DNA from: Parapedobacter pyrenivorans
Lineage (GTDB): Bacteria; Bacteroidota; Bacteroidia; Sphingobacteriales; Sphingobacteriaceae
DNA: 64,000 bases
NCBI RefSeq assembly: GCF_014636865.1
Contig: NZ_BMER01000004.1
Span: 186,001-250,000, forward strand
Direction of reading: 5' to 3'
Position 1 is the first letter of the stretch; each line of letters starts with the position of its first letter. The position numbers and the translations under genes were made by a program. Below the pieces are notes generated by a model. The model was not told where the DNA came from. It searched no databases and was given only the letters and a program-made list of their open reading frames with translations. Below are positions 1 through 64,000 of the stretch, in pieces.

Positions 1-2829
1 AGTAGGACCGTCATCAACGTGTCGTTGAAAGCGATGGTGAGTGATTTGGATGAAGTGGTGGTGGTTGGCTACGGTACCCAACGCCGCTCTGACATGACGG
101 GCGCTATTGTTTCCGTAAAATCAAAAGATATACAGAATCTAGCGGTTCGCAGCGTTAATGAAGCCATACAGGGCCGTGCGGCAGGCGTGCAGGTAACCCG
201 CAATGACGGGGCTCCCGGCTCGAACTCGGACATCGTGATAAGGGGGGTCGGATCTATTGGTGGAATGTCGCCCCTGTACATCGTAGACGGCGTACGGATG
301 TCGGCAGGAAGCAATTTCAATCTGCAGGATATCGCCTCCATTGAAATTTTAAAAGACGCCAGCGCAGCGGCTATATATGGGGCACAGGCTGCGGGAGGGG
401 TGGTGTTGATTACCACGAAGCGAGGAAATGTACGCGATCGGATGGATATAAACTTTAGCGCAAATTACGGTGTCCGCAAACCGTTAAATCTGTTTGAAAT
501 GTTGCGGACGCCCGAATACTACATCGCCAAAACCAATTTCGGTGTGGCGACAAGCAATTGGGGAGACCCTGCATCGTTGCCGGATCACGACTGGGTCAAC
601 TCGTTGTACAAGAGCGGTGCGGAGCAAAGCTATTCGCTATCGCTTTCTGGCGCCACCGCTAAGACAAACTACTACCTCTCCGCGAATTACCTGCAGGAGG
701 ATGGAACGATCGTCGATAACTCGTTTAAACGGTTTGGCCTGCGTTCGAATGCGGATTTCAGTGTAACGGACAATTTCAAGGTGGGCGAAACCTTGTACGC
801 TTGGACAACCGCAACCAATCCAACGGTTAGCGCAACGTTTCCATTCCGATCGGCACCGGTGGTTCCGCTGCGCGATCCTTCCAACCCGTATGGCGGATGG
901 GGTAAAAGCGGAAGTTTTTTTGGCGGTGTAAACCCGGTAGGCCAGGAATACATGAATCATATCCTGAACCGAAGCTATGCCCTGGAAGGCAATGTGTATG
1001 CCAACTGGGAGATTATTCCGGGGTTGAGCTTCCGCTCCACATTTGGCTTGTCCGTATTCAGTATCAGCAACAGGCGTTTTAATGAGGCCTATGACTACGG
1101 AATCCTGGTTAATCATGTCGCTGCGCTGATTCGGGATAACAATAACCAACGCGATCTGACCGCCCATTTCGTGCTAACCTACGATAAAGCAATCGGGCAG
1201 CACAGCTTTAAAGCGATGGCAGGTTATGAAGCCTACCGCTCCGATCTGACATCACTGCACGCGGAGGCACAGGGATTCCCTTATATTACATATAATTTTG
1301 GGTTGTCAAACAATCCCAGCAGTTATATTGCCAGTGGCGGGGAGTTCCCCCAAACCCGCCTGCTTTCCCAATTCGGGCGTGTTAACTACGTATTTGCCGA
1401 TAAGTATCTGGCATCGTTCAACATCCGCCGTGACGGATCGGACCGCTTTGGGCCCGCCAACAGGTTTGGCGTATTTCCATCGGGGTCGGTAGGATGGCGG
1501 GTGAGTGAAGAACGATTCATCAAAGACCATATACCGCACATCAGTAACCTGAAGTTTCGCGCCAGCTATGGTAAATTGGGGAGTACCAGTAATATCCCGC
1601 AGTATACGTATCAAGCGTCTTATGGCGGCGCAGGCGGCACCAATAGTATGGGGCTGGCAGATGGCTCGCGGTTTAAAGGCTACGCGCTAACCGCGCAGCT
1701 CGCCAATCAACACATCCGATGGGAGACCGTACTCCAAACCGATGTGGGGTTGGATGTCGGCCTACTGAAAAACACCTTGAATTTTACGGTCGATTGGTAC
1801 AGCCGGCAGACACAGGGGATGATATACCGCGTACCGGTAGCACATTCGGCAGGTTTTGGGAGTACCTCGGTATTTACCAATATCGGGCAAATGAGCAACA
1901 AAGGCGTAGAGCTGGCTGTAGACTATCAGGGTAAAGCCGGGCAGTTTAGCTACGCCGTTGCTGCAAATGCATCGTTCAACCGGAACCTGGTAAAACAGCT
2001 TGATGGAACAAACAACAACCCCATCAGTGACGGTGTTGCCAGTGCAGACCTGGATGGAAATGCCGGACGTACCGAGGTGGGCTACCCCATGAGCCAATTT
2101 TATGGGTATCAGGTAGCAGGTATTTTTCAAAACAATGAAGAAGTCGCTTCGTTTAATGAGCAAGCTCGGCAAGCGGCTGGAAACCAAAGCCTTTTTTACC
2201 AGAATTCCGGCACGGCAGCTGGAGATCTTAGGTACAAAGACGTGAACGGCGATGGGCGGATTACGACGGCAGACAAGACATTTATCGGTAATCCATGGCC
2301 GAAGATGATCTACGGGCTTACGCTCAATGTGGGCTGGCGCGGATTGGAATTGGCGGCACTTCTACAGGGAATGGCGGGTGTAGACGTTTATAACGGGAAT
2401 AAGCACGTCACCGAATATATGTATGGAGATTACAACACGACCAGGGATATCATGAATGCCTCGTTTTTTAATGGAAATGGCCTGACGGATCAACCAAGGG
2501 TAGGGGTAACGAATGAAAACGGTTCGTTTTCGCGCGATCCTAACTCGAATTATGGCCGGGTATCCAGTTATTTTGTGGAAGACGGATCTTTCCTGAAAGT
2601 CCGGAATCTGGAGATTGGCTACACATTCGCTGATAACCTCACCAAGGCTTTGCGGATTTCCAATCTAAAGGTGTACGTACAAGCACAGAACGTTTTCACG
2701 CTGACAAACTATAGCGGGCTCGATCCCGAGGTGCTTGGAAGGAATGGGACAACTGCTAGGGGAATTGACGCAATTAATTCGTACCCGCGTACCCGTTTGT
2801 TTTCGGCTGGCGTGAATTTGAACTTCTAA
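1..2829 (+). CDS. SusC/RagA-family TonB-dependent outer-membrane receptor (5' partial)
   Basis: Outer-membrane importer that works with the SusD lipoprotein encoded 12 bp downstream to capture and import an oligosaccharide. The frame is open from base 1, so the true start and the usual N-terminal carboxypeptidase-regulatory-like domain lie outside the window; the first ATG at 19 is internal. Visible are the segment LDEVVVVGYGTQRR that precedes the plug, the plug signatures PLYIVDGVR and ILKDASAAAIYG, a long beta-barrel, and a C-terminal phenylalanine (VNLNF) expected for barrel insertion. About 940 residues are present, close to the family length without its leader domain. No enzyme gene lies beside it inside the window, so the substrate cannot be read; related proteins also import peptides. 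Confidence 0.95.
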   Translation, partial: SRTVINVSLKAMVSDLDEVVVVGYGTQRRSDMTGAIVSVKSKDIQNLAVRSVNEAIQGRAAGVQVTRNDGAPGSNSDIVIRGVGSIGGMSPLYIVDGVRMSAGSNFNLQDIASIEILKDASAAAIYGAQAAGGVVLITTKRGNVRDRMDINFSANYGVRKPLNLFEMLRTPEYYIAKTNFGVATSNWGDPASLPDHDWVNSLYKSGAEQSYSLSLSGATAKTNYYLSANYLQEDGTIVDNSFKRFGLRSNADFSVTDNFKVGETLYAWTTATNPTVSATFPFRSAPVVPLRDPSNPYGGWGKSGSFFGGVNPVGQEYMNHILNRSYALEGNVYANWEIIPGLSFRSTFGLSVFSISNRRFNEAYDYGILVNHVAALIRDNNNQRDLTAHFVLTYDKAIGQHSFKAMAGYEAYRSDLTSLHAEAQGFPYITYNFGLSNNPSSYIASGGEFPQTRLLSQFGRVNYVFADKYLASFNIRRDGSDRFGPANRFGVFPSGSVGWRVSEERFIKDHIPHISNLKFRASYGKLGSTSNIPQYTYQASYGGAGGTNSMGLADGSRFKGYALTAQLANQHIRWETVLQTDVGLDVGLLKNTLNFTVDWYSRQTQGMIYRVPVAHSAGFGSTSVFTNIGQMSNKGVELAVDYQGKAGQFSYAVAANASFNRNLVKQLDGTNNNPISDGVASADLDGNAGRTEVGYPMSQFYGYQVAGIFQNNEEVASFNEQARQAAGNQSLFYQNSGTAAGDLRYKDVNGDGRITTADKTFIGNPWPKMIYGLTLNVGWRGLELAALLQGMAGVDVYNGNKHVTEYMYGDYNTTRDIMNASFFNGNGLTDQPRVGVTNENGSFSRDPNSNYGRVSSYFVEDGSFLKVRNLEIGYTFADNLTKALRISNLKVYVQAQNVFTLTNYSGLDPEVLGRNGTTARGIDAINSYPRTRLFSAGVNLNF

Positions 2830-2841
2830 AAAGATAAAAAC

Positions 2842-4575
2842 ATGAAATTACCAAAATACATATTGATTTTTTTGTCGGTATTCCTTGGCGCTTGCAATCC
2901 CGATTTCGTTGAAATAGACAATGCAACGGCCATTTCAACCGCAAATTATCCCAACACGGTGGACGACCTCGAGCAATTGCTAGCTGGCGTATATGCTACG
3001 CAGCATGCGGCGGGAATTTTTGGACGGGCCATCGGCCCGTACAGCACATACGTGCTGGATCATACCTGCGATTTGAGCTGGCAGGGATCGCCCAATTGGA
3101 TTCAAATGGGACAGAACAATACGCTGCCCAACGATGCTTTTCTACGGCAGATATGGCCTGATTTGTGGCGAGGCGTACAGCGTGCCAACACCCTGCTTGC
3201 CGGGGTAGCCCGCGTCGGGGAGAATGCCAGTGAGGCTGCGTTAGCCGAGATCGACCTCATCCGCGGACAGGCGTTTTTTCTGCGTGCTTGGTATTACTTT
3301 TACCTGACCGCCTTTTGGGGAGAAACTTTCATTGTGGATGGTGCAGGCGGGGAAAAGATGGGAATGCCGATCGTGACGGAAACAGCGAATAGCCTTAGCG
3401 AAACCCAGGTGTCGCGGGCAACGGTAAAGGAGACGTGGGATTTCATCATCGGTGACTTGGTAGCCGCGACGGAACTGCTTGACGGAAAATCATGGTCATC
3501 GCTGCAAGACAAACACAAGGCGGATGAATGGTCGGCGAAGGGTTTCCTGGCTAAGGTATATGTTTTTGTGCAGGATTGGGAGGCTGCGAAAGTGTTGCTG
3601 AACGAGGTGATTTCGCAAAGTAATAAAGCGTTGGTGCCGTTTGATGTGTATCGGACCATGTTTAATGGCGAGCATGAATTCAATTCGGAGTCGTTGTATG
3701 AATTGAACCTCAATGTGGATATCACTTATCCCGGCGCTGACGACCGTTCGATGGGCTCACACATCGGGACGATGATTTCGCCCACGTATGTGAGTCCGAC
3801 AACGGGGACGGCCAGTGCTTCCGCTTGGTGCAACGTGTTTCCGCACGCAAAAAATATCACCCGCTTTGGCTTTGACCTCGGGCACTATTTCCCTCCGGGT
3901 ACAACCGTGGCAAATGTTGCAAATGTGGATCCAAACTATGTGGTCGCATCAAAGAAAGCGCGGTCAGAAAAGACGGTAGACCCGCGGCTTTGGGTGGCTT
4001 GTTTGCAGCCTTATGTGGATTCCATGGTGGTGAACGGGGCAAAACACCCCATTTCCCATTACCTGGATATCAATGAAATCGATATGGAGGCGTGGAGTTT
4101 CCGGAAATACATCAACCTGAACGGTACCGAGCTGGAAATAAACCGGTCGAACGGCAGCAACATACTCTGGCTGCGGCTTGCCGATATTTACTTGCTTTAT
4201 GCCGAAACGCTCATCCACACGGGAAATAATGCCGAGGCCCTGGAATATATCAATAAGGTAAAACGACGCGCATATGGAGTTGCTGTTGATGCGCCTTCGC
4301 CGTTTGATTACAACAGCCTGAGCGACGCCACGATGGCATCGGATCCTGCTTTGCGGAACGACCCATTGAAATACGAAAGATGGGCGGAGTTTTTCGGGGA
4401 GTTCAACTGGTGGTTTGATGTATGCCGCTGGAAGATGGGAGCAAGTGAGGCCGCTTACTATGAGAAGATTAGGGGCGGAACGATTCAATGGGCCGATGAT
4501 TCGGATTATGCACAGCCGATCCCTATCGATGAACTGAACGCCAACCCCGATATGATCCAAAACCCCGGGTACTGA
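2842..4575 (+). CDS. SusD/RagB-family outer-membrane lipoprotein
   Basis: Surface glycan-binding partner of the SusC protein encoded just upstream (12 bp gap, same operon). The 577-residue product starts with a lipoprotein signal peptide ending in LGAC, so it should be lipidated at Cys18. SusD features follow: an alpha-helical TPR-like scaffold (IRGQAFFLRAWYYF, ADIYLLYAETLIHTGN, ALEYINKVKRRA) and the C-terminal segment with ERWAEFFGEFNWWFDVCRW and the closing QPIPIDELNANPDMIQNPGY. The ending matches the family norm, so the gene is intact. It is followed by a strong terminator, so this is the last gene of its operon. The binding specificity is not visible from sequence. Confidence 0.95.
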   Translation: MKLPKYILIFLSVFLGACNPDFVEIDNATAISTANYPNTVDDLEQLLAGVYATQHAAGIFGRAIGPYSTYVLDHTCDLSWQGSPNWIQMGQNNTLPNDAFLRQIWPDLWRGVQRANTLLAGVARVGENASEAALAEIDLIRGQAFFLRAWYYFYLTAFWGETFIVDGAGGEKMGMPIVTETANSLSETQVSRATVKETWDFIIGDLVAATELLDGKSWSSLQDKHKADEWSAKGFLAKVYVFVQDWEAAKVLLNEVISQSNKALVPFDVYRTMFNGEHEFNSESLYELNLNVDITYPGADDRSMGSHIGTMISPTYVSPTTGTASASAWCNVFPHAKNITRFGFDLGHYFPPGTTVANVANVDPNYVVASKKARSEKTVDPRLWVACLQPYVDSMVVNGAKHPISHYLDINEIDMEAWSFRKYINLNGTELEINRSNGSNILWLRLADIYLLYAETLIHTGNNAEALEYINKVKRRAYGVAVDAPSPFDYNSLSDATMASDPALRNDPLKYERWAEFFGEFNWWFDVCRWKMGASEAAYYEKIRGGTIQWADDSDYAQPIPIDELNANPDMIQNPGY

Positions 4576-4590
4576 AACCGGAATAATCGT

Positions 4591-4623
4591 ATCGGGTCTC
4601 GGGGGCACTCCCCGAGACCCGAT
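4591..4623 (+). terminator. Rho-independent terminator after the susCD operon
   Basis: A perfect 14-bp inverted repeat (4591-4604 with 4610-4623) encloses a 5-base loop and begins 15 bases after the susD stop. A short T run (TTTT at 4627-4630) follows the stem. It fits termination of the susC-susD transcript. Confidence 0.85.
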
Positions 4624-4759
4624 GCGTTTTGGCGCGTTCGTTGAAAAAAAATCGCTCACCGAATGTAGGTCTTTTGCACCTCGTCAATCATCCTCTTTAT
4701 TCTGAAGCAAAAAGTCAGGATTGTTCCAGTAGGGCCGAATCGTTGTCATTTTGCGGCCA

Positions 4760-4795
4760 GGCATTCGTGAATGCCAGCCATTTTGCATAAATTTG
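4760..4795 (+). promoter_or_regulatory. Palindrome plus TAnnTTTG-type -7 element upstream of the ygiB/ygiC-like operon
   Basis: GGCATTC-GT-GAATGCC (4760-4775) is a perfect 16-base dyad. Twelve bases further, TAAATTTG (4788-4795) matches the Bacteroidota -7 consensus TAnnTTTG, which places the dyad over the -33 region, a normal position for an operator. There is no good -33 TTG. A start near 4802 would give a leader of about 110 bases before the gene at 4911. Confidence 0.4.
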
Positions 4796-4910
4796 TGGGG
4801 CAAATTAGCAGATGAACCCGATATGATTAAGATAATTATTAAGCACACTGAGCAATGATTATATTGATCATCAAAGGCTCCATCTGGCAGCTGAAAAGCA
4901 AAAAATACAG

Positions 4911-5204
4911 ATGAAATATTTACTAGCAATACTTTGTTGCATCACCATCGGTTCATGCCAACAAGGACAGCGCGAGCAAGCATTGACGCAACTCGATAAG
5001 AAATTGGCTCGCGAAGTGACGTTAAAAACCGTGACCGAGGGCGATTCTGTACTGCATATAACTACTCAACATATCTGGTACAATGGCGAGCAGATCGCAT
5101 CCAAAAGTGACACCATCGAGACAGCCGTAATGCCCAACACCTGGGATAGTGCTGATTCATCGGCCACCTTGAGCAAGGTGCCGATCTATGTAACGATACA
5201 GTAA
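4911..5204 (+). CDS. Small lipoprotein of unknown function
   Basis: A 97-residue protein with a lipoprotein signal peptide (MKYLLAILCCITIGSC, lipidation expected at Cys16) and no recognised domain. The mature part is mostly polar with a predicted beta character (SVLHITTQHIWYNGEQ). Its stop codon TAA shares its last base with the ATG of the next gene at 5204, which in turn overlaps the ligase gene the same way. The three genes are therefore translationally coupled and probably function together. I do not recognise a family. Confidence 0.75.
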   Translation: MKYLLAILCCITIGSCQQGQREQALTQLDKKLAREVTLKTVTEGDSVLHITTQHIWYNGEQIASKSDTIETAVMPNTWDSADSSATLSKVPIYVTIQ

Positions 5205-5575
5205 TGAGAAAAGCAGCAGCAAAAAGCCTCCAATTGGTATTGATCACTTCGGTATTGGCATCGTGTGCACAACACCAGGCACGGCAAGGCAATGAAGGGG
5301 AGCAACGCGTTTTCATGCGTGCAGACTCCACGGCAGCCTATACCGAAGTAACGGATCACTATGCGCAGGAGCGTTCGGGCATGGGCATGGGTAATGCCTT
5401 CCTTTGGTACATGGCATTTAGGCATTTGGGCGGTGGCTTCGGTTACGCCAATAACAGTTTGCACCCCCAATCTATAGCGGGTACCAATGCCGGAAAAGCA
5501 GCAGCTTACCAAGCGCAGCGAGGTGGTTTTGGCCGCAGTGCTGCTTCGGCACCACGGTCGTCTTACGGTTCCTAA
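5204..5575 (+). CDS. YgiB/DUF1190-like small lipoprotein
   Basis: A 123-residue protein with a lipoprotein signal peptide (SVLASC, lipidation at about Cys21). The second half resembles the C-terminal half of E. coli YgiB: a hydrophobic glycine-rich stretch (GMGNAFLWYMAFRHLGGG) and a low-complexity tail with RGGFGRSAAS, where YgiB has a comparable RGGFG motif. It lacks the cysteine-rich N-terminal part of YgiB, so similarity is partial and recalled from memory. As with ygiB-ygiC in enterobacteria it directly precedes a glutathionylspermidine-synthase-like gene, here with a one-base TAATG overlap. The function of the pair is not established. Confidence 0.65.
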   Translation: MRKAAAKSLQLVLITSVLASCAQHQARQGNEGEQRVFMRADSTAAYTEVTDHYAQERSGMGMGNAFLWYMAFRHLGGGFGYANNSLHPQSIAGTNAGKAAAYQAQRGGFGRSAASAPRSSYGS

Positions 5576-6717
5576 TGCAAATCAAAAAACTACGTATCGA
5601 TCCCCAGTGGCAGCCCCGTCTGGAGTCTATCGGATATGGTTATCATACCACTGATGGTATTCCGTACTGGATTGACGATTACTACTACGAGATCAGCAAC
5701 CGGGAGGCAGACCTGATTTACAAGGCCACCAATGAACTTTGGCAGCTATGCCTTGATGCTGTGGAGTTCATCATCAAAAAGAGGCGGTACGCGCATTTCC
5801 ATATACCGCCTTTCATGATTCCGCATATCGAGCGGAGTTGGGAGCAAGATGACCCTGCTATATATGGGCGGTTTGATTTGGCATATGATAAAGACCGTGG
5901 CGAATTGAAGATGTTGGAGTTTAATGCTGATACGCCGACCTCCCTCTTCGAAACCGGGATTGTACAGTGGTATTGGAAAAACCACTACTTCCCGGAACTC
6001 ACCGACCAGTTTAACAGTATCCACGAACAGCTAATCCAAAGCTGGACAGTAATTAAACCTTACCTAAAAGGAAGTACGCTGCATTTTTCATGTGCAAAAG
6101 AGACCCTCGAAGACCTTACCAATGTCGAATACCTCCGGGATACCGCATTGCAGGCAGGTATCCAGACCAAGCTCATCTACGTGGATGATATCGGTTGGAC
6201 CGGCAATGGTTTTGTCGATTTGGAAGATACCCCCATCCGGTCTATTTTCAAATTGTATCCATGGGAATGGTTGGCGCGAGAAGAGTTTGGCAAGCATATC
6301 GTAAACGACCCTAACAGAGCCCAGTGGATAGAGCCCTCGTGGAAGATGTTGTTGTCTAATAAAATGATATTGCCCATTCTTTGGGAGCTGTTTCCGAACC
6401 ATCCACACCTGCTGGCTTCCTATGTTGAAAGGCCGGCCCATCTGAACCATTTTGTCAAGAAGCCCATATTGGCGCGTGAGGGGGCCAGTATAGCCATGTA
6501 TTATGATAAGCAACTGATTTACCATACCGAAGGCGAATACGGAGAGGAAGGTTATATCTATCAAGAGTTGGCCAAGCTACATCGCGAGGCAACCGGTTTT
6601 TCAGTTATAGGCAGCTGGATTATCGGCCAGGAATCCTGTGGGATATCCTTCCGCGAGTCGGATATGCCCATCACGACAGACAAAAGCCGTTTTATACCGC
6701 ATATTATTCGGCATTGA
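5575..6717 (+). CDS. Glutathionylspermidine-synthase-like ATP-grasp ligase (YgiC/YjfC type)
   Basis: A 380-residue cytoplasmic protein of the GSP_synth family, the C-terminal ATP-grasp carbon-nitrogen ligase part of bifunctional glutathionylspermidine synthetase. It has no amidase domain, as in YgiC and YjfC. Recognisable pieces are LEFNADTPTSLFE near residues 110-125, KPILAREGASIAMY near 295-310, and the C-terminal GSWIIGQESCGISFRESD. The family joins an amine to a carboxylate or peptide with ATP; the substrates of stand-alone members are not established. It is coupled by a one-base overlap to the YgiB-like lipoprotein, suggesting it modifies or serves an envelope component. Confidence 0.88.
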   Translation: MQIKKLRIDPQWQPRLESIGYGYHTTDGIPYWIDDYYYEISNREADLIYKATNELWQLCLDAVEFIIKKRRYAHFHIPPFMIPHIERSWEQDDPAIYGRFDLAYDKDRGELKMLEFNADTPTSLFETGIVQWYWKNHYFPELTDQFNSIHEQLIQSWTVIKPYLKGSTLHFSCAKETLEDLTNVEYLRDTALQAGIQTKLIYVDDIGWTGNGFVDLEDTPIRSIFKLYPWEWLAREEFGKHIVNDPNRAQWIEPSWKMLLSNKMILPILWELFPNHPHLLASYVERPAHLNHFVKKPILAREGASIAMYYDKQLIYHTEGEYGEEGYIYQELAKLHREATGFSVIGSWIIGQESCGISFRESDMPITTDKSRFIPHIIRH

Positions 6718-6982
6718 GCAGATTTATATACTTGAAATTTGATACTTAATTGTTATATCGGCAGATAATTGTACGGCAAATATAACGCTACAAAGTTAAA
6801 TCCCAAATATCACCAGAATGTTATCTTATTGCTAAGAGCGGTTAAATTTTAAAGGGGGTTAATACCGAAAAACTTTTTTTCTGGGTAAAACGTTGTTCTA
6901 ATGGGAAGATAATATTAGCTTAGCGACAACTATGAAGCGAGGGCTTAATGGTTGCTACATTCTATCTTAAAAACATTATTTC

Positions 6983-7354
6983 ATGGCACACATTCTGGTT
7001 GTGGAAGACAATGAGATCATGCAGAAATTGGTTGCCGCTATTCTTGAACGTGAAGGGCATACGGTCACCGTGGCGCCCAATGGCAAAGAGGGTTTGGACC
7101 TGTTGAGTGTTCCCGAACCACCATATGATCTGATCATCGCCGACATCATGATGCCGTATGCAAACGGCTTTGAAATCTTGAACAAGGTCAATAAATCGGA
7201 GGGTCGCCGAATTCCGGTAATCATCGTATCCAATCTATCTAACGAACAGATGGTGCTGGAGGGATTTCAACTGGGTGCTGCCGACTACGTGACCAAGCCC
7301 ATTATGGCCGGAGAACTTTTACTACGTGTCAAGCGTTTGTTGAATAGTCATTAA
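6983..7354 (+). CDS. Single-domain response regulator (receiver only)
   Basis: A 123-residue CheY-like receiver with no output domain. Acidic pocket E8/D9, phospho-acceptor D54 (DLIIADIMMP), S83 at the switch threonine/serine position and K105 (YVTKP) are all present, so it should be phosphorylated. It starts the cluster that continues with a HEAT-repeat membrane protein, two GT2 synthases and a YaiO-type outer-membrane protein, with a 15-bp gap to the next gene. The two sensor kinases at 16614-20672 are the obvious phosphate donors, by inference. It probably acts by protein-protein contact with the polysaccharide machinery rather than by transcription. Confidence 0.9.
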   Translation: MAHILVVEDNEIMQKLVAAILEREGHTVTVAPNGKEGLDLLSVPEPPYDLIIADIMMPYANGFEILNKVNKSEGRRIPVIIVSNLSNEQMVLEGFQLGAADYVTKPIMAGELLLRVKRLLNSH

Positions 7355-7369
7355 ATATACGATCTGCCT

Positions 7370-8506
7370 ATGGTCGAATGGTTACTGCCTTATTATAAGG
7401 ATATCGGCGGACTGCCGGTTGTCGTGCAGATTGCGCTGGTCTTTATTCTGCTGGCAATCTGCTTTACCTTACTGGCGTACTTTTCAATATTGCGGGGACG
7501 CTATCGGGGCTATGTGCGGGCCAAGCGGCAAAATCGCCTGAACCCGATTATCGATGGGCTCATTGTCGAACACATCGTGATGAATGAAGCCCTGAATAAA
7601 GCTAAAGCTGCCGAGCATGAGAGCGTTGCCATGCATTTTCAGCTACCGGAGCTCGAACCTAAATGGGCAAGGCAACTGCTCATTGACCGCATCATCGACT
7701 TTCGTAAAAATATACGAGGGACGGTGGGCGAAGCGCTCCGCACGTTATATCTCGACCTGGAGCTGGACCGGGATACCCAGCGCAAGCTGAAGTCGGGAAG
7801 CTGGAACAAAAAGGTGCAGGCGCTCAATGAATACGTGAGCATGGGCGTGCCTGTTGCCGACGTAACGTTGCTGCCCTTGACAAATAGCCGCAACCGGGAG
7901 CTCCGCTCTGCAGCACGGCATGCCTACATCAAACTGAGTCGCAACGAGCCGTTCAAATTTTTTGACGTGGTATCGGACAACCTGTTGATGTGGGACCAAG
8001 TGGAGCTTTTCCGGATCATCACCACCACCGAAAAAATCGTGATCCCCAACTTTGCGCGCTGGATTACCTACAGCACCAACAAATCGGTGGTATCGTTCTG
8101 CCTGAAACTGGTGGTTCATTTCAATCAGACCGCGGCCATACCGGCCATCATCAAGCTGCTGGGTACCAAAGACCACTACCTGCGTGCAGACGCAATATCG
8201 GCGCTGGGTAAATTGGAAGTAAACGAGGTGGAGCACGACCTGGTGGAAATGTACAATAACCAGCCGCTGAACTGCCAGATTGAGATATTAAAAGCGCTTG
8301 GGCGCCTCAAGGGAAAGGCACATCTGGATTTCGTGAAGAAGGAGTTTTTACATGCGAGCGATTTTGAAGTCCGAAAAAATGCGGCACGCGCTATTGTCAA
8401 TATGTATCCCTCCGGTTCGCCGGTGGTTGAAGAACTATTGGTTTCGGCAACAGAGGAAAACCAGTTGATACTCAGGCATTGTATGAATCCCCTAATAAAG
8501 CATTGA
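7370..8506 (+). CDS. Membrane-anchored HEAT-repeat protein
   Basis: A 378-residue protein with one N-terminal membrane segment (about residues 18-42, VQIALVFILLAICFTLLAYF) followed by a basic stretch, so the bulk should be cytoplasmic. From about residue 120 it is built of helical HEAT-like repeats, for example LRSAARHAYIKL, YLRADAISALGKLEV, CQIEILKALGRLKG and FEVRKNAARAIVNM. HEAT repeats are protein-binding scaffolds. It sits between a receiver protein and two glycan synthases and its TGA stop shares its last base with the ATG of the first synthase, so it may link the receiver to the synthase. No enzymatic motif is seen. Confidence 0.85.
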   Translation: MVEWLLPYYKDIGGLPVVVQIALVFILLAICFTLLAYFSILRGRYRGYVRAKRQNRLNPIIDGLIVEHIVMNEALNKAKAAEHESVAMHFQLPELEPKWARQLLIDRIIDFRKNIRGTVGEALRTLYLDLELDRDTQRKLKSGSWNKKVQALNEYVSMGVPVADVTLLPLTNSRNRELRSAARHAYIKLSRNEPFKFFDVVSDNLLMWDQVELFRIITTTEKIVIPNFARWITYSTNKSVVSFCLKLVVHFNQTAAIPAIIKLLGTKDHYLRADAISALGKLEVNEVEHDLVEMYNNQPLNCQIEILKALGRLKGKAHLDFVKKEFLHASDFEVRKNAARAIVNMYPSGSPVVEELLVSATEENQLILRHCMNPLIKH

Positions 8507-9948
8507 TGGACGAGCGCGACATATGGGATTGGACCGGCGTTTTCTTTGAGAGCACCATTTTTATTTATGGGTTGGTCTTGTTGCTGGTCTATGCGTTGCT
8601 GGCTATTCTGTCGTTTTATGCGATACGCAAATACACCCAATCTGCGTCGTTGAGCGATCAACACCACGACCTGCTGGCATCACCCTTGGCCCCGGGAATC
8701 ACCGTGCTGGCACCGGCATACAATGAGGGGCTGACGATCATCCAAAATGTCCGGTCGCTGATGACGCTGAACTACCCCGAATTTGAGGTGATCATCGTCA
8801 ACGACGGGAGTGCAGACGACACGCTGGAAAAGTTGGTTGAGGAATTTGACCTGATCAAGGTGGATTTTGCGTACAACATCCGCATTATCACCCAGCCCGT
8901 CCGCGGCCTTTATAAATCGACGAACCCGGCTTATTCCAAGCTGTTAATCATCGATAAGGTGAATGGCAAGAGCAAGGCGGATGCAGTCAACGCCGGTATC
9001 AATGCGGCGGCATACGACTATTTTGTGTGTACGGATGTGGACTGCATCCTGCATACAGATACGTTGCTGGAACTGATCAAACCAGTATTGCAGGAACCGA
9101 AGAAGCGGATGATTGCCGTGGGTGCGACGCTGCGGCTGGCCAATTCCTGTGAATTTGACGAGGGGGTTATGGTGCGCATGCGACCTCCGCAGCAGTGGTT
9201 GCCGCGCTTCCAGGAGGTGGAATACATCCGGTCTTTTGTACTGGGTAAGATGGGCTGGAGCAGGATCAACAGCGTGCCCAACGTGTCGGGCGGACTTGGG
9301 CTGTTTGATAAGGAGATTGCCATCCGTGCAGGTGGCTACGATAGCAAATCATTTGGCGAGGACATGGAACTGATGTTCCGAATGTGCCGTTTTTCGAAAG
9401 ATAACGGCATCAACTATGCGATTCGCTATATACCGAAGACGCTCTGTTGGACGGAGGGCCCGGCCAGCATTAAAATTTTCAAACGGCAGCGCACCCGCTG
9501 GGCCAAGGGACTTGCGCAGTTGATGTATGCGCATTTTTCGATGTTCCTCCGGCCGCGATATGGGCGGATGGGGATGGTGGTGCTGCCTTACAACTTTTTC
9601 TTCGAGCTGTTGGCTCCGATCATTGAGGCGGTAGGTGTGGTATTTTACGTGTTGATGGCCATCTTCGGCGTGATCAATTGGCCATTTGCACTTTTATTGC
9701 TGGTGTTTGTGTATACCTATGCGATCATGATCACCACGTTGGCGATCGTTTGGGACCAATTGGCATTCCGCTATTACCGGACATGGCGTGAGGTAGGGCA
9801 GCTATGCATTATGCCCTTCTTCGAATTCTTGCTGTACCACCCGATGATCGTGGTGTTTTCGCTGGTAGGCTATTGGGATTTCCTGACCGGCAAAAAGGGG
9901 GCATGGGGCAATATGCAGCGACAGGGTTTCGGAGGTGTAAAAAAATAA
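8506..9948 (+). CDS. Processive family 2 glycosyltransferase, polysaccharide synthase (copy 1)
   Basis: A 480-residue inner-membrane glycan synthase of the cellulose/hyaluronan/poly-GlcNAc type. One N-terminal membrane helix (about 10-40) precedes a GT2 domain with VNDGS (D100), the DxD metal site CTDVDC (D177, D179), GED (E285-D286) and the processive QxxRW motif as QRTRW (Q328-W332). Several membrane helices follow (about 350-450). I place the start at the ATG at 8506, whose A is the last base of the preceding TGA; the frame also extends upstream to a TTG at 8479. The next gene is a paralogue. The sugar donor cannot be read from the motifs. Confidence 0.9.
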   Translation: MDERDIWDWTGVFFESTIFIYGLVLLLVYALLAILSFYAIRKYTQSASLSDQHHDLLASPLAPGITVLAPAYNEGLTIIQNVRSLMTLNYPEFEVIIVNDGSADDTLEKLVEEFDLIKVDFAYNIRIITQPVRGLYKSTNPAYSKLLIIDKVNGKSKADAVNAGINAAAYDYFVCTDVDCILHTDTLLELIKPVLQEPKKRMIAVGATLRLANSCEFDEGVMVRMRPPQQWLPRFQEVEYIRSFVLGKMGWSRINSVPNVSGGLGLFDKEIAIRAGGYDSKSFGEDMELMFRMCRFSKDNGINYAIRYIPKTLCWTEGPASIKIFKRQRTRWAKGLAQLMYAHFSMFLRPRYGRMGMVVLPYNFFFELLAPIIEAVGVVFYVLMAIFGVINWPFALLLLVFVYTYAIMITTLAIVWDQLAFRYYRTWREVGQLCIMPFFEFLLYHPMIVVFSLVGYWDFLTGKKGAWGNMQRQGFGGVKK

Positions 9949-9953
9949 GGGAT

Positions 9954-11462
9954 ATGGAACTGGTTCAGGACATATTGCAGGGGATGATTTTTGTGTACGG
10001 GATTACACTGCTCACCATCTATGCGCTGCTGGCGCTGCTATCCCTCCGTGGCGTGCGCCGATTCAAAGCGGAAAGTGACGTTGTGGACTATGAGAATGCG
10101 TTCCACTCGTCCATCGTGCCCGGTATATCGGTCATTGCGCCGGCGTTTAACGAAGGGCTGACCATCATCATGAATGTGCGGTCCCTGCTAACATTTAACT
10201 ACCCGGAGTTTGAGGTGATTATCGTAAACGATGGAAGTACGGACGATACGCTGGAACAGCTTATTTCAGAATTTGAGATGGTGGAGGTACCCTTCGCCTA
10301 TGATGAGAAAATCGTGACGCGCCCGGTAAAGCGGGTATTCAAATCGACCAATCCGGCTTATTCACGGCTGTTGGTCATTGATAAGGTGAATGGAAAGAGC
10401 AAGGCCGATGCGTCCAATGCGGGCATCAATGCCGCAGCATATGATTATTTTCTCTGCACGGATGTAGACTGTGTTCTCGAAAAGGACACACTCTTGAAGA
10501 TGATTAAGCCTTTTCTGGATGAAGGCGCCAAAAAGGTAAAAGAAGTGGGCGAGCCTTGTCCAGAATGCGGCTATGTACATGTGGTTGAGGACAGTGTGCG
10601 CGTCATCGCCAGTGGGGCCACGTTGCGGCTGGTCAATTCCTGTGAGGTGGAAGGGGGGATGATTACCCGTGTACGCCCGCCCAGGCAGTGGCTTCCGCGG
10701 TTTCAGGAGATGGAATACATCCGGGCTTATGTGCTGGGGAAAATGGGGTGGAGCCAGATCAATTGTGTACCTAACGTATCCGGGGGATTGGGATTGTTTG
10801 ACAAGGAAATTGCCATCAAGGCAGGGGGGTATGATCATAAGTCGTTTGCCGAGGATATGGATATCGTGACGCGGATGTGTACCTACATGATTGAAAATAA
10901 CCTGAAATATGCCATCCGTTATATCCCTTCGTCCCAGTGCTGGACGGAGGGACCGGCGAGCTTGAAGGTGTTCGGGCGGCAACGCACGCGTTGGGGGCGC
11001 GGCCTGGCTGAGATCATGACGATGCATAAAAATGTGCTGTTCAATCCGCGGTATGGGCGGCTCGGGTTGGTAGTCATGCCCTACAACCTGTTTTTTGAAT
11101 TTCTGGCGCCAATCATAGAGGTGCTGGGCGTCCTTTCGTATGTATACCTGATTATGACCGAACGGATCAATTGGCCGTTTGCCTTGATATTGCTAGCCTT
11201 TGTGTACCTGTATGCCATCATGATTTCCACCTTGGCACTGCTATGGGATCAGTTGACATTCCGGTATTACAAGACCTGGCGGGAGGTGATGGGGTTAGGC
11301 TTGATGGCGTTTATCGAGCCGATTGTCTACCACCCGATGATCGTGTTTTTTTCACTCAAAGGGTATTTCAATTTCGCGACCGGGCGTAAGCATACCTGGG
11401 GCAACATGCAGCGGCAGGGCTTTGGTCAGCAGAAAAAAAAGGCGGCAGCCACCAGTTCATAG
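9954..11462 (+). CDS. Processive family 2 glycosyltransferase, polysaccharide synthase (copy 2)
   Basis: A 502-residue paralogue of the preceding synthase with the same layout: N-terminal membrane helix, VNDGS (D93), CTDVDC (D170, D172), AED (E300-D301), QRTRW (Q343-W347) and C-terminal membrane helices. The start is the ATG at 9954, five bases after the stop of copy 1; an upstream extension of the frame only overlaps copy 1. Compared with copy 1 it carries an insertion after the DxD helix with a Cys pair (PCPECGYVH, C202 and C205). All catalytic motifs are kept in both copies, so two different or cooperating synthases are likely rather than one dead copy. Confidence 0.9.
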   Translation: MELVQDILQGMIFVYGITLLTIYALLALLSLRGVRRFKAESDVVDYENAFHSSIVPGISVIAPAFNEGLTIIMNVRSLLTFNYPEFEVIIVNDGSTDDTLEQLISEFEMVEVPFAYDEKIVTRPVKRVFKSTNPAYSRLLVIDKVNGKSKADASNAGINAAAYDYFLCTDVDCVLEKDTLLKMIKPFLDEGAKKVKEVGEPCPECGYVHVVEDSVRVIASGATLRLVNSCEVEGGMITRVRPPRQWLPRFQEMEYIRAYVLGKMGWSQINCVPNVSGGLGLFDKEIAIKAGGYDHKSFAEDMDIVTRMCTYMIENNLKYAIRYIPSSQCWTEGPASLKVFGRQRTRWGRGLAEIMTMHKNVLFNPRYGRLGLVVMPYNLFFEFLAPIIEVLGVLSYVYLIMTERINWPFALILLAFVYLYAIMISTLALLWDQLTFRYYKTWREVMGLGLMAFIEPIVYHPMIVFFSLKGYFNFATGRKHTWGNMQRQGFGQQKKKAAATSS

Positions 11463-11476
11463 AAAGGAGTTTAGCG

Positions 11477-14350
11477 ATGTGTTTCAAATCCCTATTTCGA
11501 TTGATGATCATACTGGCAGCGTTGACAATGGCGCTGCCGGAGGCCCAAGGGCAATGGTTCCGTAAAAAAGACAATGCGGATGCGCTCTATGAACAGGCCG
11601 TACAGGAAACGAATCGAAAAAACTATGAACGGGCAATAGCGCTTTCGCAAGAAGCCTTAGAACAGCGGCCTGATTTCAACGATATGGAGCTGTTGCTGGG
11701 TAGGTTGTATATGCTGACCCAGCGGTGGGATGCTGCACGGAAACACGTGGGCAACGTACTGAAAAAAGATCCAAAGTACCTGGACGCGCATTACTACCGC
11801 ATCAACATCGAAGTCAGTACCCGCCGCTTTGACGTGGCTTTAAAGGCGGTTGATGCCGCGTTGAAGGAATTTCCTGACCGCAAAGACCTGCAGCTGCGTA
11901 AACTGGGTGTACTGGATGCCGCCGGGCGGTTGATCGAGGGAAATCTCTATGCCGAAGCGTTGATCCGCCGGTTTCCCCGCGATGGGGAGGTGTTGAAGGC
12001 ATACACCGGACACTACATCGAAAATGCGCGTCGCTACCGCGCGCAGGAGTTGCCCGCCGCTGCCGTTGCTAGCTTACAGAAGGCCTTGGAGGCAGATCCG
12101 GGCAACGCGGAGGCCCGCGAGCTGCTGGGTGCTTCTGACTTAAGCGCTCGTACGCGCTCGGCTGCCGAGGAACAGTTGGAAGCAGACCTTGAAGCAAACC
12201 CGTCGTCGTACGAGCTGCTGATGAAAAAGCTCAACCTGCTGCGGGAGAACATGCGCTACGCAGAGGCCCTCACGGTGCTGCAAACGATCTATCGCTACCA
12301 TCCAACCAGCGCGGAAGCGCGGGCGCTGGAGACAGAACTGCGGTTGGAAGCAGCTGCATTTTACACGCAAACCGATCCGTACATGCTTTACCAATCGATT
12401 CTGGAACGCGATCCGGGCAACCGGGAAGCACTGAGGAAGGTGATTGGACTGGCAACTTCCCGCGGTGCGTACCGCGAGGCGATGACCTGGATCAATGCCG
12501 GCCTGCGGCGTGAACCGCAGTCGACCGAGTTGCTGTTGCTCAAACTGGACCTGCTGGAGTATGAGCGGCGGTTTACGGAGGCGGCGACGGTGGCCGGAAA
12601 CCTGCTACAACGTAATCCAGCCGATACGGACATCCGGCAGCGGTATACCGAACTGAAAATTGCCAGTGCGCGTGACTATACCGGACAGCAGCAACATGAA
12701 GAGGCGCTTGCGGAGCTGAGCGATGCACAACAGGTATCACCGCGGGATTCGTTGGTGTTGGATGCATTGGTAAACAGTTATGCCGCACAACGCGACTACA
12801 CGAGGGCGTTGGCGGTATTGGATGAACGGATAGCCGTGGCACCCAGTGAAGAGGGTGCGCTGAAACAAGCGAGCCTGCTGACCGATGCAGGGCGGTATGA
12901 CGAGGCTGCCGATGTGCTGGAAGGACTGCTAGCGCGAAACCCGGATAACCCGAGGTATGTAACGGCTTATACGGAAAATCGGCTGCTGGCGGGTAGCCGA
13001 TTACTGCAGCAGGACGAGTTTCCGCTGGCTGCCGCGCAACTTCGAGCGGTGCTTACCAGCGATCCGGACAACCGGGATGCACTGAATTACTTGGTGAACC
13101 TCTACAGTGGGGCCAATCAACCGGATAGTGCACTGTATTTTGCCGACCGAGCCTTAGCGGCTTATCCCGACGACCGTGAATTCCTGCTGAAAAAATCGGC
13201 TATACTGACAACGATGCAGCGATACACAGAAGCCAACGCGTTGGTAAGGGGGTTGATGGCTCGCTACCCGTATACCTTGCAGTACCGGAATGCCTATGCC
13301 GATAACCTCTTAAGTGCTGCAGCCCAACAGAAGCGGAGTGGCCAACTGGATAGTGCGATGAATAGCTACCGACAGGTACTGGCGCTCAATCCACGCGATT
13401 CCGTGGCGCTGCTCAACCTCGTTAACATGAATCTGGAGGGCCAACGCTATGACAGTGCCCACGCGTATATCAATCAGAGCTTGCGTAATGATCCCGAATG
13501 GGCCGCCATGCGGCAGCGGCAGGCGCAGGCCTATGAGGGGCAGAAGGACTTCGTTGCGGCGGCTGCCGCTGCGGATACGTTGGTTGTGCTCCGGCCAACC
13601 AGTGACCACAGGGGCTATGCCGATTACCTGGAGAGCAGAACCTTGAAGAATCAATTCGGGTTGCATTTCCTGCGCTCACGCTACGACTATTCGGAAAATA
13701 AGTATGACATCGCCACACTCGAATACATCCGCTTTTTCAAAAAAGGGTCGTTTGGTGGTCGGATTAATTATGCGGGACGGGAGCAGGGAACGGGCCTGCA
13801 GGGGGAAGCGGAGTTGTATTACACGCACAACCCGAAATGGTACTCGTATGCTCATGCAGCCTTTGCCAACCAGCTGGTGTTTCCGCAATGGCGATTAGGT
13901 TATACGGTGTATCGGACGTTTAAAAACGATGGCGAAGTGGGGCTGGGCGTCCGCTACTTGCATCGGGATACGCTGCGCAGCACCTCTGGGTTGGTGTCGG
14001 TGGCGCGTGGTTTTGGCGATTTTTGGTTTAATTTGCGCGGTTACGGGGTATGGGAAGCGGATGACCTGACGTCATCGTATGCCTTGGTGGGGCGCTACTA
14101 TATGAACAACCGGCAGGATTTCCTGTCGATGACCGTTGGATTGGGTACGTCGCCCGACGACCGGAGCCGGTTGATTCAGTTTTCGGAACTCTCGGGACTG
14201 TTGACGCGTAGCGTGGCGGCAGGTTATCAACGGACGTTCCGTTATCGGACTACACTGGGACTGAACGCGTCCTGGATTACGCAGAAGGTAAGCGACCAGC
14301 AATTCCGTAACCAATACGATCTGTACATATCCATCATGCGGAGGTTTTAG
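11477..14350 (+). CDS. TPR protein with C-terminal YaiO-type outer-membrane beta-barrel
   Basis: A 957-residue envelope protein. A signal peptide ends near LPEAQGQ (residue 25). Residues about 30-690 are a long array of tetratricopeptide repeats (for example NYERAIALSQEALEQRPDFN, EEALAELSDAQQVSPRD). Residues about 715-957 match the YaiO outer-membrane barrel, ending in an aromatic residue (ISIMRRF). The plan parallels PgaA and AlgK/AlgE: a periplasmic TPR scaffold fused to an export pore. Directly after two GT2 synthases, it is the likely polysaccharide exporter. A clear Shine-Dalgarno AAAGGAG (11463-11469) lies 7 bases before the ATG, unusual among its neighbours, and may ensure strong translation. 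Confidence 0.88.
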   Translation: MCFKSLFRLMIILAALTMALPEAQGQWFRKKDNADALYEQAVQETNRKNYERAIALSQEALEQRPDFNDMELLLGRLYMLTQRWDAARKHVGNVLKKDPKYLDAHYYRINIEVSTRRFDVALKAVDAALKEFPDRKDLQLRKLGVLDAAGRLIEGNLYAEALIRRFPRDGEVLKAYTGHYIENARRYRAQELPAAAVASLQKALEADPGNAEARELLGASDLSARTRSAAEEQLEADLEANPSSYELLMKKLNLLRENMRYAEALTVLQTIYRYHPTSAEARALETELRLEAAAFYTQTDPYMLYQSILERDPGNREALRKVIGLATSRGAYREAMTWINAGLRREPQSTELLLLKLDLLEYERRFTEAATVAGNLLQRNPADTDIRQRYTELKIASARDYTGQQQHEEALAELSDAQQVSPRDSLVLDALVNSYAAQRDYTRALAVLDERIAVAPSEEGALKQASLLTDAGRYDEAADVLEGLLARNPDNPRYVTAYTENRLLAGSRLLQQDEFPLAAAQLRAVLTSDPDNRDALNYLVNLYSGANQPDSALYFADRALAAYPDDREFLLKKSAILTTMQRYTEANALVRGLMARYPYTLQYRNAYADNLLSAAAQQKRSGQLDSAMNSYRQVLALNPRDSVALLNLVNMNLEGQRYDSAHAYINQSLRNDPEWAAMRQRQAQAYEGQKDFVAAAAAADTLVVLRPTSDHRGYADYLESRTLKNQFGLHFLRSRYDYSENKYDIATLEYIRFFKKGSFGGRINYAGREQGTGLQGEAELYYTHNPKWYSYAHAAFANQLVFPQWRLGYTVYRTFKNDGEVGLGVRYLHRDTLRSTSGLVSVARGFGDFWFNLRGYGVWEADDLTSSYALVGRYYMNNRQDFLSMTVGLGTSPDDRSRLIQFSELSGLLTRSVAAGYQRTFRYRTTLGLNASWITQKVSDQQFRNQYDLYISIMRRF

Positions 14351-14352
14351 GA

Positions 14353-16605
14353 ATGAAACGTGTCTTACAGCAAGTTTACGGCATTGTTTTAATAGGGATG
14401 CAACTCTCTTGCCAAGCTGCGGAAGAGCCGCTTGTATTGGTACGCGATGGACAGGCGGTTTCGGTGATTGTGGTGGCGGACAATGCACCGCCAATCGACC
14501 GCAAGGCGGCTGACGTGTTGCAGGATTATGTGAAACGGATGAGCGATGTTGCCTTGCCAATCGTCACTGCGGCTGATGATCCGGAGGTTACCGCGGTATG
14601 GATCGGATCGGCTGCGGGCGCTGGGGCGGACGTGGCCGGTGAGGGGCATGTGCTCCGCGTGGATGGAAACCGGTTATTGATCCATGGCGGGCGGGGTAAA
14701 GGGGTGCTGTATGGTGTTTATACCTTGCTGGAAACTTATCTGGGTTGCCGCAAATTGGATCAGGGACCGGCATGGGTACCCCGGCAGACTACCATAGCGA
14801 TTCCCGGCGACCTTGATGTGCATGCCGATCCGGCCTTGGTATACCGGGAAAGTTTTTACCCTGCGGCGATGGATAATGAATACCTGGATTGGCATAAACT
14901 GCATCGGTTTGAAGATCTTTGGGGGATTTGGGGGCATTCGTTTTTCAAGCTGGTGCCGCCGCAGACCTATTTTCATGAACATCCGGAATATTTTGCGCTG
15001 GTAAACGGGCAGCGCCAAACCACCCAGCTGTGCCTAAGTAATCCCGAGCTGGCTGAGGTGGTAACCGACGCGCTCCGGGAGCGTATGGCGGATGCGCCGG
15101 AAGCTGAATATTGGTCGATCGCGCCGATGGATGGGGGTGGGTTCTGCACCTGTACGGATTGCAGCCGAGTGGACGAGGAAGAGGGCGGGCACCAGGGTAG
15201 CCTGATCCGGTTCGTGAACCGGATTGCGAAGGAAATGCCCGGCAAGAAGTTTACCACACTGGCGTATACCTATACAGCTAATCCACCACGGAAAACTAAG
15301 CCCGCTCCCAATGTTTACGTAATGCTGAGCAGCATTGACGCGCAGCGCCAGCAGCCGCTGGCGACGGTATCTACCGCCCAGACCTTCCGCGACCAGCTGA
15401 CGGGCTGGGGGGCACTGACAGCCAACTTGTTTGTGTGGGATTATACCACGCAGTTTACCAACTACCTGGCGCCATTTCCGGACGATCGGAATCTGCAACC
15501 GAATGTTGCCTACCTGGCTGATCGGGGGGTAAAAGGGGTATTTGAACAGGGAACGGGGTATACGTATGGCGACTTGGCCGAATTGAAATCATACGTGCTG
15601 GCAAAAGCGCTGTGGGATCCGAACGTTGATGCAGCGGCGGTACGCACCGATTTCATCCGGCAGTATTACGGAGATGCGGCTAGCGCGGTATTCCAATACT
15701 TGGACACCCTGCACGCAGCGGTGGCCGAGACGGGTGCGGTATTGGATATTTACGGCAATCCGGTGAACAACCGAAACGATTACTTGAGTCCGGAACGGAT
15801 TGATCGCTATAGCGCGTTGCTGGATGAGGCGGAAGCTGCGGCTGAAGGGAATCCGTTGATCGCCGAGCGCATAGGCCGCCTACGCTTGGGCATGGAGTAC
15901 ACCGTATTGCAACAGGCGCGATTGTTCGGCAGGGATCGACATGGGTTTCTGGTCGCGGATGAGCGGAGTGGCGCCTTAGGCATTAAACCCGGATGGCGGG
16001 AACGTATCGACCGCTTTGTGAAGGCCGCCGATCGGGCAGGAGTGACGGAATTGGCGGAAGGCGGTGGCGCACCGTCGGACTACGCCGCGGCGTGGGAAAC
16101 GCATTTGGAAACAGGCTGGATTCCGGGAATATCGGTAGACAAACCCGTGAAGCTTGTGCATCCATTCATGCCCGACTATCCCGCCAAACGGGAAGCTACG
16201 CTGACCGACGGGATGGCCGGTGAACTGGACTATAGCTATAACTGGTTGCTTTTTGAGGCGAAAGACCTCGTAGCGACCATCGATTTGGGAACGATGGCTC
16301 CCATCAAGCAAGTGTTGCTGAATTTCCTCGATGACCCGCGGCACTACCTTTTTGCGCCGACGGACGTAGCGGTCGCGGTAAGCGTGGATGGTGAGGTGTT
16401 TTCCGTGGTGGGTACGACGAAACCCATGCCATCAAATGGTCAGGAGTCACTCGCGCAACGGCGGACGATCACCTTGCCGGGTGGAGGGGACCAAGCGCGC
16501 TACGTGCGGGTCACAGCGCGCTGTCCGGGGCAATTCCCAGCCGGATTTTCCGGATCGGATCGGCGGAAACCGATGATCGGCATCGACGAAATCACCGTGC
16601 GCTGA
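14353..16605 (+). CDS. DUF4838 glycosidase-like lipoprotein
   Basis: A 750-residue exported protein, probably lipidated (IGMQLSCQAAE, Cys19). Residues about 40-140 resemble the N-terminal domain of alpha-glucuronidases (ADVLQDYVKRM, GVLYGVYTLLETYLGCR). Residues about 150-450 match DUF4838, a TIM-barrel family related to glycoside hydrolases (WGIWGHSFFKLVPP, FALVNGQRQTTQLCLSN, CTCTDCSRVDEE with clustered cysteines). The C-terminal 150 residues look like an F5/8 C-type sugar-binding domain. It begins two bases after the exporter stop, so it is co-translated with the export machinery and may trim or release the polymer, as PgaB, PelA or BcsZ do in other systems. Activity is not established for DUF4838. 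Confidence 0.85.
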   Translation: MKRVLQQVYGIVLIGMQLSCQAAEEPLVLVRDGQAVSVIVVADNAPPIDRKAADVLQDYVKRMSDVALPIVTAADDPEVTAVWIGSAAGAGADVAGEGHVLRVDGNRLLIHGGRGKGVLYGVYTLLETYLGCRKLDQGPAWVPRQTTIAIPGDLDVHADPALVYRESFYPAAMDNEYLDWHKLHRFEDLWGIWGHSFFKLVPPQTYFHEHPEYFALVNGQRQTTQLCLSNPELAEVVTDALRERMADAPEAEYWSIAPMDGGGFCTCTDCSRVDEEEGGHQGSLIRFVNRIAKEMPGKKFTTLAYTYTANPPRKTKPAPNVYVMLSSIDAQRQQPLATVSTAQTFRDQLTGWGALTANLFVWDYTTQFTNYLAPFPDDRNLQPNVAYLADRGVKGVFEQGTGYTYGDLAELKSYVLAKALWDPNVDAAAVRTDFIRQYYGDAASAVFQYLDTLHAAVAETGAVLDIYGNPVNNRNDYLSPERIDRYSALLDEAEAAAEGNPLIAERIGRLRLGMEYTVLQQARLFGRDRHGFLVADERSGALGIKPGWRERIDRFVKAADRAGVTELAEGGGAPSDYAAAWETHLETGWIPGISVDKPVKLVHPFMPDYPAKREATLTDGMAGELDYSYNWLLFEAKDLVATIDLGTMAPIKQVLLNFLDDPRHYLFAPTDVAVAVSVDGEVFSVVGTTKPMPSNGQESLAQRRTITLPGGGDQARYVRVTARCPGQFPAGFSGSDRRKPMIGIDEITVR

Positions 16606-16613
16606 GAAGTTGC

Positions 16614-17720
16614 TTACGCAGGCCAGGTGAAATGGAAGGTGCTACCTTCGCCAGGCCTCGAATCTACGCTGATTTTACCGCCGCGCTCTTCCACAAAGAG
16701 CTTAACAATGTTGAGTCCCACACCGCTGTTTGCGGGGTTAACCTGATCGGACCCGGCCGTTTCGAAGAGCTTGAATATACGTTCGTGGTCTGCCAAGGCA
16801 ATGCCGGGTCCATTGTCTTTCACGAAAAACGAATAATACCCTTCGTGAAGTCCGGAAAATCCGATTTCGATTTGGCCTTTTGGCTTGTCATTGTGTTTGA
16901 TGGCATTGCTGATGAAGTTCTGGAATACTTGATGCAACTTCAGGCGGTTGGTCGTGACCACCGGTAACGCGGTTGCAATGTGGATATCGATATGTGGCGG
17001 TGGGTACAGGAGTTGCACGATCTGCCGGGCCAGCTCGCCCGTATCTACAGGCTCGGTTTTCTGTTGGTACGTGGCGGTACGCGAGTAATCGAGGATGGAG
17101 GCAATCATGCCGTTCAGGTGGTTGACGGCCTCCATGCAGAGGCGCATATATTCCTGCACCTGCGGCGATGCCTGTATCTCCGGGAACGTCTGGATATAGT
17201 CGATCAGCGAGAAGACACCCGATAGCGGCGACTTGAGATCGTGTGCGACAGTGTACATGAAGCGCTCGAGCTGGGCATTTACCTCTTCTTTGGCCTTGAT
17301 GGCTTGTTTGAGTTCTTGTTGGTAACAATATAAGCGTTCGAAAACGCTAACCTTGGCACGCGTCACTTGGACATCCAACGGCTTGGCCAGGTAGTCCACT
17401 GCTCCTTCCTCAAACCCTTTCAATACGTAGCGGGTTTCTTTATTGATTGCGGTAACGAAGATGATGGCCACATGCTTGGTCTTTGGGTTCGCCTTAATCA
17501 GCGAGGCCACCTCGAAGCCATCCATATCCGGCATTTGTACATCCAGCATGACCAAACCGATATCGTCATGCTTCAGCAGCTCCCTGAGTGCGTCGTTACC
17601 ATTTGTGGCGGTGACAAACACCCGTTTCTCTGCTTCCAGCATGTTTTGTAAGGCAACGATATTTTCGGGTTTGTCGTCAACAAGAAGGATTTTAAATAAA
17701 TAATTCATTCGTAATAACAT
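16614..17720 (-). CDS. Receiver-histidine kinase protein (REC-HisKA-HATPase)
   Basis: A 368-residue cytoplasmic kinase with an N-terminal receiver (D60 in VMLDVQMPDMDG, K113 in LAKP) followed by a coiled linker, a dimerisation/phospho-acceptor domain (H160 in VAHDLKSPLS) and an ATPase domain with N-box (FISNAIKHN), DNGPG and GVGLNIV. It has no sensor or membrane segment, so it is probably controlled through its receiver, for instance by the large kinase encoded immediately upstream. The start codon abuts the stop of that gene; a second ATG at 17708 is possible. It converges on the DUF4838 gene with 8 bp between the stops. Confidence 0.92.
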   Translation of the reverse strand: MLLRMNYLFKILLVDDKPENIVALQNMLEAEKRVFVTATNGNDALRELLKHDDIGLVMLDVQMPDMDGFEVASLIKANPKTKHVAIIFVTAINKETRYVLKGFEEGAVDYLAKPLDVQVTRAKVSVFERLYCYQQELKQAIKAKEEVNAQLERFMYTVAHDLKSPLSGVFSLIDYIQTFPEIQASPQVQEYMRLCMEAVNHLNGMIASILDYSRTATYQQKTEPVDTGELARQIVQLLYPPPHIDIHIATALPVVTTNRLKLHQVFQNFISNAIKHNDKPKGQIEIGFSGLHEGYYSFFVKDNGPGIALADHERIFKLFETAGSDQVNPANSGVGLNIVKLFVEERGGKISVDSRPGEGSTFHFTWPA

Positions 17721-20672
17721 TTAGTCCGGTTGCTGGGGTAGCCAGTTATGCAACAGGGTTAAGAGTTTATTGCGATCGATGGGCTTTGTTAAGTAGTCTG
17801 ATGCACCTGCATCGATGGCCTTTTGGCGGTCGCCGGCCATGGCCTTGGCGCTGATGGCAATTGTCGGAATATGCGACCAGTCTGGATTTTTCCGGATTTC
17901 TTGCAGCGTTTCATAGCCATCCATTACGGGCATCATAATGTCCATGATTACCAAGTGAATGGACGGATTGGCTGCAAGCTGCTCAAGTGCTTCCGCTCCA
18001 TTGGTGGCGGGAGTGACATCTGCGCCGTGGGCTTCCAGCATCGCGGTAAGTGCGTATACATTGCGCATATCATCGTCTACCAGCAGGATTTTAGAACCGT
18101 CTAACCGGATTTGGTTGGCTTCAGAGTCGTCTGTGTTGGGTGCCATATTCGGCTCGGACGATCGGGGAGCCCTTGAGGGCGCTGCTTCCGGTAGGGTGGG
18201 TGAAATCGGGGGCGGAACGGAACCCACATCCAAACGTTCAAAGATGGCTTCAAGCTCGCCGATTTCAAAGGGCTTTATCGTCACGCCTGCAATCTCATTG
18301 GCCAAATGGCCCAAATCGTCGTGCGAAGTAATGACATGAACGGGAATATGGGCTAACTCGGGTGTCCGTTTCAAGGTGTCCAAAATTTCAGTACCTGATA
18401 GACCGGGCAGGTGAATGTCGAGGAGCACGGCGGCTGGCTTGTATTTACGCGCGCAATATAGTCCCTCCTCACCGTTCAGTGCAACGATGGTCTGGTAATT
18501 TTTACCGCGGGCAAAATCACGCAAGATGGTCGCGAAATTTTCATCGTCCTCAATGATGAGTAATATGCGGTCGCCCAATTGGATTTTATGACGGTCGTCG
18601 GGGATGAGCTGTTGTTGAACAGCAAGTGCACCGGTGTTTATAGACGGGGCTTTGGCTAATTTGGCTGGCGGTTCGGCGACTTGTTTTACGGGCACGGAAG
18701 GTCCGGTAATGGGAAGGTACAGGATAAACTCACTCCCTATGCCAAGCTCGCTGGATAACGTGATGCTGCCACCGAGTTGTTCGGCCAGCTGCCGACTGAT
18801 GGATAAGCCGAGACCGGTGCCGCCGTATTTCCGGTTGGTTGCACCGTCTGCCTGCTGGAACGCTTCGAAGATGGCCGACTGGTATTCTTTGGCGATTCCC
18901 GCGCCGTTATCTTTGACGGCAAATATTAGCTTGTCCGATCGTTCGCCGGGTTTGACCGTAAGGGAGACTTTGCCGTCTGCGGGCGTAAATTTCAGGGCGT
19001 TGGAAAGCAGATTCTTGAGGATCTGTTCGGTGCGCTTCTTGTCGGTGAAGATACGCAAGTCGTTGCTTACTTGGTTTTCAACGGAGAAATGAATCTGTCT
19101 TTCGGTGGCGACATGACGGAAAAGGTCTTCCATATCGGCAAGGAGGGTGGAAACCGGGACTTCCTCGGGATTCAGATCGATTTTTCCGGCTTCGATCTTG
19201 GACAGATCAAGGATGTCGTTGATCAAGCTGAGCAGGTCTGAGCCGGACTTATGGATAATGGTGCTGTACTCGCGTTGTTTGTCCGTCAGCCGACCGTCTT
19301 TGTTTTCTGCAAGGAGGTTGGCCAAAATGAGAATGCTATTGAGTGGCGTGCGCAATTCGTGTGACATGTTGGCCAAAAATTCCGACTTGTATCGGCTGCT
19401 CTGCGCTAGTGCCGATGCTTGTTCGGTGAGGACCTCCTGGGTCGATTCCAATTCTTCTTTTTGCTCACTAATTTGGCGAACCAGCTCTTCAAGGTGTTCG
19501 CGGGCCATCACGCTTTGTAGCGCGCTGCCGAGATTATGCTTGAGTAGGTCAAGTAACTGGATTTGCCTGGAATCGAATGCCGTGAGACCGATGAGCTCCA
19601 ATAACCCGATCAACTGTTCGTCAACCCACAGGGGAATCAACACGAGCGAAGTGGGTTGGATGGAGCCGAGGCCGGATTGGAGGGCATGACTGCCTGGAGG
19701 CAGGTTATTGACTTCCGTGATCGCTTTCGCCTGTGCGGCTTGTCCGGTGATGCCAACGCCCAGACGATGAAACGGAGGCAGTTCGGTTGGCGGTGCAAAA
19801 GCGCCGATGGGTACTAGGAGCCGTTGATCTTCTTCGTACCGGTAAAGGATGGCCGATGGGATCTGCAAGAGTTCTGCCAACGCTGCAGTACACGCTGCAG
19901 CCAACTTGGACACGTCTGCGTAATATTGCCCTTGTAGCAGATTGTTGATTTTGGATAGCCCGCTCAATTGCCAGTTTTGCTGGGACGTTTCGGTGTTCAG
20001 GGCTTCCATATCCCGCAAGCTCTGCTTAAGCTGACGCTGTGACTTGACCCGCGCCGTGAGCTCGTGATAAACCTGATAGCTCAGGATGCTAACGATCACT
20101 AAAATCAGCGCCAGCCCGCCGAAGAGCATCGCAATGGCTTGTTGGGATGATCGCTCGTTGCGTTTTTCTCGTTCTAGCAGCAAGTTGTTTTCCAGTTTCT
20201 CGAACCGGTCAATGTCTTCGGTGAACGAGGCCATTAGTCCCGTCCCGGTTCGGATGGTCTGCCGAAGGAGCGCGGTATCTTGGGAAGAGACCTTCGTTTC
20301 CTGTTGCCAATAATTGACTACCTGATTGAGGGATCGCTCGATTTGTTGCGCATTGGACCGTTGGGTGGGGTTATCGTGCACTAGCGCCATCAGGTTGGTC
20401 ATCGTGATCTTCAGCTCTCGGACGGTGGTGTCGAATGCAAAGATATACCGTGGATTGTCGGTAACGAACAAGTTTCGTTTGCTGTTTTCCATCTGCGTCA
20501 TGAGCTGGGTAAGCGACCCAGAGGTACGGAGTACCTGCTGTGTATGCTGTACCCACGCGGCTTGCCGAATTTGCTTTTGATAGGAAAAATACGAAAGTAT
20601 GCCGACCGTGATTACGATGACGTAACCGATGGTCAATCCGAGGTAAAGTCGCTGGGCAATGGATAATTTCAT
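17721..20672 (-). CDS. Hybrid sensor histidine kinase (CHASE3-GAF-HisKA-HATPase-REC-REC)
   Basis: A 983-residue membrane kinase. Two membrane helices (about 8-28 and 185-205) flank a helical CHASE3-type periplasmic sensor; then come a GAF domain (about 245-385), HisKA with H438 (ANMSHELRTPLN), an ATPase domain (NLLSNALKFT, DNGAGI, GTGLGLSI) and two receivers with phospho-acceptors D752 (LLDIHLPG) and D911 (IMDIMMP). No HPt or DNA-binding domain is present, so phosphate must leave to partner proteins such as the REC-kinase next to it or the receiver at 6983. It is the first gene of the minus-strand pair that faces the polysaccharide cluster. Confidence 0.93.
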   Translation of the reverse strand: MKLSIAQRLYLGLTIGYVIVITVGILSYFSYQKQIRQAAWVQHTQQVLRTSGSLTQLMTQMENSKRNLFVTDNPRYIFAFDTTVRELKITMTNLMALVHDNPTQRSNAQQIERSLNQVVNYWQQETKVSSQDTALLRQTIRTGTGLMASFTEDIDRFEKLENNLLLEREKRNERSSQQAIAMLFGGLALILVIVSILSYQVYHELTARVKSQRQLKQSLRDMEALNTETSQQNWQLSGLSKINNLLQGQYYADVSKLAAACTAALAELLQIPSAILYRYEEDQRLLVPIGAFAPPTELPPFHRLGVGITGQAAQAKAITEVNNLPPGSHALQSGLGSIQPTSLVLIPLWVDEQLIGLLELIGLTAFDSRQIQLLDLLKHNLGSALQSVMAREHLEELVRQISEQKEELESTQEVLTEQASALAQSSRYKSEFLANMSHELRTPLNSILILANLLAENKDGRLTDKQREYSTIIHKSGSDLLSLINDILDLSKIEAGKIDLNPEEVPVSTLLADMEDLFRHVATERQIHFSVENQVSNDLRIFTDKKRTEQILKNLLSNALKFTPADGKVSLTVKPGERSDKLIFAVKDNGAGIAKEYQSAIFEAFQQADGATNRKYGGTGLGLSISRQLAEQLGGSITLSSELGIGSEFILYLPITGPSVPVKQVAEPPAKLAKAPSINTGALAVQQQLIPDDRHKIQLGDRILLIIEDDENFATILRDFARGKNYQTIVALNGEEGLYCARKYKPAAVLLDIHLPGLSGTEILDTLKRTPELAHIPVHVITSHDDLGHLANEIAGVTIKPFEIGELEAIFERLDVGSVPPPISPTLPEAAPSRAPRSSEPNMAPNTDDSEANQIRLDGSKILLVDDDMRNVYALTAMLEAHGADVTPATNGAEALEQLAANPSIHLVIMDIMMPVMDGYETLQEIRKNPDWSHIPTIAISAKAMAGDRQKAIDAGASDYLTKPIDRNKLLTLLHNWLPQQPD

Positions 20673-20780
20673 GGTAGCTTTTTTAACGGCAGCGTTTTAC
20701 AAAAATGCAAAATTATCCTGATTTTCGGGACTTACATAAAACACCTATTATATATGCATATAGCCCGTTGCTCTAAAAAA

Positions 20781-20818
20781 ACAGCGAACGCTGTCCCCAT
20801 ATGGGAATGTCAATCGTC
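20781..20818 (+). promoter_or_regulatory. Possible ECF42-type promoter with adjacent palindromes
   Basis: TGTC at 20792-20795 and CGTC at 20815-20818 lie 23 bases apart, the spacing of ECF -35 and -10 elements. From memory, ECF42 promoters carry TGTCGA near -35 and a CG(A/T)C-like -10. Two palindromes overlap the site: ACAGCG-AA-CGCTGT (20781-20794) and CCCATATGGG (20796-20805). A start near 20825 gives a leader of about 23 bases to the DGPF gene. Autoregulation by the ECF42 gene is an inference. Confidence 0.4.
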
Positions 20819-20847
20819 ATAAGCACAAACATTAAAATTTTTTGACA

Positions 20848-21189
20848 ATGAAAGAATTTGCATTAATTTTCAGACTGAAAGACTTGGCTGACTTCCAGCC
20901 ATCGCCCGAACAGATGCAGGAACGGATGAATTGGTTGGCAGGCATCGCTGCGCAGAACAAGTTGGTGGATAAAGGCAATACGCTTCTGCCTATTGCAGGG
21001 AGCGCGAAGACCGTTAAAGCTGACGACGTGGTGACGGACGGACCGTATACCGAAATCAAGGAATTCATCAGCGGTTACATCGTGGTGAGGGCGGAAACGA
21101 TTGACGAGGCGGTAACCATGGCAAAAGAGAATCCAATTTTTATGGTCGGCGGCAACATTGAAGTCCGCGAGGTGTTAAAGCGTGATTGA
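20848..21189 (+). CDS. DGPF/YCII-domain protein
   Basis: A 113-residue cytoplasmic protein of the YCII/DGPF superfamily (dimeric ferredoxin-like fold). The signature DGPYTEIKEFISGYIVV stands near residues 64-80 with N-terminal MKEFALIFRL. I chose the ATG at 20848; the frame also allows a TTG two codons earlier. DGPF proteins are the standard genomic partners of ECF42 sigma factors, and one follows here with a 4-base overlap. The family function is unknown; roles as target or modulator of the sigma factor have been proposed. Confidence 0.9.
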   Translation: MKEFALIFRLKDLADFQPSPEQMQERMNWLAGIAAQNKLVDKGNTLLPIAGSAKTVKADDVVTDGPYTEIKEFISGYIVVRAETIDEAVTMAKENPIFMVGGNIEVREVLKRD

Positions 21190-22439
21190 CATTGGCTCAT
21201 ACGGGATCACATAACGAGGTCTTACCCCACTTATTCCGACAGGAATATGCAAAAATGACGGCTGTCTTATGCCGTCATTTTGGTTTACGGCACATGGAAA
21301 CCGCTGAGGACATTGCAGGCGACACGTTTCTGAAAGCGTCTGAGCACTGGGCCATCCATGGAGTACCTGAGAATCCGGCGGCTTGGTTGTATACGGTCGC
21401 CAAAAACAAGGCCAAAGATTATATTAAACACCTGTCGGTCGTTGAGACCCGGGTGCGGAGCCAAACCGAAACGGAGCGCATCCGATACGAAGAAGCGTTT
21501 GAATACCACGAGCAGAGCATCGCAGATAGCCAGCTAGCAATGATTTTTGCGGTTTGTAACCCGGCAAACGCAAGCAAGAGCCAAATCTGTTTGGCGCTAC
21601 AGATCCTGTGTGGCTTCAGTGTTGAAGAAATCGCCAATGCATTCCTGACGAAAGTCGAAACGATAAAAAAACGCTTGCAGCGGGCAAGAAGCAACCTGCG
21701 GAACGATCATTTCCAGGTTGGCTTGTTGAGTGAAGCGGCAATCGTATTCAGACTGCCTACCGTTCTAAAGACACTGTACTTGGTGTTTAATGAGGGTTAT
21801 TTTTCCAAAACAGGCGATCAACTGGTGAGAAAGGAACTCTGTTCCGAAGCGATACGGCTCGGTTTGGTATTGACTGAAAACCCATTGACAAACACGCCGC
21901 AGGTGAATGCGTTAATGGCGTTGATGTGCTATCAGAGCTCGCGGCTGGAGGCGCGAACCGGAGCGGGAAATGAAACCATCCGCTTTGATGACCAGGATAG
22001 AGGGCAATGGGATAAAGCGCTCATTCAACGGGGGCATCATTACCTGATCAATGCCACTACTGGCAACGAAATCTCGGCATACCATTTGGAAGCCGGCATT
22101 GCGTATTGGCACACCGTCATTTCAGACGCAAACAAATGGCCGCATATCCTGCAATTGTATAATCAACTGATCCTGATCGAATATTCTCCGATGGTGGCAT
22201 TGAATAGAACGTTTGCCTTTGCGAACGTTTACGGACAAGAAGAGGCCATCAGCGAGGCAGAGAAATTGCAGCTGACGGGCAATAACCATTACCATGCGTT
22301 GCTGGGCTATCTTTATTCGGGAACGGATACCGCAAAAGCGCTAGCACACTATGAACAAGCCATCCGGCTCACCCGTTCTAAACCGGAAAAGCAGGTACTC
22401 TCGGATCTGAAAATGCATTGTGCTGCGCAACAGCGATGA
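21186..22439 (+). CDS. ECF42-type RNA polymerase sigma factor with C-terminal extension
   Basis: A 417-residue sigma factor. Region 2 is seen at about 12-85 (LFRQEYAKMTAVLCRHFG, AEDIAGDTFLKASEHW, AWLYTVAKNKAKDYIKH) and region 4 at about 125-165 (FSVEEIANAFLTKVETIKKR). The remaining 240 residues form the DUF6596/TPR-like extension typical of ECF42 (VFNEGYFSKTG, ALMALMCYQSSRLEAR). In this group the extension is thought to replace an anti-sigma factor. The first ATG would delete part of region 2, so I take the TTG at 21186, which overlaps the upstream TGA as TTGA and implies translational coupling to the DGPF protein. Confidence 0.9.
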   Translation: MTLAHTGSHNEVLPHLFRQEYAKMTAVLCRHFGLRHMETAEDIAGDTFLKASEHWAIHGVPENPAAWLYTVAKNKAKDYIKHLSVVETRVRSQTETERIRYEEAFEYHEQSIADSQLAMIFAVCNPANASKSQICLALQILCGFSVEEIANAFLTKVETIKKRLQRARSNLRNDHFQVGLLSEAAIVFRLPTVLKTLYLVFNEGYFSKTGDQLVRKELCSEAIRLGLVLTENPLTNTPQVNALMALMCYQSSRLEARTGAGNETIRFDDQDRGQWDKALIQRGHHYLINATTGNEISAYHLEAGIAYWHTVISDANKWPHILQLYNQLILIEYSPMVALNRTFAFANVYGQEEAISEAEKLQLTGNNHYHALLGYLYSGTDTAKALAHYEQAIRLTRSKPEKQVLSDLKMHCAAQQR

Positions 22440-22448
22440 GTTGCTATT

Positions 22449-22489
22449 AAGATACCGCTCCCCCCATTAAGGGGCGAGCGGTATCTTTT
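22449..22489. terminator. Bidirectional-looking terminator between convergent genes
   Basis: A 12-bp perfect stem (22449-22460 with 22476-22487) continues inward, after one mismatch, into CCCC (22462-22465) pairing with GGGG (22471-22474) around a 5-base loop. TTTT follows on the plus strand; on the minus strand the tail is T-poorer. It separates the ECF42 gene from the leftward GH32-like gene. Confidence 0.85.
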
Positions 22490-22502
22490 GAGGGAAGGAT
22501 AC

Positions 22503-24569
22503 TTAATGATTGTATGCAGCCATCTTCACGTTTTGAATGCCGGTATCATCCGATCTGAACAGCAGCTTTTCGACTTTCAAACCGGGGCAGAACGTAATCA
22601 TGGTGCGTTTACCAGCAATTTCCGCATCGATCTGTGATCCGCCATACTTGGTGTCGTATTTGACGAATATGCGGACGGTGAACGGCCCGTCCGTATCGAA
22701 TAGGTTTTCGATGCCGTAATGGCGGGCGTGGTTCGGAAAGCCGCCTTCGCGCAGGGTCTTTTCCTGTCCGGAGAACTGCTGAAGGGATCCTTGACCGTAT
22801 TGCGCCCTTTTTCCGTGCGGGCTCAACTGGAATTCACAGGCGTGCTCGGCGTCGTCTTCACCTAAGAACAGGGCGCCCAGTTTGCCGGATAGGTCCTCAC
22901 CGGGCTTTACATCAAACGTCAGCAGGAAGGAGGGATCATCGACCTCAAATGTGGAGTTTTCCTCGATTTCATCGGCCAGGGTGCGTTGCCTTCCCGTGAC
23001 CGGCACGAGCTCTTCCATCCATTTGGTGCCGATCCGTCCATCCGGGAACTGGAGCATTTCATGGATGTTTAATGTGCCGCCCCAGTTGGCCATCGGAATC
23101 CAGCCGGCCATCAGAAACCGGCCGTCGTTGATTTCGGTAACCGCGGGTACACACATGCCATTATAGAAATCAAGCCCCTGCTTGACAACGTCCGTATAAC
23201 CGTCTTCTGGTGCGCTGGCGGGCTTTGACCAAAGGCCGGTAAAGCCGCCGATCACGTAGTCGTAATTCCCCCAACGGAAGAAAAACGTGCAGTCACCGCC
23301 GGGAGGAAACCCGGGATTAATGGATTTCCAACCGCCTTCGATCGATTTTGATTCCCAGGTACCCTTTGCGCCGTAGTTCGCCAGCATGCGCAGGCGGCCT
23401 TCGGGATCGGTATAGACGCTGGGGTTTTCGCAATGATGGAATAACGTGTGTGTTTTTTTGAAATTGCTGATCCCATCCGCGCTGATGGAGTAGGTGGATC
23501 CGGCGGGATATCCCGATAGGGTATCGTATCCAAACGAGCCTGTAGCACCGTGTTGGTTGTAATAATCCAATAGCAACGGCAGGGTGGTTGCTTCTTTGGG
23601 ATAGATACGGGTGGTGTGCAGGCCATAGCTGATGCAAAGTTTGCCATCGCTGATGAATGGCGTGCCCGTGCCCAGTGTTTCCCACTGGCTTTCGATCGGG
23701 GTAGCGGCCTCGTGCTCGGTCCAGGTGACGAAGTCGGTCGTTGACAAGTGTTCGAAATAATGCCCACCGCGCCCGAATTTGCTGGCGTGGCCCCGCCTGT
23801 CAAACAGGTAGAATACGTGATACCGGCCCTCATGGTAGAAGGTGGCCACGTCGCCCACCCAGGCGTTGTGGCCGGCAGGGGTCCAGTATTGGATATCCTT
23901 CGCGATTCGTGGAGTTTTTAACGGCGTTTTTGCGGGCTCCAGGCCGGGGAGGAAGAGTTCGGCCCTGGAAACAAGGTCTGGGTCGATCGCCCAGGTCTGC
24001 TGGGCGGGCCATTGGGGATAGCCCAACGCAAAATCATTGTCGAGCAGTTCGCCGTCTACATACAGTGACCAACGTACACCCGAGAAATGGAGGACGATTT
24101 CATGCTGGCCGGTAGATTCGGTCAAAACCCCCAATGGAATGCCGATAATCATATCCCGTACCTCCTTTTCGGTACTGTTCGGAAGCGGGTGCAGCCGCAG
24201 CGCCGCTTGAAATACGGGAACCGAACCATCCGCCATCGGATAGGCTGGATAGTTTTGGAGGTTGCGGTCGGAGGGATCGTGCTTGAAGGCGGTAACCTCC
24301 AGTACACCGGGAATATGCAGCAGTTGCTTACCGGATAGGTGCTGGCCGATCGTGGCGGTCAGCTTGATCGTAAAACTGCTGCTGTCTGCCGGTGCATCAA
24401 AGGTGCCTTGGGCCGACTTCGGCGATAGCGTGCTGGCCGGTGGGACGTCCTCGGAAAATACCCAGGGGGCCGCGTTGAGCTCGATTTGAACAACTTTTTT
24501 CTTTTCAACGCAACCTATAAAAAGCAGGCTGCAGCTGATCAGCATAAGGAAGGGATAAATTGGTCTCAT
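22503..24569 (-). CDS. GH32-like beta-propeller lipoprotein with altered active-site motifs
   Basis: A 688-residue surface or periplasmic lipoprotein (LLFIGC, lipidation at Cys20). Residues about 55-185 look like a concanavalin/LamG-type sandwich and 225-530 like the five-bladed propeller of GH32 and its relatives (WVGDVATFYHEGRYHVFYLF, FDTDG-type C-terminal sandwich later). The three GH32 landmarks are changed: D240 in WVGDV for WMNDP, E381-N382-P383 for the RDP motif, and D426-C427 for the acid/base EC motif. It could have unusual specificity or only bind glycan. Only 15 bp separate it from the regulator gene upstream, so the two are probably co-transcribed. It belongs to the utilisation locus at 22.5-35.4 kb. 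Confidence 0.75.
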   Translation of the reverse strand: MRPIYPFLMLISCSLLFIGCVEKKKVVQIELNAAPWVFSEDVPPASTLSPKSAQGTFDAPADSSSFTIKLTATIGQHLSGKQLLHIPGVLEVTAFKHDPSDRNLQNYPAYPMADGSVPVFQAALRLHPLPNSTEKEVRDMIIGIPLGVLTESTGQHEIVLHFSGVRWSLYVDGELLDNDFALGYPQWPAQQTWAIDPDLVSRAELFLPGLEPAKTPLKTPRIAKDIQYWTPAGHNAWVGDVATFYHEGRYHVFYLFDRRGHASKFGRGGHYFEHLSTTDFVTWTEHEAATPIESQWETLGTGTPFISDGKLCISYGLHTTRIYPKEATTLPLLLDYYNQHGATGSFGYDTLSGYPAGSTYSISADGISNFKKTHTLFHHCENPSVYTDPEGRLRMLANYGAKGTWESKSIEGGWKSINPGFPPGGDCTFFFRWGNYDYVIGGFTGLWSKPASAPEDGYTDVVKQGLDFYNGMCVPAVTEINDGRFLMAGWIPMANWGGTLNIHEMLQFPDGRIGTKWMEELVPVTGRQRTLADEIEENSTFEVDDPSFLLTFDVKPGEDLSGKLGALFLGEDDAEHACEFQLSPHGKRAQYGQGSLQQFSGQEKTLREGGFPNHARHYGIENLFDTDGPFTVRIFVKYDTKYGGSQIDAEIAGKRTMITFCPGLKVEKLLFRSDDTGIQNVKMAAYNH

Positions 24570-24584
24570 TTTTCTTTGAATTAG

Positions 24585-25676
24585 TTAACGAAATTGGCTG
24601 GATTCACGGATAACGATAGCTCCTTTGAGGTTTACGGTGATCGGGATGCGGTTGTTTTCTTTCAACCTGCGCATTAGCAGTTCAATGCTGATGTTGGCAA
24701 TCTCCTCGCAAGGCTGGCGGAATGACGTCAACGAATGCTTCAGGTGCTTGGAGTACTTCATGTCGTCGTATCCGCAGATCAGGATGTCTTTCGATATCTC
24801 GATGCCGAGGTCGTCCAATGACGACATCAGTACGGCTGCCGTCGAATCGTTGGCGCAGATGATGCCTGTTTTGCCGGCAATCACTTCCATGCCCTTTACC
24901 AACTCCAAATCCTCGGGACTGCCGCAGAACACATTGCTTTCCGTAAACGCATAGCCATGCTTAAGCGCCGTATCACGCACCCCTGAAAGGCGCAGGTCTA
25001 CCGAGCTGGCGGAACCCGGCCGGTAGAAAAAATGTAGTTTTTCGCAGCCGCGATCGATGAGGTGCTGGGCCATAACGCAGCCGGCGCTGAAATTATCGAT
25101 GCATACCACATCGAATTCGCTGCGGTCTGGAGCAGCGAGGATATCTCGGTCGATCAGTACCAGTGGGATACCTGCCTCCCGGATGACCTGGCAGATTTTG
25201 AGATTTAACTCGTAGGCATCTGGCACGCGCTCAAGCGGAGAGAAAAAGATGCCATCCACCTTTTTCTGGATGTAGCTTTCGAGACACGATTCGATCAGCG
25301 ATTTCCGGATTTCAGCACTGCTTGCGGTAGCGCCTTCCCAAAAGCAATTAAACATCCCCGATTCGGATTGCCGTAGCAATTGATCGTTGATGATCGAGAA
25401 GATCTCGGATTCTCCGGATCCCGGAAGCAACAGGCCAAACGTGTAGGGGGTGCTGGTGTGTTGGTAAGTGACCACCGTTCCGAGGCCTTTGGTTTTCTTT
25501 ACAAAGCCTTCTTCCTGTAGCTGGTTATACACTTTGGCAATGGTGGGCCTGGATACATCGTATCGTTTGGCAAGCGTCTGTTCGGTAGGTAGCATGGCAC
25601 CCGGCAGAAACCCTTCTTTAATGATCTGGTTCTTGAGCGTGTCGTAGATCGTCTTGTGGCTTGTTTTAGCAGACAT
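24585..25676 (-). CDS. GntR-family regulator with LacI-type sugar-binding domain (AraR-like)
   Basis: A 363-residue transcription factor. The N-terminal winged helix is of GntR type (residues about 8-75: LKNQIIKEGFLPGAMLPTEQ is preceded by IYDT and followed by LAKRYDVSRPTIAKVYNQLQ). Residues about 77-355 are a periplasmic-binding-protein-like sensor as in LacI/AraR (TFGLLLPGSGESEIF, DGIFFSPLERV, IPLVLIDRD, GIICANDSTAAVL). It should bind DNA in the divergent region 25677-26114 and respond to a sugar or sugar phosphate released by the locus. The repeated AATGTTTACATT-type sites there are the likely operators. Confidence 0.93.
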   Translation of the reverse strand: MSAKTSHKTIYDTLKNQIIKEGFLPGAMLPTEQTLAKRYDVSRPTIAKVYNQLQEEGFVKKTKGLGTVVTYQHTSTPYTFGLLLPGSGESEIFSIINDQLLRQSESGMFNCFWEGATASSAEIRKSLIESCLESYIQKKVDGIFFSPLERVPDAYELNLKICQVIREAGIPLVLIDRDILAAPDRSEFDVVCIDNFSAGCVMAQHLIDRGCEKLHFFYRPGSASSVDLRLSGVRDTALKHGYAFTESNVFCGSPEDLELVKGMEVIAGKTGIICANDSTAAVLMSSLDDLGIEISKDILICGYDDMKYSKHLKHSLTSFRQPCEEIANISIELLMRRLKENNRIPITVNLKGAIVIRESSQFR

Positions 25677-25688
25677 AATTAAAGGTAT

Positions 25689-25711
25689 TTACATTGTGGT
25701 GGCAAATGTAA
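25689..25711. promoter_or_regulatory. Inverted TTACATT...AATGTAA site at the regulator promoter
   Basis: TTACATT (25689-25695) and AATGTAA (25705-25711) form a perfect inverted repeat with a 9-base spacer. The right arm overlaps CAAATGTA (25703-25710), which on the minus strand reads TACATTTG, a match to the -7 consensus, so binding here would block the regulator gene itself. Autorepression is an inference. Confidence 0.5.
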
Positions 25712-25833
25712 TATTATTTATTAAATTATTTTTACATTTATTGCAGTAAGGTGTAAATTTTTTCTGCAATTACCTTCCTTGTGGTTAAATTTAGTCGGCA
25801 ATTATTCATCAATTGAAAAATATTCTTCGCCAT

Positions 25834-25857
25834 AATGTTTACATTTCATGTATGTAA
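25834..25857. promoter_or_regulatory. Candidate operator, copy 1
   Basis: AATGTTTACATT (25834-25845) followed by ATGTAA (25852-25857), which again pairs with TTACAT inside the first element. The 12-mer recurs in exact reverse complement at 25997-26008. Expected ligand is the GntR/LacI-type regulator encoded at 24585-25676. Confidence 0.55.
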
Positions 25858-25996
25858 CCCTACCAATTATGCAAGGTGTTGTAGATGGATACTTGTTTTC
25901 ATTATTCTTAATATGAGTGTATTGTGAAAAATTAGGAATGGGAAGTTTTGAATTGCATGGGGATTTAGTGAAAATAAAGGCTTCTTTTTGGTTTTA

Positions 25997-26008
25997 AATG
26001 TAAACATT
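25997..26008. promoter_or_regulatory. Candidate operator, copy 2 (reverse orientation)
   Basis: AATGTAAACATT is the exact reverse complement of the 12-mer at 25834-25845. It ends 26 bases before the -33 element of the rightward promoter (26035), so both copies together could support looping or graded repression. Inference from position and repetition only. Confidence 0.55.
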
Positions 26009-26034
26009 ATGATAATCAATTGTGATAAAATAGT

Positions 26035-26065
26035 TTTGTTTTTGTGAATATCGCCGCTATATTTG
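26035..26065 (+). promoter_or_regulatory. Bacteroidota-type promoter for the rightward operon
   Basis: TTTG (26035-26038) and TATATTTG (26058-26065) are separated by 19 bases, an exact fit to the Bacteroidota -33 TTTG / -7 TAnnTTTG pattern. A start near 26072 gives a leader of about 40 bases before the ATG at 26115. It should drive GH32, susC, susD, kinase and transporter as one operon. Confidence 0.7.
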
Positions 26066-26114
26066 ACCTCGAACTGGTACCAATTATGCCTTGTTTCATG
26101 TAACTTTTATAACC

Positions 26115-27650
26115 ATGTCTAGTCATCGATTTACGTATTTGCCTATCCATTACAAAATCAGCAGTGTCTTCGTTTTGCTGTTGTTGGTTGCAGCGTCTTC
26201 ATCCGCGCAAGTGGTAAAAGACTATAACCCTTCGATCCAACGGACCGCGCAGCTGCAATATTTCAAACCCATCGAACCGCATTTGTTTTCGGGCGATGGC
26301 ATGCCTTATTACCACAACGGCACATTCTACCTGTATTGGCTGTTGGACGAAGGGCATCATGCCGGTTTGGATGGCTTGGGAGGGCATCAGTGGGCCCTGA
26401 GTACCACCACCGACCTTGTTCATTGGAAGCACCACCCGGTGGCGTTGGGCATTGACAATGAGGCGTGGGAAAAGTCGATTTGCACGGGATCCGTCATAGC
26501 AGCTAACGATCAGTTTTACGCGTTTTATGCGACGCGCGTAAAGGATGAAAACGGGGTGCATGAGCAGCTGAGTTATGCGATCAGCAAGGATGGCGGCTAC
26601 ACGTATGAGAAGCAATCACCCAATCCGTTTTACCTGGCCCCGGAGGAATGCATCAGTCGGGATTTCCGGGATCCGAAGGTCTTCAAGGGGAGCGACGGCC
26701 TGTTCCATCTTTTCGTTTCGGGCAACCTGAAGGAGCCGGCAATCAGCGGATTCGGTGGCTATCTGGTGCACCTGGTTTCTATCGATCTGAAAAACTGGGA
26801 AGAAGTGGAATCGCCCTTGCGCGGGCAGCAGGGCACGCCTGAATGCACGGACTATTTCAAATGGAATGATTGGTATTACCTGTTGTACAGCATAGCGGGG
26901 CATACCCATTATGTGATGGCCAAGGAACCTTACGGGCCATGGGTTTATCCCGAGTCGCAAGCCTTGATCGCGCATTTCGAGTGTGTTTATAAAACGGCCG
27001 AGTTTAAGGGCGGGCGCCGTATTGCGGTAGCCTATTCGCCCTACCGTGCCGATGATAAGGATAATGGCGACCGGATTTGGGGCGGAACGATACTTTTCCG
27101 GGAAGTTTACCAGGAGCCGGATGGAACGTTCGCTACGAAATTCCTGCCCGAGGTGCTGCCGGCGTCGTCACCGATGGCTATGCCGCAAATCAAGACCTCG
27201 GCTCCATCGATCGTCGCCATCACGGATGGACGGGTGGAAATAACGGCGGCTGGTGAAGTAGGGGTGGCGGAAGTGAATGACCTGCCCGACAATTACCGGA
27301 TATCCATGCGCATCGAACCGGATGGCAATTATGAGGAGCTGGGGTTGTTTTTGCGGGCTACGGATAAGCGCACGAGTGGCTACCGGCTGACGCTGAATCC
27401 GAATCACGAGACGGTGGTCATGCATAACACCTCGATCGATGCGGTAAAAGGGCTGGATGAGCCAATACTGCTGGACGTGATTGTGTATGAAGATTTTTTT
27501 GATATATCGGTGAATAACAAACGGACCGTGGTGAACCGGTTGCCTGAACAAAAAGGAAATAACCTCTTTTTCTATGTCAAGAATGGCAATGCCGCCATCC
27601 GGGATGTAAAAATCGAAAAGATAGTTAATCTTAATAACCCTAATTTATGA
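26115..27650 (+). CDS. GH32-family exported glycoside hydrolase
   Basis: A 511-residue enzyme with a signal peptide (VFVLLLLVAASSSAQ, cleavage near residue 32). The five-bladed propeller shows the GH32 residues in order: D61 in SGDGMPYYHNGTFYLYW where GH32 has WMNDPNG, R185-D186-P187 (SRDFRDPKVF) and E243-C244 (GTPECTDYF), giving nucleophile, transition-state stabiliser and acid/base. GH32 enzymes cleave beta-fructofuranosides; the altered first motif leaves the exact substrate open. A C-terminal sandwich follows (about 375-505). I took the ATG at 26115; a TTG at 26091 is in frame. Its TGA overlaps the susC ATG as ATGA. Confidence 0.82.
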   Translation: MSSHRFTYLPIHYKISSVFVLLLLVAASSSAQVVKDYNPSIQRTAQLQYFKPIEPHLFSGDGMPYYHNGTFYLYWLLDEGHHAGLDGLGGHQWALSTTTDLVHWKHHPVALGIDNEAWEKSICTGSVIAANDQFYAFYATRVKDENGVHEQLSYAISKDGGYTYEKQSPNPFYLAPEECISRDFRDPKVFKGSDGLFHLFVSGNLKEPAISGFGGYLVHLVSIDLKNWEEVESPLRGQQGTPECTDYFKWNDWYYLLYSIAGHTHYVMAKEPYGPWVYPESQALIAHFECVYKTAEFKGGRRIAVAYSPYRADDKDNGDRIWGGTILFREVYQEPDGTFATKFLPEVLPASSPMAMPQIKTSAPSIVAITDGRVEITAAGEVGVAEVNDLPDNYRISMRIEPDGNYEELGLFLRATDKRTSGYRLTLNPNHETVVMHNTSIDAVKGLDEPILLDVIVYEDFFDISVNNKRTVVNRLPEQKGNNLFFYVKNGNAAIRDVKIEKIVNLNNPNL

Positions 27651-30600
27651 AACGAAAAATAATTGAAACGAGGAAAACGGTGGGCCAAGCGGTACTCCTG
27701 GTTTTATTTTGCATGCTTGCCGGGCAGGGGGTGGCTGGCGCTAGTTCCCCGATGATCAACCAAGAGCAGATCTTGGTATCCGGTACGGTGTTGGACAAGA
27801 ACGGGGCGCCATTATCCAATGTCTCCATTATCGAAAAGGGGACGGGAGGCAACAGCACAAGTACCGATGCCGATGGACGCTTTACCTTGCGCGTAGGCAG
27901 TACCAGTACCCTGACATTCAGCTATGTGGGCTATAAGACCACGGAATTGGCCGCGGCTACCTTGCAGGAGTTGACGATACGGCTGGTTGAAGATGCCTTG
28001 AACCTCGACGAGGTGGTCGTGACCGGTTACACCACCCAGCGCAAAGCGGATCTGACCGGGGCCGTGTCCGTGATCAACGTAGATCAGCTCCGCTCCAGCA
28101 CGACGGGCAGTGCCATGCGGGCTGCCCAGGGTAGGGTGGCCGGGATGGCCGTTACCGTAAACGGCTCGCCGGACCCGTCGGCAGCGGTACGTATTCGCGG
28201 CGAGGGAACGCTGAATAACAACAATCCACTCTATATTATCGATGGTACGCCAACCACGCGTTCCATGGCCGAACTGGCAACTATGGATATTGAATCCATC
28301 CAGGTATTGAAGGATGCGTCGTCGGCCTCCATTTATGGGTCGCGTGCGGCGAACGGCGTGATTATCATTACCACGCGGCGCGGCAAGAAAGGAACGACCG
28401 TCGATTTCACGGCCTCCAACACCCTCACCAGCAGCGCAAAACCCTTCGAATTGATGAATACGGAGCAGCGCGGCATCGCCCAATACTGGGCGATTAAGAA
28501 CGATAATCCGACGGCTGACCCCAACCTGGTCGGGATCGGGTTTGTGCGTGATTTCGGTGGTCTGTACCAGTATGAAGACCATCAGGATGCCAACGGAAAT
28601 TGGATGCTCGACAACGTGTCTTGGCGTGAATTCCTCGATCCGATTGAACAAACGATGCGCTCGGCAGATACCGATTGGCAAAAGGAAATCCTGCGGACCG
28701 GCATGATTCAGCAATACAACGTTACGGTGTCTTCGGGTACGGACAACGGCAATGCGCTCTTGGCCGCGGATTATTACGATAATAAGGGAACCATCGACGG
28801 CAGTTTCTTCCGGCGCTTCAATGCGCGGATCAATACCGATTACAGCTGGCTGGACGGAAAGGTGAAAATCGGTGAGAACTTCACCGTGTCGCAGTGGCGC
28901 TCCAGTTCGAATGTGGGCGACGGAAACCTGGGGAGCACCAAATCGCTCATGTCTATTGTGCCGGTGCATACGGTAGACGGCATTGGCTGGGGCGGGCCGA
29001 TCGGTGGGATGAGCGATCGCCAGAACCCGGTGCGCTTGATAGCGGACAATAAACAGAATCATCAGGATAACCTGCGCCTGTTTGGGAATACTTACCTCAA
29101 TATCGAGCTTTTGAAAGGCCTGAATTTCCGCTCGTCTTTTGGGGTTGATTTTGTGGGTTACTGGCGGCGGACCATGGATTTGACGTATGAATCGGGCTTT
29201 TTGAGCGAGGCTCGGAATGGGGTATACCAGACGTCCAACTATAATTACGATTGGAATAACAGCAACATCTTGCAGTATGTATTCGACGTGGATAAGCATA
29301 ATTTCGATGTGATGGTCGGGCAGGAGACCGTTGATCATTCGTATCAGTCCCATTGGGGAAGCCGCCGGGTGTTTGCCCTGGAAACGCCGGATTACATGCA
29401 GTTGGATGCAGGTGAGGAAGACCGTGAAAATGGGGGTGGAGCCAGCAATAACACGCTGATTTCGTGGTTTGGAAAATTCAACTACAACTTCGGGGACCGG
29501 TACCTGGCCTCCGGCACCCTCCGCAGGGATGCTTCTTCGGTATTCGGGGCGAACAACCGTTGGGCGACATTCCCCGCGGTGTCTTTTGGATGGGTGCTGA
29601 ATAACGAGCCGTTTCTGCAAGACGCGCTTGCTGGGTTTTCGCAATTGAAACTCCGCTACGGATGGGGACAAAACGGCAACGCACAGATCGATGACTATGC
29701 GGCCTACTTGATGTACAGTCCACTTTATGACCCCAATTCGGTGTGGGACTGGAACTGGGGCACGGCCTATGATTTTACCGGGGAAGGCGGGAGCAACCTG
29801 CCTTCGGGCTTCCGCCGTACCCAGCGCAACAACCCGGACCTGCGGTGGGAAACGACCACCCAGCATAACTTTGGGCTGGATTTTGCGCTTTTTGCCGGCA
29901 AATTTGGCGGCTCGCTCGACTATTACCTCAAAAAGACAACGGATATCCTGATGAAACCGGGTACGGTGGCGACACTCGGTGAAGGCGCCCAAATGTGGTT
30001 GAATGGTGCAGATATCGATAACAAGGGCATCGAATTGACCCTGAACTATGCGGATAATTTCGGTGATGTGGGTTTGAACATCAGTGGCGTGGTTTCGCAC
30101 AATAAGCAACGGATCTTGAAGGTGCCCGATGAGGTCATCAATAATTTTGCCGGAAACGGAACCGATCAAAACATCTTGGGGCGCTCCCGTTCATCCATGT
30201 ACGGCTATATTGCCGATGGCCTGTTCCAATCGCAGGCCGAGGTGGATGCACACGCTACGCAGGTGGGTGCAGCGCCGGGGCGCATCCGTTTTCAGGATGT
30301 AAACGGCGACGGTAAGATCGATCAGGAGGACCGCGCGTGGCTGGGCAACCAAGACCCGAGTGCGGAGTATGGGGTAAACGTGGGCGTGACGTGGAAAAAC
30401 TTCGACTTCGCCGTATTCTTCAACGGGCTGGCGGGAAAGAAGCTTAATGTACAGGGTTGGAAATCCTGGACCGATATCTACGCGTTGAGTACGTCTGGCG
30501 AAAACTACGGTACCCGCCTGTTGGACGCGTGGACACCGACCAACACCAATACCACCATCCCGGCGATATCGATCAATAATTACAATGACGAAGGACGGTT

Positions 30601-30850
30601 CTCGACCTACTACGTGGAAACCGGTTCGTACATGAAAATCCGGAACATGGAACTGGGGTATACCCTTCCTACGGCATTGCTGGATCAGGTGCGCATGAAA
30701 CGGGTGCGGCTCGCTTTGCGGGCCGACAACGTATTGCTTATTAAGAAGACGTGGGGCGACAGCCCGTATACCGGTTTGGATCCGGAAACGCCGGGAAGCG
30801 GATACCCGCTACCATTTTCGATGACGTTTACGATAAACGTTTCATTCTAA
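27647..30850 (+). CDS. SusC/RagA-family TonB-dependent outer-membrane receptor
   Basis: A complete 1067-residue SusC. After a signal peptide (about residues 15-35) come the carboxypeptidase-regulatory-like domain (VSGTVLDKNGAPLSNVSI to FSYVGYKTTE), the LDEVVVTGY segment, the plug (PLYIIDGTP, VLKDASSASIYG) and the barrel ending in FTINVSF. It imports oligosaccharides with the SusD protein encoded 24 bp downstream. The ATG lies within the 4-base ATGA overlap with the GH32 gene, so enzyme and importer are translated together. A 785-codon antisense frame inside it is a coding shadow. Confidence 0.97.
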   Translation: MKRKIIETRKTVGQAVLLVLFCMLAGQGVAGASSPMINQEQILVSGTVLDKNGAPLSNVSIIEKGTGGNSTSTDADGRFTLRVGSTSTLTFSYVGYKTTELAAATLQELTIRLVEDALNLDEVVVTGYTTQRKADLTGAVSVINVDQLRSSTTGSAMRAAQGRVAGMAVTVNGSPDPSAAVRIRGEGTLNNNNPLYIIDGTPTTRSMAELATMDIESIQVLKDASSASIYGSRAANGVIIITTRRGKKGTTVDFTASNTLTSSAKPFELMNTEQRGIAQYWAIKNDNPTADPNLVGIGFVRDFGGLYQYEDHQDANGNWMLDNVSWREFLDPIEQTMRSADTDWQKEILRTGMIQQYNVTVSSGTDNGNALLAADYYDNKGTIDGSFFRRFNARINTDYSWLDGKVKIGENFTVSQWRSSSNVGDGNLGSTKSLMSIVPVHTVDGIGWGGPIGGMSDRQNPVRLIADNKQNHQDNLRLFGNTYLNIELLKGLNFRSSFGVDFVGYWRRTMDLTYESGFLSEARNGVYQTSNYNYDWNNSNILQYVFDVDKHNFDVMVGQETVDHSYQSHWGSRRVFALETPDYMQLDAGEEDRENGGGASNNTLISWFGKFNYNFGDRYLASGTLRRDASSVFGANNRWATFPAVSFGWVLNNEPFLQDALAGFSQLKLRYGWGQNGNAQIDDYAAYLMYSPLYDPNSVWDWNWGTAYDFTGEGGSNLPSGFRRTQRNNPDLRWETTTQHNFGLDFALFAGKFGGSLDYYLKKTTDILMKPGTVATLGEGAQMWLNGADIDNKGIELTLNYADNFGDVGLNISGVVSHNKQRILKVPDEVINNFAGNGTDQNILGRSRSSMYGYIADGLFQSQAEVDAHATQVGAAPGRIRFQDVNGDGKIDQEDRAWLGNQDPSAEYGVNVGVTWKNFDFAVFFNGLAGKKLNVQGWKSWTDIYALSTSGENYGTRLLDAWTPTNTNTTIPAISINNYNDEGRFSTYYVETGSYMKIRNMELGYTLPTALLDQVRMKRVRLALRADNVLLIKKTWGDSPYTGLDPETPGSGYPLPFSMTFTINVSF

Positions 30851-30874
30851 CTGTAAATTTTAAGATAACGAATC

Positions 30875-32593
30875 ATGAAAGCATTAAATCTATTCGGTCT
30901 CGGTCTCATCCTGGTGCTATCCGGTGCGTGCGAGTCCATGCTTGATACCAAGCCTCAGGGCGTTGTTGCGGATGAAGATTTGAATGAGCCGGAGCAAGTC
31001 GAAAAAATGATCAACGCTGCCTACTCGTTCGTGGGACAGAATCACTTCAACAAACAGATGGGCATGCCTTACGAGGAGGGAACAGTGCGTGGTGGCGAGG
31101 CTTATAAGGGCGGATCGGGCACCAACGACAATGCTGAGCGCAACCGTTGGGAAACATTCACTTATATGCAGCCTACCAACGTCGGCGACCTGGATAACCT
31201 GTGGTGGGTGCACTATGTGGCCGTTGGGCGTGTCCACGATGCATTGCGAAGGGTGAAAAACCTGACGGCCGAGCAATATCCGCTTCGGGAACAGCGCATC
31301 GCCGAGCTGAGGTTCCTCCGTGGTCACATCTACATGTATATGAAACAGTGTTTCAAATTTTTCCCCTATATCGATGAGGATACGCCACAGGATATGTACG
31401 ACAAGGTGAGTAATGATGCATTGTCTGACCAAGAGCTGTGGGGGAAATTAATCGAGGATTTCCGCTTTGCGGCGGGTGTGTTGCCGGATGTGCAAGCTGA
31501 AGTGGGCAGGCCTACGGGTTTTGCGGCTAAAGCGTACCTGGCGAAGACACTGATTTTCGCGGCATATGAGCAGGACGATAACCATAACGTCATCAACATC
31601 AACCGCGAAAAGCTAACTGAAGTGGCGGCGTTGTGCAAGGATATTATCGACAATTCGGGAAAGCGCTTGGCACCGGATTTTGCCGAGAATTTCCTGTGTG
31701 AGTATGAAAATGGTACGGAGTCCATCTGGGCTATCCAGTACACGACGGATACGCAGACGGGCCGCTTGAATTCGTGGCTCGTGTCGCCAGTGAATTCGGA
31801 CTATGGCTGCTGCGGCTTTCTGCAGCCGTCTGTAAATATGATGAACCGTTATAAAACGGTAAATGGCGTGCCGGATTTCGAAAATTTCAATTCGGGTATC
31901 TTACTGGACAACAAAGCGGCTTTTGCAGCCACCCCGATGGATCCACGCTTGATGCATACGGCGGCTGTGCCTGGCATGCCCTGGAAGTATGAGCCTTCTT
32001 ACATCATGGGCGAAAATTGGGTGCGTACGCCTGAGGTGTACGGCTACTCCATGAGCCAGAAGCTGCTGGTTTCGCCGACGTCCGACTGTTTTAAAAAGAC
32101 AAACCCCTTTATGGGGGCGGGCCTGAACTGGGATGTGTTGCGGCTCGACGAGGTGATGCTGTGGCGCGCTGAAGCGCTGATCCAGCTTGAACAGGAGATG
32201 GACGAAGCCCTTCGGCTGATCAACGAGATTAGGGAACGTGCGGCAAACAGTACCGACCGGTTGAAGTTTGCGGACGGGACCCCGACCGGCAGGTTCGACG
32301 TGCAGCCGTATCGGCCGGGCCAGAATTGTCCGGCCTGGACCAAGGAATTTGCGCTGCAGGCACTCCGCTGGGAGCGTCACCTGGAGTTTGCAACGGAAGG
32401 CAAATGGTTCTTCGATTTAGTACGATGGGGTATTGCGGCCGAGCAGCTTAATGCGTATTTTGCGGTCGAAAAGACCAGACGGTCTTACCTGAGAGATGCT
32501 AACTTCACTAAAAACCGTGATGAGTACTTTCCGATTCCGGAGGTGCAGATCAGCTACGTGAAGGGACTGTATAAACAAAATGCAGGTTGGTAG
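30875..32593 (+). CDS. SusD/RagB-family outer-membrane lipoprotein
   Basis: A 572-residue glycan-binding partner of the preceding SusC. The signal peptide ends LVLSGAC with lipidation at about Cys19. SusD landmarks include LRFLRGHIYMYMKQCF, a helix LDEVMLWRAEALIQL, ERHLEFATEGKWFFDLVRWG and the C-terminal FPIPEVQISYVKGLYKQNAGW. It is intact and followed after 34 bp by the sugar kinase gene on the same strand, consistent with one operon. Confidence 0.95.
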   Translation: MKALNLFGLGLILVLSGACESMLDTKPQGVVADEDLNEPEQVEKMINAAYSFVGQNHFNKQMGMPYEEGTVRGGEAYKGGSGTNDNAERNRWETFTYMQPTNVGDLDNLWWVHYVAVGRVHDALRRVKNLTAEQYPLREQRIAELRFLRGHIYMYMKQCFKFFPYIDEDTPQDMYDKVSNDALSDQELWGKLIEDFRFAAGVLPDVQAEVGRPTGFAAKAYLAKTLIFAAYEQDDNHNVININREKLTEVAALCKDIIDNSGKRLAPDFAENFLCEYENGTESIWAIQYTTDTQTGRLNSWLVSPVNSDYGCCGFLQPSVNMMNRYKTVNGVPDFENFNSGILLDNKAAFAATPMDPRLMHTAAVPGMPWKYEPSYIMGENWVRTPEVYGYSMSQKLLVSPTSDCFKKTNPFMGAGLNWDVLRLDEVMLWRAEALIQLEQEMDEALRLINEIRERAANSTDRLKFADGTPTGRFDVQPYRPGQNCPAWTKEFALQALRWERHLEFATEGKWFFDLVRWGIAAEQLNAYFAVEKTRRSYLRDANFTKNRDEYFPIPEVQISYVKGLYKQNAGW

Positions 32594-32627
32594 GTACACG
32601 ATAAGATAGCGAACAGAAATAGCATTT

Positions 32628-33956
32628 ATGCACTTTATTGGAATAGATATCGGTACCAGCTCGGTCAGCGGTGTTGCTTATACGGCCGAAAGCCGTGAAA
32701 TAGAATCCGTAACCATACCCAATGATGCCGGTATCTACTCGGTGAAACGTTGGGAACGGGCGCAGGACCCGATGCGGATCTTGGAAATCGTACGCATGAT
32801 AATTGATGATTTTTCGCTGCGTTATACGACGATTCGGGGAATCGGCATTACAGGCCAGATGCACGGCATACTCTATGTAGATCGGGACGGCGATGCCATC
32901 AGCCCGCTTTATACCTGGCAAGATGGCCGTGCGAATTTGCGCTATAAGACCGGCATGACGTATTCGGCGTTTCTTTCCGAATCAACGGGTCATTCCGTGC
33001 CTTCCGGTTTCGGGCTGGCCACTCATTTTTACAACTGCCACAATGGCCTGGTGCCCGACCGGGTTGCGAAAATCTGCACCATCATGGATTTTGTGGTGAT
33101 GAAACTGGTGGATCGGACGACGCCCGTTACCGATTATTCCAATGGCGCCGGCCTTGGCTTGTTTGATGTGGAACAGTTGGATTTTGATCATGCTGCACTC
33201 GCCAGGGTCGGCATAGACAGCGCATTGCTTCCGGAGCTCGCCGAATCGACCATTTCTTGTGGCCACTACCGCGATATACCGGTTTATATGGCTGTTGGTG
33301 ACAATCAGGCTGCTTTTTTGGGTTCCGTGGACCATTTAAAGCAATCCATTCATGTAACCGTGGGAACCAGCAGCCAAGTCTCCGTCTTCTCGGACAACTA
33401 CATGAAAATCCCAGGCATAGAGACCCGCCCGTTTCCGGGCGGCGGATACATGCTGGTCGGGGCGGCGCTATGTGGTGGCCAGGCTTTTGCCATGCTGCGG
33501 ACGTTTTTTGAAGACACGGTAGCGAAATTCAGTGGATATCCAACCGAAGGACTCGATTTTTATAAGATCATGACGTCTGTAGCCTACAAGGATGATTCCG
33601 TTGATCTGCCCATTGTGGAAACGCTTTTTGACGGTACACGCTCCGCGCCGGATAAGCGGGGGAATATCGAAAATATCTCCACCCACAACTTCACACCCGA
33701 TAACCTGATTATCGGACTTTTGAAAGGCATTTGCCGCGAACTCTACCAGTTCTATCAAGCGCTTCCTGAAGAAGTGCGCAGTGCTAAGTCGGTACTCGTC
33801 GGTTCTGGCAACGCACTCAAACGGAATCCCTTGTTGTGCCGCGCTTTTGAAGAGCAGTTCAAAACTGCCCTTATTTTTTCACCTTATGACGAAGAAGCCG
33901 CATTCGGAGCTTGCCTGAATGCCATAGCCGGCTCCACTTCGACAATCGTTAATTAA
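32628..33956 (+). CDS. FGGY-family carbohydrate kinase, sedoheptulokinase-like
   Basis: A 442-residue cytoplasmic sugar kinase. FGGY marks: phosphate-binding loop GIDIGTSS (residues 5-12), ITGQMHGILY (74-83), TWQDGR (96-101), GFGLATHF (127-134), catalytic base D225 in MAVGDNQAAF, and GSGNALKRN near 393-401. The set TWQDGR, GFGxAT, GDxQA and GSGxAL-RN is shared with animal sedoheptulokinase (SHPK) as I remember it, more than with xylulo- or glycerol kinases. The likely reaction is ATP-dependent phosphorylation of a ketose such as sedoheptulose or fructose. It follows susD and precedes a sugar symporter, completing import and activation. The substrate is an inference. Confidence 0.82.
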   Translation: MHFIGIDIGTSSVSGVAYTAESREIESVTIPNDAGIYSVKRWERAQDPMRILEIVRMIIDDFSLRYTTIRGIGITGQMHGILYVDRDGDAISPLYTWQDGRANLRYKTGMTYSAFLSESTGHSVPSGFGLATHFYNCHNGLVPDRVAKICTIMDFVVMKLVDRTTPVTDYSNGAGLGLFDVEQLDFDHAALARVGIDSALLPELAESTISCGHYRDIPVYMAVGDNQAAFLGSVDHLKQSIHVTVGTSSQVSVFSDNYMKIPGIETRPFPGGGYMLVGAALCGGQAFAMLRTFFEDTVAKFSGYPTEGLDFYKIMTSVAYKDDSVDLPIVETLFDGTRSAPDKRGNIENISTHNFTPDNLIIGLLKGICRELYQFYQALPEEVRSAKSVLVGSGNALKRNPLLCRAFEEQFKTALIFSPYDEEAAFGACLNAIAGSTSTIVN

Positions 33957-33992
33957 AATACGTCATTCGATTTTTATCTAATTATACCGATT

Positions 33993-35363
33993 ATGAAAAT
34001 TCCCCGGATTGTATTGTTTATCGCTACGGTGGCGGCCATCGGTGGTCTGCTATTCGGATTTGACACCGGAGTCATCTCCGGTGCGCTGCCGTTCCTGCAG
34101 GAACATTGGACGCTCACCGATAGCCAGCTGGAATGGCTGACCACTTCCGTACTGCTTGGCGCTATCATTGGTGCAATTGCGAGCGGTGGTGTCACCGAAA
34201 TACTGGGAAGAAAGAAAATGATCATCGTCAATGCCATCATTTTCTTCGGCGCGTCCTTAGGATGTGCGTTTGCTTCCAGCATTACCGAACTGATTATCAT
34301 GCGGATGGTCATCGGAATTGCCATCGGCATCACCTCCTATGTCGTGCCGATGTATATCGCCGAAATCTCGCCGAAGAAGTATCGCGGCGGATTGGTAACG
34401 TTGAATCAGCTGATGATTACCATCGGGATTTTAGCGTCTTACATCACGGACTATTGGCTGTCTAACGACCAGGATCTCGAATCCTGGCGGGCGATGTTTA
34501 TGGTGGGGATATATCCCGCCATTGCCCTGCTGATCGGGATGTTTTTCCTTCCTGAATCACCCCGGTGGCTGATTTCCAAAAATAAGCTGGAAAAAGGTCG
34601 CGCCATTCTGGAGCAAATCGAAAGCAAAGATCAAGCGCAGCAAATTATACAAGACGTGCAATACGACCTAACGGTGTCGCGGAACAACTCGGGTTTGAAG
34701 GAACTGTTTAAACCGTGGCTCCGGATACCGCTATCCATCACCGTGATGATTTTCTTTTTCCAGCAGTTTTCGGGTGTGAATACGATTATCTATTATTCGC
34801 CCACTATTTTCAAAATGGCGGGCATCGTGAGCAACACAGCTTCCATCATACCGGCCATTATCATCGGTGCGGCCAACGTAGCGGCGTGTGCTTTTTCCGT
34901 CATCATGCTCGACCGCTGGGGGAGACGTAAGCTCTTCCTGATTGGTATCAGCGGTATGATCCCGTCGTTGGCAGTGCTGGGTGTAAGCTTCCATTTCGGT
35001 GAGCAGCTAGGCGATATGCTTCCCTATTACGCTGCAGGAAGCATCATTGCGTTTATCATCTTCATCGCCATCAGCCTGGCGCCACTCGGTTGGTTATTAA
35101 TCTCCGAAATCTTTCCGCTCCGCACCAGGAGCTTAGGCATGAGCGTGGGGTCGCTGGCCCATTGGGGATTTAATGCCGTTGTTGCTTTTACCTTCCTGAA
35201 ACTGGTCAATACGCTGGGCGTGGCCTACACCTTTTGGAGCTATGCGCTGGTATGCGTTATTGGACTATTGTGGGGGTATTTTTACATCCCGGAGACCAAG
35301 GAAAAGTCGTTGGAAGAAATAGAGGACCATTGGCGGCAAGGCAAATCGGCGCGATCGTTGTAG
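33993..35363 (+). CDS. Sugar:proton symporter of the MFS sugar-porter family
   Basis: A 456-residue inner-membrane transporter with about 12 helices. Sugar-porter signatures are FGFDTGVISGALPFL (helix 1), GRKKM after helix 2, FFLPESPRWL (about residues 185-194) before the central loop, QQFSGVNTIIYYSP (helix 7), DRWGRRKLF and the C-terminal PETKEKSLEEIE. Relatives include XylE, GlcP and AraE. It should bring the monosaccharide released in the periplasm to the FGGY kinase. It is the last gene of the rightward operon and its stop lies one base from the stop of the converging TonB-transducer gene. Confidence 0.93.
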   Translation: MKIPRIVLFIATVAAIGGLLFGFDTGVISGALPFLQEHWTLTDSQLEWLTTSVLLGAIIGAIASGGVTEILGRKKMIIVNAIIFFGASLGCAFASSITELIIMRMVIGIAIGITSYVVPMYIAEISPKKYRGGLVTLNQLMITIGILASYITDYWLSNDQDLESWRAMFMVGIYPAIALLIGMFFLPESPRWLISKNKLEKGRAILEQIESKDQAQQIIQDVQYDLTVSRNNSGLKELFKPWLRIPLSITVMIFFFQQFSGVNTIIYYSPTIFKMAGIVSNTASIIPAIIIGAANVAACAFSVIMLDRWGRRKLFLIGISGMIPSLAVLGVSFHFGEQLGDMLPYYAAGSIIAFIIFIAISLAPLGWLLISEIFPLRTRSLGMSVGSLAHWGFNAVVAFTFLKLVNTLGVAYTFWSYALVCVIGLLWGYFYIPETKEKSLEEIEDHWRQGKSARSL

Positions 35364-35364
35364 A

Positions 35365-38007
35365 TCAATTCCCGATTCGTTGCTGTTCTTCCTCTGCACT
35401 CTGCTCAATCTTTCTATTGCTAAACGTTTTGCCTGATGATATGGTATAGCTGAAGGATAGGCCCACGGTTCGGGTGGGGCGCTTCTGGTAAAAATACACG
35501 GTGGCACCACGGTCTTGGGTGACTTCGCGCTCGCGCGCCGTGTTGAAGATATCGGTAACGTTGAGCCGCAGCCGGGCTTGATTGTTCCATAGGCGCTTAG
35601 TGAAGCCGATGTCTACGCTACAGTAATCCGCCATTTCCGAATTGGCCGTGAGGTAAGGCGATCGGTAGAACGCAAACAGGTCGGCATCGCCGATCTTTTT
35701 GATCGTGAATACCTGATAGGTACTGATGTTGAGTGATGTATTGCGGTAGTCGGCTTCGGCTATCCGATAGCGCAAGAGATACACGTTCATGTTGTTGGTC
35801 ATCGACCACCACGGCTTCACCTTCACCGGCGCATATATACTGGTACCATAGCGGTGGCTGCTACCGAAATTCCGGATTTGGTATTCAATCATCTTATCGA
35901 CGGATTCCGCATACTGGGCCATCATGTTGCTGGTGGTTGCGTAATAGATATCCCACGATAGTCCACCCATCAGCGTGACGCCTGCTTCCACACGGTCGGT
36001 ATACTCGGGCAGCAGGTCCGGGTTGCCGATCTGGGCCAGGAAGTCGTAAAACTGCAACCGATAGGGGTTGAGCGCCGAAAACGACGGCCTGCTCAACCTG
36101 CGGGTGTAATTGAGCACCAGCGACTTTTTGCCCGCGCTGTCCAACCGGTGTAGGAGGAATACCGACGGAAACAGGTTCACATAGGATCGCCGGAAGCGGA
36201 TGTCTGCACTTACGGAATGACCATCCATGATGGTCTGCTCCGCCCGGAGCCCCACCTGTGCGCTGAACCGCTTAAATTGGCGTTCGAGTGCGGCATAGCC
36301 CATCAATAGCTGCTCCTGATACCGGAAACGGTTGCTTCGCCCGGGGTCAAGTAGCCATTGGCCGGATTCGAATTGTTCGTGTATGACTTCATTGTCCCGA
36401 TCGGTATTCGTGAATTTTAGTCCGGCTTTGAGCTGTATGGCATCCAGCCATCGGTTGTAATCGGTTTGCACACTATACAGGCGCGTGGTACTGGGCGTCG
36501 CATTGCGGAACACGGCATCCCGTTGCGGATCGGTGTAACGGGAGTGGAATTCATTGGTGTTGGGGTTTTCACTGTCCAGGTAATCGGCGAGTACTTTCAA
36601 TCCGGATCCGAGGCTGTCGGTTTTCCAGCTGTAGTTCAATGTAGCACTGTTCAATCCGGGCGTCCGCGTCCAATCGGATGTGGCCGATCCTTCCGTTACA
36701 TGCTGCGGGTCGATCAACGCGATGTCTGTATCAAATCGCTGGAGCAGTTTGCCGCGATTCAGGTTGGTCTGGAGGCCGACGGATTGATTCGCACTGAATT
36801 CATAGATGGCACCCAAGCGCAGCATCGCCTGTTGGTTGTTGTTTTCGCGATCGGTAAAGCTGCTGTAGGCATGCTGGTCCGGATACCGGATATCGTTGGT
36901 TGCGATATAGGCACTGCGATCCCGGTTATACCCCCCGGTGCCGAAAACATAGAGGTTCTTGATTTTGTAATTGAGGGTAGCGCCCACGCCATATGCAGGC
37001 CGCTGCACCTGTTGGCGATACTGCGTGTTGAGCGTGCCGGTAAACCCTTCATCGCGCCCCTGTTTCAACAGGATGTGCACGATGCCGCCGGAACCCTCGG
37101 CCTCAAACTCCGCAGGCGGATTGGGCAGGATTTCGATCTTGGCAATATCTTCTGACCGCAAGGTACGTAGGTATTCTGCCAGATCGGTGGCCGACATACG
37201 CTGCACCACGTCATTGATCATGACCATCACCGATTGCCCCCGCAGGCTGATGTTGCCGTTGGGGTCTACCCACAGTCCGGGTGACTTCTGCAGGATTTCC
37301 AAGCCGTTGCTCCCGGTTTCCAGGATACTTCCGGCTACGTTGACGATGAACCGGTCGGCCCGTCGTTCGATGGGCGGTCGCGAAGCTTGTACCTGCACTT
37401 CGGCCAGTAGATGGTGATCCCTCTTTAGGGTAATCGCAGTGAGCTGAGCCGTATCGGGATACACAAAGGCGAACGCCACGGATTGGAAACCGATGGAGGT
37501 TACCTTCACCGTATAGGATTGCCCGGCGTCGAATGCATACCGAAAGCTGAAATGGCCTTGCCTATCCGTGGTACTTCCGGTGAGAAAGCGGTCGGCCGCA
37601 TACAATCCGACCGATGCAAAGGCGAGCGGGCGGTCGGCACTATTGCGTACGTGGCCCCGGATCCGTATGCCTTTAGCCTCGGCGGGCTGCTGTATGCCAT
37701 GCAGCTTCAGACTACTTACTACTAATGTTTTGTCGGATAGCTCGCGGTAAAACAGGTCGTGCCCGGGCAGGACGTTTTGAAGCAGCTCATCAATGGCGTA
37801 TTCACCGGGGGCAACGGATACGGCCATGCTATCGGTAACGACGTCGTTGCTGTAAATCACGTGGTACCTGGATTGCCGGGCGATGATTTCCAATACCGCG
37901 ACCAATGAACGCTGTTCATGGTTGATCCGGATTGATCCGCTTTGGGCGACTAGCCGATAACTGCTTAGCAGCAGCAGAAGGAAGAGCAGGTAGGGATGGT
38001 TTCTCAA
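35365..38007 (-). CDS. TonB-dependent outer-membrane transducer with STN signalling domain
   Basis: An 880-residue outer-membrane protein. After the signal peptide (residues 1-21) comes an STN domain (about 25-98: LVAVLEIIARQSRYHVIYSN), which contacts FecR-type anti-sigma factors, then a carboxypeptidase-regulatory-like domain (IRGHVRNSADRPLAFASVGL), a plug (about 200-320) and a barrel of the OMP_b-brl_3 type. The FecR and ECF sigma genes lie immediately upstream in the same direction (3 bp to fecR), so ligand binding here should trigger the sigma factor. The ligand, an iron complex or a glycan, cannot be told. Confidence 0.92.
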   Translation of the reverse strand: MRNHPYLLFLLLLLSSYRLVAQSGSIRINHEQRSLVAVLEIIARQSRYHVIYSNDVVTDSMAVSVAPGEYAIDELLQNVLPGHDLFYRELSDKTLVVSSLKLHGIQQPAEAKGIRIRGHVRNSADRPLAFASVGLYAADRFLTGSTTDRQGHFSFRYAFDAGQSYTVKVTSIGFQSVAFAFVYPDTAQLTAITLKRDHHLLAEVQVQASRPPIERRADRFIVNVAGSILETGSNGLEILQKSPGLWVDPNGNISLRGQSVMVMINDVVQRMSATDLAEYLRTLRSEDIAKIEILPNPPAEFEAEGSGGIVHILLKQGRDEGFTGTLNTQYRQQVQRPAYGVGATLNYKIKNLYVFGTGGYNRDRSAYIATNDIRYPDQHAYSSFTDRENNNQQAMLRLGAIYEFSANQSVGLQTNLNRGKLLQRFDTDIALIDPQHVTEGSATSDWTRTPGLNSATLNYSWKTDSLGSGLKVLADYLDSENPNTNEFHSRYTDPQRDAVFRNATPSTTRLYSVQTDYNRWLDAIQLKAGLKFTNTDRDNEVIHEQFESGQWLLDPGRSNRFRYQEQLLMGYAALERQFKRFSAQVGLRAEQTIMDGHSVSADIRFRRSYVNLFPSVFLLHRLDSAGKKSLVLNYTRRLSRPSFSALNPYRLQFYDFLAQIGNPDLLPEYTDRVEAGVTLMGGLSWDIYYATTSNMMAQYAESVDKMIEYQIRNFGSSHRYGTSIYAPVKVKPWWSMTNNMNVYLLRYRIAEADYRNTSLNISTYQVFTIKKIGDADLFAFYRSPYLTANSEMADYCSVDIGFTKRLWNNQARLRLNVTDIFNTAREREVTQDRGATVYFYQKRPTRTVGLSFSYTISSGKTFSNRKIEQSAEEEQQRIGN

Positions 38008-38010
38008 GGT

Positions 38011-39060
38011 CTATTCGATTACAATCCGATTTTCCGTTTCAAAGCGATACGTGAATGGATAGGCTACCTGCAACACTTTCAATACGTTTTCCAAAGATGT
38101 GTCGTCATCAAATGCACCGGTGAATCGGATGTCATTTAGTTGTTCAGGACGCACAATGAATTGTACCTTGAATTTTTTACTGATGCGGCGAAGCACACCT
38201 TCCAACGTTTCCACATGGAATGTAAGGGAATCCGCCGTGGGCCACCAGCCCAGTTCGTTTAAAAGCGAATCTTTTGAAAAAGTGGTCAACGCCGCTTGGG
38301 TTTGATTGCGTCTGACTTCCAGTTGCTGCATGGGGGATAGTCGAACAGGGGAGCCCTGTCCTGTTGTGCTATCGGGTACGCCGGATACTTCGACGGCGCC
38401 TTCAAGCAACGCAACGGTTGCCGAAGGAGCATCTTCATACGCACGGACCTGAAAAGTGGTGCCAACTACCCGTACCTGTAACGGACCAGCGTGGACAACC
38501 AGCGGAAGTGCGCTGTTTTTCGCTACCTCGAAATAGGCTTCTCCGGCCAAGTTGATGGTGCGGTTGTGCTTGCCGAAATCGGCATTATACCGTAGGATAG
38601 AGGAGGGGTTTAGCACAATAAATGTACCATCCGCCAAGGTGATGAACTGTTTGTCGGTCTCGGTTCTGATTTCGGCAAATGCCGGTTCGGCAGGCATCCG
38701 GAAGTACCAGTATAGGGCCATTCCAATGCCGATGCAAAACAAAATCGTGGCCGCCAGACGTAGCCAGTTACCGCGTCCACTGATCCGGTCCGGTGGCGCT
38801 TCCTGATCAGCTGAATCGTGGGTAACGTCCGGGGACTCTGCGGATTCCTCGGCCTCGATGGCTTCCCATAGCCCCGCCAAGTTGATGCGATTGGCCATAG
38901 TCGGCCGTCGCTTTGTCTGAAAATACAGATCCAAAACTTCCGCCTGCCGTTTAAAGCCAACATTTGTCTCCCGGATTTCCCCCAGCTTACGCGCCTCTTC
39001 CGGTGGCAGCGAGCCGGCTAGTTTTCGGGAAAGTAACTGTAAAAAAACTTCTTTATCCAT
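38011..39060 (-). CDS. FecR-family anti-sigma factor
   Basis: A 349-residue inner-membrane protein. An N-terminal cytoplasmic part (about 1-95) binds the sigma factor, one membrane helix follows (about 100-122, LRLAATILFCIGIGMALYWYF), then the periplasmic FecR domain (about 130-235, LADGTFIVLNPSSILRY, VVGTTFQVRAY) and a C-terminal DUF4974 domain (FHVETLEGVLRRISKKFKV, IRFTGAFDDDTSLENVLKVL). It passes the signal from the STN domain of the downstream transducer to the upstream sigma factor (9-bp gap to its gene). Confidence 0.94.
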   Translation of the reverse strand: MDKEVFLQLLSRKLAGSLPPEEARKLGEIRETNVGFKRQAEVLDLYFQTKRRPTMANRINLAGLWEAIEAEESAESPDVTHDSADQEAPPDRISGRGNWLRLAATILFCIGIGMALYWYFRMPAEPAFAEIRTETDKQFITLADGTFIVLNPSSILRYNADFGKHNRTINLAGEAYFEVAKNSALPLVVHAGPLQVRVVGTTFQVRAYEDAPSATVALLEGAVEVSGVPDSTTGQGSPVRLSPMQQLEVRRNQTQAALTTFSKDSLLNELGWWPTADSLTFHVETLEGVLRRISKKFKVQFIVRPEQLNDIRFTGAFDDDTSLENVLKVLQVAYPFTYRFETENRIVIE

Positions 39061-39069
39061 ATAGCCTCC

Positions 39070-39684
39070 TCAGATAACTAAGAAAAAAAATCGACTGGCG
39101 CGCCCTTGATTGGCATTGCCGGCATCGAAATAGCTTTCCACCACTTCGTTAAGTTGCTTAACGGCCCGGTAAACCTGGTTTTCGACCGTACGCACGGAGA
39201 GACCCAATAGTTCGGCCACTTCCCGGCATTTTAGCCGGTCTTCTTTGACCATCCGGAAAACCGTCCGGCGTTGGTCGGGCATCAGGTCAACCGCTTCCTC
39301 CAAGAGCGTCAACAATTCTTTATACTCCAGCAATTGCTCGGGACTGGCGGTTATGGCTACCTGCAGATTTGCGGGATCCACTTCGTCCAGGGAAACCCGC
39401 GTATGCCTGTTTTCCTTTTTCAGGTACGTGAGGCAGCCGTTCTTCACCGATTGATAGAGGTAACGGGTAGGGTTGTGGATTTCGTGGAGCGCCCCCCTGC
39501 GCAGCCAAACCTGGACGAACAGCTCCGATACCAATTCGTCGGCCGATTCCTCGCGCTTGACGTAGTGTTGCGCAAACTGTTTCAGGTTATCAAAATACCG
39601 GAGGTACAGTTGATCGAATGCTTGCTTTTCGCCTCGTTGTATCCGGGTGAAGAGTTCCTCCATATGCCTGTGATCCTGCGCCAT
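39070..39684 (-). CDS. ECF RNA polymerase sigma factor, Bacteroidota FecI-like
   Basis: A 204-residue sigma factor with region 2 (FDQLYLRYFDNLKQFAQHYV, ADELVSELFVQVWLRR) and region 4 (LMPDQRRTVFRMVKEDRLKC, REVAELLGLSVRTVENQVYRAVK). It is the cytoplasmic output of the FecR/STN system encoded downstream and probably activates that operon. ATG at 39684 is used; an alternative start at 39663 removes only seven residues. It begins 7 bases after the murQ stop, which suggests read-through from murQ. Confidence 0.94.
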   Translation of the reverse strand: MAQDHRHMEELFTRIQRGEKQAFDQLYLRYFDNLKQFAQHYVKREESADELVSELFVQVWLRRGALHEIHNPTRYLYQSVKNGCLTYLKKENRHTRVSLDEVDPANLQVAITASPEQLLEYKELLTLLEEAVDLMPDQRRTVFRMVKEDRLKCREVAELLGLSVRTVENQVYRAVKQLNEVVESYFDAGNANQGRASRFFFLVI

Positions 39685-39691
39685 CGTATGT

Positions 39692-40492
39692 CTATATGGC
39701 TTCTAATGCACGGCGTACATTGCCGTAGCGGTCAATCAGGCACCCGGCGGTTTGGCTATCCAATCCCGTTTCTTCCATCAGGATTGCGATGCCTCGTTGC
39801 TTAAGTTTGTGGTTAGATAGCTGCATATCCACCATCTTGTTTCCCTTAACCCTGCCCAGTCGGATCATGACGGTGGTGCTGATCATGTTTAACACCATTT
39901 TTTGCGCCGTGCCGGCTTTCATGCGGGTGGAGCCGGTGATTAATTCCGGCCCGGTTAGCACCGTAATCGGATACTTCGCTTCCGCAGCTATGGGGCTATC
40001 GGCATTGCAGACCACACATGCGGTGAGCAGCCCATGACGGTTGGCCTGCTGCAATGCGCCGAGTGTATACGGTGTGCTACCCGATGCAGCAATGGCGAGC
40101 AGGGTATCCTGTTCGTTGATAGCAATCGCTTTCAAATCTTTCCAACCTTGGTCCACATGATCTTCCGCAAACTCCACCGCCTTGCGGATAGCCCCATCAC
40201 CTCCGGCAAGGATACCCATCACCTGATCTGCCGGTATGCCAAACGTAGGGGGGCATTCCGAAGCGTCTAACACACCCAATCGGCCGCTCGTGCCTGCTCC
40301 GATATAGACCAGCCGCCCGCCGTTCTCCATGCGCGGCACAAGTGCTTCAACGAATGCCTCGATGTGCGGGAGGGCCTGCTGGACCGCTAGGGCGACCTGT
40401 CTGTCTTCCTGATTGATCTGCTGCAGCAACGTTCCAACCGACTGCTTTTCGAGGGCTATGTACCGTGATGATTGTTCCGTCAGTTTTTCCAT
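39692..40492 (-). CDS. murQ: N-acetylmuramic acid 6-phosphate etherase
   Basis: A 266-residue cytoplasmic lyase with a SIS domain that splits the lactyl ether of MurNAc-6-phosphate to give GlcNAc-6-phosphate and D-lactate in peptidoglycan recycling. The family signatures are clear: YIGAGTSGRLGVLDASECPPTFG (positions about 62-84, containing the phosphosugar-binding Gly-Thr-Ser), VEFAEDH, AIAASGSTPYTLGAL, ELITGSTRMKAGTAQKMVLN and the C-terminal LMEETGLDSQTAGCLI. Length matches short Bacteroidota forms. It stands first in a run with a sigma factor, FecR and a TonB transducer; no MurNAc transporter or kinase is nearby. Confidence 0.95.
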   Translation of the reverse strand: MEKLTEQSSRYIALEKQSVGTLLQQINQEDRQVALAVQQALPHIEAFVEALVPRMENGGRLVYIGAGTSGRLGVLDASECPPTFGIPADQVMGILAGGDGAIRKAVEFAEDHVDQGWKDLKAIAINEQDTLLAIAASGSTPYTLGALQQANRHGLLTACVVCNADSPIAAEAKYPITVLTGPELITGSTRMKAGTAQKMVLNMISTTVMIRLGRVKGNKMVDMQLSNHKLKQRGIAILMEETGLDSQTAGCLIDRYGNVRRALEAI

Positions 40493-40757
40493 GGGTCCTT
40501 TTTAACGCTTAGCTACTTTAACGCTTGATCGCTATGATTATGGTGTTCGCCAAGCTGTATATGGATAAGACGAAAAAAACGAAGAAATTACTCAACAACA
40601 AATAAAAAAAACTTTTTCTTGTTATTCCACAACGGAAAGGGGAGTGGAAGGCGGGATACCTTCCGAAGATCGGGCGGCTTAGCGGGAGAAGGGCGGAAGA
40701 AAAGCGGTTTGTAGCAACCGAACGCCGGGGTTCGTCTCCTGATAAAACGCATGGTTG

Positions 40758-41183
40758 ATGAAATGCATAGCTTACATACTACTGGCAGGGATAGCGGCGC
40801 TATCTTGTGATAAAACCGAATCGAAAGGGGACTGTGGATCGGTGGCTTGTACCGAGGTGTTTATGTCGGTCAGCGTAAAAGTGATCGATACGGAAGGGAA
40901 ACCGGTAGCATTGGATAGCATCAAGGTAACCCGGTTGCCGGATCAGGAAGACCTCACCCGGGAATACGACGAAGAAACCTGGCGCGTATTCAGCAAAGCG
41001 GGGTCGTATCCCATTGCCGACGATTCGGACGGCGGTCGGCTGCCGCGCCATACCGATATCAACGTGAAATTCCGGGGCTATATCGAGAGTCGCGAAGTAG
41101 CCAATTCCGATTACGTCGTTACCTTTGATTGTTGCCACATCGGCTTGGTTTCCGGCGAGCGGGAGCTGGTGGTGAGCCGTTAG
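40758..41183 (+). CDS. Small lipoprotein of unknown function
   Basis: A 141-residue protein with a lipoprotein signal (IAALSC, Cys17) and a compact beta-rich domain that resembles carboxypeptidase-regulatory-like folds (VSVKVIDTEGKPVALDSIKVTRL). Three further cysteines (CGSVACT and the late FDCCHIG) could form disulfides. ATG at 40758 is used; the codon before it is a TTG. It stands alone between the murQ promoter region and a convergent acetyltransferase gene. No family is recognised. Confidence 0.7.
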   Translation: MKCIAYILLAGIAALSCDKTESKGDCGSVACTEVFMSVSVKVIDTEGKPVALDSIKVTRLPDQEDLTREYDEETWRVFSKAGSYPIADDSDGGRLPRHTDINVKFRGYIESREVANSDYVVTFDCCHIGLVSGERELVVSR

Positions 41184-41221
41184 CTTATTTGTCCGAAAAC
41201 ACAAGCAAAGCGCAGTAAATT

Positions 41222-41749
41222 CTATCTCTTTTGCGCCTTGCTGATCGCATATACAAAATTGAGCTTGGCTGTTTCGCCAAAATAGGTGACTTCCTGCTGC
41301 CCGACCTTTACCGCACCTAGCCGCGAGATGGCGATTTGTGAGCGGATGTTGGCTGCGCCGACATGAAAATTGACCTGATCCACGAATTGAAAGATGTAAT
41401 CGAGCATGAGGGCTTTTGCCTGCTGGTTTATACCTTTACCCCAATAGGCTGTGGCGTAAAACGTAAAGCCGATAAAGATACTGTTGTCTTCGGGTCGGTA
41501 ATCATAAAAGCGCGTGCTTCCGATGGTCATTCCGGTCGTTTTATCGACGACCTTGAATGCGCCGCCACTCTGCATCGCCCCTTCGAAGAACGTGCGGAAT
41601 ACGTCTTTTTTCCAGCGATCCTTATTGGGGTGTTGCTGCCAGATTTCGGGATCGGAAGCCACGGTATACAGGGCGTCGAAATCACTTTCCTTTAAAGGTT
41701 GAATAACGATCCGCTCATTTTCCAGTGTGGGTTGTAGTGCGATGGTCAT
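41222..41749 (-). CDS. GNAT-family N-acetyltransferase
   Basis: A 175-residue acetyl-CoA-dependent acetyltransferase of the RimJ/RimL-like GNAT_3 type. Visible are the N-terminal RIVIQPLKESDFDALYTVA, the central MTIGSTRFYDYRPEDNSIFIGFTFYA and the acetyl-CoA loop YWGKGINQQAKALMLDYIF. Targets in this family include ribosomal proteins, amino acids and antibiotics; none can be assigned. It is a lone gene, transcribed away from the phosphodiester glycosidase gene. Confidence 0.88.
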   Translation of the reverse strand: MTIALQPTLENERIVIQPLKESDFDALYTVASDPEIWQQHPNKDRWKKDVFRTFFEGAMQSGGAFKVVDKTTGMTIGSTRFYDYRPEDNSIFIGFTFYATAYWGKGINQQAKALMLDYIFQFVDQVNFHVGAANIRSQIAISRLGAVKVGQQEVTYFGETAKLNFVYAISKAQKR

Positions 41750-42062
41750 GGATTTAATGTTTGTAGTCAGTTCGCTTGTCGCGCAATGGCCTTATGGATA
41801 GGAATATTTTGATCGGGCATCGTTATTCGTTTTGAGTACTGCAAAATTACGACGATTTCGAGTTGTTTTGGTAGTCCAATTGTAAGATAATGGATAGTCC
41901 AAATTTGATAAGAAGGTTAAGGAACCGTTTTTGGGTGTATCGCCCGATGACGGTACATCGTTGAGAACCGTGAAACCCCTGACCGATCCTCGCGGTTCAC
42001 TGTTGCTGAAATATGCGATTTGCAATGATTAGAGCTGATGTGGAATTGCTAACTTTGGCCGT
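41750..42062. other. Divergent intergenic region, 313 bp
   Basis: Lies between two divergent genes. TAACTTTG at 42050-42057 and, on the minus strand, TAATTTTG at 41842-41849 match the -7 pattern TAnnTTTG, but neither has a -33 element at 19 bases. A 77-codon minus-strand frame (41792-42025) has no protein-like features and I treat it as chance. Confidence 0.5.
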
Positions 42063-42902
42063 ATGAAGCGAAACATACTGTCAATTATTGCAGGCCTGTT
42101 ATGGCTTGTCCAGCCGGCCTTCGGGCAGTCGGCCGATTCGGTAGCTGTGGTAACGAAATCGTGGTCTGTTAAATCTATTGCAAAAGGTATAGTATGGAAA
42201 CATGGGCATTTCGAACAATTATTCGGAAGTCACCAGGATGTGAACTTAGTAGCGATTGATCTGAAGAAATATCGTCGGAAAATCCATATCGCCGCGGATT
42301 CGGCCCGGTTGGACAGCACTTCGCAAATTGCGGCCGCATATGGAGCCGTAGTGGCCATCAATGGGGGATTCTTTGATATGAAAAACGGCGGTTCGGTTGA
42401 TTTTGTGAAGGTGGATAATCAAGTCGTCAACCGTACACGAGCGCAAACCGAGCGCGCCGATGCGGTGCTGCTAATCTCGAGAAGAAAGACCGAAATCCAA
42501 TCAGCGGCCTCCATAGATTACGAATATAACAAGGTGCCGAACGTAATGCTATCCGGTCCGCTGCTGATCCAGGACGGGGTCGCAGAGGTTTTGAATTCCA
42601 ATCCATTCAATGACAACCGCCACCCGCGAAGTGCCGTTGCAACAACAGTCGATGGGAAACTGATCTTTGTCGTTGTGGATGGCCGGAACAAGCTATCGGC
42701 AGGTATGAACCTTGACGAGCTGACGAAAATGCTGGGCTGGTTGGGTGCAGACGACGCGATGAACCTAGATGGTGGGGGAAGCAGTACCTTGTATGTAAAG
42801 GGAGCAACGGAAACCGGCGTGGTCAACCACCCTTCTGACAACAAGAAATTTGACCATATGGGGCAACGACCGGTGGCCAATATTGTTTACGTTGAACTGT
42901 GA
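42063..42902 (+). CDS. Exported phosphodiester glycosidase family protein (NAGPA/DUF2233 type)
   Basis: A 279-residue secreted protein with signal peptide (LLWLVQPAFGQ, cleavage near residue 22). The phosphodiester glycosidase fold is marked by VVAINGGFFDMKNG (about residues 96-109), HPRSAVATTVDGKLIFVVVDGR (split about 189-210) and MNLDGGGSSTLYVKG (about 236-250). The animal homologue removes GlcNAc from mannose-6-phosphate diesters; bacterial members are thought to act on cell-wall glycophosphodiesters. The downstream gene is a GH43 enzyme with its own promoter and operator-like repeat, so the two may not be co-regulated. Confidence 0.88.
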   Translation: MKRNILSIIAGLLWLVQPAFGQSADSVAVVTKSWSVKSIAKGIVWKHGHFEQLFGSHQDVNLVAIDLKKYRRKIHIAADSARLDSTSQIAAAYGAVVAINGGFFDMKNGGSVDFVKVDNQVVNRTRAQTERADAVLLISRRKTEIQSAASIDYEYNKVPNVMLSGPLLIQDGVAEVLNSNPFNDNRHPRSAVATTVDGKLIFVVVDGRNKLSAGMNLDELTKMLGWLGADDAMNLDGGGSSTLYVKGATETGVVNHPSDNKKFDHMGQRPVANIVYVEL

Positions 42903-42913
42903 CCAACTTGTCG

Positions 42914-42970
42914 ATTCCTTTTATACGCAACGCGACTATATTGCATATAAAAGGAATTTATCTAAGTTTG
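42914..42970 (+). promoter_or_regulatory. Promoter with a 12-bp inverted repeat upstream of the GH43 gene
   Basis: TTG (42941-42943) and TAAGTTTG (42963-42970) with a 19-base spacer match the Bacteroidota -33/-7 pattern. A perfect 12-bp inverted repeat, ATTCCTTTTATA (42914-42925) with TATAAAAGGAAT (42946-42957), brackets the -33 element, with 20 bases between the arms. That geometry suits a dimeric repressor. As an RNA it is a weak terminator for the gene ending at 42902. Confidence 0.6.
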
Positions 42971-43001
42971 CAATTTGGACTTAACCCCCTATATCAATTC
43001 A

Positions 43002-44036
43002 ATGAACAAAGCGATTTATTTGCTGCTGGTCTGTTTGCTAGCGCATAACGTGATCCAAGCGCAGGAAAAGACGTTCGTCAACCCGCTGCGTAAAGGTGCC
43101 GATCCATTTGTGATGAAGCATGAAGGACGCTACTATACCATTTTCAATGGCGGCGGAGGGATAACGGTTACGGAATCCCGTTTCTTGACTAAATTTGAAA
43201 AAACAGCGGTGGTGTGGACACCGCCTGAAAATGCTTGGAACAGCTATAATATCTGGGCACCTGAAATTCACGTAATCGATGGCAAATGGTACATTTATTA
43301 TGCTGGGTCGGTACATAACGGAGCGCCGTTTTATGCACAGCGAGCAGGTGTGCTGGAAGCCGACAATCCGTTTGGTCCATATGTAGACAAGGGGATGTAT
43401 TATACCGGTGATGACCCGGAAACGAAGAAGGATAATTGCTGGGCCATAGACATGACGTTGTTGCAGCATCGGGGGAAGAATTACGCCGTGTGGTCTGGCT
43501 GGACGGCATTGCATGACCACCATGATGTGGATCAATATTTATACATTGCTGAACTGATCGACCCGTACACGCTGGGTAAACGGGTATTGCTGTCAAAACC
43601 CGAGTTGCCATGGGAGAAAGGAGATCATATCGCGCTGCAGGAAGGGCCGCAGGTACTGAAGCATGCGGACGATGTGTTTATCATGTACTCCACACGGGGC
43701 TCTTGGACCGAGCATTATAAAATGGGCCAGTTGCGGTTAAAATCGCCGGATAGTAACCCGCTGGATCCCGAGGCTTGGACCAAGGCAGAACAATCGGTGT
43801 TTAAAGGTACGGATACGGTACACGGTGTGGGCCATGCCAGCATGACCACTTCGCCCGATGATACGGAATATTGGATCTACTACCACTCTAAATTGCAGTT
43901 GGATGGCGGATGGAATAACCGGCACGTATTTCTCCAAAAATTTACATTCAATGTAGACGGAAACCCGGATTTTGGCACGCCAAGCGGCTCATCGACACTA
44001 GATCGCCCTTCCGGTGAGGTGGAATTGGAGCGCTAG
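43002..44036 (+). CDS. GH43-family exported glycoside hydrolase
   Basis: A 344-residue enzyme with signal peptide (IYLLLVCLLAHNVIQAQ, cleavage near 21) and a single five-bladed propeller. The GH43 triad is visible: base D34 (KGADPFVMKHEGRYY), pKa modulator D150 (CWAIDMTLLQ) and acid E214 (LQEGPQVLK). WAPEIHVIDGKWYIYY is also typical. Such enzymes remove arabinose or xylose from plant polysaccharides; the subfamily is not assigned. ATG at 43002 fits the promoter at 42941-42970, leaving a leader of about 25 bases. It is a single-gene unit with no SusCD nearby. Confidence 0.9.
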   Translation: MNKAIYLLLVCLLAHNVIQAQEKTFVNPLRKGADPFVMKHEGRYYTIFNGGGGITVTESRFLTKFEKTAVVWTPPENAWNSYNIWAPEIHVIDGKWYIYYAGSVHNGAPFYAQRAGVLEADNPFGPYVDKGMYYTGDDPETKKDNCWAIDMTLLQHRGKNYAVWSGWTALHDHHDVDQYLYIAELIDPYTLGKRVLLSKPELPWEKGDHIALQEGPQVLKHADDVFIMYSTRGSWTEHYKMGQLRLKSPDSNPLDPEAWTKAEQSVFKGTDTVHGVGHASMTTSPDDTEYWIYYHSKLQLDGGWNNRHVFLQKFTFNVDGNPDFGTPSGSSTLDRPSGEVELER

Positions 44037-44107
44037 GACCGGTGCAGCCGCCAGCATAGTCATGAGGCGGCGAGCATGAGGATGCTGCTAAAGCCGATGA
44101 GCCATAG

Positions 44108-44734
44108 CTACGCGTCGAATAAGCTGCTGATCTGCTCGATGATTTCGGGTTTGTATCCCACCATCCTTAGAATTTCGCGCGCTCCTTCGAAGACGATAAC
44201 GGTAGGCACTGACCTTACGCCATATTGTGCGGCCATGTCGGGATGGTCAAACGGATTAACGTCCCGGTACGGGACGCCACAGCGGTCTAATGCATCGGTT
44301 ACAGCTGTGCAGGTGGCGCAGCTGTCTGTCCGGAATTTGAGGATGCGCAGGCTCGTTTCCATGGTTTTGGGTTCACCGTTGATGTAATCAACAAAGGTTA
44401 GTATTTCACCGGGAGTCCCGGACAGTTCGAATTTGAGGTTTATAGGGATGTCGTATTGTTGGTGTATCCGATCCACTGCTGCCGCAAAATCGCGTCCCCA
44501 ATTCCGGTTGCCGCTTCCGGATATAGAAAGTATTTTGCGGTGATGTTCTTCAAGGAAACTTTGCACCAAAGGAGGTACAGCCCCCATTGGATCTGTATAT
44601 GTAACTAGGTGAGCTTGCCGGAATGGGATAATGGTCGGGAGCTCGCAGGTACGAAGGTGCAGCACCGAAAGCTCGGCGGCCTTATTTACAAAGCGCCTAA
44701 CATTCCCTGTCCTGCTGGCAAATATGATGAGCAT
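44108..44734 (-). CDS. NrdI-like flavodoxin fused to a NrdH/thioredoxin-like domain
   Basis: A 208-residue protein of two domains. Residues 1-118 match NrdI, the flavodoxin that supplies oxidant for the di-manganese cofactor of class Ib ribonucleotide reductase: FASRTGNVRRFV (flavin phosphate loop), LVTYTDPMGAVPPLVQSFLE, ISGSGNRNWGRDFA, KFELSGT. Residues about 127-208 are a glutaredoxin/NrdH-like redoxin with C139-A-T-C142 and cis-proline P177 (SVPTVIVF), the electron donor type used by NrdEF. Normally nrdH and nrdI are separate genes beside nrdEF; here they are fused and no reductase gene is in the window. The gene is alone. Confidence 0.85.
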   Translation of the reverse strand: MLIIFASRTGNVRRFVNKAAELSVLHLRTCELPTIIPFRQAHLVTYTDPMGAVPPLVQSFLEEHHRKILSISGSGNRNWGRDFAAAVDRIHQQYDIPINLKFELSGTPGEILTFVDYINGEPKTMETSLRILKFRTDSCATCTAVTDALDRCGVPYRDVNPFDHPDMAAQYGVRSVPTVIVFEGAREILRMVGYKPEIIEQISSLFDA

Positions 44735-44909
44735 AATATGTCTTATACTAAACCTCGTTTAAGGCGATTTTGTTTACACCTGAAGGCTTTACTAAGACAG
44801 CATAAACGGCTAATCCAGTATATAAATGGTTTGAACGCACGGAAACAAACTGAGCTAATCGTGTAGCAATCTCATTCATCACTACGTTAGGCAATAAAGA
44901 CCCATTTTT

Positions 44910-45533
44910 ATGAAAAACACATTGATTTCGTTTATTTTTATGTTTGCCATACTGGATGCCCATGCACAACGGCAGGAGAAAATCGGTTTCGGCATACAGG
45001 CGGGGTGGAGCATGTCTAGGATTTCGGGCGATACCTTTGATGGAAAGGCAGGTTTCATCGGCGGCGTACACGCCAACTTCCCGGTATTTGGCAGTTTCTA
45101 TGTGCAGCCCGAAGTCAATTTCCAGCAGTTGGGCGGCAAATATAAAAGTGACGCGTATGTAATAGGTGATATTCTTTATCGGGATGCCGAACTGAATATG
45201 AATTACCTGGGTGTACCGATCCTGATGAAATACCGTTTCAACCCCATTGATTTGGACATCTTTGTCGGTCCGCAGGTGGGCTTTAAGCTACGTGCCAAAA
45301 ACAAAGTGGGTGAGGGAGAAACCTATGAGGCGTACCATGTGAAGGACACCGACATAGCGGGGGTATATGGGTTGGAATATTGCTTGCGGCTACCGGATAG
45401 CCGTGTGGACCTGATACTGAACGCCCGCTACACGACGGGATTCACGAATTTCAATAAGGGCGAAAATCCCAATATGCCCAATGATAGCTACCGAAATAAT
45501 GCGCTTGCTTTTATACTGGGTATCCGGTTTTAG
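44910..45533 (+). CDS. Porin-family outer-membrane beta-barrel protein
   Basis: A 207-residue protein with signal peptide (FIFMFAILDAHAQ, cleavage near 20) and an eight-stranded barrel of the PorT/OMP_b-brl_2 type: IGFGIQAGWSMSRISG, FYVQPEVNFQQLGGKYK, NYLGVPILMKYRF, FVGPQVGFKLRAKN, and the C-terminal NALAFILGIRF with a terminal Phe. This large Bacteroidota family has no uniform function. It is a single gene that diverges from the NrdI-like gene. Confidence 0.88.
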   Translation: MKNTLISFIFMFAILDAHAQRQEKIGFGIQAGWSMSRISGDTFDGKAGFIGGVHANFPVFGSFYVQPEVNFQQLGGKYKSDAYVIGDILYRDAELNMNYLGVPILMKYRFNPIDLDIFVGPQVGFKLRAKNKVGEGETYEAYHVKDTDIAGVYGLEYCLRLPDSRVDLILNARYTTGFTNFNKGENPNMPNDSYRNNALAFILGIRF

Positions 45534-45547
45534 CTTAATTGAGGTGA

Positions 45548-46054
45548 TTATAAGTCCAATTCGCCTTCACGGCCGATATCCATTTGCTTGCCAGACAGGG
45601 CACTGGTAGCCACTTTCAGGAAAGTAACCAACTTATTGGTTTTGTTGTCCCAATAGTGACCTTCTTCTGGTGTCACCTTCAGCACGCGGATACGCGGGTC
45701 TTCCCGGCCCTGTTCGAACCAGGCCGCTACTATCTTGTTCCAATATTTGTCAATACGGGTACTGTCTTGCGAGATATTGCCCGTGCCATTGATGCTGAGG
45801 AAACTATAGTTACTTACGTCGGAATATAAAAGGCTCACTTTATGATTCCGTTGGAGATTTTGGTGTGTATCGCTTTCCGAAGAAAAGAGAAACCAGATAT
45901 CGCCGTTTTCGTCTACCTCCTGTCTGCTCATGGGGATGGCGTGTGGGTAATCGCTTTCGGGATTGAACGTACATAACATGCCGATATCAATTTTGTCAAC
46001 CAGACTTTTTAATTTTTCGATGGCTTCCTGGCGTTGCAAATTTTCTGTACTCAT
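45548..46054 (-). CDS. Pyridoxamine 5'-phosphate oxidase-like (general stress protein 26 type)
   Basis: A 168-residue protein with a split-barrel flavin-binding fold. Typical stretches are IDIGMLCTFNPESDYPHAIPMS, GDIWFLFSSESDTHQNLQRNHKVSLLYSD and YSFLSINGTGNISQDSTRIDKYWN. Family members bind FMN or F420 and have been linked to general stress. It is followed in the same direction, in reverse order on the map, by the acetyltransferase gene at 46077, 22 bp upstream, so the two may be co-transcribed. Confidence 0.88.
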   Translation of the reverse strand: MSTENLQRQEAIEKLKSLVDKIDIGMLCTFNPESDYPHAIPMSRQEVDENGDIWFLFSSESDTHQNLQRNHKVSLLYSDVSNYSFLSINGTGNISQDSTRIDKYWNKIVAAWFEQGREDPRIRVLKVTPEEGHYWDNKTNKLVTFLKVATSALSGKQMDIGREGELDL

Positions 46055-46076
46055 AGTGTTGTTTAATTAACAGCAT

Positions 46077-46616
46077 TTAACGCATAAACCCCAAAGCGCC
46101 CGGTTTGTTTGAAATAAACTCGGCCTTAATAAAGTTGAGCTCCAAAAACTCCGCCGGTAAGCCATCGTAGTTGAAAAGCCGCTTGGAAATAAACCCCTGA
46201 TTGGTCAAAATCTTCCGTGAAGCCACATTAGCCGGGTCGATGATGGCCGTAAGCGTTTTGAGTTGCTTTTCAGACTGGGCGATTTCAATGAGTTGCTTGG
46301 CGGCCTCTGTGCCCAGTCCCTTCCCCCAGTATTGCGGCAATAAGCTGTACCCCAATTCGGCCGAGAAGGCCGCTTCCTCGGTGACCTCCAGCTTGCCCAA
46401 GCCAACAAATATGCCGGATTGGCGCTCAAAAAGTTTGAACTGGCCAAAGCGATCATGCAGCGCGTTGTTAGCGAGCAGGGCCTGAAATTCTTCCATAGCT
46501 TCTTCGTAGGGAATAGCGCGTTCAGTAATCTGCGCCATTACCTGCTCGTTGCTGACAAGTGCATAATATAGGTCGAAATCGTTTGCCGTGAATTTATCGA
46601 GCAATAGTTTGTCCAT
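46077..46616 (-). CDS. GNAT-family N-acetyltransferase (RimJ/RimL-like)
   Basis: A 179-residue acetyltransferase: N-terminal LLLDKFTANDFDLYYALVSNEQVM, central FVGLGKLEVTEEAAFSAELGYSLLPQYWGKG (split at about residue 95) with the acetyl-CoA loop YWGKGLGTEAAKQLIEIA, and VASRKILTNQGF near the end. I place the start at 46616 (MDKLLLDKF) because family members begin just before this strand; the frame extends to an ATG at 46670, adding 18 unconvincing residues. Substrate unknown. Confidence 0.85.
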   Translation of the reverse strand: MDKLLLDKFTANDFDLYYALVSNEQVMAQITERAIPYEEAMEEFQALLANNALHDRFGQFKLFERQSGIFVGLGKLEVTEEAAFSAELGYSLLPQYWGKGLGTEAAKQLIEIAQSEKQLKTLTAIIDPANVASRKILTNQGFISKRLFNYDGLPAEFLELNFIKAEFISNKPGALGFMR

Positions 46617-46773
46617 CGGGCTAAGATAGGAAAAGATGCCCATTGACGGTGAAGCTGACCATAGCGACATAAAATAGGAATTATGTATTGGCCAAAAAAG
46701 CCCGACATTATGGGACGAATTACGGAAAAATCGCTACTTTTGAACGATGCTATTTGCTGGATAATGCCAACTC

Positions 46774-49749
46774 ATGGGGAGTATTGATCTAAACCAAAGT
46801 TTGCGGAAAAGGCTGTTATTGCTGATATTGGGATGCTTTTCGCTGGCTTCAGCGGCTCAGGTATCTCCGTATCACTATGTCCAGATTATCCCCGGCGTTG
46901 ATGCACACCATACCATGATCAGCGATGCTGTTAAAGATCAGGCCGGAATGATTTGGATGGTTGCAGGAGGAATGCTCTACCGGTACGACGGTGTAAATGT
47001 GATCCCCTTTTCTAAATTGTACAGCGAAACGCTGCCTTTTGATGAAGTGAGCGACCTGTTGGCGGATCCATGGGGCCGCTTATGGATAAATAGCCGCAAC
47101 GGGCTAGCTGTTTTTGATACGAATACCTGGTCTTTGATAGGTAAAGAGCATGGTATCGGCGAACTGGTAGGGAAGTCGGTCATTGCGTTTTATCGTGGTG
47201 ATAATGTGCTGTATGTGGCTGATGGAGAGGGCGCCGTTTGGCAAGTCGGTGAGTACACAGCGAAACAACGTTTTCGTTTTGACACAAATGTTGTACATGA
47301 AAGACGACCGTTGGGCAAGATTCTGATAGCCGATGCCGACAATCTATGGTTGGCCTTCGGGAATCAATTATACCGTTATGGACTGCATGGTGGTGATACA
47401 AAGGTGACGGCATTCCCCGCTGGTCTGTTTGATGAGTTTGAAGATTTATTACCGATAGTGGGTGGTGCGCTGATTCGCGTTTATTCCCAGGGTTATTATG
47501 TGTTTGACGGTGATAATTTTCTCCGTTGGTTGGGTAATGACTTTAAAGGCAATGATTTCACCACATGGAATCATTGGTCTTTTACCAGTGGAGACAAAGT
47601 GATTATTGTTCACGGGAGTCAGTACCTCGAATACAGTCGCGATACCACTTTGCGGTTACGCCATGCCGGTACTAATGGTATGGCAGAAAATATATTGTAC
47701 AAACGACTCAATGCATGGCAATATGGACAGCAGGAGTGGTTATTAGCTACCGACCAAGGGTTGTACAGTGTTTTCAGGTCTAGGATTCCATTCAATTTCA
47801 TGGGGGCAAGATCGGCCCGTGGAATGGTTAAACAGCATGGGATATATTATTTCGGTGGTTATGGCTACTTGAATACTTGGTCTCCAAATCGGGTATTCGG
47901 CCCCTATACCGAGGCACCCGAAAATAACTATTATGCCTTTTTGCCGCTGTCGACCGATACCACGGTTATCGCCATGGAGGGTGAATTTTTGAATTACCTG
48001 ATTAATGGACGTATTGTAAAGGCACCATTACACTTATCTGATAACGAGCGGGGACGTTTCAATGGCATGGCTTATTGCCTGGCACGCCAATCGGCTGATA
48101 CCTTGTTGGTCGGTACGTTCAACGGGATTTGGAAATATGCACTATCATCAGGACGTGCCTTACCATTGCTTTGCCCGCAAAGCGGTTTCTTCAGTGAGGG
48201 CATGCGCGTACTATCACTTGCTGTCTTGGAGACCGGCATCAGTTATACGACAACGGAGGGCTTCTTCGTATGGAAAGCAGCGGGCACGTGCCGTAAAATC
48301 TATCCCGCGGACCATACCAAGCTAAACATCTACACACATAGTTACGAAGGAGACTCCGTATATCTAGGCACCAAAGGCCGGGGACTTGTAGTGTTGGATG
48401 CTTCGTCTAATACAGGCCGGTCACTCCGCATGGAAGATGGGTTGGCCAGCAATACCATATATAGCATGAAATGGATTGGCAATAAGCTGTTCCTAGGCAC
48501 GCATAACGGTATCTCGATATACGGGGGTAGGCAATTCTTTAACTATTACCATGCGGATGGGCTTCCTTTTGAAGAGTTTAATCACCAAGCAATCTATTAT
48601 GACGAAACCAGTGATTGGCTGTTTATGGGTGGTACCGGAGGATACACGTATTTTCATCCCGAGCAATTGACGACTGCTGGAGACAACTTTGATATCCAAC
48701 CGGTGCTCTCCCGTATCCATATGGGATTGAAGACCAACCGATACGTCGAAGAGTATGCCGGTCTGCAGCAATTAGATACACTTAACTTGTCGCCCGATGT
48801 GGTATGGCTATCCATGGATTTTGCACGCCCCAATGCCTATCGGCAAGTCTATCGGATGCAGTTCAAAATCGAGCCGTTTATGGACGATTATCAGGAAATG
48901 CCGGCTTTTTCCCAGATTAACCTCACGGGCTTATCGGCAGGCTACTATTACTTATCAGTGCGGACTACGGCGTTGAATTCCGACATGCCGGAGATTATCC
49001 GTACGTGGGTCATCCATAAGAAGCCGATCTTTACGGAAACACTTACGTTTTTTACCTTGTTATGTTTGACCATTGCGGGTATTCTGACATTTTTCCTGTA
49101 TGAGCGCTCACGCCGTACAAAAAACGAGTACAAGCTCAGGGGGAAAATATCCCGAGACCTACATGATGAAGTAGGCGGGTTACTTACCGGTATTTCCATG
49201 CAGGCAGATTTGCTTAAGCTTAAAATGGGCGGAGAGGAACAGGCCGTAATGGCTGTGGGTAATCATAGCAGGAAGGCCACACAAATGATGGACGACATTA
49301 TTTGGGCGGTAGATACCCGCAACAACGACCAAGACAGCACCGTGGATCGTATGAAATATGTAGCTATGGCGTTGTTGGATCCATTGGATATCACGATTAG
49401 TTTTGATTTTGAGCACGGTGAGCGCAAAATCGCCCAATCGCTGCGGCAGAACCTTTACCTCATCTTTAAAGAAGCGATACACAACATATGCAAGCACTCA
49501 AATGCCACGGCTGTACGAATAGGATTACGTTTCACTTCAAGAACTATCGAGCTGTATGTATGCGATAATGGCAAGGACAGTAAAAAGCGATTCGGTGAAG
49601 GACGAAGCGGCAACGGACTGCGTAATATGCAACTGCGAGCCGACCAGATTAATGCCGACTTGTGGTGCGGCTTTACCGAAGACGGGTATATGGTAAAGTT
49701 GACCGCCCCTTATCATAGGATGAGACTATTTAACCGGATTAGGATTTGA
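46774..49749 (+). CDS. Two-component sensor kinase with Reg_prop periplasmic propellers
   Basis: A 991-residue membrane kinase. A signal peptide (LILGCFSLASAAQ) precedes about 640 residues of Reg_prop-type propeller repeats (WMVAGGMLYRYDG, GRLWINSRNGLAVFD, KLFLGTHNGISIYG), a Y_Y_Y domain (about 650-745) and a membrane helix (about 755-778). The cytoplasmic part is a HisKA_3 kinase with H797 (ISRDLHDEVGG), N-box (KEAIHNICKHS) and GNGLRNM, the class that pairs with LuxR-type regulators. Such a regulator is encoded at 50624, with a 7TM protein between. It probably senses an extracellular cue that controls the adhesin cluster downstream. Confidence 0.92.
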   Translation: MGSIDLNQSLRKRLLLLILGCFSLASAAQVSPYHYVQIIPGVDAHHTMISDAVKDQAGMIWMVAGGMLYRYDGVNVIPFSKLYSETLPFDEVSDLLADPWGRLWINSRNGLAVFDTNTWSLIGKEHGIGELVGKSVIAFYRGDNVLYVADGEGAVWQVGEYTAKQRFRFDTNVVHERRPLGKILIADADNLWLAFGNQLYRYGLHGGDTKVTAFPAGLFDEFEDLLPIVGGALIRVYSQGYYVFDGDNFLRWLGNDFKGNDFTTWNHWSFTSGDKVIIVHGSQYLEYSRDTTLRLRHAGTNGMAENILYKRLNAWQYGQQEWLLATDQGLYSVFRSRIPFNFMGARSARGMVKQHGIYYFGGYGYLNTWSPNRVFGPYTEAPENNYYAFLPLSTDTTVIAMEGEFLNYLINGRIVKAPLHLSDNERGRFNGMAYCLARQSADTLLVGTFNGIWKYALSSGRALPLLCPQSGFFSEGMRVLSLAVLETGISYTTTEGFFVWKAAGTCRKIYPADHTKLNIYTHSYEGDSVYLGTKGRGLVVLDASSNTGRSLRMEDGLASNTIYSMKWIGNKLFLGTHNGISIYGGRQFFNYYHADGLPFEEFNHQAIYYDETSDWLFMGGTGGYTYFHPEQLTTAGDNFDIQPVLSRIHMGLKTNRYVEEYAGLQQLDTLNLSPDVVWLSMDFARPNAYRQVYRMQFKIEPFMDDYQEMPAFSQINLTGLSAGYYYLSVRTTALNSDMPEIIRTWVIHKKPIFTETLTFFTLLCLTIAGILTFFLYERSRRTKNEYKLRGKISRDLHDEVGGLLTGISMQADLLKLKMGGEEQAVMAVGNHSRKATQMMDDIIWAVDTRNNDQDSTVDRMKYVAMALLDPLDITISFDFEHGERKIAQSLRQNLYLIFKEAIHNICKHSNATAVRIGLRFTSRTIELYVCDNGKDSKKRFGEGRSGNGLRNMQLRADQINADLWCGFTEDGYMVKLTAPYHRMRLFNRIRI

Positions 49750-49761
49750 GTCAAACAACAG

Positions 49762-50523
49762 ATGATATATGACCTAGTGATTGGATTTGCTGCTGGCGGG
49801 ATATTATTTAGCTTTTTAGCCATCGTAATCCGGCTTATTGATCAAAGATTACGCAGGGACCTAGCCGAGATTTTGCTTAGCATTGCACTTTTTTCCCTGA
49901 TGTGGTTTGCATTTATCTACCTGATGATTGTGACCCGTTATATTCAATACATCCCCAATCTCTACAACAAAGGCATTCCCCTATACTACCTGATCGCCCC
50001 CTGTTCCTATTATTATGTGCGTCTTAAGCTGTATCCCATAGCGAAGGTGCCCAGACGCTGGTTGGTACATGCAATTCCGTTTCTATTTGGCCTGATTGAT
50101 ATTGTGCCATACATGATTACTAGCATGGCCGAAAAGCAAGCATTTATGGCGAGCCTGGCGCATGACGTAAGCCTGGGCTATAAGCACGGTTATGGGTTTA
50201 TAAATCAGCAATGGCATTACATCATCAAGTTAGCCCTTGCTGCGATATACCTGTTTTCGCAATGGCAGTTGTTGTTTATGGCGGATGCCACCGCACATTC
50301 CTACGGGCGTAAACTGCGATTTTCACTATATGGCTACACAGTTATTTTTTCGCTGTTCATGTTGGTGCAATTGGGTATGGTTTTCAATATTGTGTTTAAT
50401 AGGCAGCAAGCGAGTTATATCTTGATGGATTTCGATAAATTATTCTGGGTTAGTTTGCTATACCTATTGGTCGGTATCTGGCTCTGTATTGGGCCATATA
50501 TCACAAAGCGGCGTATAGTTTAA
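49762..50523 (+). CDS. 7TM membrane protein resembling the sensor half of membrane AraC regulators
   Basis: A 253-residue inner-membrane protein with about seven helices (for example DLVIGFAAGGILFSFLAIVI, LLSIALFSLMWFAFIYLMIV, FWVSLLYLLVGIWLCIG) and conserved PLYYLIAPCSYYYVR between helices 2 and 3. This resembles the N-terminal membrane domain of Bacteroidota proteins that carry a C-terminal AraC helix-turn-helix, but here the protein ends after the last helix with KRRIV and has no DNA-binding domain. It is encoded 12 bp after the sensor kinase and before the LuxR regulator, so it may modulate that kinase. Function unknown. Confidence 0.75.
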   Translation: MIYDLVIGFAAGGILFSFLAIVIRLIDQRLRRDLAEILLSIALFSLMWFAFIYLMIVTRYIQYIPNLYNKGIPLYYLIAPCSYYYVRLKLYPIAKVPRRWLVHAIPFLFGLIDIVPYMITSMAEKQAFMASLAHDVSLGYKHGYGFINQQWHYIIKLALAAIYLFSQWQLLFMADATAHSYGRKLRFSLYGYTVIFSLFMLVQLGMVFNIVFNRQQASYILMDFDKLFWVSLLYLLVGIWLCIGPYITKRRIV

Positions 50524-50537
50524 CGGAAATTTGAAAA

Positions 50538-50585
50538 CCTACCTTTTCGGGTAGGAGAATTTATCGGCTCAATCTTTTACTTTTG
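50538..50585 (+). promoter_or_regulatory. Dyad CCTACC-TTTTCG-GGTAGG with promoter, upstream of the response regulator
   Basis: CCTACC (50538-50543) and GGTAGG (50550-50555) surround TTTTCG. TACTTTTG (50578-50585), a match to TAnnTTTG, follows 22 bases after the dyad, so the dyad sits at about -45, an activator position. The same element with one compensated base pair occurs at 51433-51450. The LuxR-type regulator at 50624 is the natural candidate to bind it. Confidence 0.6.
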
Positions 50586-50623
50586 GCAACATTTACTTAG
50601 AAGCAACATACAAACCAATCAAT

Positions 50624-51277
50624 ATGAGGCAGGGCAAATATAAGTTGGCTATTGTAGAAGATAGGCAGGTCGTTTTGGATGCATTGGTTGAGTTTTTCCA
50701 AACTTCCGCAAACTTCGACCTCTGTCTTATGGCCAGTTCTGCCGAGGATTTTATGGAACGATGGAAAGAACAGCGCATTGATCTGTTGCTCTGTGATATC
50801 GGCTTACCGGGCAAATCAGGCATTGAAACCGCATGGTATGTGAAGCGCCGGTCTGCCGCGAGTCAAGTAGTCATGTATACGGTCTTTGACGATAAGGAAG
50901 CCATTTTCCAAGCACTATGTGCTGGTGCTTCAGGCTACTTGCTTAAAAACACGCCGTTGCCCAAAATGGAGGAGCAACTGCTTGACGTACTTCATGGCGG
51001 CTCGGTAATGAGCCCGCATGTGGCGCGGATGGTAATTGGACATTTCAATCCGTTTTTAGACCGCTCCCGAGCGCCATCGGACGTGGAGCGGCTGACACCA
51101 CGGGAAATCGAAATTGTCTCCATGCTCCAAAATGGAGATTCCTATAAACGGGTGGCCGAAAATTCGAATGTTAGTGTGGATACGGTGAAATTCCACATCC
51201 GGAATATCTATAGTAAATTGCAGATCAACAGCCGCGCTGAGTTGATCAATAAATACAAGCGACCGATACGTGAATGA
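50624..51277 (+). CDS. LuxR/NarL-family response regulator
   Basis: A 217-residue regulator: receiver with E12/D13, phospho-acceptor D58 (LLLCDIGLPGKSG), then a LuxR-type helix-turn-helix (about 152-213: LTPREIEIVSMLQNGDSYKRVA, VSVDTVKFHIRNIYSKL). It should be phosphorylated by the HisKA_3 kinase encoded at 46774. It has its own promoter with a dyad at 50538-50555, and the same dyad lies upstream of the secreted-protein and adhesin genes, so it probably controls itself and the surface cluster. Confidence 0.93.
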   Translation: MRQGKYKLAIVEDRQVVLDALVEFFQTSANFDLCLMASSAEDFMERWKEQRIDLLLCDIGLPGKSGIETAWYVKRRSAASQVVMYTVFDDKEAIFQALCAGASGYLLKNTPLPKMEEQLLDVLHGGSVMSPHVARMVIGHFNPFLDRSRAPSDVERLTPREIEIVSMLQNGDSYKRVAENSNVSVDTVKFHIRNIYSKLQINSRAELINKYKRPIRE

Positions 51278-51687
51278 TCAACCTAACTTTTAAATCTTAA
51301 TCTTCACTTATTGCCTTCTTGCTGCAATATTATTATTTCATTATCAATGAATTATGTCGGATTCGTCGGTTTCTTACCATAGGGTAAATAACGGATTCCG
51401 AGGCGGCAAATAGCCTTCCTAAAAAATGAAATCCCACCTTTTCGGGTGGGTATTATCACTAATCATATGTTTTCCTTTGTAGTGGAATTACTACAAAAAT
51501 TTATTTTTCTATGAAAATATTTCTACTGCTCCAAAGTCGATCACCTATTGAGGGAAACCGATGTTTCCGAACACCTCGCCTAACTTAAATCGTTTCCGAG
51601 ATTCATCATATCGAAGGGTTACGATATCGTTGCCCTACAATTTCAATGAGTTATTAAATCAACCCCAAAACGAATAAACTAGTAGAA
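51278..51687. other. Intergenic region, 410 bp, with long leader of the adhesin cluster
   Basis: Holds a second copy of the regulator-type dyad (51433-51450, listed separately) and a smaller dyad TTACC-ATAG-GGTAA at 51374-51387. If transcription begins near 51485 the leader to the gene at 51688 is about 200 bases. Within it a 25-codon frame (51511-51588, beginning MKIFLLLQS) could encode a leader peptide, but its length is within chance. No RNA family is recognised. Confidence 0.6.
51433..51479 (+). promoter_or_regulatory. Dyad CCCACC-TTTTCG-GGTGGG upstream of the secreted protein/adhesin genes
   Basis: CCCACC (51433-51438) and GGTGGG (51445-51450) enclose the same TTTTCG as the dyad at 50538; the one changed stem pair (T-A to C-G) is compensated. 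A TTTG at 51476-51479 lies 26 bases past the dyad, against 27 in the first copy, although the upstream TA of the -7 element is missing here. Proposed binding site for the regulator encoded at 50624. Confidence 0.55.
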
Positions 51688-52068
51688 ATGCGTATTTTAA
51701 TCAGTTTAATGTCTATTTTCTTGAGTTCTCAATTATCATTCGCACAGGAGGAGAACCCCTTTACCGTAGCTGCAAAAGCAGACCTACACGCTTTGGTGGA
51801 GAATGAAGAGCTTCTTACAATCGTTGACCTTTCAGACCTCGATCCAGAAGATGAGGAGTCTTTGTTTGACAACTTTTATCGAAAATATAAAATCAACATC
51901 CTGAATGATATAGACGATGAAGTACGCCGTGGATACCTCACGGAAGTCTATGAACGCATGATCTTCCTTTTGAGCAAAGAGGCAAAATTGGCTGTGGCTG
52001 AGTTTGAGGAGAAGATCGATCGGAATCCTGCGCTTGGCCGACAACTCCGCAATCTTATCTTCGAATAA
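51688..52068 (+). CDS. Small secreted protein of unknown function
   Basis: A 126-residue protein with a signal peptide (ILISLMSIFLSSQLSFAQ, cleavage near 20). The mature part is strongly acidic and helical (LVENEELLTIVDLSDLDPEDEESLF), then a helical region around YLTEVYERMIFLLSKEAKLAVAEF, shown here in part. It lies 32 bp before the giant adhesin gene and behind the proposed regulator site, so it is the first gene of that transcript. No family is recognised; a chaperone or cofactor role for adhesin export is only a guess. Confidence 0.75.
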   Translation: MRILISLMSIFLSSQLSFAQEENPFTVAAKADLHALVENEELLTIVDLSDLDPEDEESLFDNFYRKYKINILNDIDDEVRRGYLTEVYERMIFLLSKEAKLAVAEFEEKIDRNPALGRQLRNLIFE

Positions 52069-52100
52069 CCTGATACATTTTCTACCCGTAATCGTCCTTC

Positions 52101-55100
52101 ATGAATACCACTAGTCTAACCCGTAGTATGTTCCGTCCGTTAATTGCCGCGGTGATGTTTGCCGTAGTGTTGCTTGGCTTGTCGCAGACAGCCTCCGGGA
52201 ATGAAACCGCCGCCAGCAGCCTGTTTGCTGCGCCCGTATTGCGCCTTGACCCGTCTAACGTGACAGGTGCCGGCGGCACCAACATCAACACCGTTGCCTG
52301 TGCTAGCGGATATGAGATTCTTGAGCACTGGAATACCGGCACATCGGCGACCGTGAGTTCACCGGATGGCGTGATCAAAACGATGCGTATTGTGTTGGAC
52401 AATCCACAAGACGCCGGGTTGGAAGAGCTGGCCATCGGTGGGATTTTTCCGGGCGTGTTCGTAGCCGGTAATGGTACCACGGAACTGACGCTGACCAATA
52501 ACGGTTCGGCAACCTCCAGCGCAGTGCTGAATGTATTGAATGACTTGTTGTACACCAATCGCGCGGATAATCCCAATACAGCGGTGCAGCGGAGGGTACT
52601 GATTACCGTGACGGATGCGGTCGGGCAGACATCGAACACCGCAACAGCATTTGTCACCGTGACCCGTGCGGCCAACACGGGAAACTCGCCTGGGCCGATT
52701 TTGGTGTTTGCAAGCACATCTACCGTAGACCTGTATGACGGTCTGGATGGATCGCAAGATGTCGGTGGCACCTGGGTTCGGGTAGATAACAATTCACCGG
52801 TATCGGGAAGCACGGTGAACATTGCATCGCTGCCCATGGGCGGTACGGCCTATCGCTACGAAGTAGATGCGGGCGGTGCCTGCGGTATGGGGTGGACCAC
52901 AGTGGTCGTGGTGAAAATTGATGATGATGAAGAGCCGATTACTTCAGCAAATTCCTGCGGGTTTTTCTTAACGACTTATACCAACGCCATGTATTCGGCG
53001 GCTACCGATGATCCGATTTATGTGTTCAATGGTGGGCCTGGCACTGGCTCGCTTTCGGGAACGTCTCGAAGCGCGGGAACCGTGTTCGATTGGTACAAAT
53101 TCGACGCGGCGACGAATAGTTACCAAATATATGCACTGGATGCGGGTCCTACAATTTCCGGTTTGGAAAGCGGAGGCTACCTGTTGCTGACGAACAATGA
53201 CGGGGTTATCCGGGAAGGGCGCGCATGGGTTTGGAATACCGAAAACTTGCCTTCGATTGACGAAGTGGGAACTGTTTGTGAGGGAGCAACGGTTACCCTG
53301 AACGGGGACATCGGTACGACGACGCAGCATTTTACTTATTATGATCCGGTACGCAGGCCATTTATCATCAACGCAAGCACGCGCATCCGGGTTACCTTTA
53401 ACGCGACCCATACCTATGTATCGGATCTGGCCTTCTATTTCGTAAATCCCGACGGAACAAAGACTATACCCTTGGGTGTAAACCAAGGCGGGAATTGCAA
53501 TTCCGGCGACAACGTGAATAACTTAACGTTTACAAATCAAGGGCCGAATGCATATTTCAATTTTTGTTTAGGGGCTCCGAATACGTTAACTGGTACGTTT
53601 AACGGTTATCGCAATGCCTCCGGATCAGATCAGCTAATTAATTGGGCACCGATGTATGGTGAAAACGCCAATGCGGGCGGCTGGAAAGTACAGATCTACG
53701 ATTGCGTAGGTCAGGACGTCGGCCACTTGCGGGGCGCTACGATTACGTTTGACGATGGGGCTGGGAATGTGGTAACCTATACCAGTGGTTCGATTGCCGT
53801 ACCAATAAACGACAACTCGTGTACACCTTCAACTGCATCGATCTACACAGTGCCGTTTACGCCGGCTGTGCTTGCGCCAACAGCAATAACCATCGGCGAT
53901 GATGTGGGTGTAGGTAGGGGTCAGGGTGGCTATCAGTGGTCTTACAGTACTGATGGACCAACAGGACCATTCACTGATTTCGAAGACGGCACCACCACAC
54001 CACAACTTTCATTTAACGAGACGACCTGGATTAAATTGTCACTGGATCTGGGCATCGAAGGGTGTCTGTTGGAAGACGTGATCGAAGTGACGGTCAATTC
54101 GGTGGCTGCGCCCACCGCGGACGCAGCACAGGAGTTTTGCATTGCAGACAATCCGACGTTGGCAGCTATCGCCGTAACAGGCGAGACGATCCGCTGGTTT
54201 GCGGATGCGTATACAGCCACTGCGTTGGCGAGTTCAACGGCGTTGGTTGATGGAACAACCTACTATGCGAGCCAAACGGTTAGCGGTTGCGAAAGTATAG
54301 CAAGGACGCCGATCACGGTTGGGCTCTTTTATCAACCGACGGTCGACGCCGGTTCAGATGTAACGCAATATACAGGTCCGTCATTTGAACTGGACGCATC
54401 GAATGACTTAGGCGTAGGCGAATGGTCTCTTGTATCCTCAAGTCCAATTGGCTTGACGGCTTCGGCAATCGATGATGTGACGGATCCAAATGCGACGATT
54501 ACACTGCCGGCCAATTCAACTGCTACACTTCGATGGACAGTTACCAATGGCGGATGTGTGGTATTTGACGATGTGGAGTTAACCTACCTCGTACCGGAGA
54601 TTACAGTGGCCAAAACGGCCGCTGTAACTTTGGTATCGGCGCCGGGCCCCATAAACTACGAGTTGGTTGTCGAAAACACAGGTACCGTAAACCTGACGGG
54701 CATTGCCATCACCGACGGGGTTACCCAAGGCACCTCCAGCGAGGCGATTGCCTTGCTGGGCACGCCGGTGCAGACGGGCGGTACGGGGGACAACACGGAC
54801 GGCGTGCTTGACGTGGGGGAAACCTGGACGTATAGTTACAGCTACACGGTGACGCAGGCGCACCTGGACGACGGGGGTGACCTGGTGAACGGGGTATCGG
54901 TGGATGCCAACGAGCTGATCGACGCGGTGGATGATGCCGCGACGGTTGAAATTACACAGAGCCCGTCACTGACGGTGGCCAAGACGGCTGCCGTGACAAC
55001 GGTGTCGGCGCCGGGTGCGATCAACTATGAGGTTGTGGTAGCGAACACGGGCAACGTGAGCCTGACGGGCATCACGGTTGCGGACGCGGTGGTGCAGGGT

Positions 55101-57563
55101 ACGGCAAGCGAGGTAATCGCACCGGGCACGCCGGTGCAGACGGGCGGCACAGGGGATAACTCGGACGGGGTGCTTGACGTGGGCGAGACCTGGACGTATA
55201 ACTACGGCTACACGGTGACGCAGGCGCACCTGGATGACGGGGGCGACCTGGTGAACGGGGTATCGGTGGATGCCAACGAGCTTAATGCCGCAGTGGATGA
55301 TGCCGCGACGGTGACGGTGACGCTGAGCCCGTCCTTTACATTATTCAAAGAATTAATAGCGATTAACGGCACCACCAATGTAACGAACTACAACGCTGTT
55401 GGCGACGAGCTGGAATATGCAATTACGGTGACCAATACCGGCAACGTAACGTTGAGTAGCATAACGGTGAACGACGCGCTGACCGGCCTTACCGAAACAG
55501 TAAGCTCACTTGCGCCAGGCGCCGACTCGGTGCTGACAACGGTATACACCATCCAGCAATCTGATTTGGATGCGGGCGTGGTGTTGAACACGGCAACGGC
55601 CACGGGTGAAGGCCCGAGCGGTGATACCGTCGATCCGACCGATCCATCCGACGGACAGGAGACTACCACGGCTACGCAGGCACCTTCCTTCACAATCAGC
55701 AAGGTATTAACCGGCATCAATGGTGCCGCGGGCACGACCAGCTACAATGCAGTCGGCGATGAATTGGAATATGCGATCACGCTGACCAATACGGGCAATG
55801 TGACATTGGGCAGCATAACGGTGAACGACGCACTGACCGGCCTTATCGAAACAGTAAGCTCGCTTGCGCCAGGTGCCGACTCGGTGCTGACAACGGTATA
55901 CACCATCCAGCAATCTGATTTGGATGTGGGCTCGGTATTGAACACGGCCACGGCAACGGGCGAGGATCTGGCAGGTAACCAGTTGAATCCGACCGACCCG
56001 GTAAGCGGCGAGGAAACCACCTTGGCCACGCGGCAGGCAGGACTTAGCCTCACCAAAAAGGTAATCAGTAAGGGGCCTTATCGCGTGGGCAACGACATCA
56101 CGTACGAAATAGTTGCAACCAATACCGGCAACGTCACGTTGACGGACGTCAATGTGACCGATGACAACGCGGAGATCGTCTCTGGCTCACCGATACGCAG
56201 TTTGCAACCCGGAGCAGCTGCTACCGTAATTGCACGCCATAAGATCACACAAGCGGACGCAGACGCCGGTCAGGTAGTAAACCAGGCTCGGGCAATTGCA
56301 ACAGGACCGGATGGGACGGATATTCCCGAAGTAACATCAAATGATCCCAATACACCGGGAGACGGGGATGCGACGGTCATCACCATTATCCAAACGGCAG
56401 AAATTCGGATTGAAAAGCATGCTGATAGGACGCAGGTGAAAAATGTGGGTGATCAGATTATTTACGAAATACAGGTCACTAATACGGGCACGGTAACGCT
56501 ACGCCATATCGAAATCCGTGACCCCTTAACCGGCTTCGTACAGCAAATCGCAGCGATAGAACCGGGGACAACGAATGCCTTGATCTTTACAACTACATAT
56601 CGGACGACCGCCGCAGATCTCGTGGCGGGTAAAATCATCAATTCGGCGACGGTAAGTGCGGTTGATCCTAACGGCAATCCACTAAGCGGCACGACGACGG
56701 TGGAAGTGAACGCTTATTTCAAATTGATTGCCGTGGATGATGACCGCTTCGGCCCGATACCGGGTAGGGACGGGGGCACAACAGCGAGTGTTCTTGGCAA
56801 TGACACCATTGATGGTGATCCAATTGACGTGGGAACGATTGTCCTGAGCCGGACGCCGGTAATCGGTAGCTCACCGCTAACCCTGAACGAAGATGGAACC
56901 GTGACGTTGGCACCGAATACGGCGGCCGGTAGCTACACCTTATCGTACCAGGTATGTGATGCGGTCAATCCAACAAATTGCCAGACCGCAACAGTAACCG
57001 TGGAAGTAGCACCAGCAAGTTTGGAAGCAGCAGCAGTATCCGCCGATGCCAATGGTTATGACGGAACGAAAAATGTGGTAAACGTATTTGATAACATCAA
57101 AGTCAATGGAGAACCACTGGATCCGGAAGACGTCAGCCTGACGGTGGTCCGCACGGATCCCGAATTGGTGCTCAATGCCGACGGATCGGTTGACGTACTG
57201 CCGGGCACGAGGGGAGGAACGTACATCCTGACATACCAGATCTGTGAAAAGCTTAACCCGGATAATTGCACCGTTACAACCGTAACCATTACTGTGGTGA
57301 ATCCGTTAAAGATACCGAACGTATTCACGCCTAACGGCGACGGTAAAAACGACGTGTTTGAAATCATCGGCATTGAAGGGTTTGACCTAATTGAAGTGAC
57401 CGTCGTAAACCGCTGGGGCAACGAAGTGTACCGGAGCAATAACTACCAGAACGATTGGGATGGCAGGTCGCTGGGGGAAGGCACGTATTATTACCTGATC
57501 ACCACGCATAAAGGTAAGATCCGTGAAGTACGCAAAGGCTGGGTATTGTTAAAACGGATGTAA
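52101..57563 (+). CDS. Giant repeat adhesin with type B (CHU_C) type IX sorting domain
   Basis: An 1820-residue secreted protein. Signal peptide to about residue 35; a region at about 420-560 resembles a P-domain/jelly roll (THTYVSDLAFYFVNPDG, WKVQIYDCVGQ); an Ig-like module at about 670-740; six DUF11-like repeats start at residues 834, 957, 1079, 1197, 1315 and 1435; two Ig/cadherin-like modules (about 1541-1732); and a gliding-motility-type C-terminal domain (PNVFTPNGDGKNDVFEI, VVNRWGNEVYRS, GTYYYLI). Type B domains are exported by the type IX system and held by PorP/SprF proteins, and one follows at once. It is probably a surface adhesin or motility filament. Confidence 0.93.
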   Translation: MNTTSLTRSMFRPLIAAVMFAVVLLGLSQTASGNETAASSLFAAPVLRLDPSNVTGAGGTNINTVACASGYEILEHWNTGTSATVSSPDGVIKTMRIVLDNPQDAGLEELAIGGIFPGVFVAGNGTTELTLTNNGSATSSAVLNVLNDLLYTNRADNPNTAVQRRVLITVTDAVGQTSNTATAFVTVTRAANTGNSPGPILVFASTSTVDLYDGLDGSQDVGGTWVRVDNNSPVSGSTVNIASLPMGGTAYRYEVDAGGACGMGWTTVVVVKIDDDEEPITSANSCGFFLTTYTNAMYSAATDDPIYVFNGGPGTGSLSGTSRSAGTVFDWYKFDAATNSYQIYALDAGPTISGLESGGYLLLTNNDGVIREGRAWVWNTENLPSIDEVGTVCEGATVTLNGDIGTTTQHFTYYDPVRRPFIINASTRIRVTFNATHTYVSDLAFYFVNPDGTKTIPLGVNQGGNCNSGDNVNNLTFTNQGPNAYFNFCLGAPNTLTGTFNGYRNASGSDQLINWAPMYGENANAGGWKVQIYDCVGQDVGHLRGATITFDDGAGNVVTYTSGSIAVPINDNSCTPSTASIYTVPFTPAVLAPTAITIGDDVGVGRGQGGYQWSYSTDGPTGPFTDFEDGTTTPQLSFNETTWIKLSLDLGIEGCLLEDVIEVTVNSVAAPTADAAQEFCIADNPTLAAIAVTGETIRWFADAYTATALASSTALVDGTTYYASQTVSGCESIARTPITVGLFYQPTVDAGSDVTQYTGPSFELDASNDLGVGEWSLVSSSPIGLTASAIDDVTDPNATITLPANSTATLRWTVTNGGCVVFDDVELTYLVPEITVAKTAAVTLVSAPGPINYELVVENTGTVNLTGIAITDGVTQGTSSEAIALLGTPVQTGGTGDNTDGVLDVGETWTYSYSYTVTQAHLDDGGDLVNGVSVDANELIDAVDDAATVEITQSPSLTVAKTAAVTTVSAPGAINYEVVVANTGNVSLTGITVADAVVQGTASEVIAPGTPVQTGGTGDNSDGVLDVGETWTYNYGYTVTQAHLDDGGDLVNGVSVDANELNAAVDDAATVTVTLSPSFTLFKELIAINGTTNVTNYNAVGDELEYAITVTNTGNVTLSSITVNDALTGLTETVSSLAPGADSVLTTVYTIQQSDLDAGVVLNTATATGEGPSGDTVDPTDPSDGQETTTATQAPSFTISKVLTGINGAAGTTSYNAVGDELEYAITLTNTGNVTLGSITVNDALTGLIETVSSLAPGADSVLTTVYTIQQSDLDVGSVLNTATATGEDLAGNQLNPTDPVSGEETTLATRQAGLSLTKKVISKGPYRVGNDITYEIVATNTGNVTLTDVNVTDDNAEIVSGSPIRSLQPGAAATVIARHKITQADADAGQVVNQARAIATGPDGTDIPEVTSNDPNTPGDGDATVITIIQTAEIRIEKHADRTQVKNVGDQIIYEIQVTNTGTVTLRHIEIRDPLTGFVQQIAAIEPGTTNALIFTTTYRTTAADLVAGKIINSATVSAVDPNGNPLSGTTTVEVNAYFKLIAVDDDRFGPIPGRDGGTTASVLGNDTIDGDPIDVGTIVLSRTPVIGSSPLTLNEDGTVTLAPNTAAGSYTLSYQVCDAVNPTNCQTATVTVEVAPASLEAAAVSADANGYDGTKNVVNVFDNIKVNGEPLDPEDVSLTVVRTDPELVLNADGSVDVLPGTRGGTYILTYQICEKLNPDNCTVTTVTITVVNPLKIPNVFTPNGDGKNDVFEIIGIEGFDLIEVTVVNRWGNEVYRSNNYQNDWDGRSLGEGTYYYLITTHKGKIREVRKGWVLLKRM
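54600..55334 (+). repeat. In-gene DNA repeat, pair A of the adhesin DUF11 modules
   Basis: Two modules (54600-54968 and 54969-55334) are similar enough at DNA level to suggest recent duplication: around 54846-54917 and 55209-55280 about 70 bases differ at only two positions. The pair is richer in G and C than the flanking modules. Confidence 0.85.
55335..56042 (+). repeat. In-gene DNA repeat, pair B of the adhesin DUF11 modules
   Basis: Modules 55335-55688 and 55689-56042 are both 354 bases. Around 55510-55575 and 55864-55929 they are nearly identical, with single-base differences. They differ clearly from pair A, so the array grew by at least two separate duplications. Confidence 0.85.
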
Positions 57564-57580
57564 GGAAGAGAAACGATATC

Positions 57581-58591
57581 ATGAAAAACGTAATTAAAAT
57601 AGCATCATTGTTGATTCTGCTTGCCATCGGCAAGGGAGGTTCCGCCCAGCAGAACATCCAGTTTACGCAATACATCTTCAATTCGATGAGCGTAAACCCG
57701 GCCTACACCGGCTATAAAGAGCAATGGTTCGCACAACTGGGCTTGCGCAGCCAATGGCTAGGTATAGCAGGCGCGCCCGAGACGGGACTGCTGTCGATAG
57801 ACGGCATTTTGGATTCGGAGAATAAACGGCACGGGCTGGGGATGCAGCTCACGGCAGACCGTTTGGGTCCGCAGGCAGCTACCTCCGCTTATGCCAATTA
57901 TGCATTCCGTCTTCGGCTAAATGACGAGGATACCCAGCGACTCAGCTTCGGCATCGGTGCTGGAGTGACGCAGTACAGCTTGGATGGTAACCTCCTGGAT
58001 CCGATAGATGGTAGCGATCTGGTCCTGCCGGCGGGAAAAATTAGTAACTGGGTGCCAGATGTGCGCTTTGGGATTTATTATTACAATCCGAAATGGTACT
58101 TCGGGGCCTCGGTGATGGACCTCCTATCTGGCGATCAAAGTAACAACATCTTCCGTTGGGATAATACTACAACAGATAACATCCGTCGCAGGCGCCATAT
58201 CTACGTCATCGGTGGCGCACTGTTCAACTTGGCACACGGGCTGTGTTTCCGTCCGAGCCTATTGGTGAAAGACGACTTTAAGGGGCCAACAGCAGTGGAC
58301 GTGAATGCGATGTTCATCTTCGGCGAGCGACTCTGGATTGGTGGAGGATGGCGTACGGGCGTAACAGTTTTTGAACGGGAGTACAACCGCATGAGCGGGA
58401 ATAGCCTAAGTGGACGGAATGCGTTTTCGGCTGTCACACAACTCTACGTGACGCCGGCGCTGCGGATCGGCTATTCCTACGACCACATCGTCAGCCGTCT
58501 GTCCAGCGTCCAGCACGGATCGCATGAAATCACCCTGGGACTTACCTTCGGAAGGAAAGCCGATCGAATTTTAAGTCCAAGGTTTTTTTAA
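57581..58591 (+). CDS. Type IX secretion PorP/SprF-family membrane protein
   Basis: A 336-residue outer-membrane protein with signal peptide (IGKGGSAQ, cleavage near 23). The family hallmark QNIQFTQYIFNSMSVNPAY stands at the mature N-terminus, followed by beta-strands such as QWLGIAGAPETGLLSIDG, GLGMQLTADRLGPQ and WYFGASVMDLL. PorP/SprF proteins anchor or help export type B-domain cargo; here the cargo gene ends 17 bp upstream. It forms an operon with the adhesin and the OmpA-family gene. Confidence 0.95.
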   Translation: MKNVIKIASLLILLAIGKGGSAQQNIQFTQYIFNSMSVNPAYTGYKEQWFAQLGLRSQWLGIAGAPETGLLSIDGILDSENKRHGLGMQLTADRLGPQAATSAYANYAFRLRLNDEDTQRLSFGIGAGVTQYSLDGNLLDPIDGSDLVLPAGKISNWVPDVRFGIYYYNPKWYFGASVMDLLSGDQSNNIFRWDNTTTDNIRRRRHIYVIGGALFNLAHGLCFRPSLLVKDDFKGPTAVDVNAMFIFGERLWIGGGWRTGVTVFEREYNRMSGNSLSGRNAFSAVTQLYVTPALRIGYSYDHIVSRLSSVQHGSHEITLGLTFGRKADRILSPRFF

Positions 58592-58615
58592 GAACGTCAG
58601 CTATTAGAATCAACT

Positions 58616-60568
58616 ATGAAATATCATACCCAACCGCTTGTTTTGTTTTTATCAAGCACACTGATGCTTTTTGCGGGGGTAGTCCGCGCCCAAGAGCAGC
58701 CTAGTCTCCGTGACCGAGCAGAGGAGTTATACCGCCGCTATGAATATGCACATGCCACACAGCTTTACCTAAAGCTGGTGGATACCAGAAAACCTCGACT
58801 TGAAGATCTGGAACAGCTATCCGACAGTTATTGGAAGATGAATGACTACGAATCTGCGGTGAAGTGGTACGCAAAGCTTATTGCCCACGAAGATCACACA
58901 CCCGAGCAGCTGCTCCGGTATGGGGAAGCGCTGAAAGCGAACGGCAAATATACCGAGGCGAAAAGGCAATTGGAAGCTTATGCCTTGTCGACAGGCGACG
59001 GAGCCGCCGTTGCTTTGCAATTAGCAGGTTGCGACTCGGCACTGCGGTGGATGGCCAATCCGACGATGCACCGCTTGCGTAACGAAAGAGAAGTAAATAC
59101 GCCAAGATCGGAGTTTTCAGTATTTTCATCAGGAAAACACGTGTTCTACGTTGGGGAACCATCGGAGGCGACCACAAGTGATACCTACGGCTGGACGGGC
59201 AACCCTTTCCTCCAAGTGTTTGCTGCGCCGATGACATCAACAGGCGAGTTAGGAAGCGGGACGATATTTGACGAATTGAATAGTGAAACGCGCTTCCATA
59301 TCGGGCCTGTTACCGCCTCGGCAGACGGTGGTACGCTTTACGTGACCCAGACTCACGCGCATAAAGCTAGTGAGTTTGTCCGCGAATCGGGTCGAAGGTA
59401 TCGTACACAGCTATTGGAGCTGTATTGCTACCAGCGGAAAGGCGACCGATGGATAGGCGAACCGTTTGCGTACAACAATGTATCAGCGTATTCGCTGGGA
59501 CATGCGGCGCTATCGCCGGATGGAAATACACTGTATTACATCAGCGACATGCCGGGCGGACAGGGCGGCACGGATATCTGGTACAGTGAACGGCAGTTAA
59601 ATGGCAGCTGGGGCAGTCCGATTAATGCGGGCACTGAAATTAATAGCGCTGGCGATGAACTGTTTCCCAATGTGGCAGCTGACGGAATCATGTATTTCGC
59701 GAGCGACGGTTTTGCGGGGATGGGTGGGCTGGATGTCTTCCAAGCTATGGGAAGTAAAGGCAAATGGAGCAATCCGGTGAACCTCGGCTACCCAGTTAAT
59801 AGTGCGACCGATGATTTCGCCTATTTGGTACATAGCGAATACCCCGAAGGGCTCGGTGGCTTTCTTTCCTCCAACCGGCCAGGAGGTGTTGGCAGAGACG
59901 ATATCTATTCGTTCAGCTACACCGAACCGAAAATCCTCCTCCTCCTCCAGGGGACTGCTTCCGACAAAACTTCCGGCGAACCACTCTCGAATGTGACTGT
60001 GACCCTGGTTGACGGCGACCAGCAGGTTATCGGGAGAAAAGATAGCGAGGCCGGGGCCTTTGCGTTTGAACTGGATCCAGGCCGGACATACAACGTGTCG
60101 GGTCAAAAACAGGGTTACAGTGCCGACTCTGCCGCTGTGAGTACGTTGGGCATTACCGCATCGGACACCCTGCGGATCGCTCTGCTATTGGAACCGGCAT
60201 ATCGGGTGGGACAGACCTTCGAACTTAAAAACATCTACTACGACTTTGATAAGCATGATATCCGTGCGGATGCGGCACGGGTGTTGGACGAATTGGTTCG
60301 CATCCTAGACCACAACCAGACATTGAAAATCGAACTCTCGAGCCACACGGATAGGCGAGGTAGCCGTTTATATAATGAAGCACTTTCCAAACGGCGAGCA
60401 AAGGCCGCAGTGGATTACTTGGCTAGTCGCGGTATTGCGCCAGATAGACTGGTTGCCAGGGGTTACGGGGAAACCCGTCCGGTTAATGATTGTAGCGATG
60501 GCGTGCCCTGCTCGCGTGAAGCGCACCAAGCAAACCGACGTACGGAGATTACCGTGCTAGCCTATTGA
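58616..60568 (+). CDS. OmpA-family protein with TPR and PD40 repeats (PorE-like)
   Basis: A 650-residue envelope protein: signal peptide (LMLFAGVVRAQ), TPR helices (about 30-150), PD40/WD40-like propeller repeats (about 170-440: LSPDGNTLYYISDMPGGQGG, VAADGIMYFASDGFAGMGG), a carboxypeptidase-regulatory-like domain (about 445-520) and an OmpA peptidoglycan-binding domain (about 535-650: IYYDFDKHDIRADA, LSSHTDRRGS, NRRTEI). This matches PorE-type partners of PorP/SprF that tie the surface machinery to the cell wall. It is the last gene of the operon, followed by a terminator. Confidence 0.95.
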   Translation: MKYHTQPLVLFLSSTLMLFAGVVRAQEQPSLRDRAEELYRRYEYAHATQLYLKLVDTRKPRLEDLEQLSDSYWKMNDYESAVKWYAKLIAHEDHTPEQLLRYGEALKANGKYTEAKRQLEAYALSTGDGAAVALQLAGCDSALRWMANPTMHRLRNEREVNTPRSEFSVFSSGKHVFYVGEPSEATTSDTYGWTGNPFLQVFAAPMTSTGELGSGTIFDELNSETRFHIGPVTASADGGTLYVTQTHAHKASEFVRESGRRYRTQLLELYCYQRKGDRWIGEPFAYNNVSAYSLGHAALSPDGNTLYYISDMPGGQGGTDIWYSERQLNGSWGSPINAGTEINSAGDELFPNVAADGIMYFASDGFAGMGGLDVFQAMGSKGKWSNPVNLGYPVNSATDDFAYLVHSEYPEGLGGFLSSNRPGGVGRDDIYSFSYTEPKILLLLQGTASDKTSGEPLSNVTVTLVDGDQQVIGRKDSEAGAFAFELDPGRTYNVSGQKQGYSADSAAVSTLGITASDTLRIALLLEPAYRVGQTFELKNIYYDFDKHDIRADAARVLDELVRILDHNQTLKIELSSHTDRRGSRLYNEALSKRRAKAAVDYLASRGIAPDRLVARGYGETRPVNDCSDGVPCSREAHQANRRTEITVLAY

Positions 60569-60585
60569 GGGGAGATATCGTGTAA

Positions 60586-60631
60586 AACCATGAGCCGAAT
60601 AAATTTATAATTAGCTCATGGTTATTCTTTT
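60586..60631 (+). terminator. Rho-independent terminator after the adhesin/PorP/OmpA operon
   Basis: AACCATGAGC (60586-60595) pairs perfectly with GCTCATGGTT (60614-60623), with an AT-rich 18-base loop and a following ATTCTTTT. It stands 17 bases after the OmpA-family stop and also faces the converging GH51 gene. Confidence 0.75.
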
Positions 60632-60656
60632 AACTATTTGTACATAAATAATCCCC

Positions 60657-62252
60657 TTATCGGATTGGCACAAACGTAAGCACCTGCAGACCGCAGGGTG
60701 GGATTTCGATAGTTACTTTGCCGCGCCGGGCTTTCAATGGGCCACTTACGGGGATTATCCGGTTGCGGTCTTCGATGCTATTGGCCGCATTGATGTCTTC
60801 CTGGCTCACTGTCCAGCTTGACGCTCCTGCGTATCCCGTAGGTACGGTTACCTCAACTTTTTGAGCCTGATCATGTGCGCGGTTTAACAGCGATATATGG
60901 ATTCGTTTCGCGCTATCCAATACGGCGGCAGCATCGACATAAGGCAGTGTTTCCGTTGGGAAGTGTGCTTCTTTTGCGTCGCCGTCGATAGTGGGTTGGA
61001 TGTCCGCGGTAGCGATGGATGGCCCGCTGACGGTTGTCTCGACCTTGCTGCCGACAAGGTGGGTACGGTAATGTTTGAAGACGTGGTAAATCGGTGTCTG
61101 GTAGGCATCGTCATTGCCAACCGTGCGGATCAGGCCATGGGCATTGACCGGGAAGATGTAGTTGGCCATGCCGACGTGGGGACTCTGGCGGATAAACGCA
61201 TTGAGCATACCGGCAACCACGGCGACATCAAATTGCCGACGGGGCGACTGCCGCGTAAATTTGAATACGGTCCCTTCGTTGACGGAGTGCCGGTTGTTCC
61301 ATTCGTCTACGCTGAGCCGGATGGGGCGGTCGGCACGCCTCAACTGCGCGTTCATGGTGGCCAGTTGCTCGCCGAGCAGGGCGAGGTGGGCTTCCATCTT
61401 TGCGGGGGCAAAGAGGGTACGGGTCGGATCTTGGATTTCGCCGTCCTTCACGCGTGAAGTGACGTAGTAATGCTGCGTGAGGAAGTCGATCAACTGGCCG
61501 CAGGTGTCTAGTACGGTCTGGTTCCATTGCAGCGTATGGCCGATGCCGAGTAGCTGGAGGTCGGGGTGTTGCCCGCGGATGGCGCCAGCCCAGTGTTTCA
61601 GCTTGGCGGCATAGACTATGTCGGCCTCCGCCGTGTGTTTGCCCCATGGCCCGTAATTCTCATTACCGATGCACCAGTACTTCACCCCGTAAGGGGAAGT
61701 ATGTCCGTGATGGGCCCGGAGCCGGCCCAGATTTGTGCTGGAGTCGCCATTAACATATTCGATCCATTCCAGCGCCTCCCAAAGTGCGCCACCGAATTCG
61801 GGATCGTTACCCATGTTAAAGTTAATGTAAGGTTCGGTGCCGATTTGCTGGCACCATTGCAGGAACTCGTCGGTACCGAACTGGTAGTTTTCTATCCCAC
61901 CCCAGTGGTGGTTTTTAACTGTTGGCCGCAATGATTTCGGTCCGATGCCGTTACGCCACCGATATTCGTGAATAACCGTGCCACCCGGCCAGCGCATCAC
62001 GGGGATGTGCAGGTCGCTAAGGTGAGGAACCAAGTGTTGACGGACATTGCCCCGGAGGTCGGCGACGCCACCGTAGATCATGCTGTCGTTGACGTTTTCG
62101 AGCATCTGACCATAGATCATGGGGTCAATCTGGACGGGTACGTCGGGGATGTTGAGTTTTACGGTGGTAACCTGCGCGTGTACGAATAGCCCGCTGATGA
62201 CCAAGGTGAAACATGGAACAAAACATTGGAAAGTAAGCGTGTGATTTTTCAT
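60657..62252 (-). CDS. GH51 alpha-L-arabinofuranosidase (copy 1)
   Basis: A 531-residue exported enzyme with signal peptide (TLVISGLFVHAQ). GH51 features: the N-terminal VQIDPMIYGQMLENVNDSMI, RWPGGTVIHEYRW, acid/base E198 in CIGNENYG, nucleophile E317 in SVDEWNNR, and a C-terminal beta-sandwich. It releases L-arabinofuranose from arabinan or arabinoxylan. It overlaps the upstream paralogue by 4 bases (ATGA) and lies downstream of a susD end, so it belongs to an arabinose-polymer utilisation locus. Confidence 0.93.
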   Translation of the reverse strand: MKNHTLTFQCFVPCFTLVISGLFVHAQVTTVKLNIPDVPVQIDPMIYGQMLENVNDSMIYGGVADLRGNVRQHLVPHLSDLHIPVMRWPGGTVIHEYRWRNGIGPKSLRPTVKNHHWGGIENYQFGTDEFLQWCQQIGTEPYINFNMGNDPEFGGALWEALEWIEYVNGDSSTNLGRLRAHHGHTSPYGVKYWCIGNENYGPWGKHTAEADIVYAAKLKHWAGAIRGQHPDLQLLGIGHTLQWNQTVLDTCGQLIDFLTQHYYVTSRVKDGEIQDPTRTLFAPAKMEAHLALLGEQLATMNAQLRRADRPIRLSVDEWNNRHSVNEGTVFKFTRQSPRRQFDVAVVAGMLNAFIRQSPHVGMANYIFPVNAHGLIRTVGNDDAYQTPIYHVFKHYRTHLVGSKVETTVSGPSIATADIQPTIDGDAKEAHFPTETLPYVDAAAVLDSAKRIHISLLNRAHDQAQKVEVTVPTGYAGASSWTVSQEDINAANSIEDRNRIIPVSGPLKARRGKVTIEIPPCGLQVLTFVPIR

Positions 62253-63847
62253 TTTTTGGGAATAAATTGGATAATATGTAATCCCCCAGGAGGAATTTCT
62301 GTTCTAACGTGGCTGTGATGACCAACCACTGGCTCGATCCGGGGGGCGACTTCGCTGCGGTGATCACTGCTGTTGGCCGCATTGATGTTTTCGTGACTTA
62401 GCATCCAGATGGATTGGGCGGTATAACCCTCTGGCGCATCGACGGTGACCGAATGTGCCGTGGCATGCGACCGGTTTACCAGCGACACCTGAAGGTGACG
62501 GTTACCGGTCAGTACGGCGGCCGCGTCGATGTATGTCAGCGAATCAACAGTAAATTCCGCTTCGCGGCTGTCACCGTCTATGGTGGGTTGAATATCCATT
62601 GTGGCGATGGATGGTCCGTTTACGGTGGCCTCGACCTTCATGCCTACGAGGTGCTGGCGGTAGTGCTTGAAGACGTGGTAAATCGGTGTCTGATAAGCAT
62701 CGGTATCGCCCACCGTGCGGATGAGGCCATGGGCATTGACCGGAAAGATGTAGTTGGCCATGCCGACGTGGGGGCTCTGGCGGATGAAGGCATTGAGCAT
62801 GCCAGCTACTACGGCGACATCAAATTGACGGCGGGGCGACTGCCGCGTAAACTTGAATGTGGTTCCTTCGTTGACGGAGTGCCGGTTGTTCCATTCGTCC
62901 ACACTGAGCCGGATGGGGCGGTCGGCCCGTCCTAACTGTTCGTTCACGACGGCCAGTTGATTGCCGAGCAAGGCAAGGTGGGCTTCCATCTTAGCTGGGG
63001 CAAAGAGGGTACTGGCCGGTTGTTGGATTTCGCCGTCTTTCACCTTCGAATTGACGTAGTAGTGCTGCGTCAGGAAGTCGATCAGCCGACCGCAGGTATC
63101 CAGCACGGTTTGGTTCCACGGAATGGAACGGCCGATGCTGAGCAGTTGAAGATCGGGGTGTTGTGCGCGGATGGCGCCGGCCCAGTATTTTAACCGTGTG
63201 GCGTATTGTTCGGCGGTTTCTTTGATCCGGCCAGCCCGGCTATCGAGGTAATTTTCGTTGCCAATGCCCCAAAACTTCACGTTATAGGGTTCGGCATGGC
63301 CGTTTTGGATGCGCAATCGACCATAGGGTGTATCGGCACTGCCATTGACGTACTCGATCCAGGCAAGCGCATCGGCCACAGTAGCCCGGAACTCGGGATG
63401 CAGGCTCATGTTTAAATTGACGTAGGGTACCGTGCCCACCGCTTGGCACCATTGCAAGAACTCGTCGGTGCCGAACTGGTAGTTTTCAATGCCACCCCAG
63501 GCGAGGTTGGGCACAGTAGGACGCTTTTCCTTCGGCCCGATGCCTTTTTCCCAGTGATACTCGTACACTACTGTGCCACCGGGCCACCGCATCACGGGGA
63601 TATCTAAGTCGACCAGTTGTGGAACCAAGTGCTGACGTACGTTGCCCTGTAGGTCGGCTATGCCGCCGTAGATCATGCTGTCGTTGACGTTTTCGAGCAT
63701 TTGGCCGTAGATCATCGGATCGACCTGGACCGGCACGTCGGGAATCTCCACCTTCACGGTAGTGCGTTGTGCCTGCGCCGGCTGGCAGCCCCATAGGCAG
63801 GCCAACACGGCGAAATAGCGGATGATCGGATTGGATTTCTGTTGCAT
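62249..63847 (-). CDS. GH51 alpha-L-arabinofuranosidase (copy 2)
   Basis: A 532-residue paralogue of the previous enzyme with signal peptide (FAVLACLWGCQPAQA; a lipoprotein is less likely). Catalytic residues are kept: acid/base E198 (GIGNENYL) and nucleophile E318 (SVDEWNNR). Differences concentrate at residues 95-115, 140-160 and 200-215, loops that border the active site in this fold, and the region about 320-380 is almost identical in both. The copies may therefore split different linkages. The susD fragment upstream (27-bp gap) is in the same direction. Confidence 0.93.
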   Translation of the reverse strand: MQQKSNPIIRYFAVLACLWGCQPAQAQRTTVKVEIPDVPVQVDPMIYGQMLENVNDSMIYGGIADLQGNVRQHLVPQLVDLDIPVMRWPGGTVVYEYHWEKGIGPKEKRPTVPNLAWGGIENYQFGTDEFLQWCQAVGTVPYVNLNMSLHPEFRATVADALAWIEYVNGSADTPYGRLRIQNGHAEPYNVKFWGIGNENYLDSRAGRIKETAEQYATRLKYWAGAIRAQHPDLQLLSIGRSIPWNQTVLDTCGRLIDFLTQHYYVNSKVKDGEIQQPASTLFAPAKMEAHLALLGNQLAVVNEQLGRADRPIRLSVDEWNNRHSVNEGTTFKFTRQSPRRQFDVAVVAGMLNAFIRQSPHVGMANYIFPVNAHGLIRTVGDTDAYQTPIYHVFKHYRQHLVGMKVEATVNGPSIATMDIQPTIDGDSREAEFTVDSLTYIDAAAVLTGNRHLQVSLVNRSHATAHSVTVDAPEGYTAQSIWMLSHENINAANSSDHRSEVAPRIEPVVGHHSHVRTEIPPGGLHIIQFIPKK

Positions 63848-63873
63848 CTGTTGCTAAGTTAATGGTTCGTACC

Positions 63874-64000
63874 CTAATACCCGGGATTCGGTGTCAGGTT
63901 TTTGTTGGTCTGCAACTCGATATCCGGTATGGGCCACAGGTAGTTTGCGGCGGGATTAAACAGCCGGGTCTGGATAATGCGCATTTCGCCGGCATTGGCT
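63874..64000 (-). CDS. SusD-family lipoprotein (C-terminal end only)
   Basis: Reading leftward from the window edge, the last 42 codons give a typical SusD ending (NPAANYLWPIPDIELQTN followed by a PNPGY terminus) and a TAG stop at 63874-63876. The rest of the gene and presumably its susC lie beyond 64000. It ties the two GH51 genes to a SusCD uptake system. Confidence 0.85.
   Translation of the reverse strand, partial: ANAGEMRIIQTRLFNPAANYLWPIPDIELQTNKNLTPNPGY

Follow-up and report, generated by a model that had tools for sequence, protein, structure and literature searches.

Which sugar is served by a fructan-type locus whose kinase belongs to the FGGY family? The question is raised by positions 22503-35363 of the 64,000-nucleotide stretch of Parapedobacter pyrenivorans DNA analysed here (the window). 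The earlier note had placed two GH32-type proteins, a SusCD pair, an FGGY kinase, a GntR/LacI regulator and a sugar transporter in this region, and Pfam and NCBIfam concur, giving seven genes in all. The features are:

22503-24569, minus strand: GH32b, a divergent GH32-type protein with a lipoprotein-like signal, LFIGC, recognised by eye (PF00251, 23.3 bits, cut-off 22.1)
24585-25676, minus strand: fusion of a GntR-type DNA-binding domain and a LacI-type sugar sensor, the probable regulator of the locus (PF00392, PF13377)
25833-25846, minus strand: candidate operator AAATGTAAACATTA, copy 1, with 10-mers common to relative loci
25996-26009, plus strand: candidate operator AAATGTAAACATTA, copy 2, free of mismatches
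26091-27650, plus strand: GH32a, a GH32-type hydrolase, probably exported, start codon uncertain (PF00251, 89.5 bits)
27647-30850, plus strand: SusC-type TonB-dependent importer, levan family of BT1763 (872 bits against BT1763 structures)
30875-32593, plus strand: SusD-type lid, levan family of BT1762 (398 bits against BT1762 structures)
32628-33956, plus strand: FGGY kinase (PF00370, 82.6 bits, cut-off 28.8; PF02782, 29.3 bits, cut-off 27)
33993-35363, plus strand: sugar-porter MFS transporter, probably for inner-membrane uptake of the released sugar (TIGR00879, 376 bits, cut-off 238)

The window holds no mismatch-free match to AAATGTAAACATTA beyond the two copies listed, and the 10-mers AAATGTAAAC and AATGTAAACA are common to the P. 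pyrenivorans locus and the relative loci L016-L021 and L027. A homologue of the regulator is present in 11/23 other loci read. Judged from the sequence, these candidate operators and the gene order common to relatives point to one coherent locus.

By family, the import pair is of the fructan type. The SusC score against BT1763 structures compares with 476 bits for the next other SusC, and the SusD score against BT1762 structures with 51 bits for the next other SusD; both proteins fall within the fructan-importer family. The genome has a further, canonical fructan locus (L059; G000:C5:102001-120000), whose pair they match at 49% identity. The levan-contact residues of BT1762 and BT1763, taken from PMC7782687, were compared by eye at the aligned positions. 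In SusD, N43, D67, C298, C299 and R368 are retained, Y395 is replaced by F, and neither D41 nor W85 is preserved; at the primary levan site of SusC, D406 is retained and T380, D383 and N901 are altered. The canonical SusD of the same genome resembles this SusD at the GCC and Arg positions and where the Trp is missing. Since the contacts look much alike in both SusD proteins, they cannot separate the two cargoes and show no change of cargo.

Locus L059 resembles the locus studied here in having SusC, SusD, two GH32-type proteins, a kinase and an MFS transporter. It differs in that its two GH32 enzymes are intact and its kinase is of the PfkB family, both of which are absent from positions 22503-35363, where an FGGY kinase stands in place of the PfkB fructokinase and the only GH32-type proteins are GH32a and GH32b. 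The contrast with PfkB-bearing fructan loci, drawn in the earlier note, thus holds within a single genome. The levan/fructan PUL of Bacteroides thetaiotaomicron (BT1763/BT1762) shares the SusC and SusD families and GH32-clan enzymes, whereas the present locus has an FGGY kinase, a GntR/LacI regulator and non-canonical GH32 proteins only. In that PUL the kinase is a PfkB protein. The sensor there is BT1754, according to PMC7782687.

The first motif is altered in both GH32-type proteins (SGDGMP in GH32a, VGDVAT in GH32b), as had been noted from the sequence, with the nucleophile Asp retained in each. GH32a keeps the full catalytic set, with the nucleophile Asp, RDP and the Glu of EC retained in 7/7 aligned members. 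GH32b has lost two of the three catalytic positions: the nucleophile Asp remains, and RDP has become ENP and EC has become DC in all eight aligned family members. A structure model of GH32b was set aside (mean pLDDT 53, propeller mostly below 50).

Relative loci show how constant the association with GH32 is. A locus was counted as assessable where its kinase was at least 50% identical and enough of the contig was available; all 20 such loci, the P. pyrenivorans locus included, have a GH32-type gene close to the kinase. In eight of these 20 it is joined or represented by a canonical-type GH32, and the six loci whose motifs were examined all carry the full set of WLNDPNG or WINDPNG, RDP and ECP. 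Fructofuranosides are therefore probably at least a component of the substrate. One could suppose instead that a free sugar is what the kinase and the transporter handle, with the GH32 genes neighbours by chance or loose members of the regulon. L085 is indeed a minimal regulator-transporter-kinase locus whose 15 kb of sequence contain neither GH32 nor SusCD, and no GH32 was seen in the sequence read on either side of the kinases of L029 and L086. These three kinases are, however, only 31-41% identical, and set against the 20 of 20 assessable loci this explanation appears highly improbable.

What the FGGY kinase itself phosphorylates is the central issue. The motifs quoted for it earlier (TWQDGR, GFGLAT, GDNQA and GSGNALKRN) are present. 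Across 14 aligned relatives W-Q-D-x-R is invariant, although its G position varies, and GYGLVT can replace GFGLAT. The kinase of L085, a more distant one, carries WED. Human sedoheptulokinase (SHPK) shares the motifs WQDGR, GFG.AT, GD.QA and GSG.AL.RN. SHPK is the animal enzyme for free sedoheptulose. The sequence used for it in our trees and searches is a provisional one, taken to represent the human enzyme. The kinase is about 26% identical to SHPK, from which a substrate cannot be inferred.

That the enzyme is no ordinary xylulokinase is supported by its score against the XylB model TIGR01312, its best NCBIfam match: 109.3 bits, below the equivalog cut-off of 380.25. Its structure model (mean pLDDT 81.5) has the FGGY fold. 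Fold comparison, together with Foldseek, was discarded as a guide to substrate, the xylulose, fuculose and glycerol kinases being tied at Z of about 37. No molecule named sedoheptulokinase was among the matches listed in the kinase searches, Foldseek included, or in the fold comparison.

In phylogenetic trees the kinase forms a branch of its own within the FGGY family and is not nested within the XylB group, whether or not the provisional SHPK is present. The branch joins SHPK with support of 100/99 and 100/100 in two trees, in which SHPK is a single, long-branched reference flagged by the tree program. In blastp, the provisional SHPK scores 104-132 bits against the kinase branch versus 64 against E. 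coli XylB. With SHPK included, an AU test rejected a union of the branch with xylulokinases that leaves SHPK outside (p-AU 2.6e-6; this supersedes an earlier test that also put L086 outside), and with SHPK excluded the union with xylulokinases was not rejected (p-AU 0.48). The second SHPK-containing tree omitted 12/53 kinase rows (the fragment L081, very long branches and near-duplicates) and the SHPK-free tree 20/53 (the same classes and the provisional SHPK); the L028 kinase, a fragment, is in no tree. The earlier note had named clustering with xylulokinase as the result that would count against it. Its expected link to SHPK is recovered at 100% bootstrap with the one provisional reference, while a grouping with xylulokinases is not rejected once SHPK is removed, so that this outcome is not fully escaped.

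These results bear directly on a substrate carrying pentulose furanosides, for example xylulofuranosides, with the kinase acting as a divergent pentulose kinase. The sub-threshold XylB match, the union that is not rejected without SHPK and the tied structural neighbours all speak for it. The rejection of the xylulokinase union that excludes the provisional SHPK, the position of the kinase outside the XylB group and the fructan-type SusCD pair speak against it, and we regard it as improbable.

A stronger rival keeps the sugar as fructose. The locus would then be a second true fructan locus, for another linkage or a branched fructan, in which an unusual fructokinase of the FGGY family replaces PfkB locally. 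We consider this quite possible. The levan-family SusCD pair agrees with it, the canonical-type GH32 enzymes of the relatives point to fructose, and fructose would require only a kinase and no further enzyme. The P. pyrenivorans locus itself, however, has no canonical GH32, and the genome already has PfkB in its canonical locus. A search with the PfkB of L059 (E <= 1e-30) also gave a match in 18/21 other genomes bearing the kinase or its L085 relative (11/13 and 7/8). These matches are 33-61% identical, many of them at 33-37% and those in Bacteroidales mostly below 40%. The three kinase-carrying genomes without a match include those of L024 and L028, in which the FGGY enzyme could thus be the fructokinase. 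A PfkB family search of 13 genomes, tried as a way of finding fructokinases, gave 3-12 matches in each, none of which could be named.

L024 and L028 are also two of the three loci, with L081, in which a glycyl radical enzyme directly adjoins the kinase; the three genomes belong to one family, and the third has a partial PfkB match at 34%. At E <= 1e-60 the enzyme was found in 3/123 genomes of that family, all three among its 11 kinase carriers (hypergeometric 5e-4). The L024 and L028 enzymes have the active-site Cys in a C-x-E motif and the radical Gly in a C-terminal loop, and a PFL-like domain is present in that of L024, the one scanned. An activase gene adjoins the enzyme in L024 and L081; the L028 contig begins within the enzyme gene. 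The C-x-E motif and Gly loop are shared with glycyl radical dehydratases, namely the B12-independent glycerol dehydratase and PflD and YbiW of E. coli, but the best match reaches 203 bits, the enzyme falls below the cut-offs of all nine matching NCBIfam models, and it differs at the positions aligned with His281 and Asp447, the glycerol-binding sites of glycerol dehydratase. Ordinary fructose catabolism needs no such enzyme, which favours a ketose other than simple fructose, and a local fructokinase would leave it unexplained.

We therefore lean, with slightly less than even confidence, towards a duplicated and re-specialised fructan-type PUL whose phosphorylated sugar is most likely not simply fructose, given that the genome already provides a separate locus and PfkB for fructose and that a dedicated glycyl radical enzyme is present in some relatives; sedoheptulose is the best named candidate. 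SusC and SusD, by their family, would import a ketofuranoside oligosaccharide. GH32a, which retains its catalytic residues, would free the ketose, presumably in the periplasm, accompanied in some relatives by the canonical-type GH32. GH32b, likely a lipoprotein, may bind glycan at the cell surface or act as an enzyme of altered chemistry. The MFS protein would bring the freed sugar through the inner membrane, the FGGY kinase would phosphorylate a terminal hydroxyl, as expected from family chemistry, and the GntR/LacI protein would act at AAATGTAAACATT repeats to switch the locus in response to that sugar. The non-fructose ketose proposed in the earlier note thus gains from the SHPK grouping, the separate PfkB locus and the glycyl radical enzyme, and loses from the fructan-type SusCD and the canonical-type GH32 in 8/20 loci. 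Sedoheptulose as the released ketose is possible. Psicose, also proposed there, is less likely: its catabolism is expected to involve allulose-6-phosphate epimerase, and no ORF resembling that enzyme was seen in the locus.

The most specific version of this proposal, which we hold to be doubtful, is a Bacteroidota locus for a fructan-like glycan with sedoheptulose or another non-fructose ketofuranoside, using rebuilt GH32 proteins, a sedoheptulokinase with a catabolic role and, in certain Tannerellaceae, a new kind of glycyl radical enzyme whose substrate would be the ketose or its phosphate. We know of no natural sedoheptulofuranoside glycan, and none was among the literature matches listed; were that version true, the glycan class would be one not yet described. 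The search returned no paper combining sedoheptulokinase with FGGY, and no such locus appeared among the matches listed, going by titles and the starts of abstracts. PMC8599487, the single paper among those listed to use the word sedoheptulofuranose, speaks in its relevant passages of the free 7-deoxy sugar alone, and the main text of PMC3245297, an FGGY family paper, does not contain 'sedoheptul'.

Either answer would be of interest. A sugar other than fructose would make the locus a lead to an undescribed natural ketofuranoside and a source of the enzymes needed to find it. Should the sugar be fructose, the kinase would be an FGGY fructokinase, of which, to our knowledge, none has been described. 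In both cases GH32b would represent a new subfamily, as would the glycyl radical enzyme linked to the kinase, and automatic annotation would probably call this a plain fructan or xylulose locus.

Among 395 Bacteroidota genomes, the provisional SHPK (E <= 1e-20) matched G359 only, and the P. pyrenivorans genome was not matched. In plasmids it matched 46 records, of which the best 15 top out at 74 bits and are xylulokinase where annotated. The kinase itself matched 250 plasmid records; the best ten top out at 103 bits, at an unannotated place, and the others of these ten are xylulokinase, gluconokinase, glycerol kinase, FGGY kinase or unannotated.

ORF reading and domain scans confirmed the place and gene identities proposed for the seven-gene locus, which lies in a genome of 5.93 Mb. 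Both flanks look unrelated to it, the upstream one encoding a sigma-factor-like protein with DUF6596.

22503-35363: the locus, with GH32b at its start (22503) and the MFS gene at its end (35363), by reading of the window ORFs
35365-39684, minus strand: downstream neighbour, directly adjoining the locus; an outer-membrane beta-barrel gene (PF14905), then FecR-like and sigma-factor-like genes (the last two by eye)

A genome-wide search for GH32 returned six places, the two strongest being adjacent on contig 5 and close to a PfkB kinase. This canonical fructan locus, L059, comprises an MFS transporter, PfkB, SusC, SusD and two GH32 enzymes, both with the expected motifs (WMNDPNG/WINDPNG, RDP, ECP). 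Identities between window and L059 are 49% for SusC, 49% for SusD and 36% for the MFS protein. The contrast with fructan loci drawn in the earlier note is borne out within one genome, where L059 combines PfkB with intact GH32 enzymes and the window an FGGY kinase with differing hydrolases. By gene set and identities, the window locus is thus a paralogue of L059 that differs from it in kinase and hydrolases.

The importer is of the fructan type. Against solved structures, the sole strong match of SusD is BT1762 of the Bacteroides thetaiotaomicron levan importer (398 bits, as against 51 for the next other protein); SusC matches BT1763 (872 bits, as against 476). The BT1762/BT1763 contact residues established for the levan complex (PMC7782687) are kept in part in the window importer, in a pattern much like that of L059, and so these residues do not indicate a change of cargo.

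In the window GH32a, the first motif reads SGDGMP, yet the three catalytic acids are kept, as in 7/7 aligned members. GH32b retains the first acid alone, with RDP replaced by ENP and EC by DC in 8/8 members. Besides the window, the surroundings of the kinase were read in 23 loci. With kinase identity of 50% or more and sufficient contig required, 20 loci were assessable (the window, L016-L027 and L078-L084). All 20, window counted, carry at least one GH32-type gene in the stretch. Canonical-type GH32 enzymes occur in 8 of the 20, with the full motif set in the six of these eight loci that were aligned and a LamG domain in that of L017, the sole one scanned. A fourth, scrB-like GH32 type with first motif WTGEP is found in six loci from the L024 family (L024, L078, L079, L080, L081 and L083); that of L081 is in two pieces, one without the first-motif region. 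No GH32-type gene was seen in the stretches read around the more distant kinases of L029, L085 and L086 (41, 31 and 32% identity).

The kinase is rare. Counting its own genome each time, it turned up in 3 of 201 genomes across the order (E <= 1e-40) and in 2 of 395 across the phylum (E <= 1e-70), the second phylum match being the distant kinase of L086 (genome G359); in the family of genome G593 it occurs in 11 of 123. By the kinase, the closest named relatives are Parapedobacter indicus (90%) and P. defluvii (89%), hence our calling the genome Parapedobacter-like. In a single scan of genome contigs, 14 relatives lay at or above 41% identity and 12 at or below 28%. Although FGGY by domain scan, the protein falls below the cut-offs of all seven NCBIfam models matching it. 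Two trees were built with E. coli FGGY kinases (eight, then seven) and same-genome FGGY proteins (nine, then seven), and in both the kinase branch is separate from these. It groups with human sedoheptulokinase (SHPK), an unverified reference sequence flagged as a long branch by the tree program, with support of 100/99 and 100/100; the second tree places SHPK between L086 and L085, moderately supported at 93/72. The sedoheptulokinase-like assignment of the earlier note is supported in part: uniting the branch (with L086) and xylulokinases, SHPK outside, was rejected (p-AU 2.6e-6), whereas a similar union in a set lacking SHPK was not (p-AU 0.48). This SHPK sequence scores 108 bits against the window kinase by blastp, and the kinase is absent from its whole-genome matches at E <= 1e-20. 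The kinase belongs to an uncommon FGGY branch that probably includes SHPK, an affinity that is likely and depends on this single unverified reference.

In three of the related loci a glycyl radical enzyme accompanies the kinase. L024 (Tannerellaceae) and L081, whose genome came from the search of the same family, share the order transporter, activase, glycyl radical enzyme, kinase, and the 3.3 kb contig of L028 (Tannerella; kinase 58%, outside the 20-locus count) begins within the glycyl radical enzyme gene and runs on into the kinase. The enzyme (E <= 1e-60) occurs in 3 of the 123 family genomes, each time adjoining the kinase (hypergeometric 5e-4). It has GCQEP at the active-site position and RIHG at the radical position, and its closest match is glycerol dehydratase (203 bits), from which it differs at the presumed glycerol-binding positions. 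Fructose 6-phosphate requires no glycyl radical enzyme step, so the enzyme argues either for an unusual sugar or for a further constituent of the glycan. Our preferred reading, tentative and at somewhat under even chances, is that the sugar released is something other than plain fructose; to name sedoheptulose would be a guess. The strong rival, rated somewhat lower, is that the FGGY enzyme is itself a fructokinase; the fructan-type importer sits easily with it, and the glycyl radical enzyme does not. The L059 PfkB (E <= 1e-30) is matched in 18 of the 21 other genomes with relatives' kinase loci, those of L024, L028 and L084 giving no match.

The inner-membrane transporter differs by locus. 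The window's sugar porter recurs in L016 and L017, a porter of 33-34% identity in L025-L027, and a FucP-like MFS protein in L020-L024, L078-L082, L084 and L085; none was seen in the stretches of L018, L019 and L083. L085:1354-5174 holds a minimal set of regulator (53%), FucP-like transporter (60%) and kinase (31%), with GH32 and SusCD absent within the 15 kb read, and looks like free monosaccharide uptake. In L086:9741-15405 the same-branch kinase adjoins GH38-like, PfkB-like and TIM-barrel epimerase-like ORFs (by eye), perhaps a different pathway.

Two candidate operators lie between regulator and GH32a, the only exact matches to the pattern in the 64 kb.

25833-25846, minus strand: candidate operator AAATGTAAACATTA, copy 1, zero mismatches
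25996-26009, plus strand: candidate operator AAATGTAAACATTA, copy 2, zero mismatches

At two mismatches there are five matches against 3 expected, and 24 of 100 shuffles reach five, which leaves the exact sites alone worth attention. The 10-mers AAATGTAAAC and AATGTAAACA are common to the regulator intergenic regions of the window, L016-L021 and L027, that is, 8 of 15 stretches tried, several of them short or not regulator promoters.

Among further observations, three genes at L081:9325-19744 are each broken into two overlapping frames, probably by assembly frameshifts: those for the scrB-like GH32, the canonical-type GH32 and the glycyl radical enzyme. The P. defluvii SusC (L017:2760-5963) is two ORFs of 672 and 379 aa, either because the importer gene is interrupted or through an error of assembly. 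A similar extra cluster lies next to the kinase locus in Sphingobacteriaceae and Chitinophagaceae hosts (L017 and L025 records).

L017:13095-21308 and L025:13208-21271: LRR/List-Bact repeat protein, small SGNH-like protein (by eye), WbsX-family protein, SusD-like and SusC-like proteins (domain scan for L017, by eye for L025)
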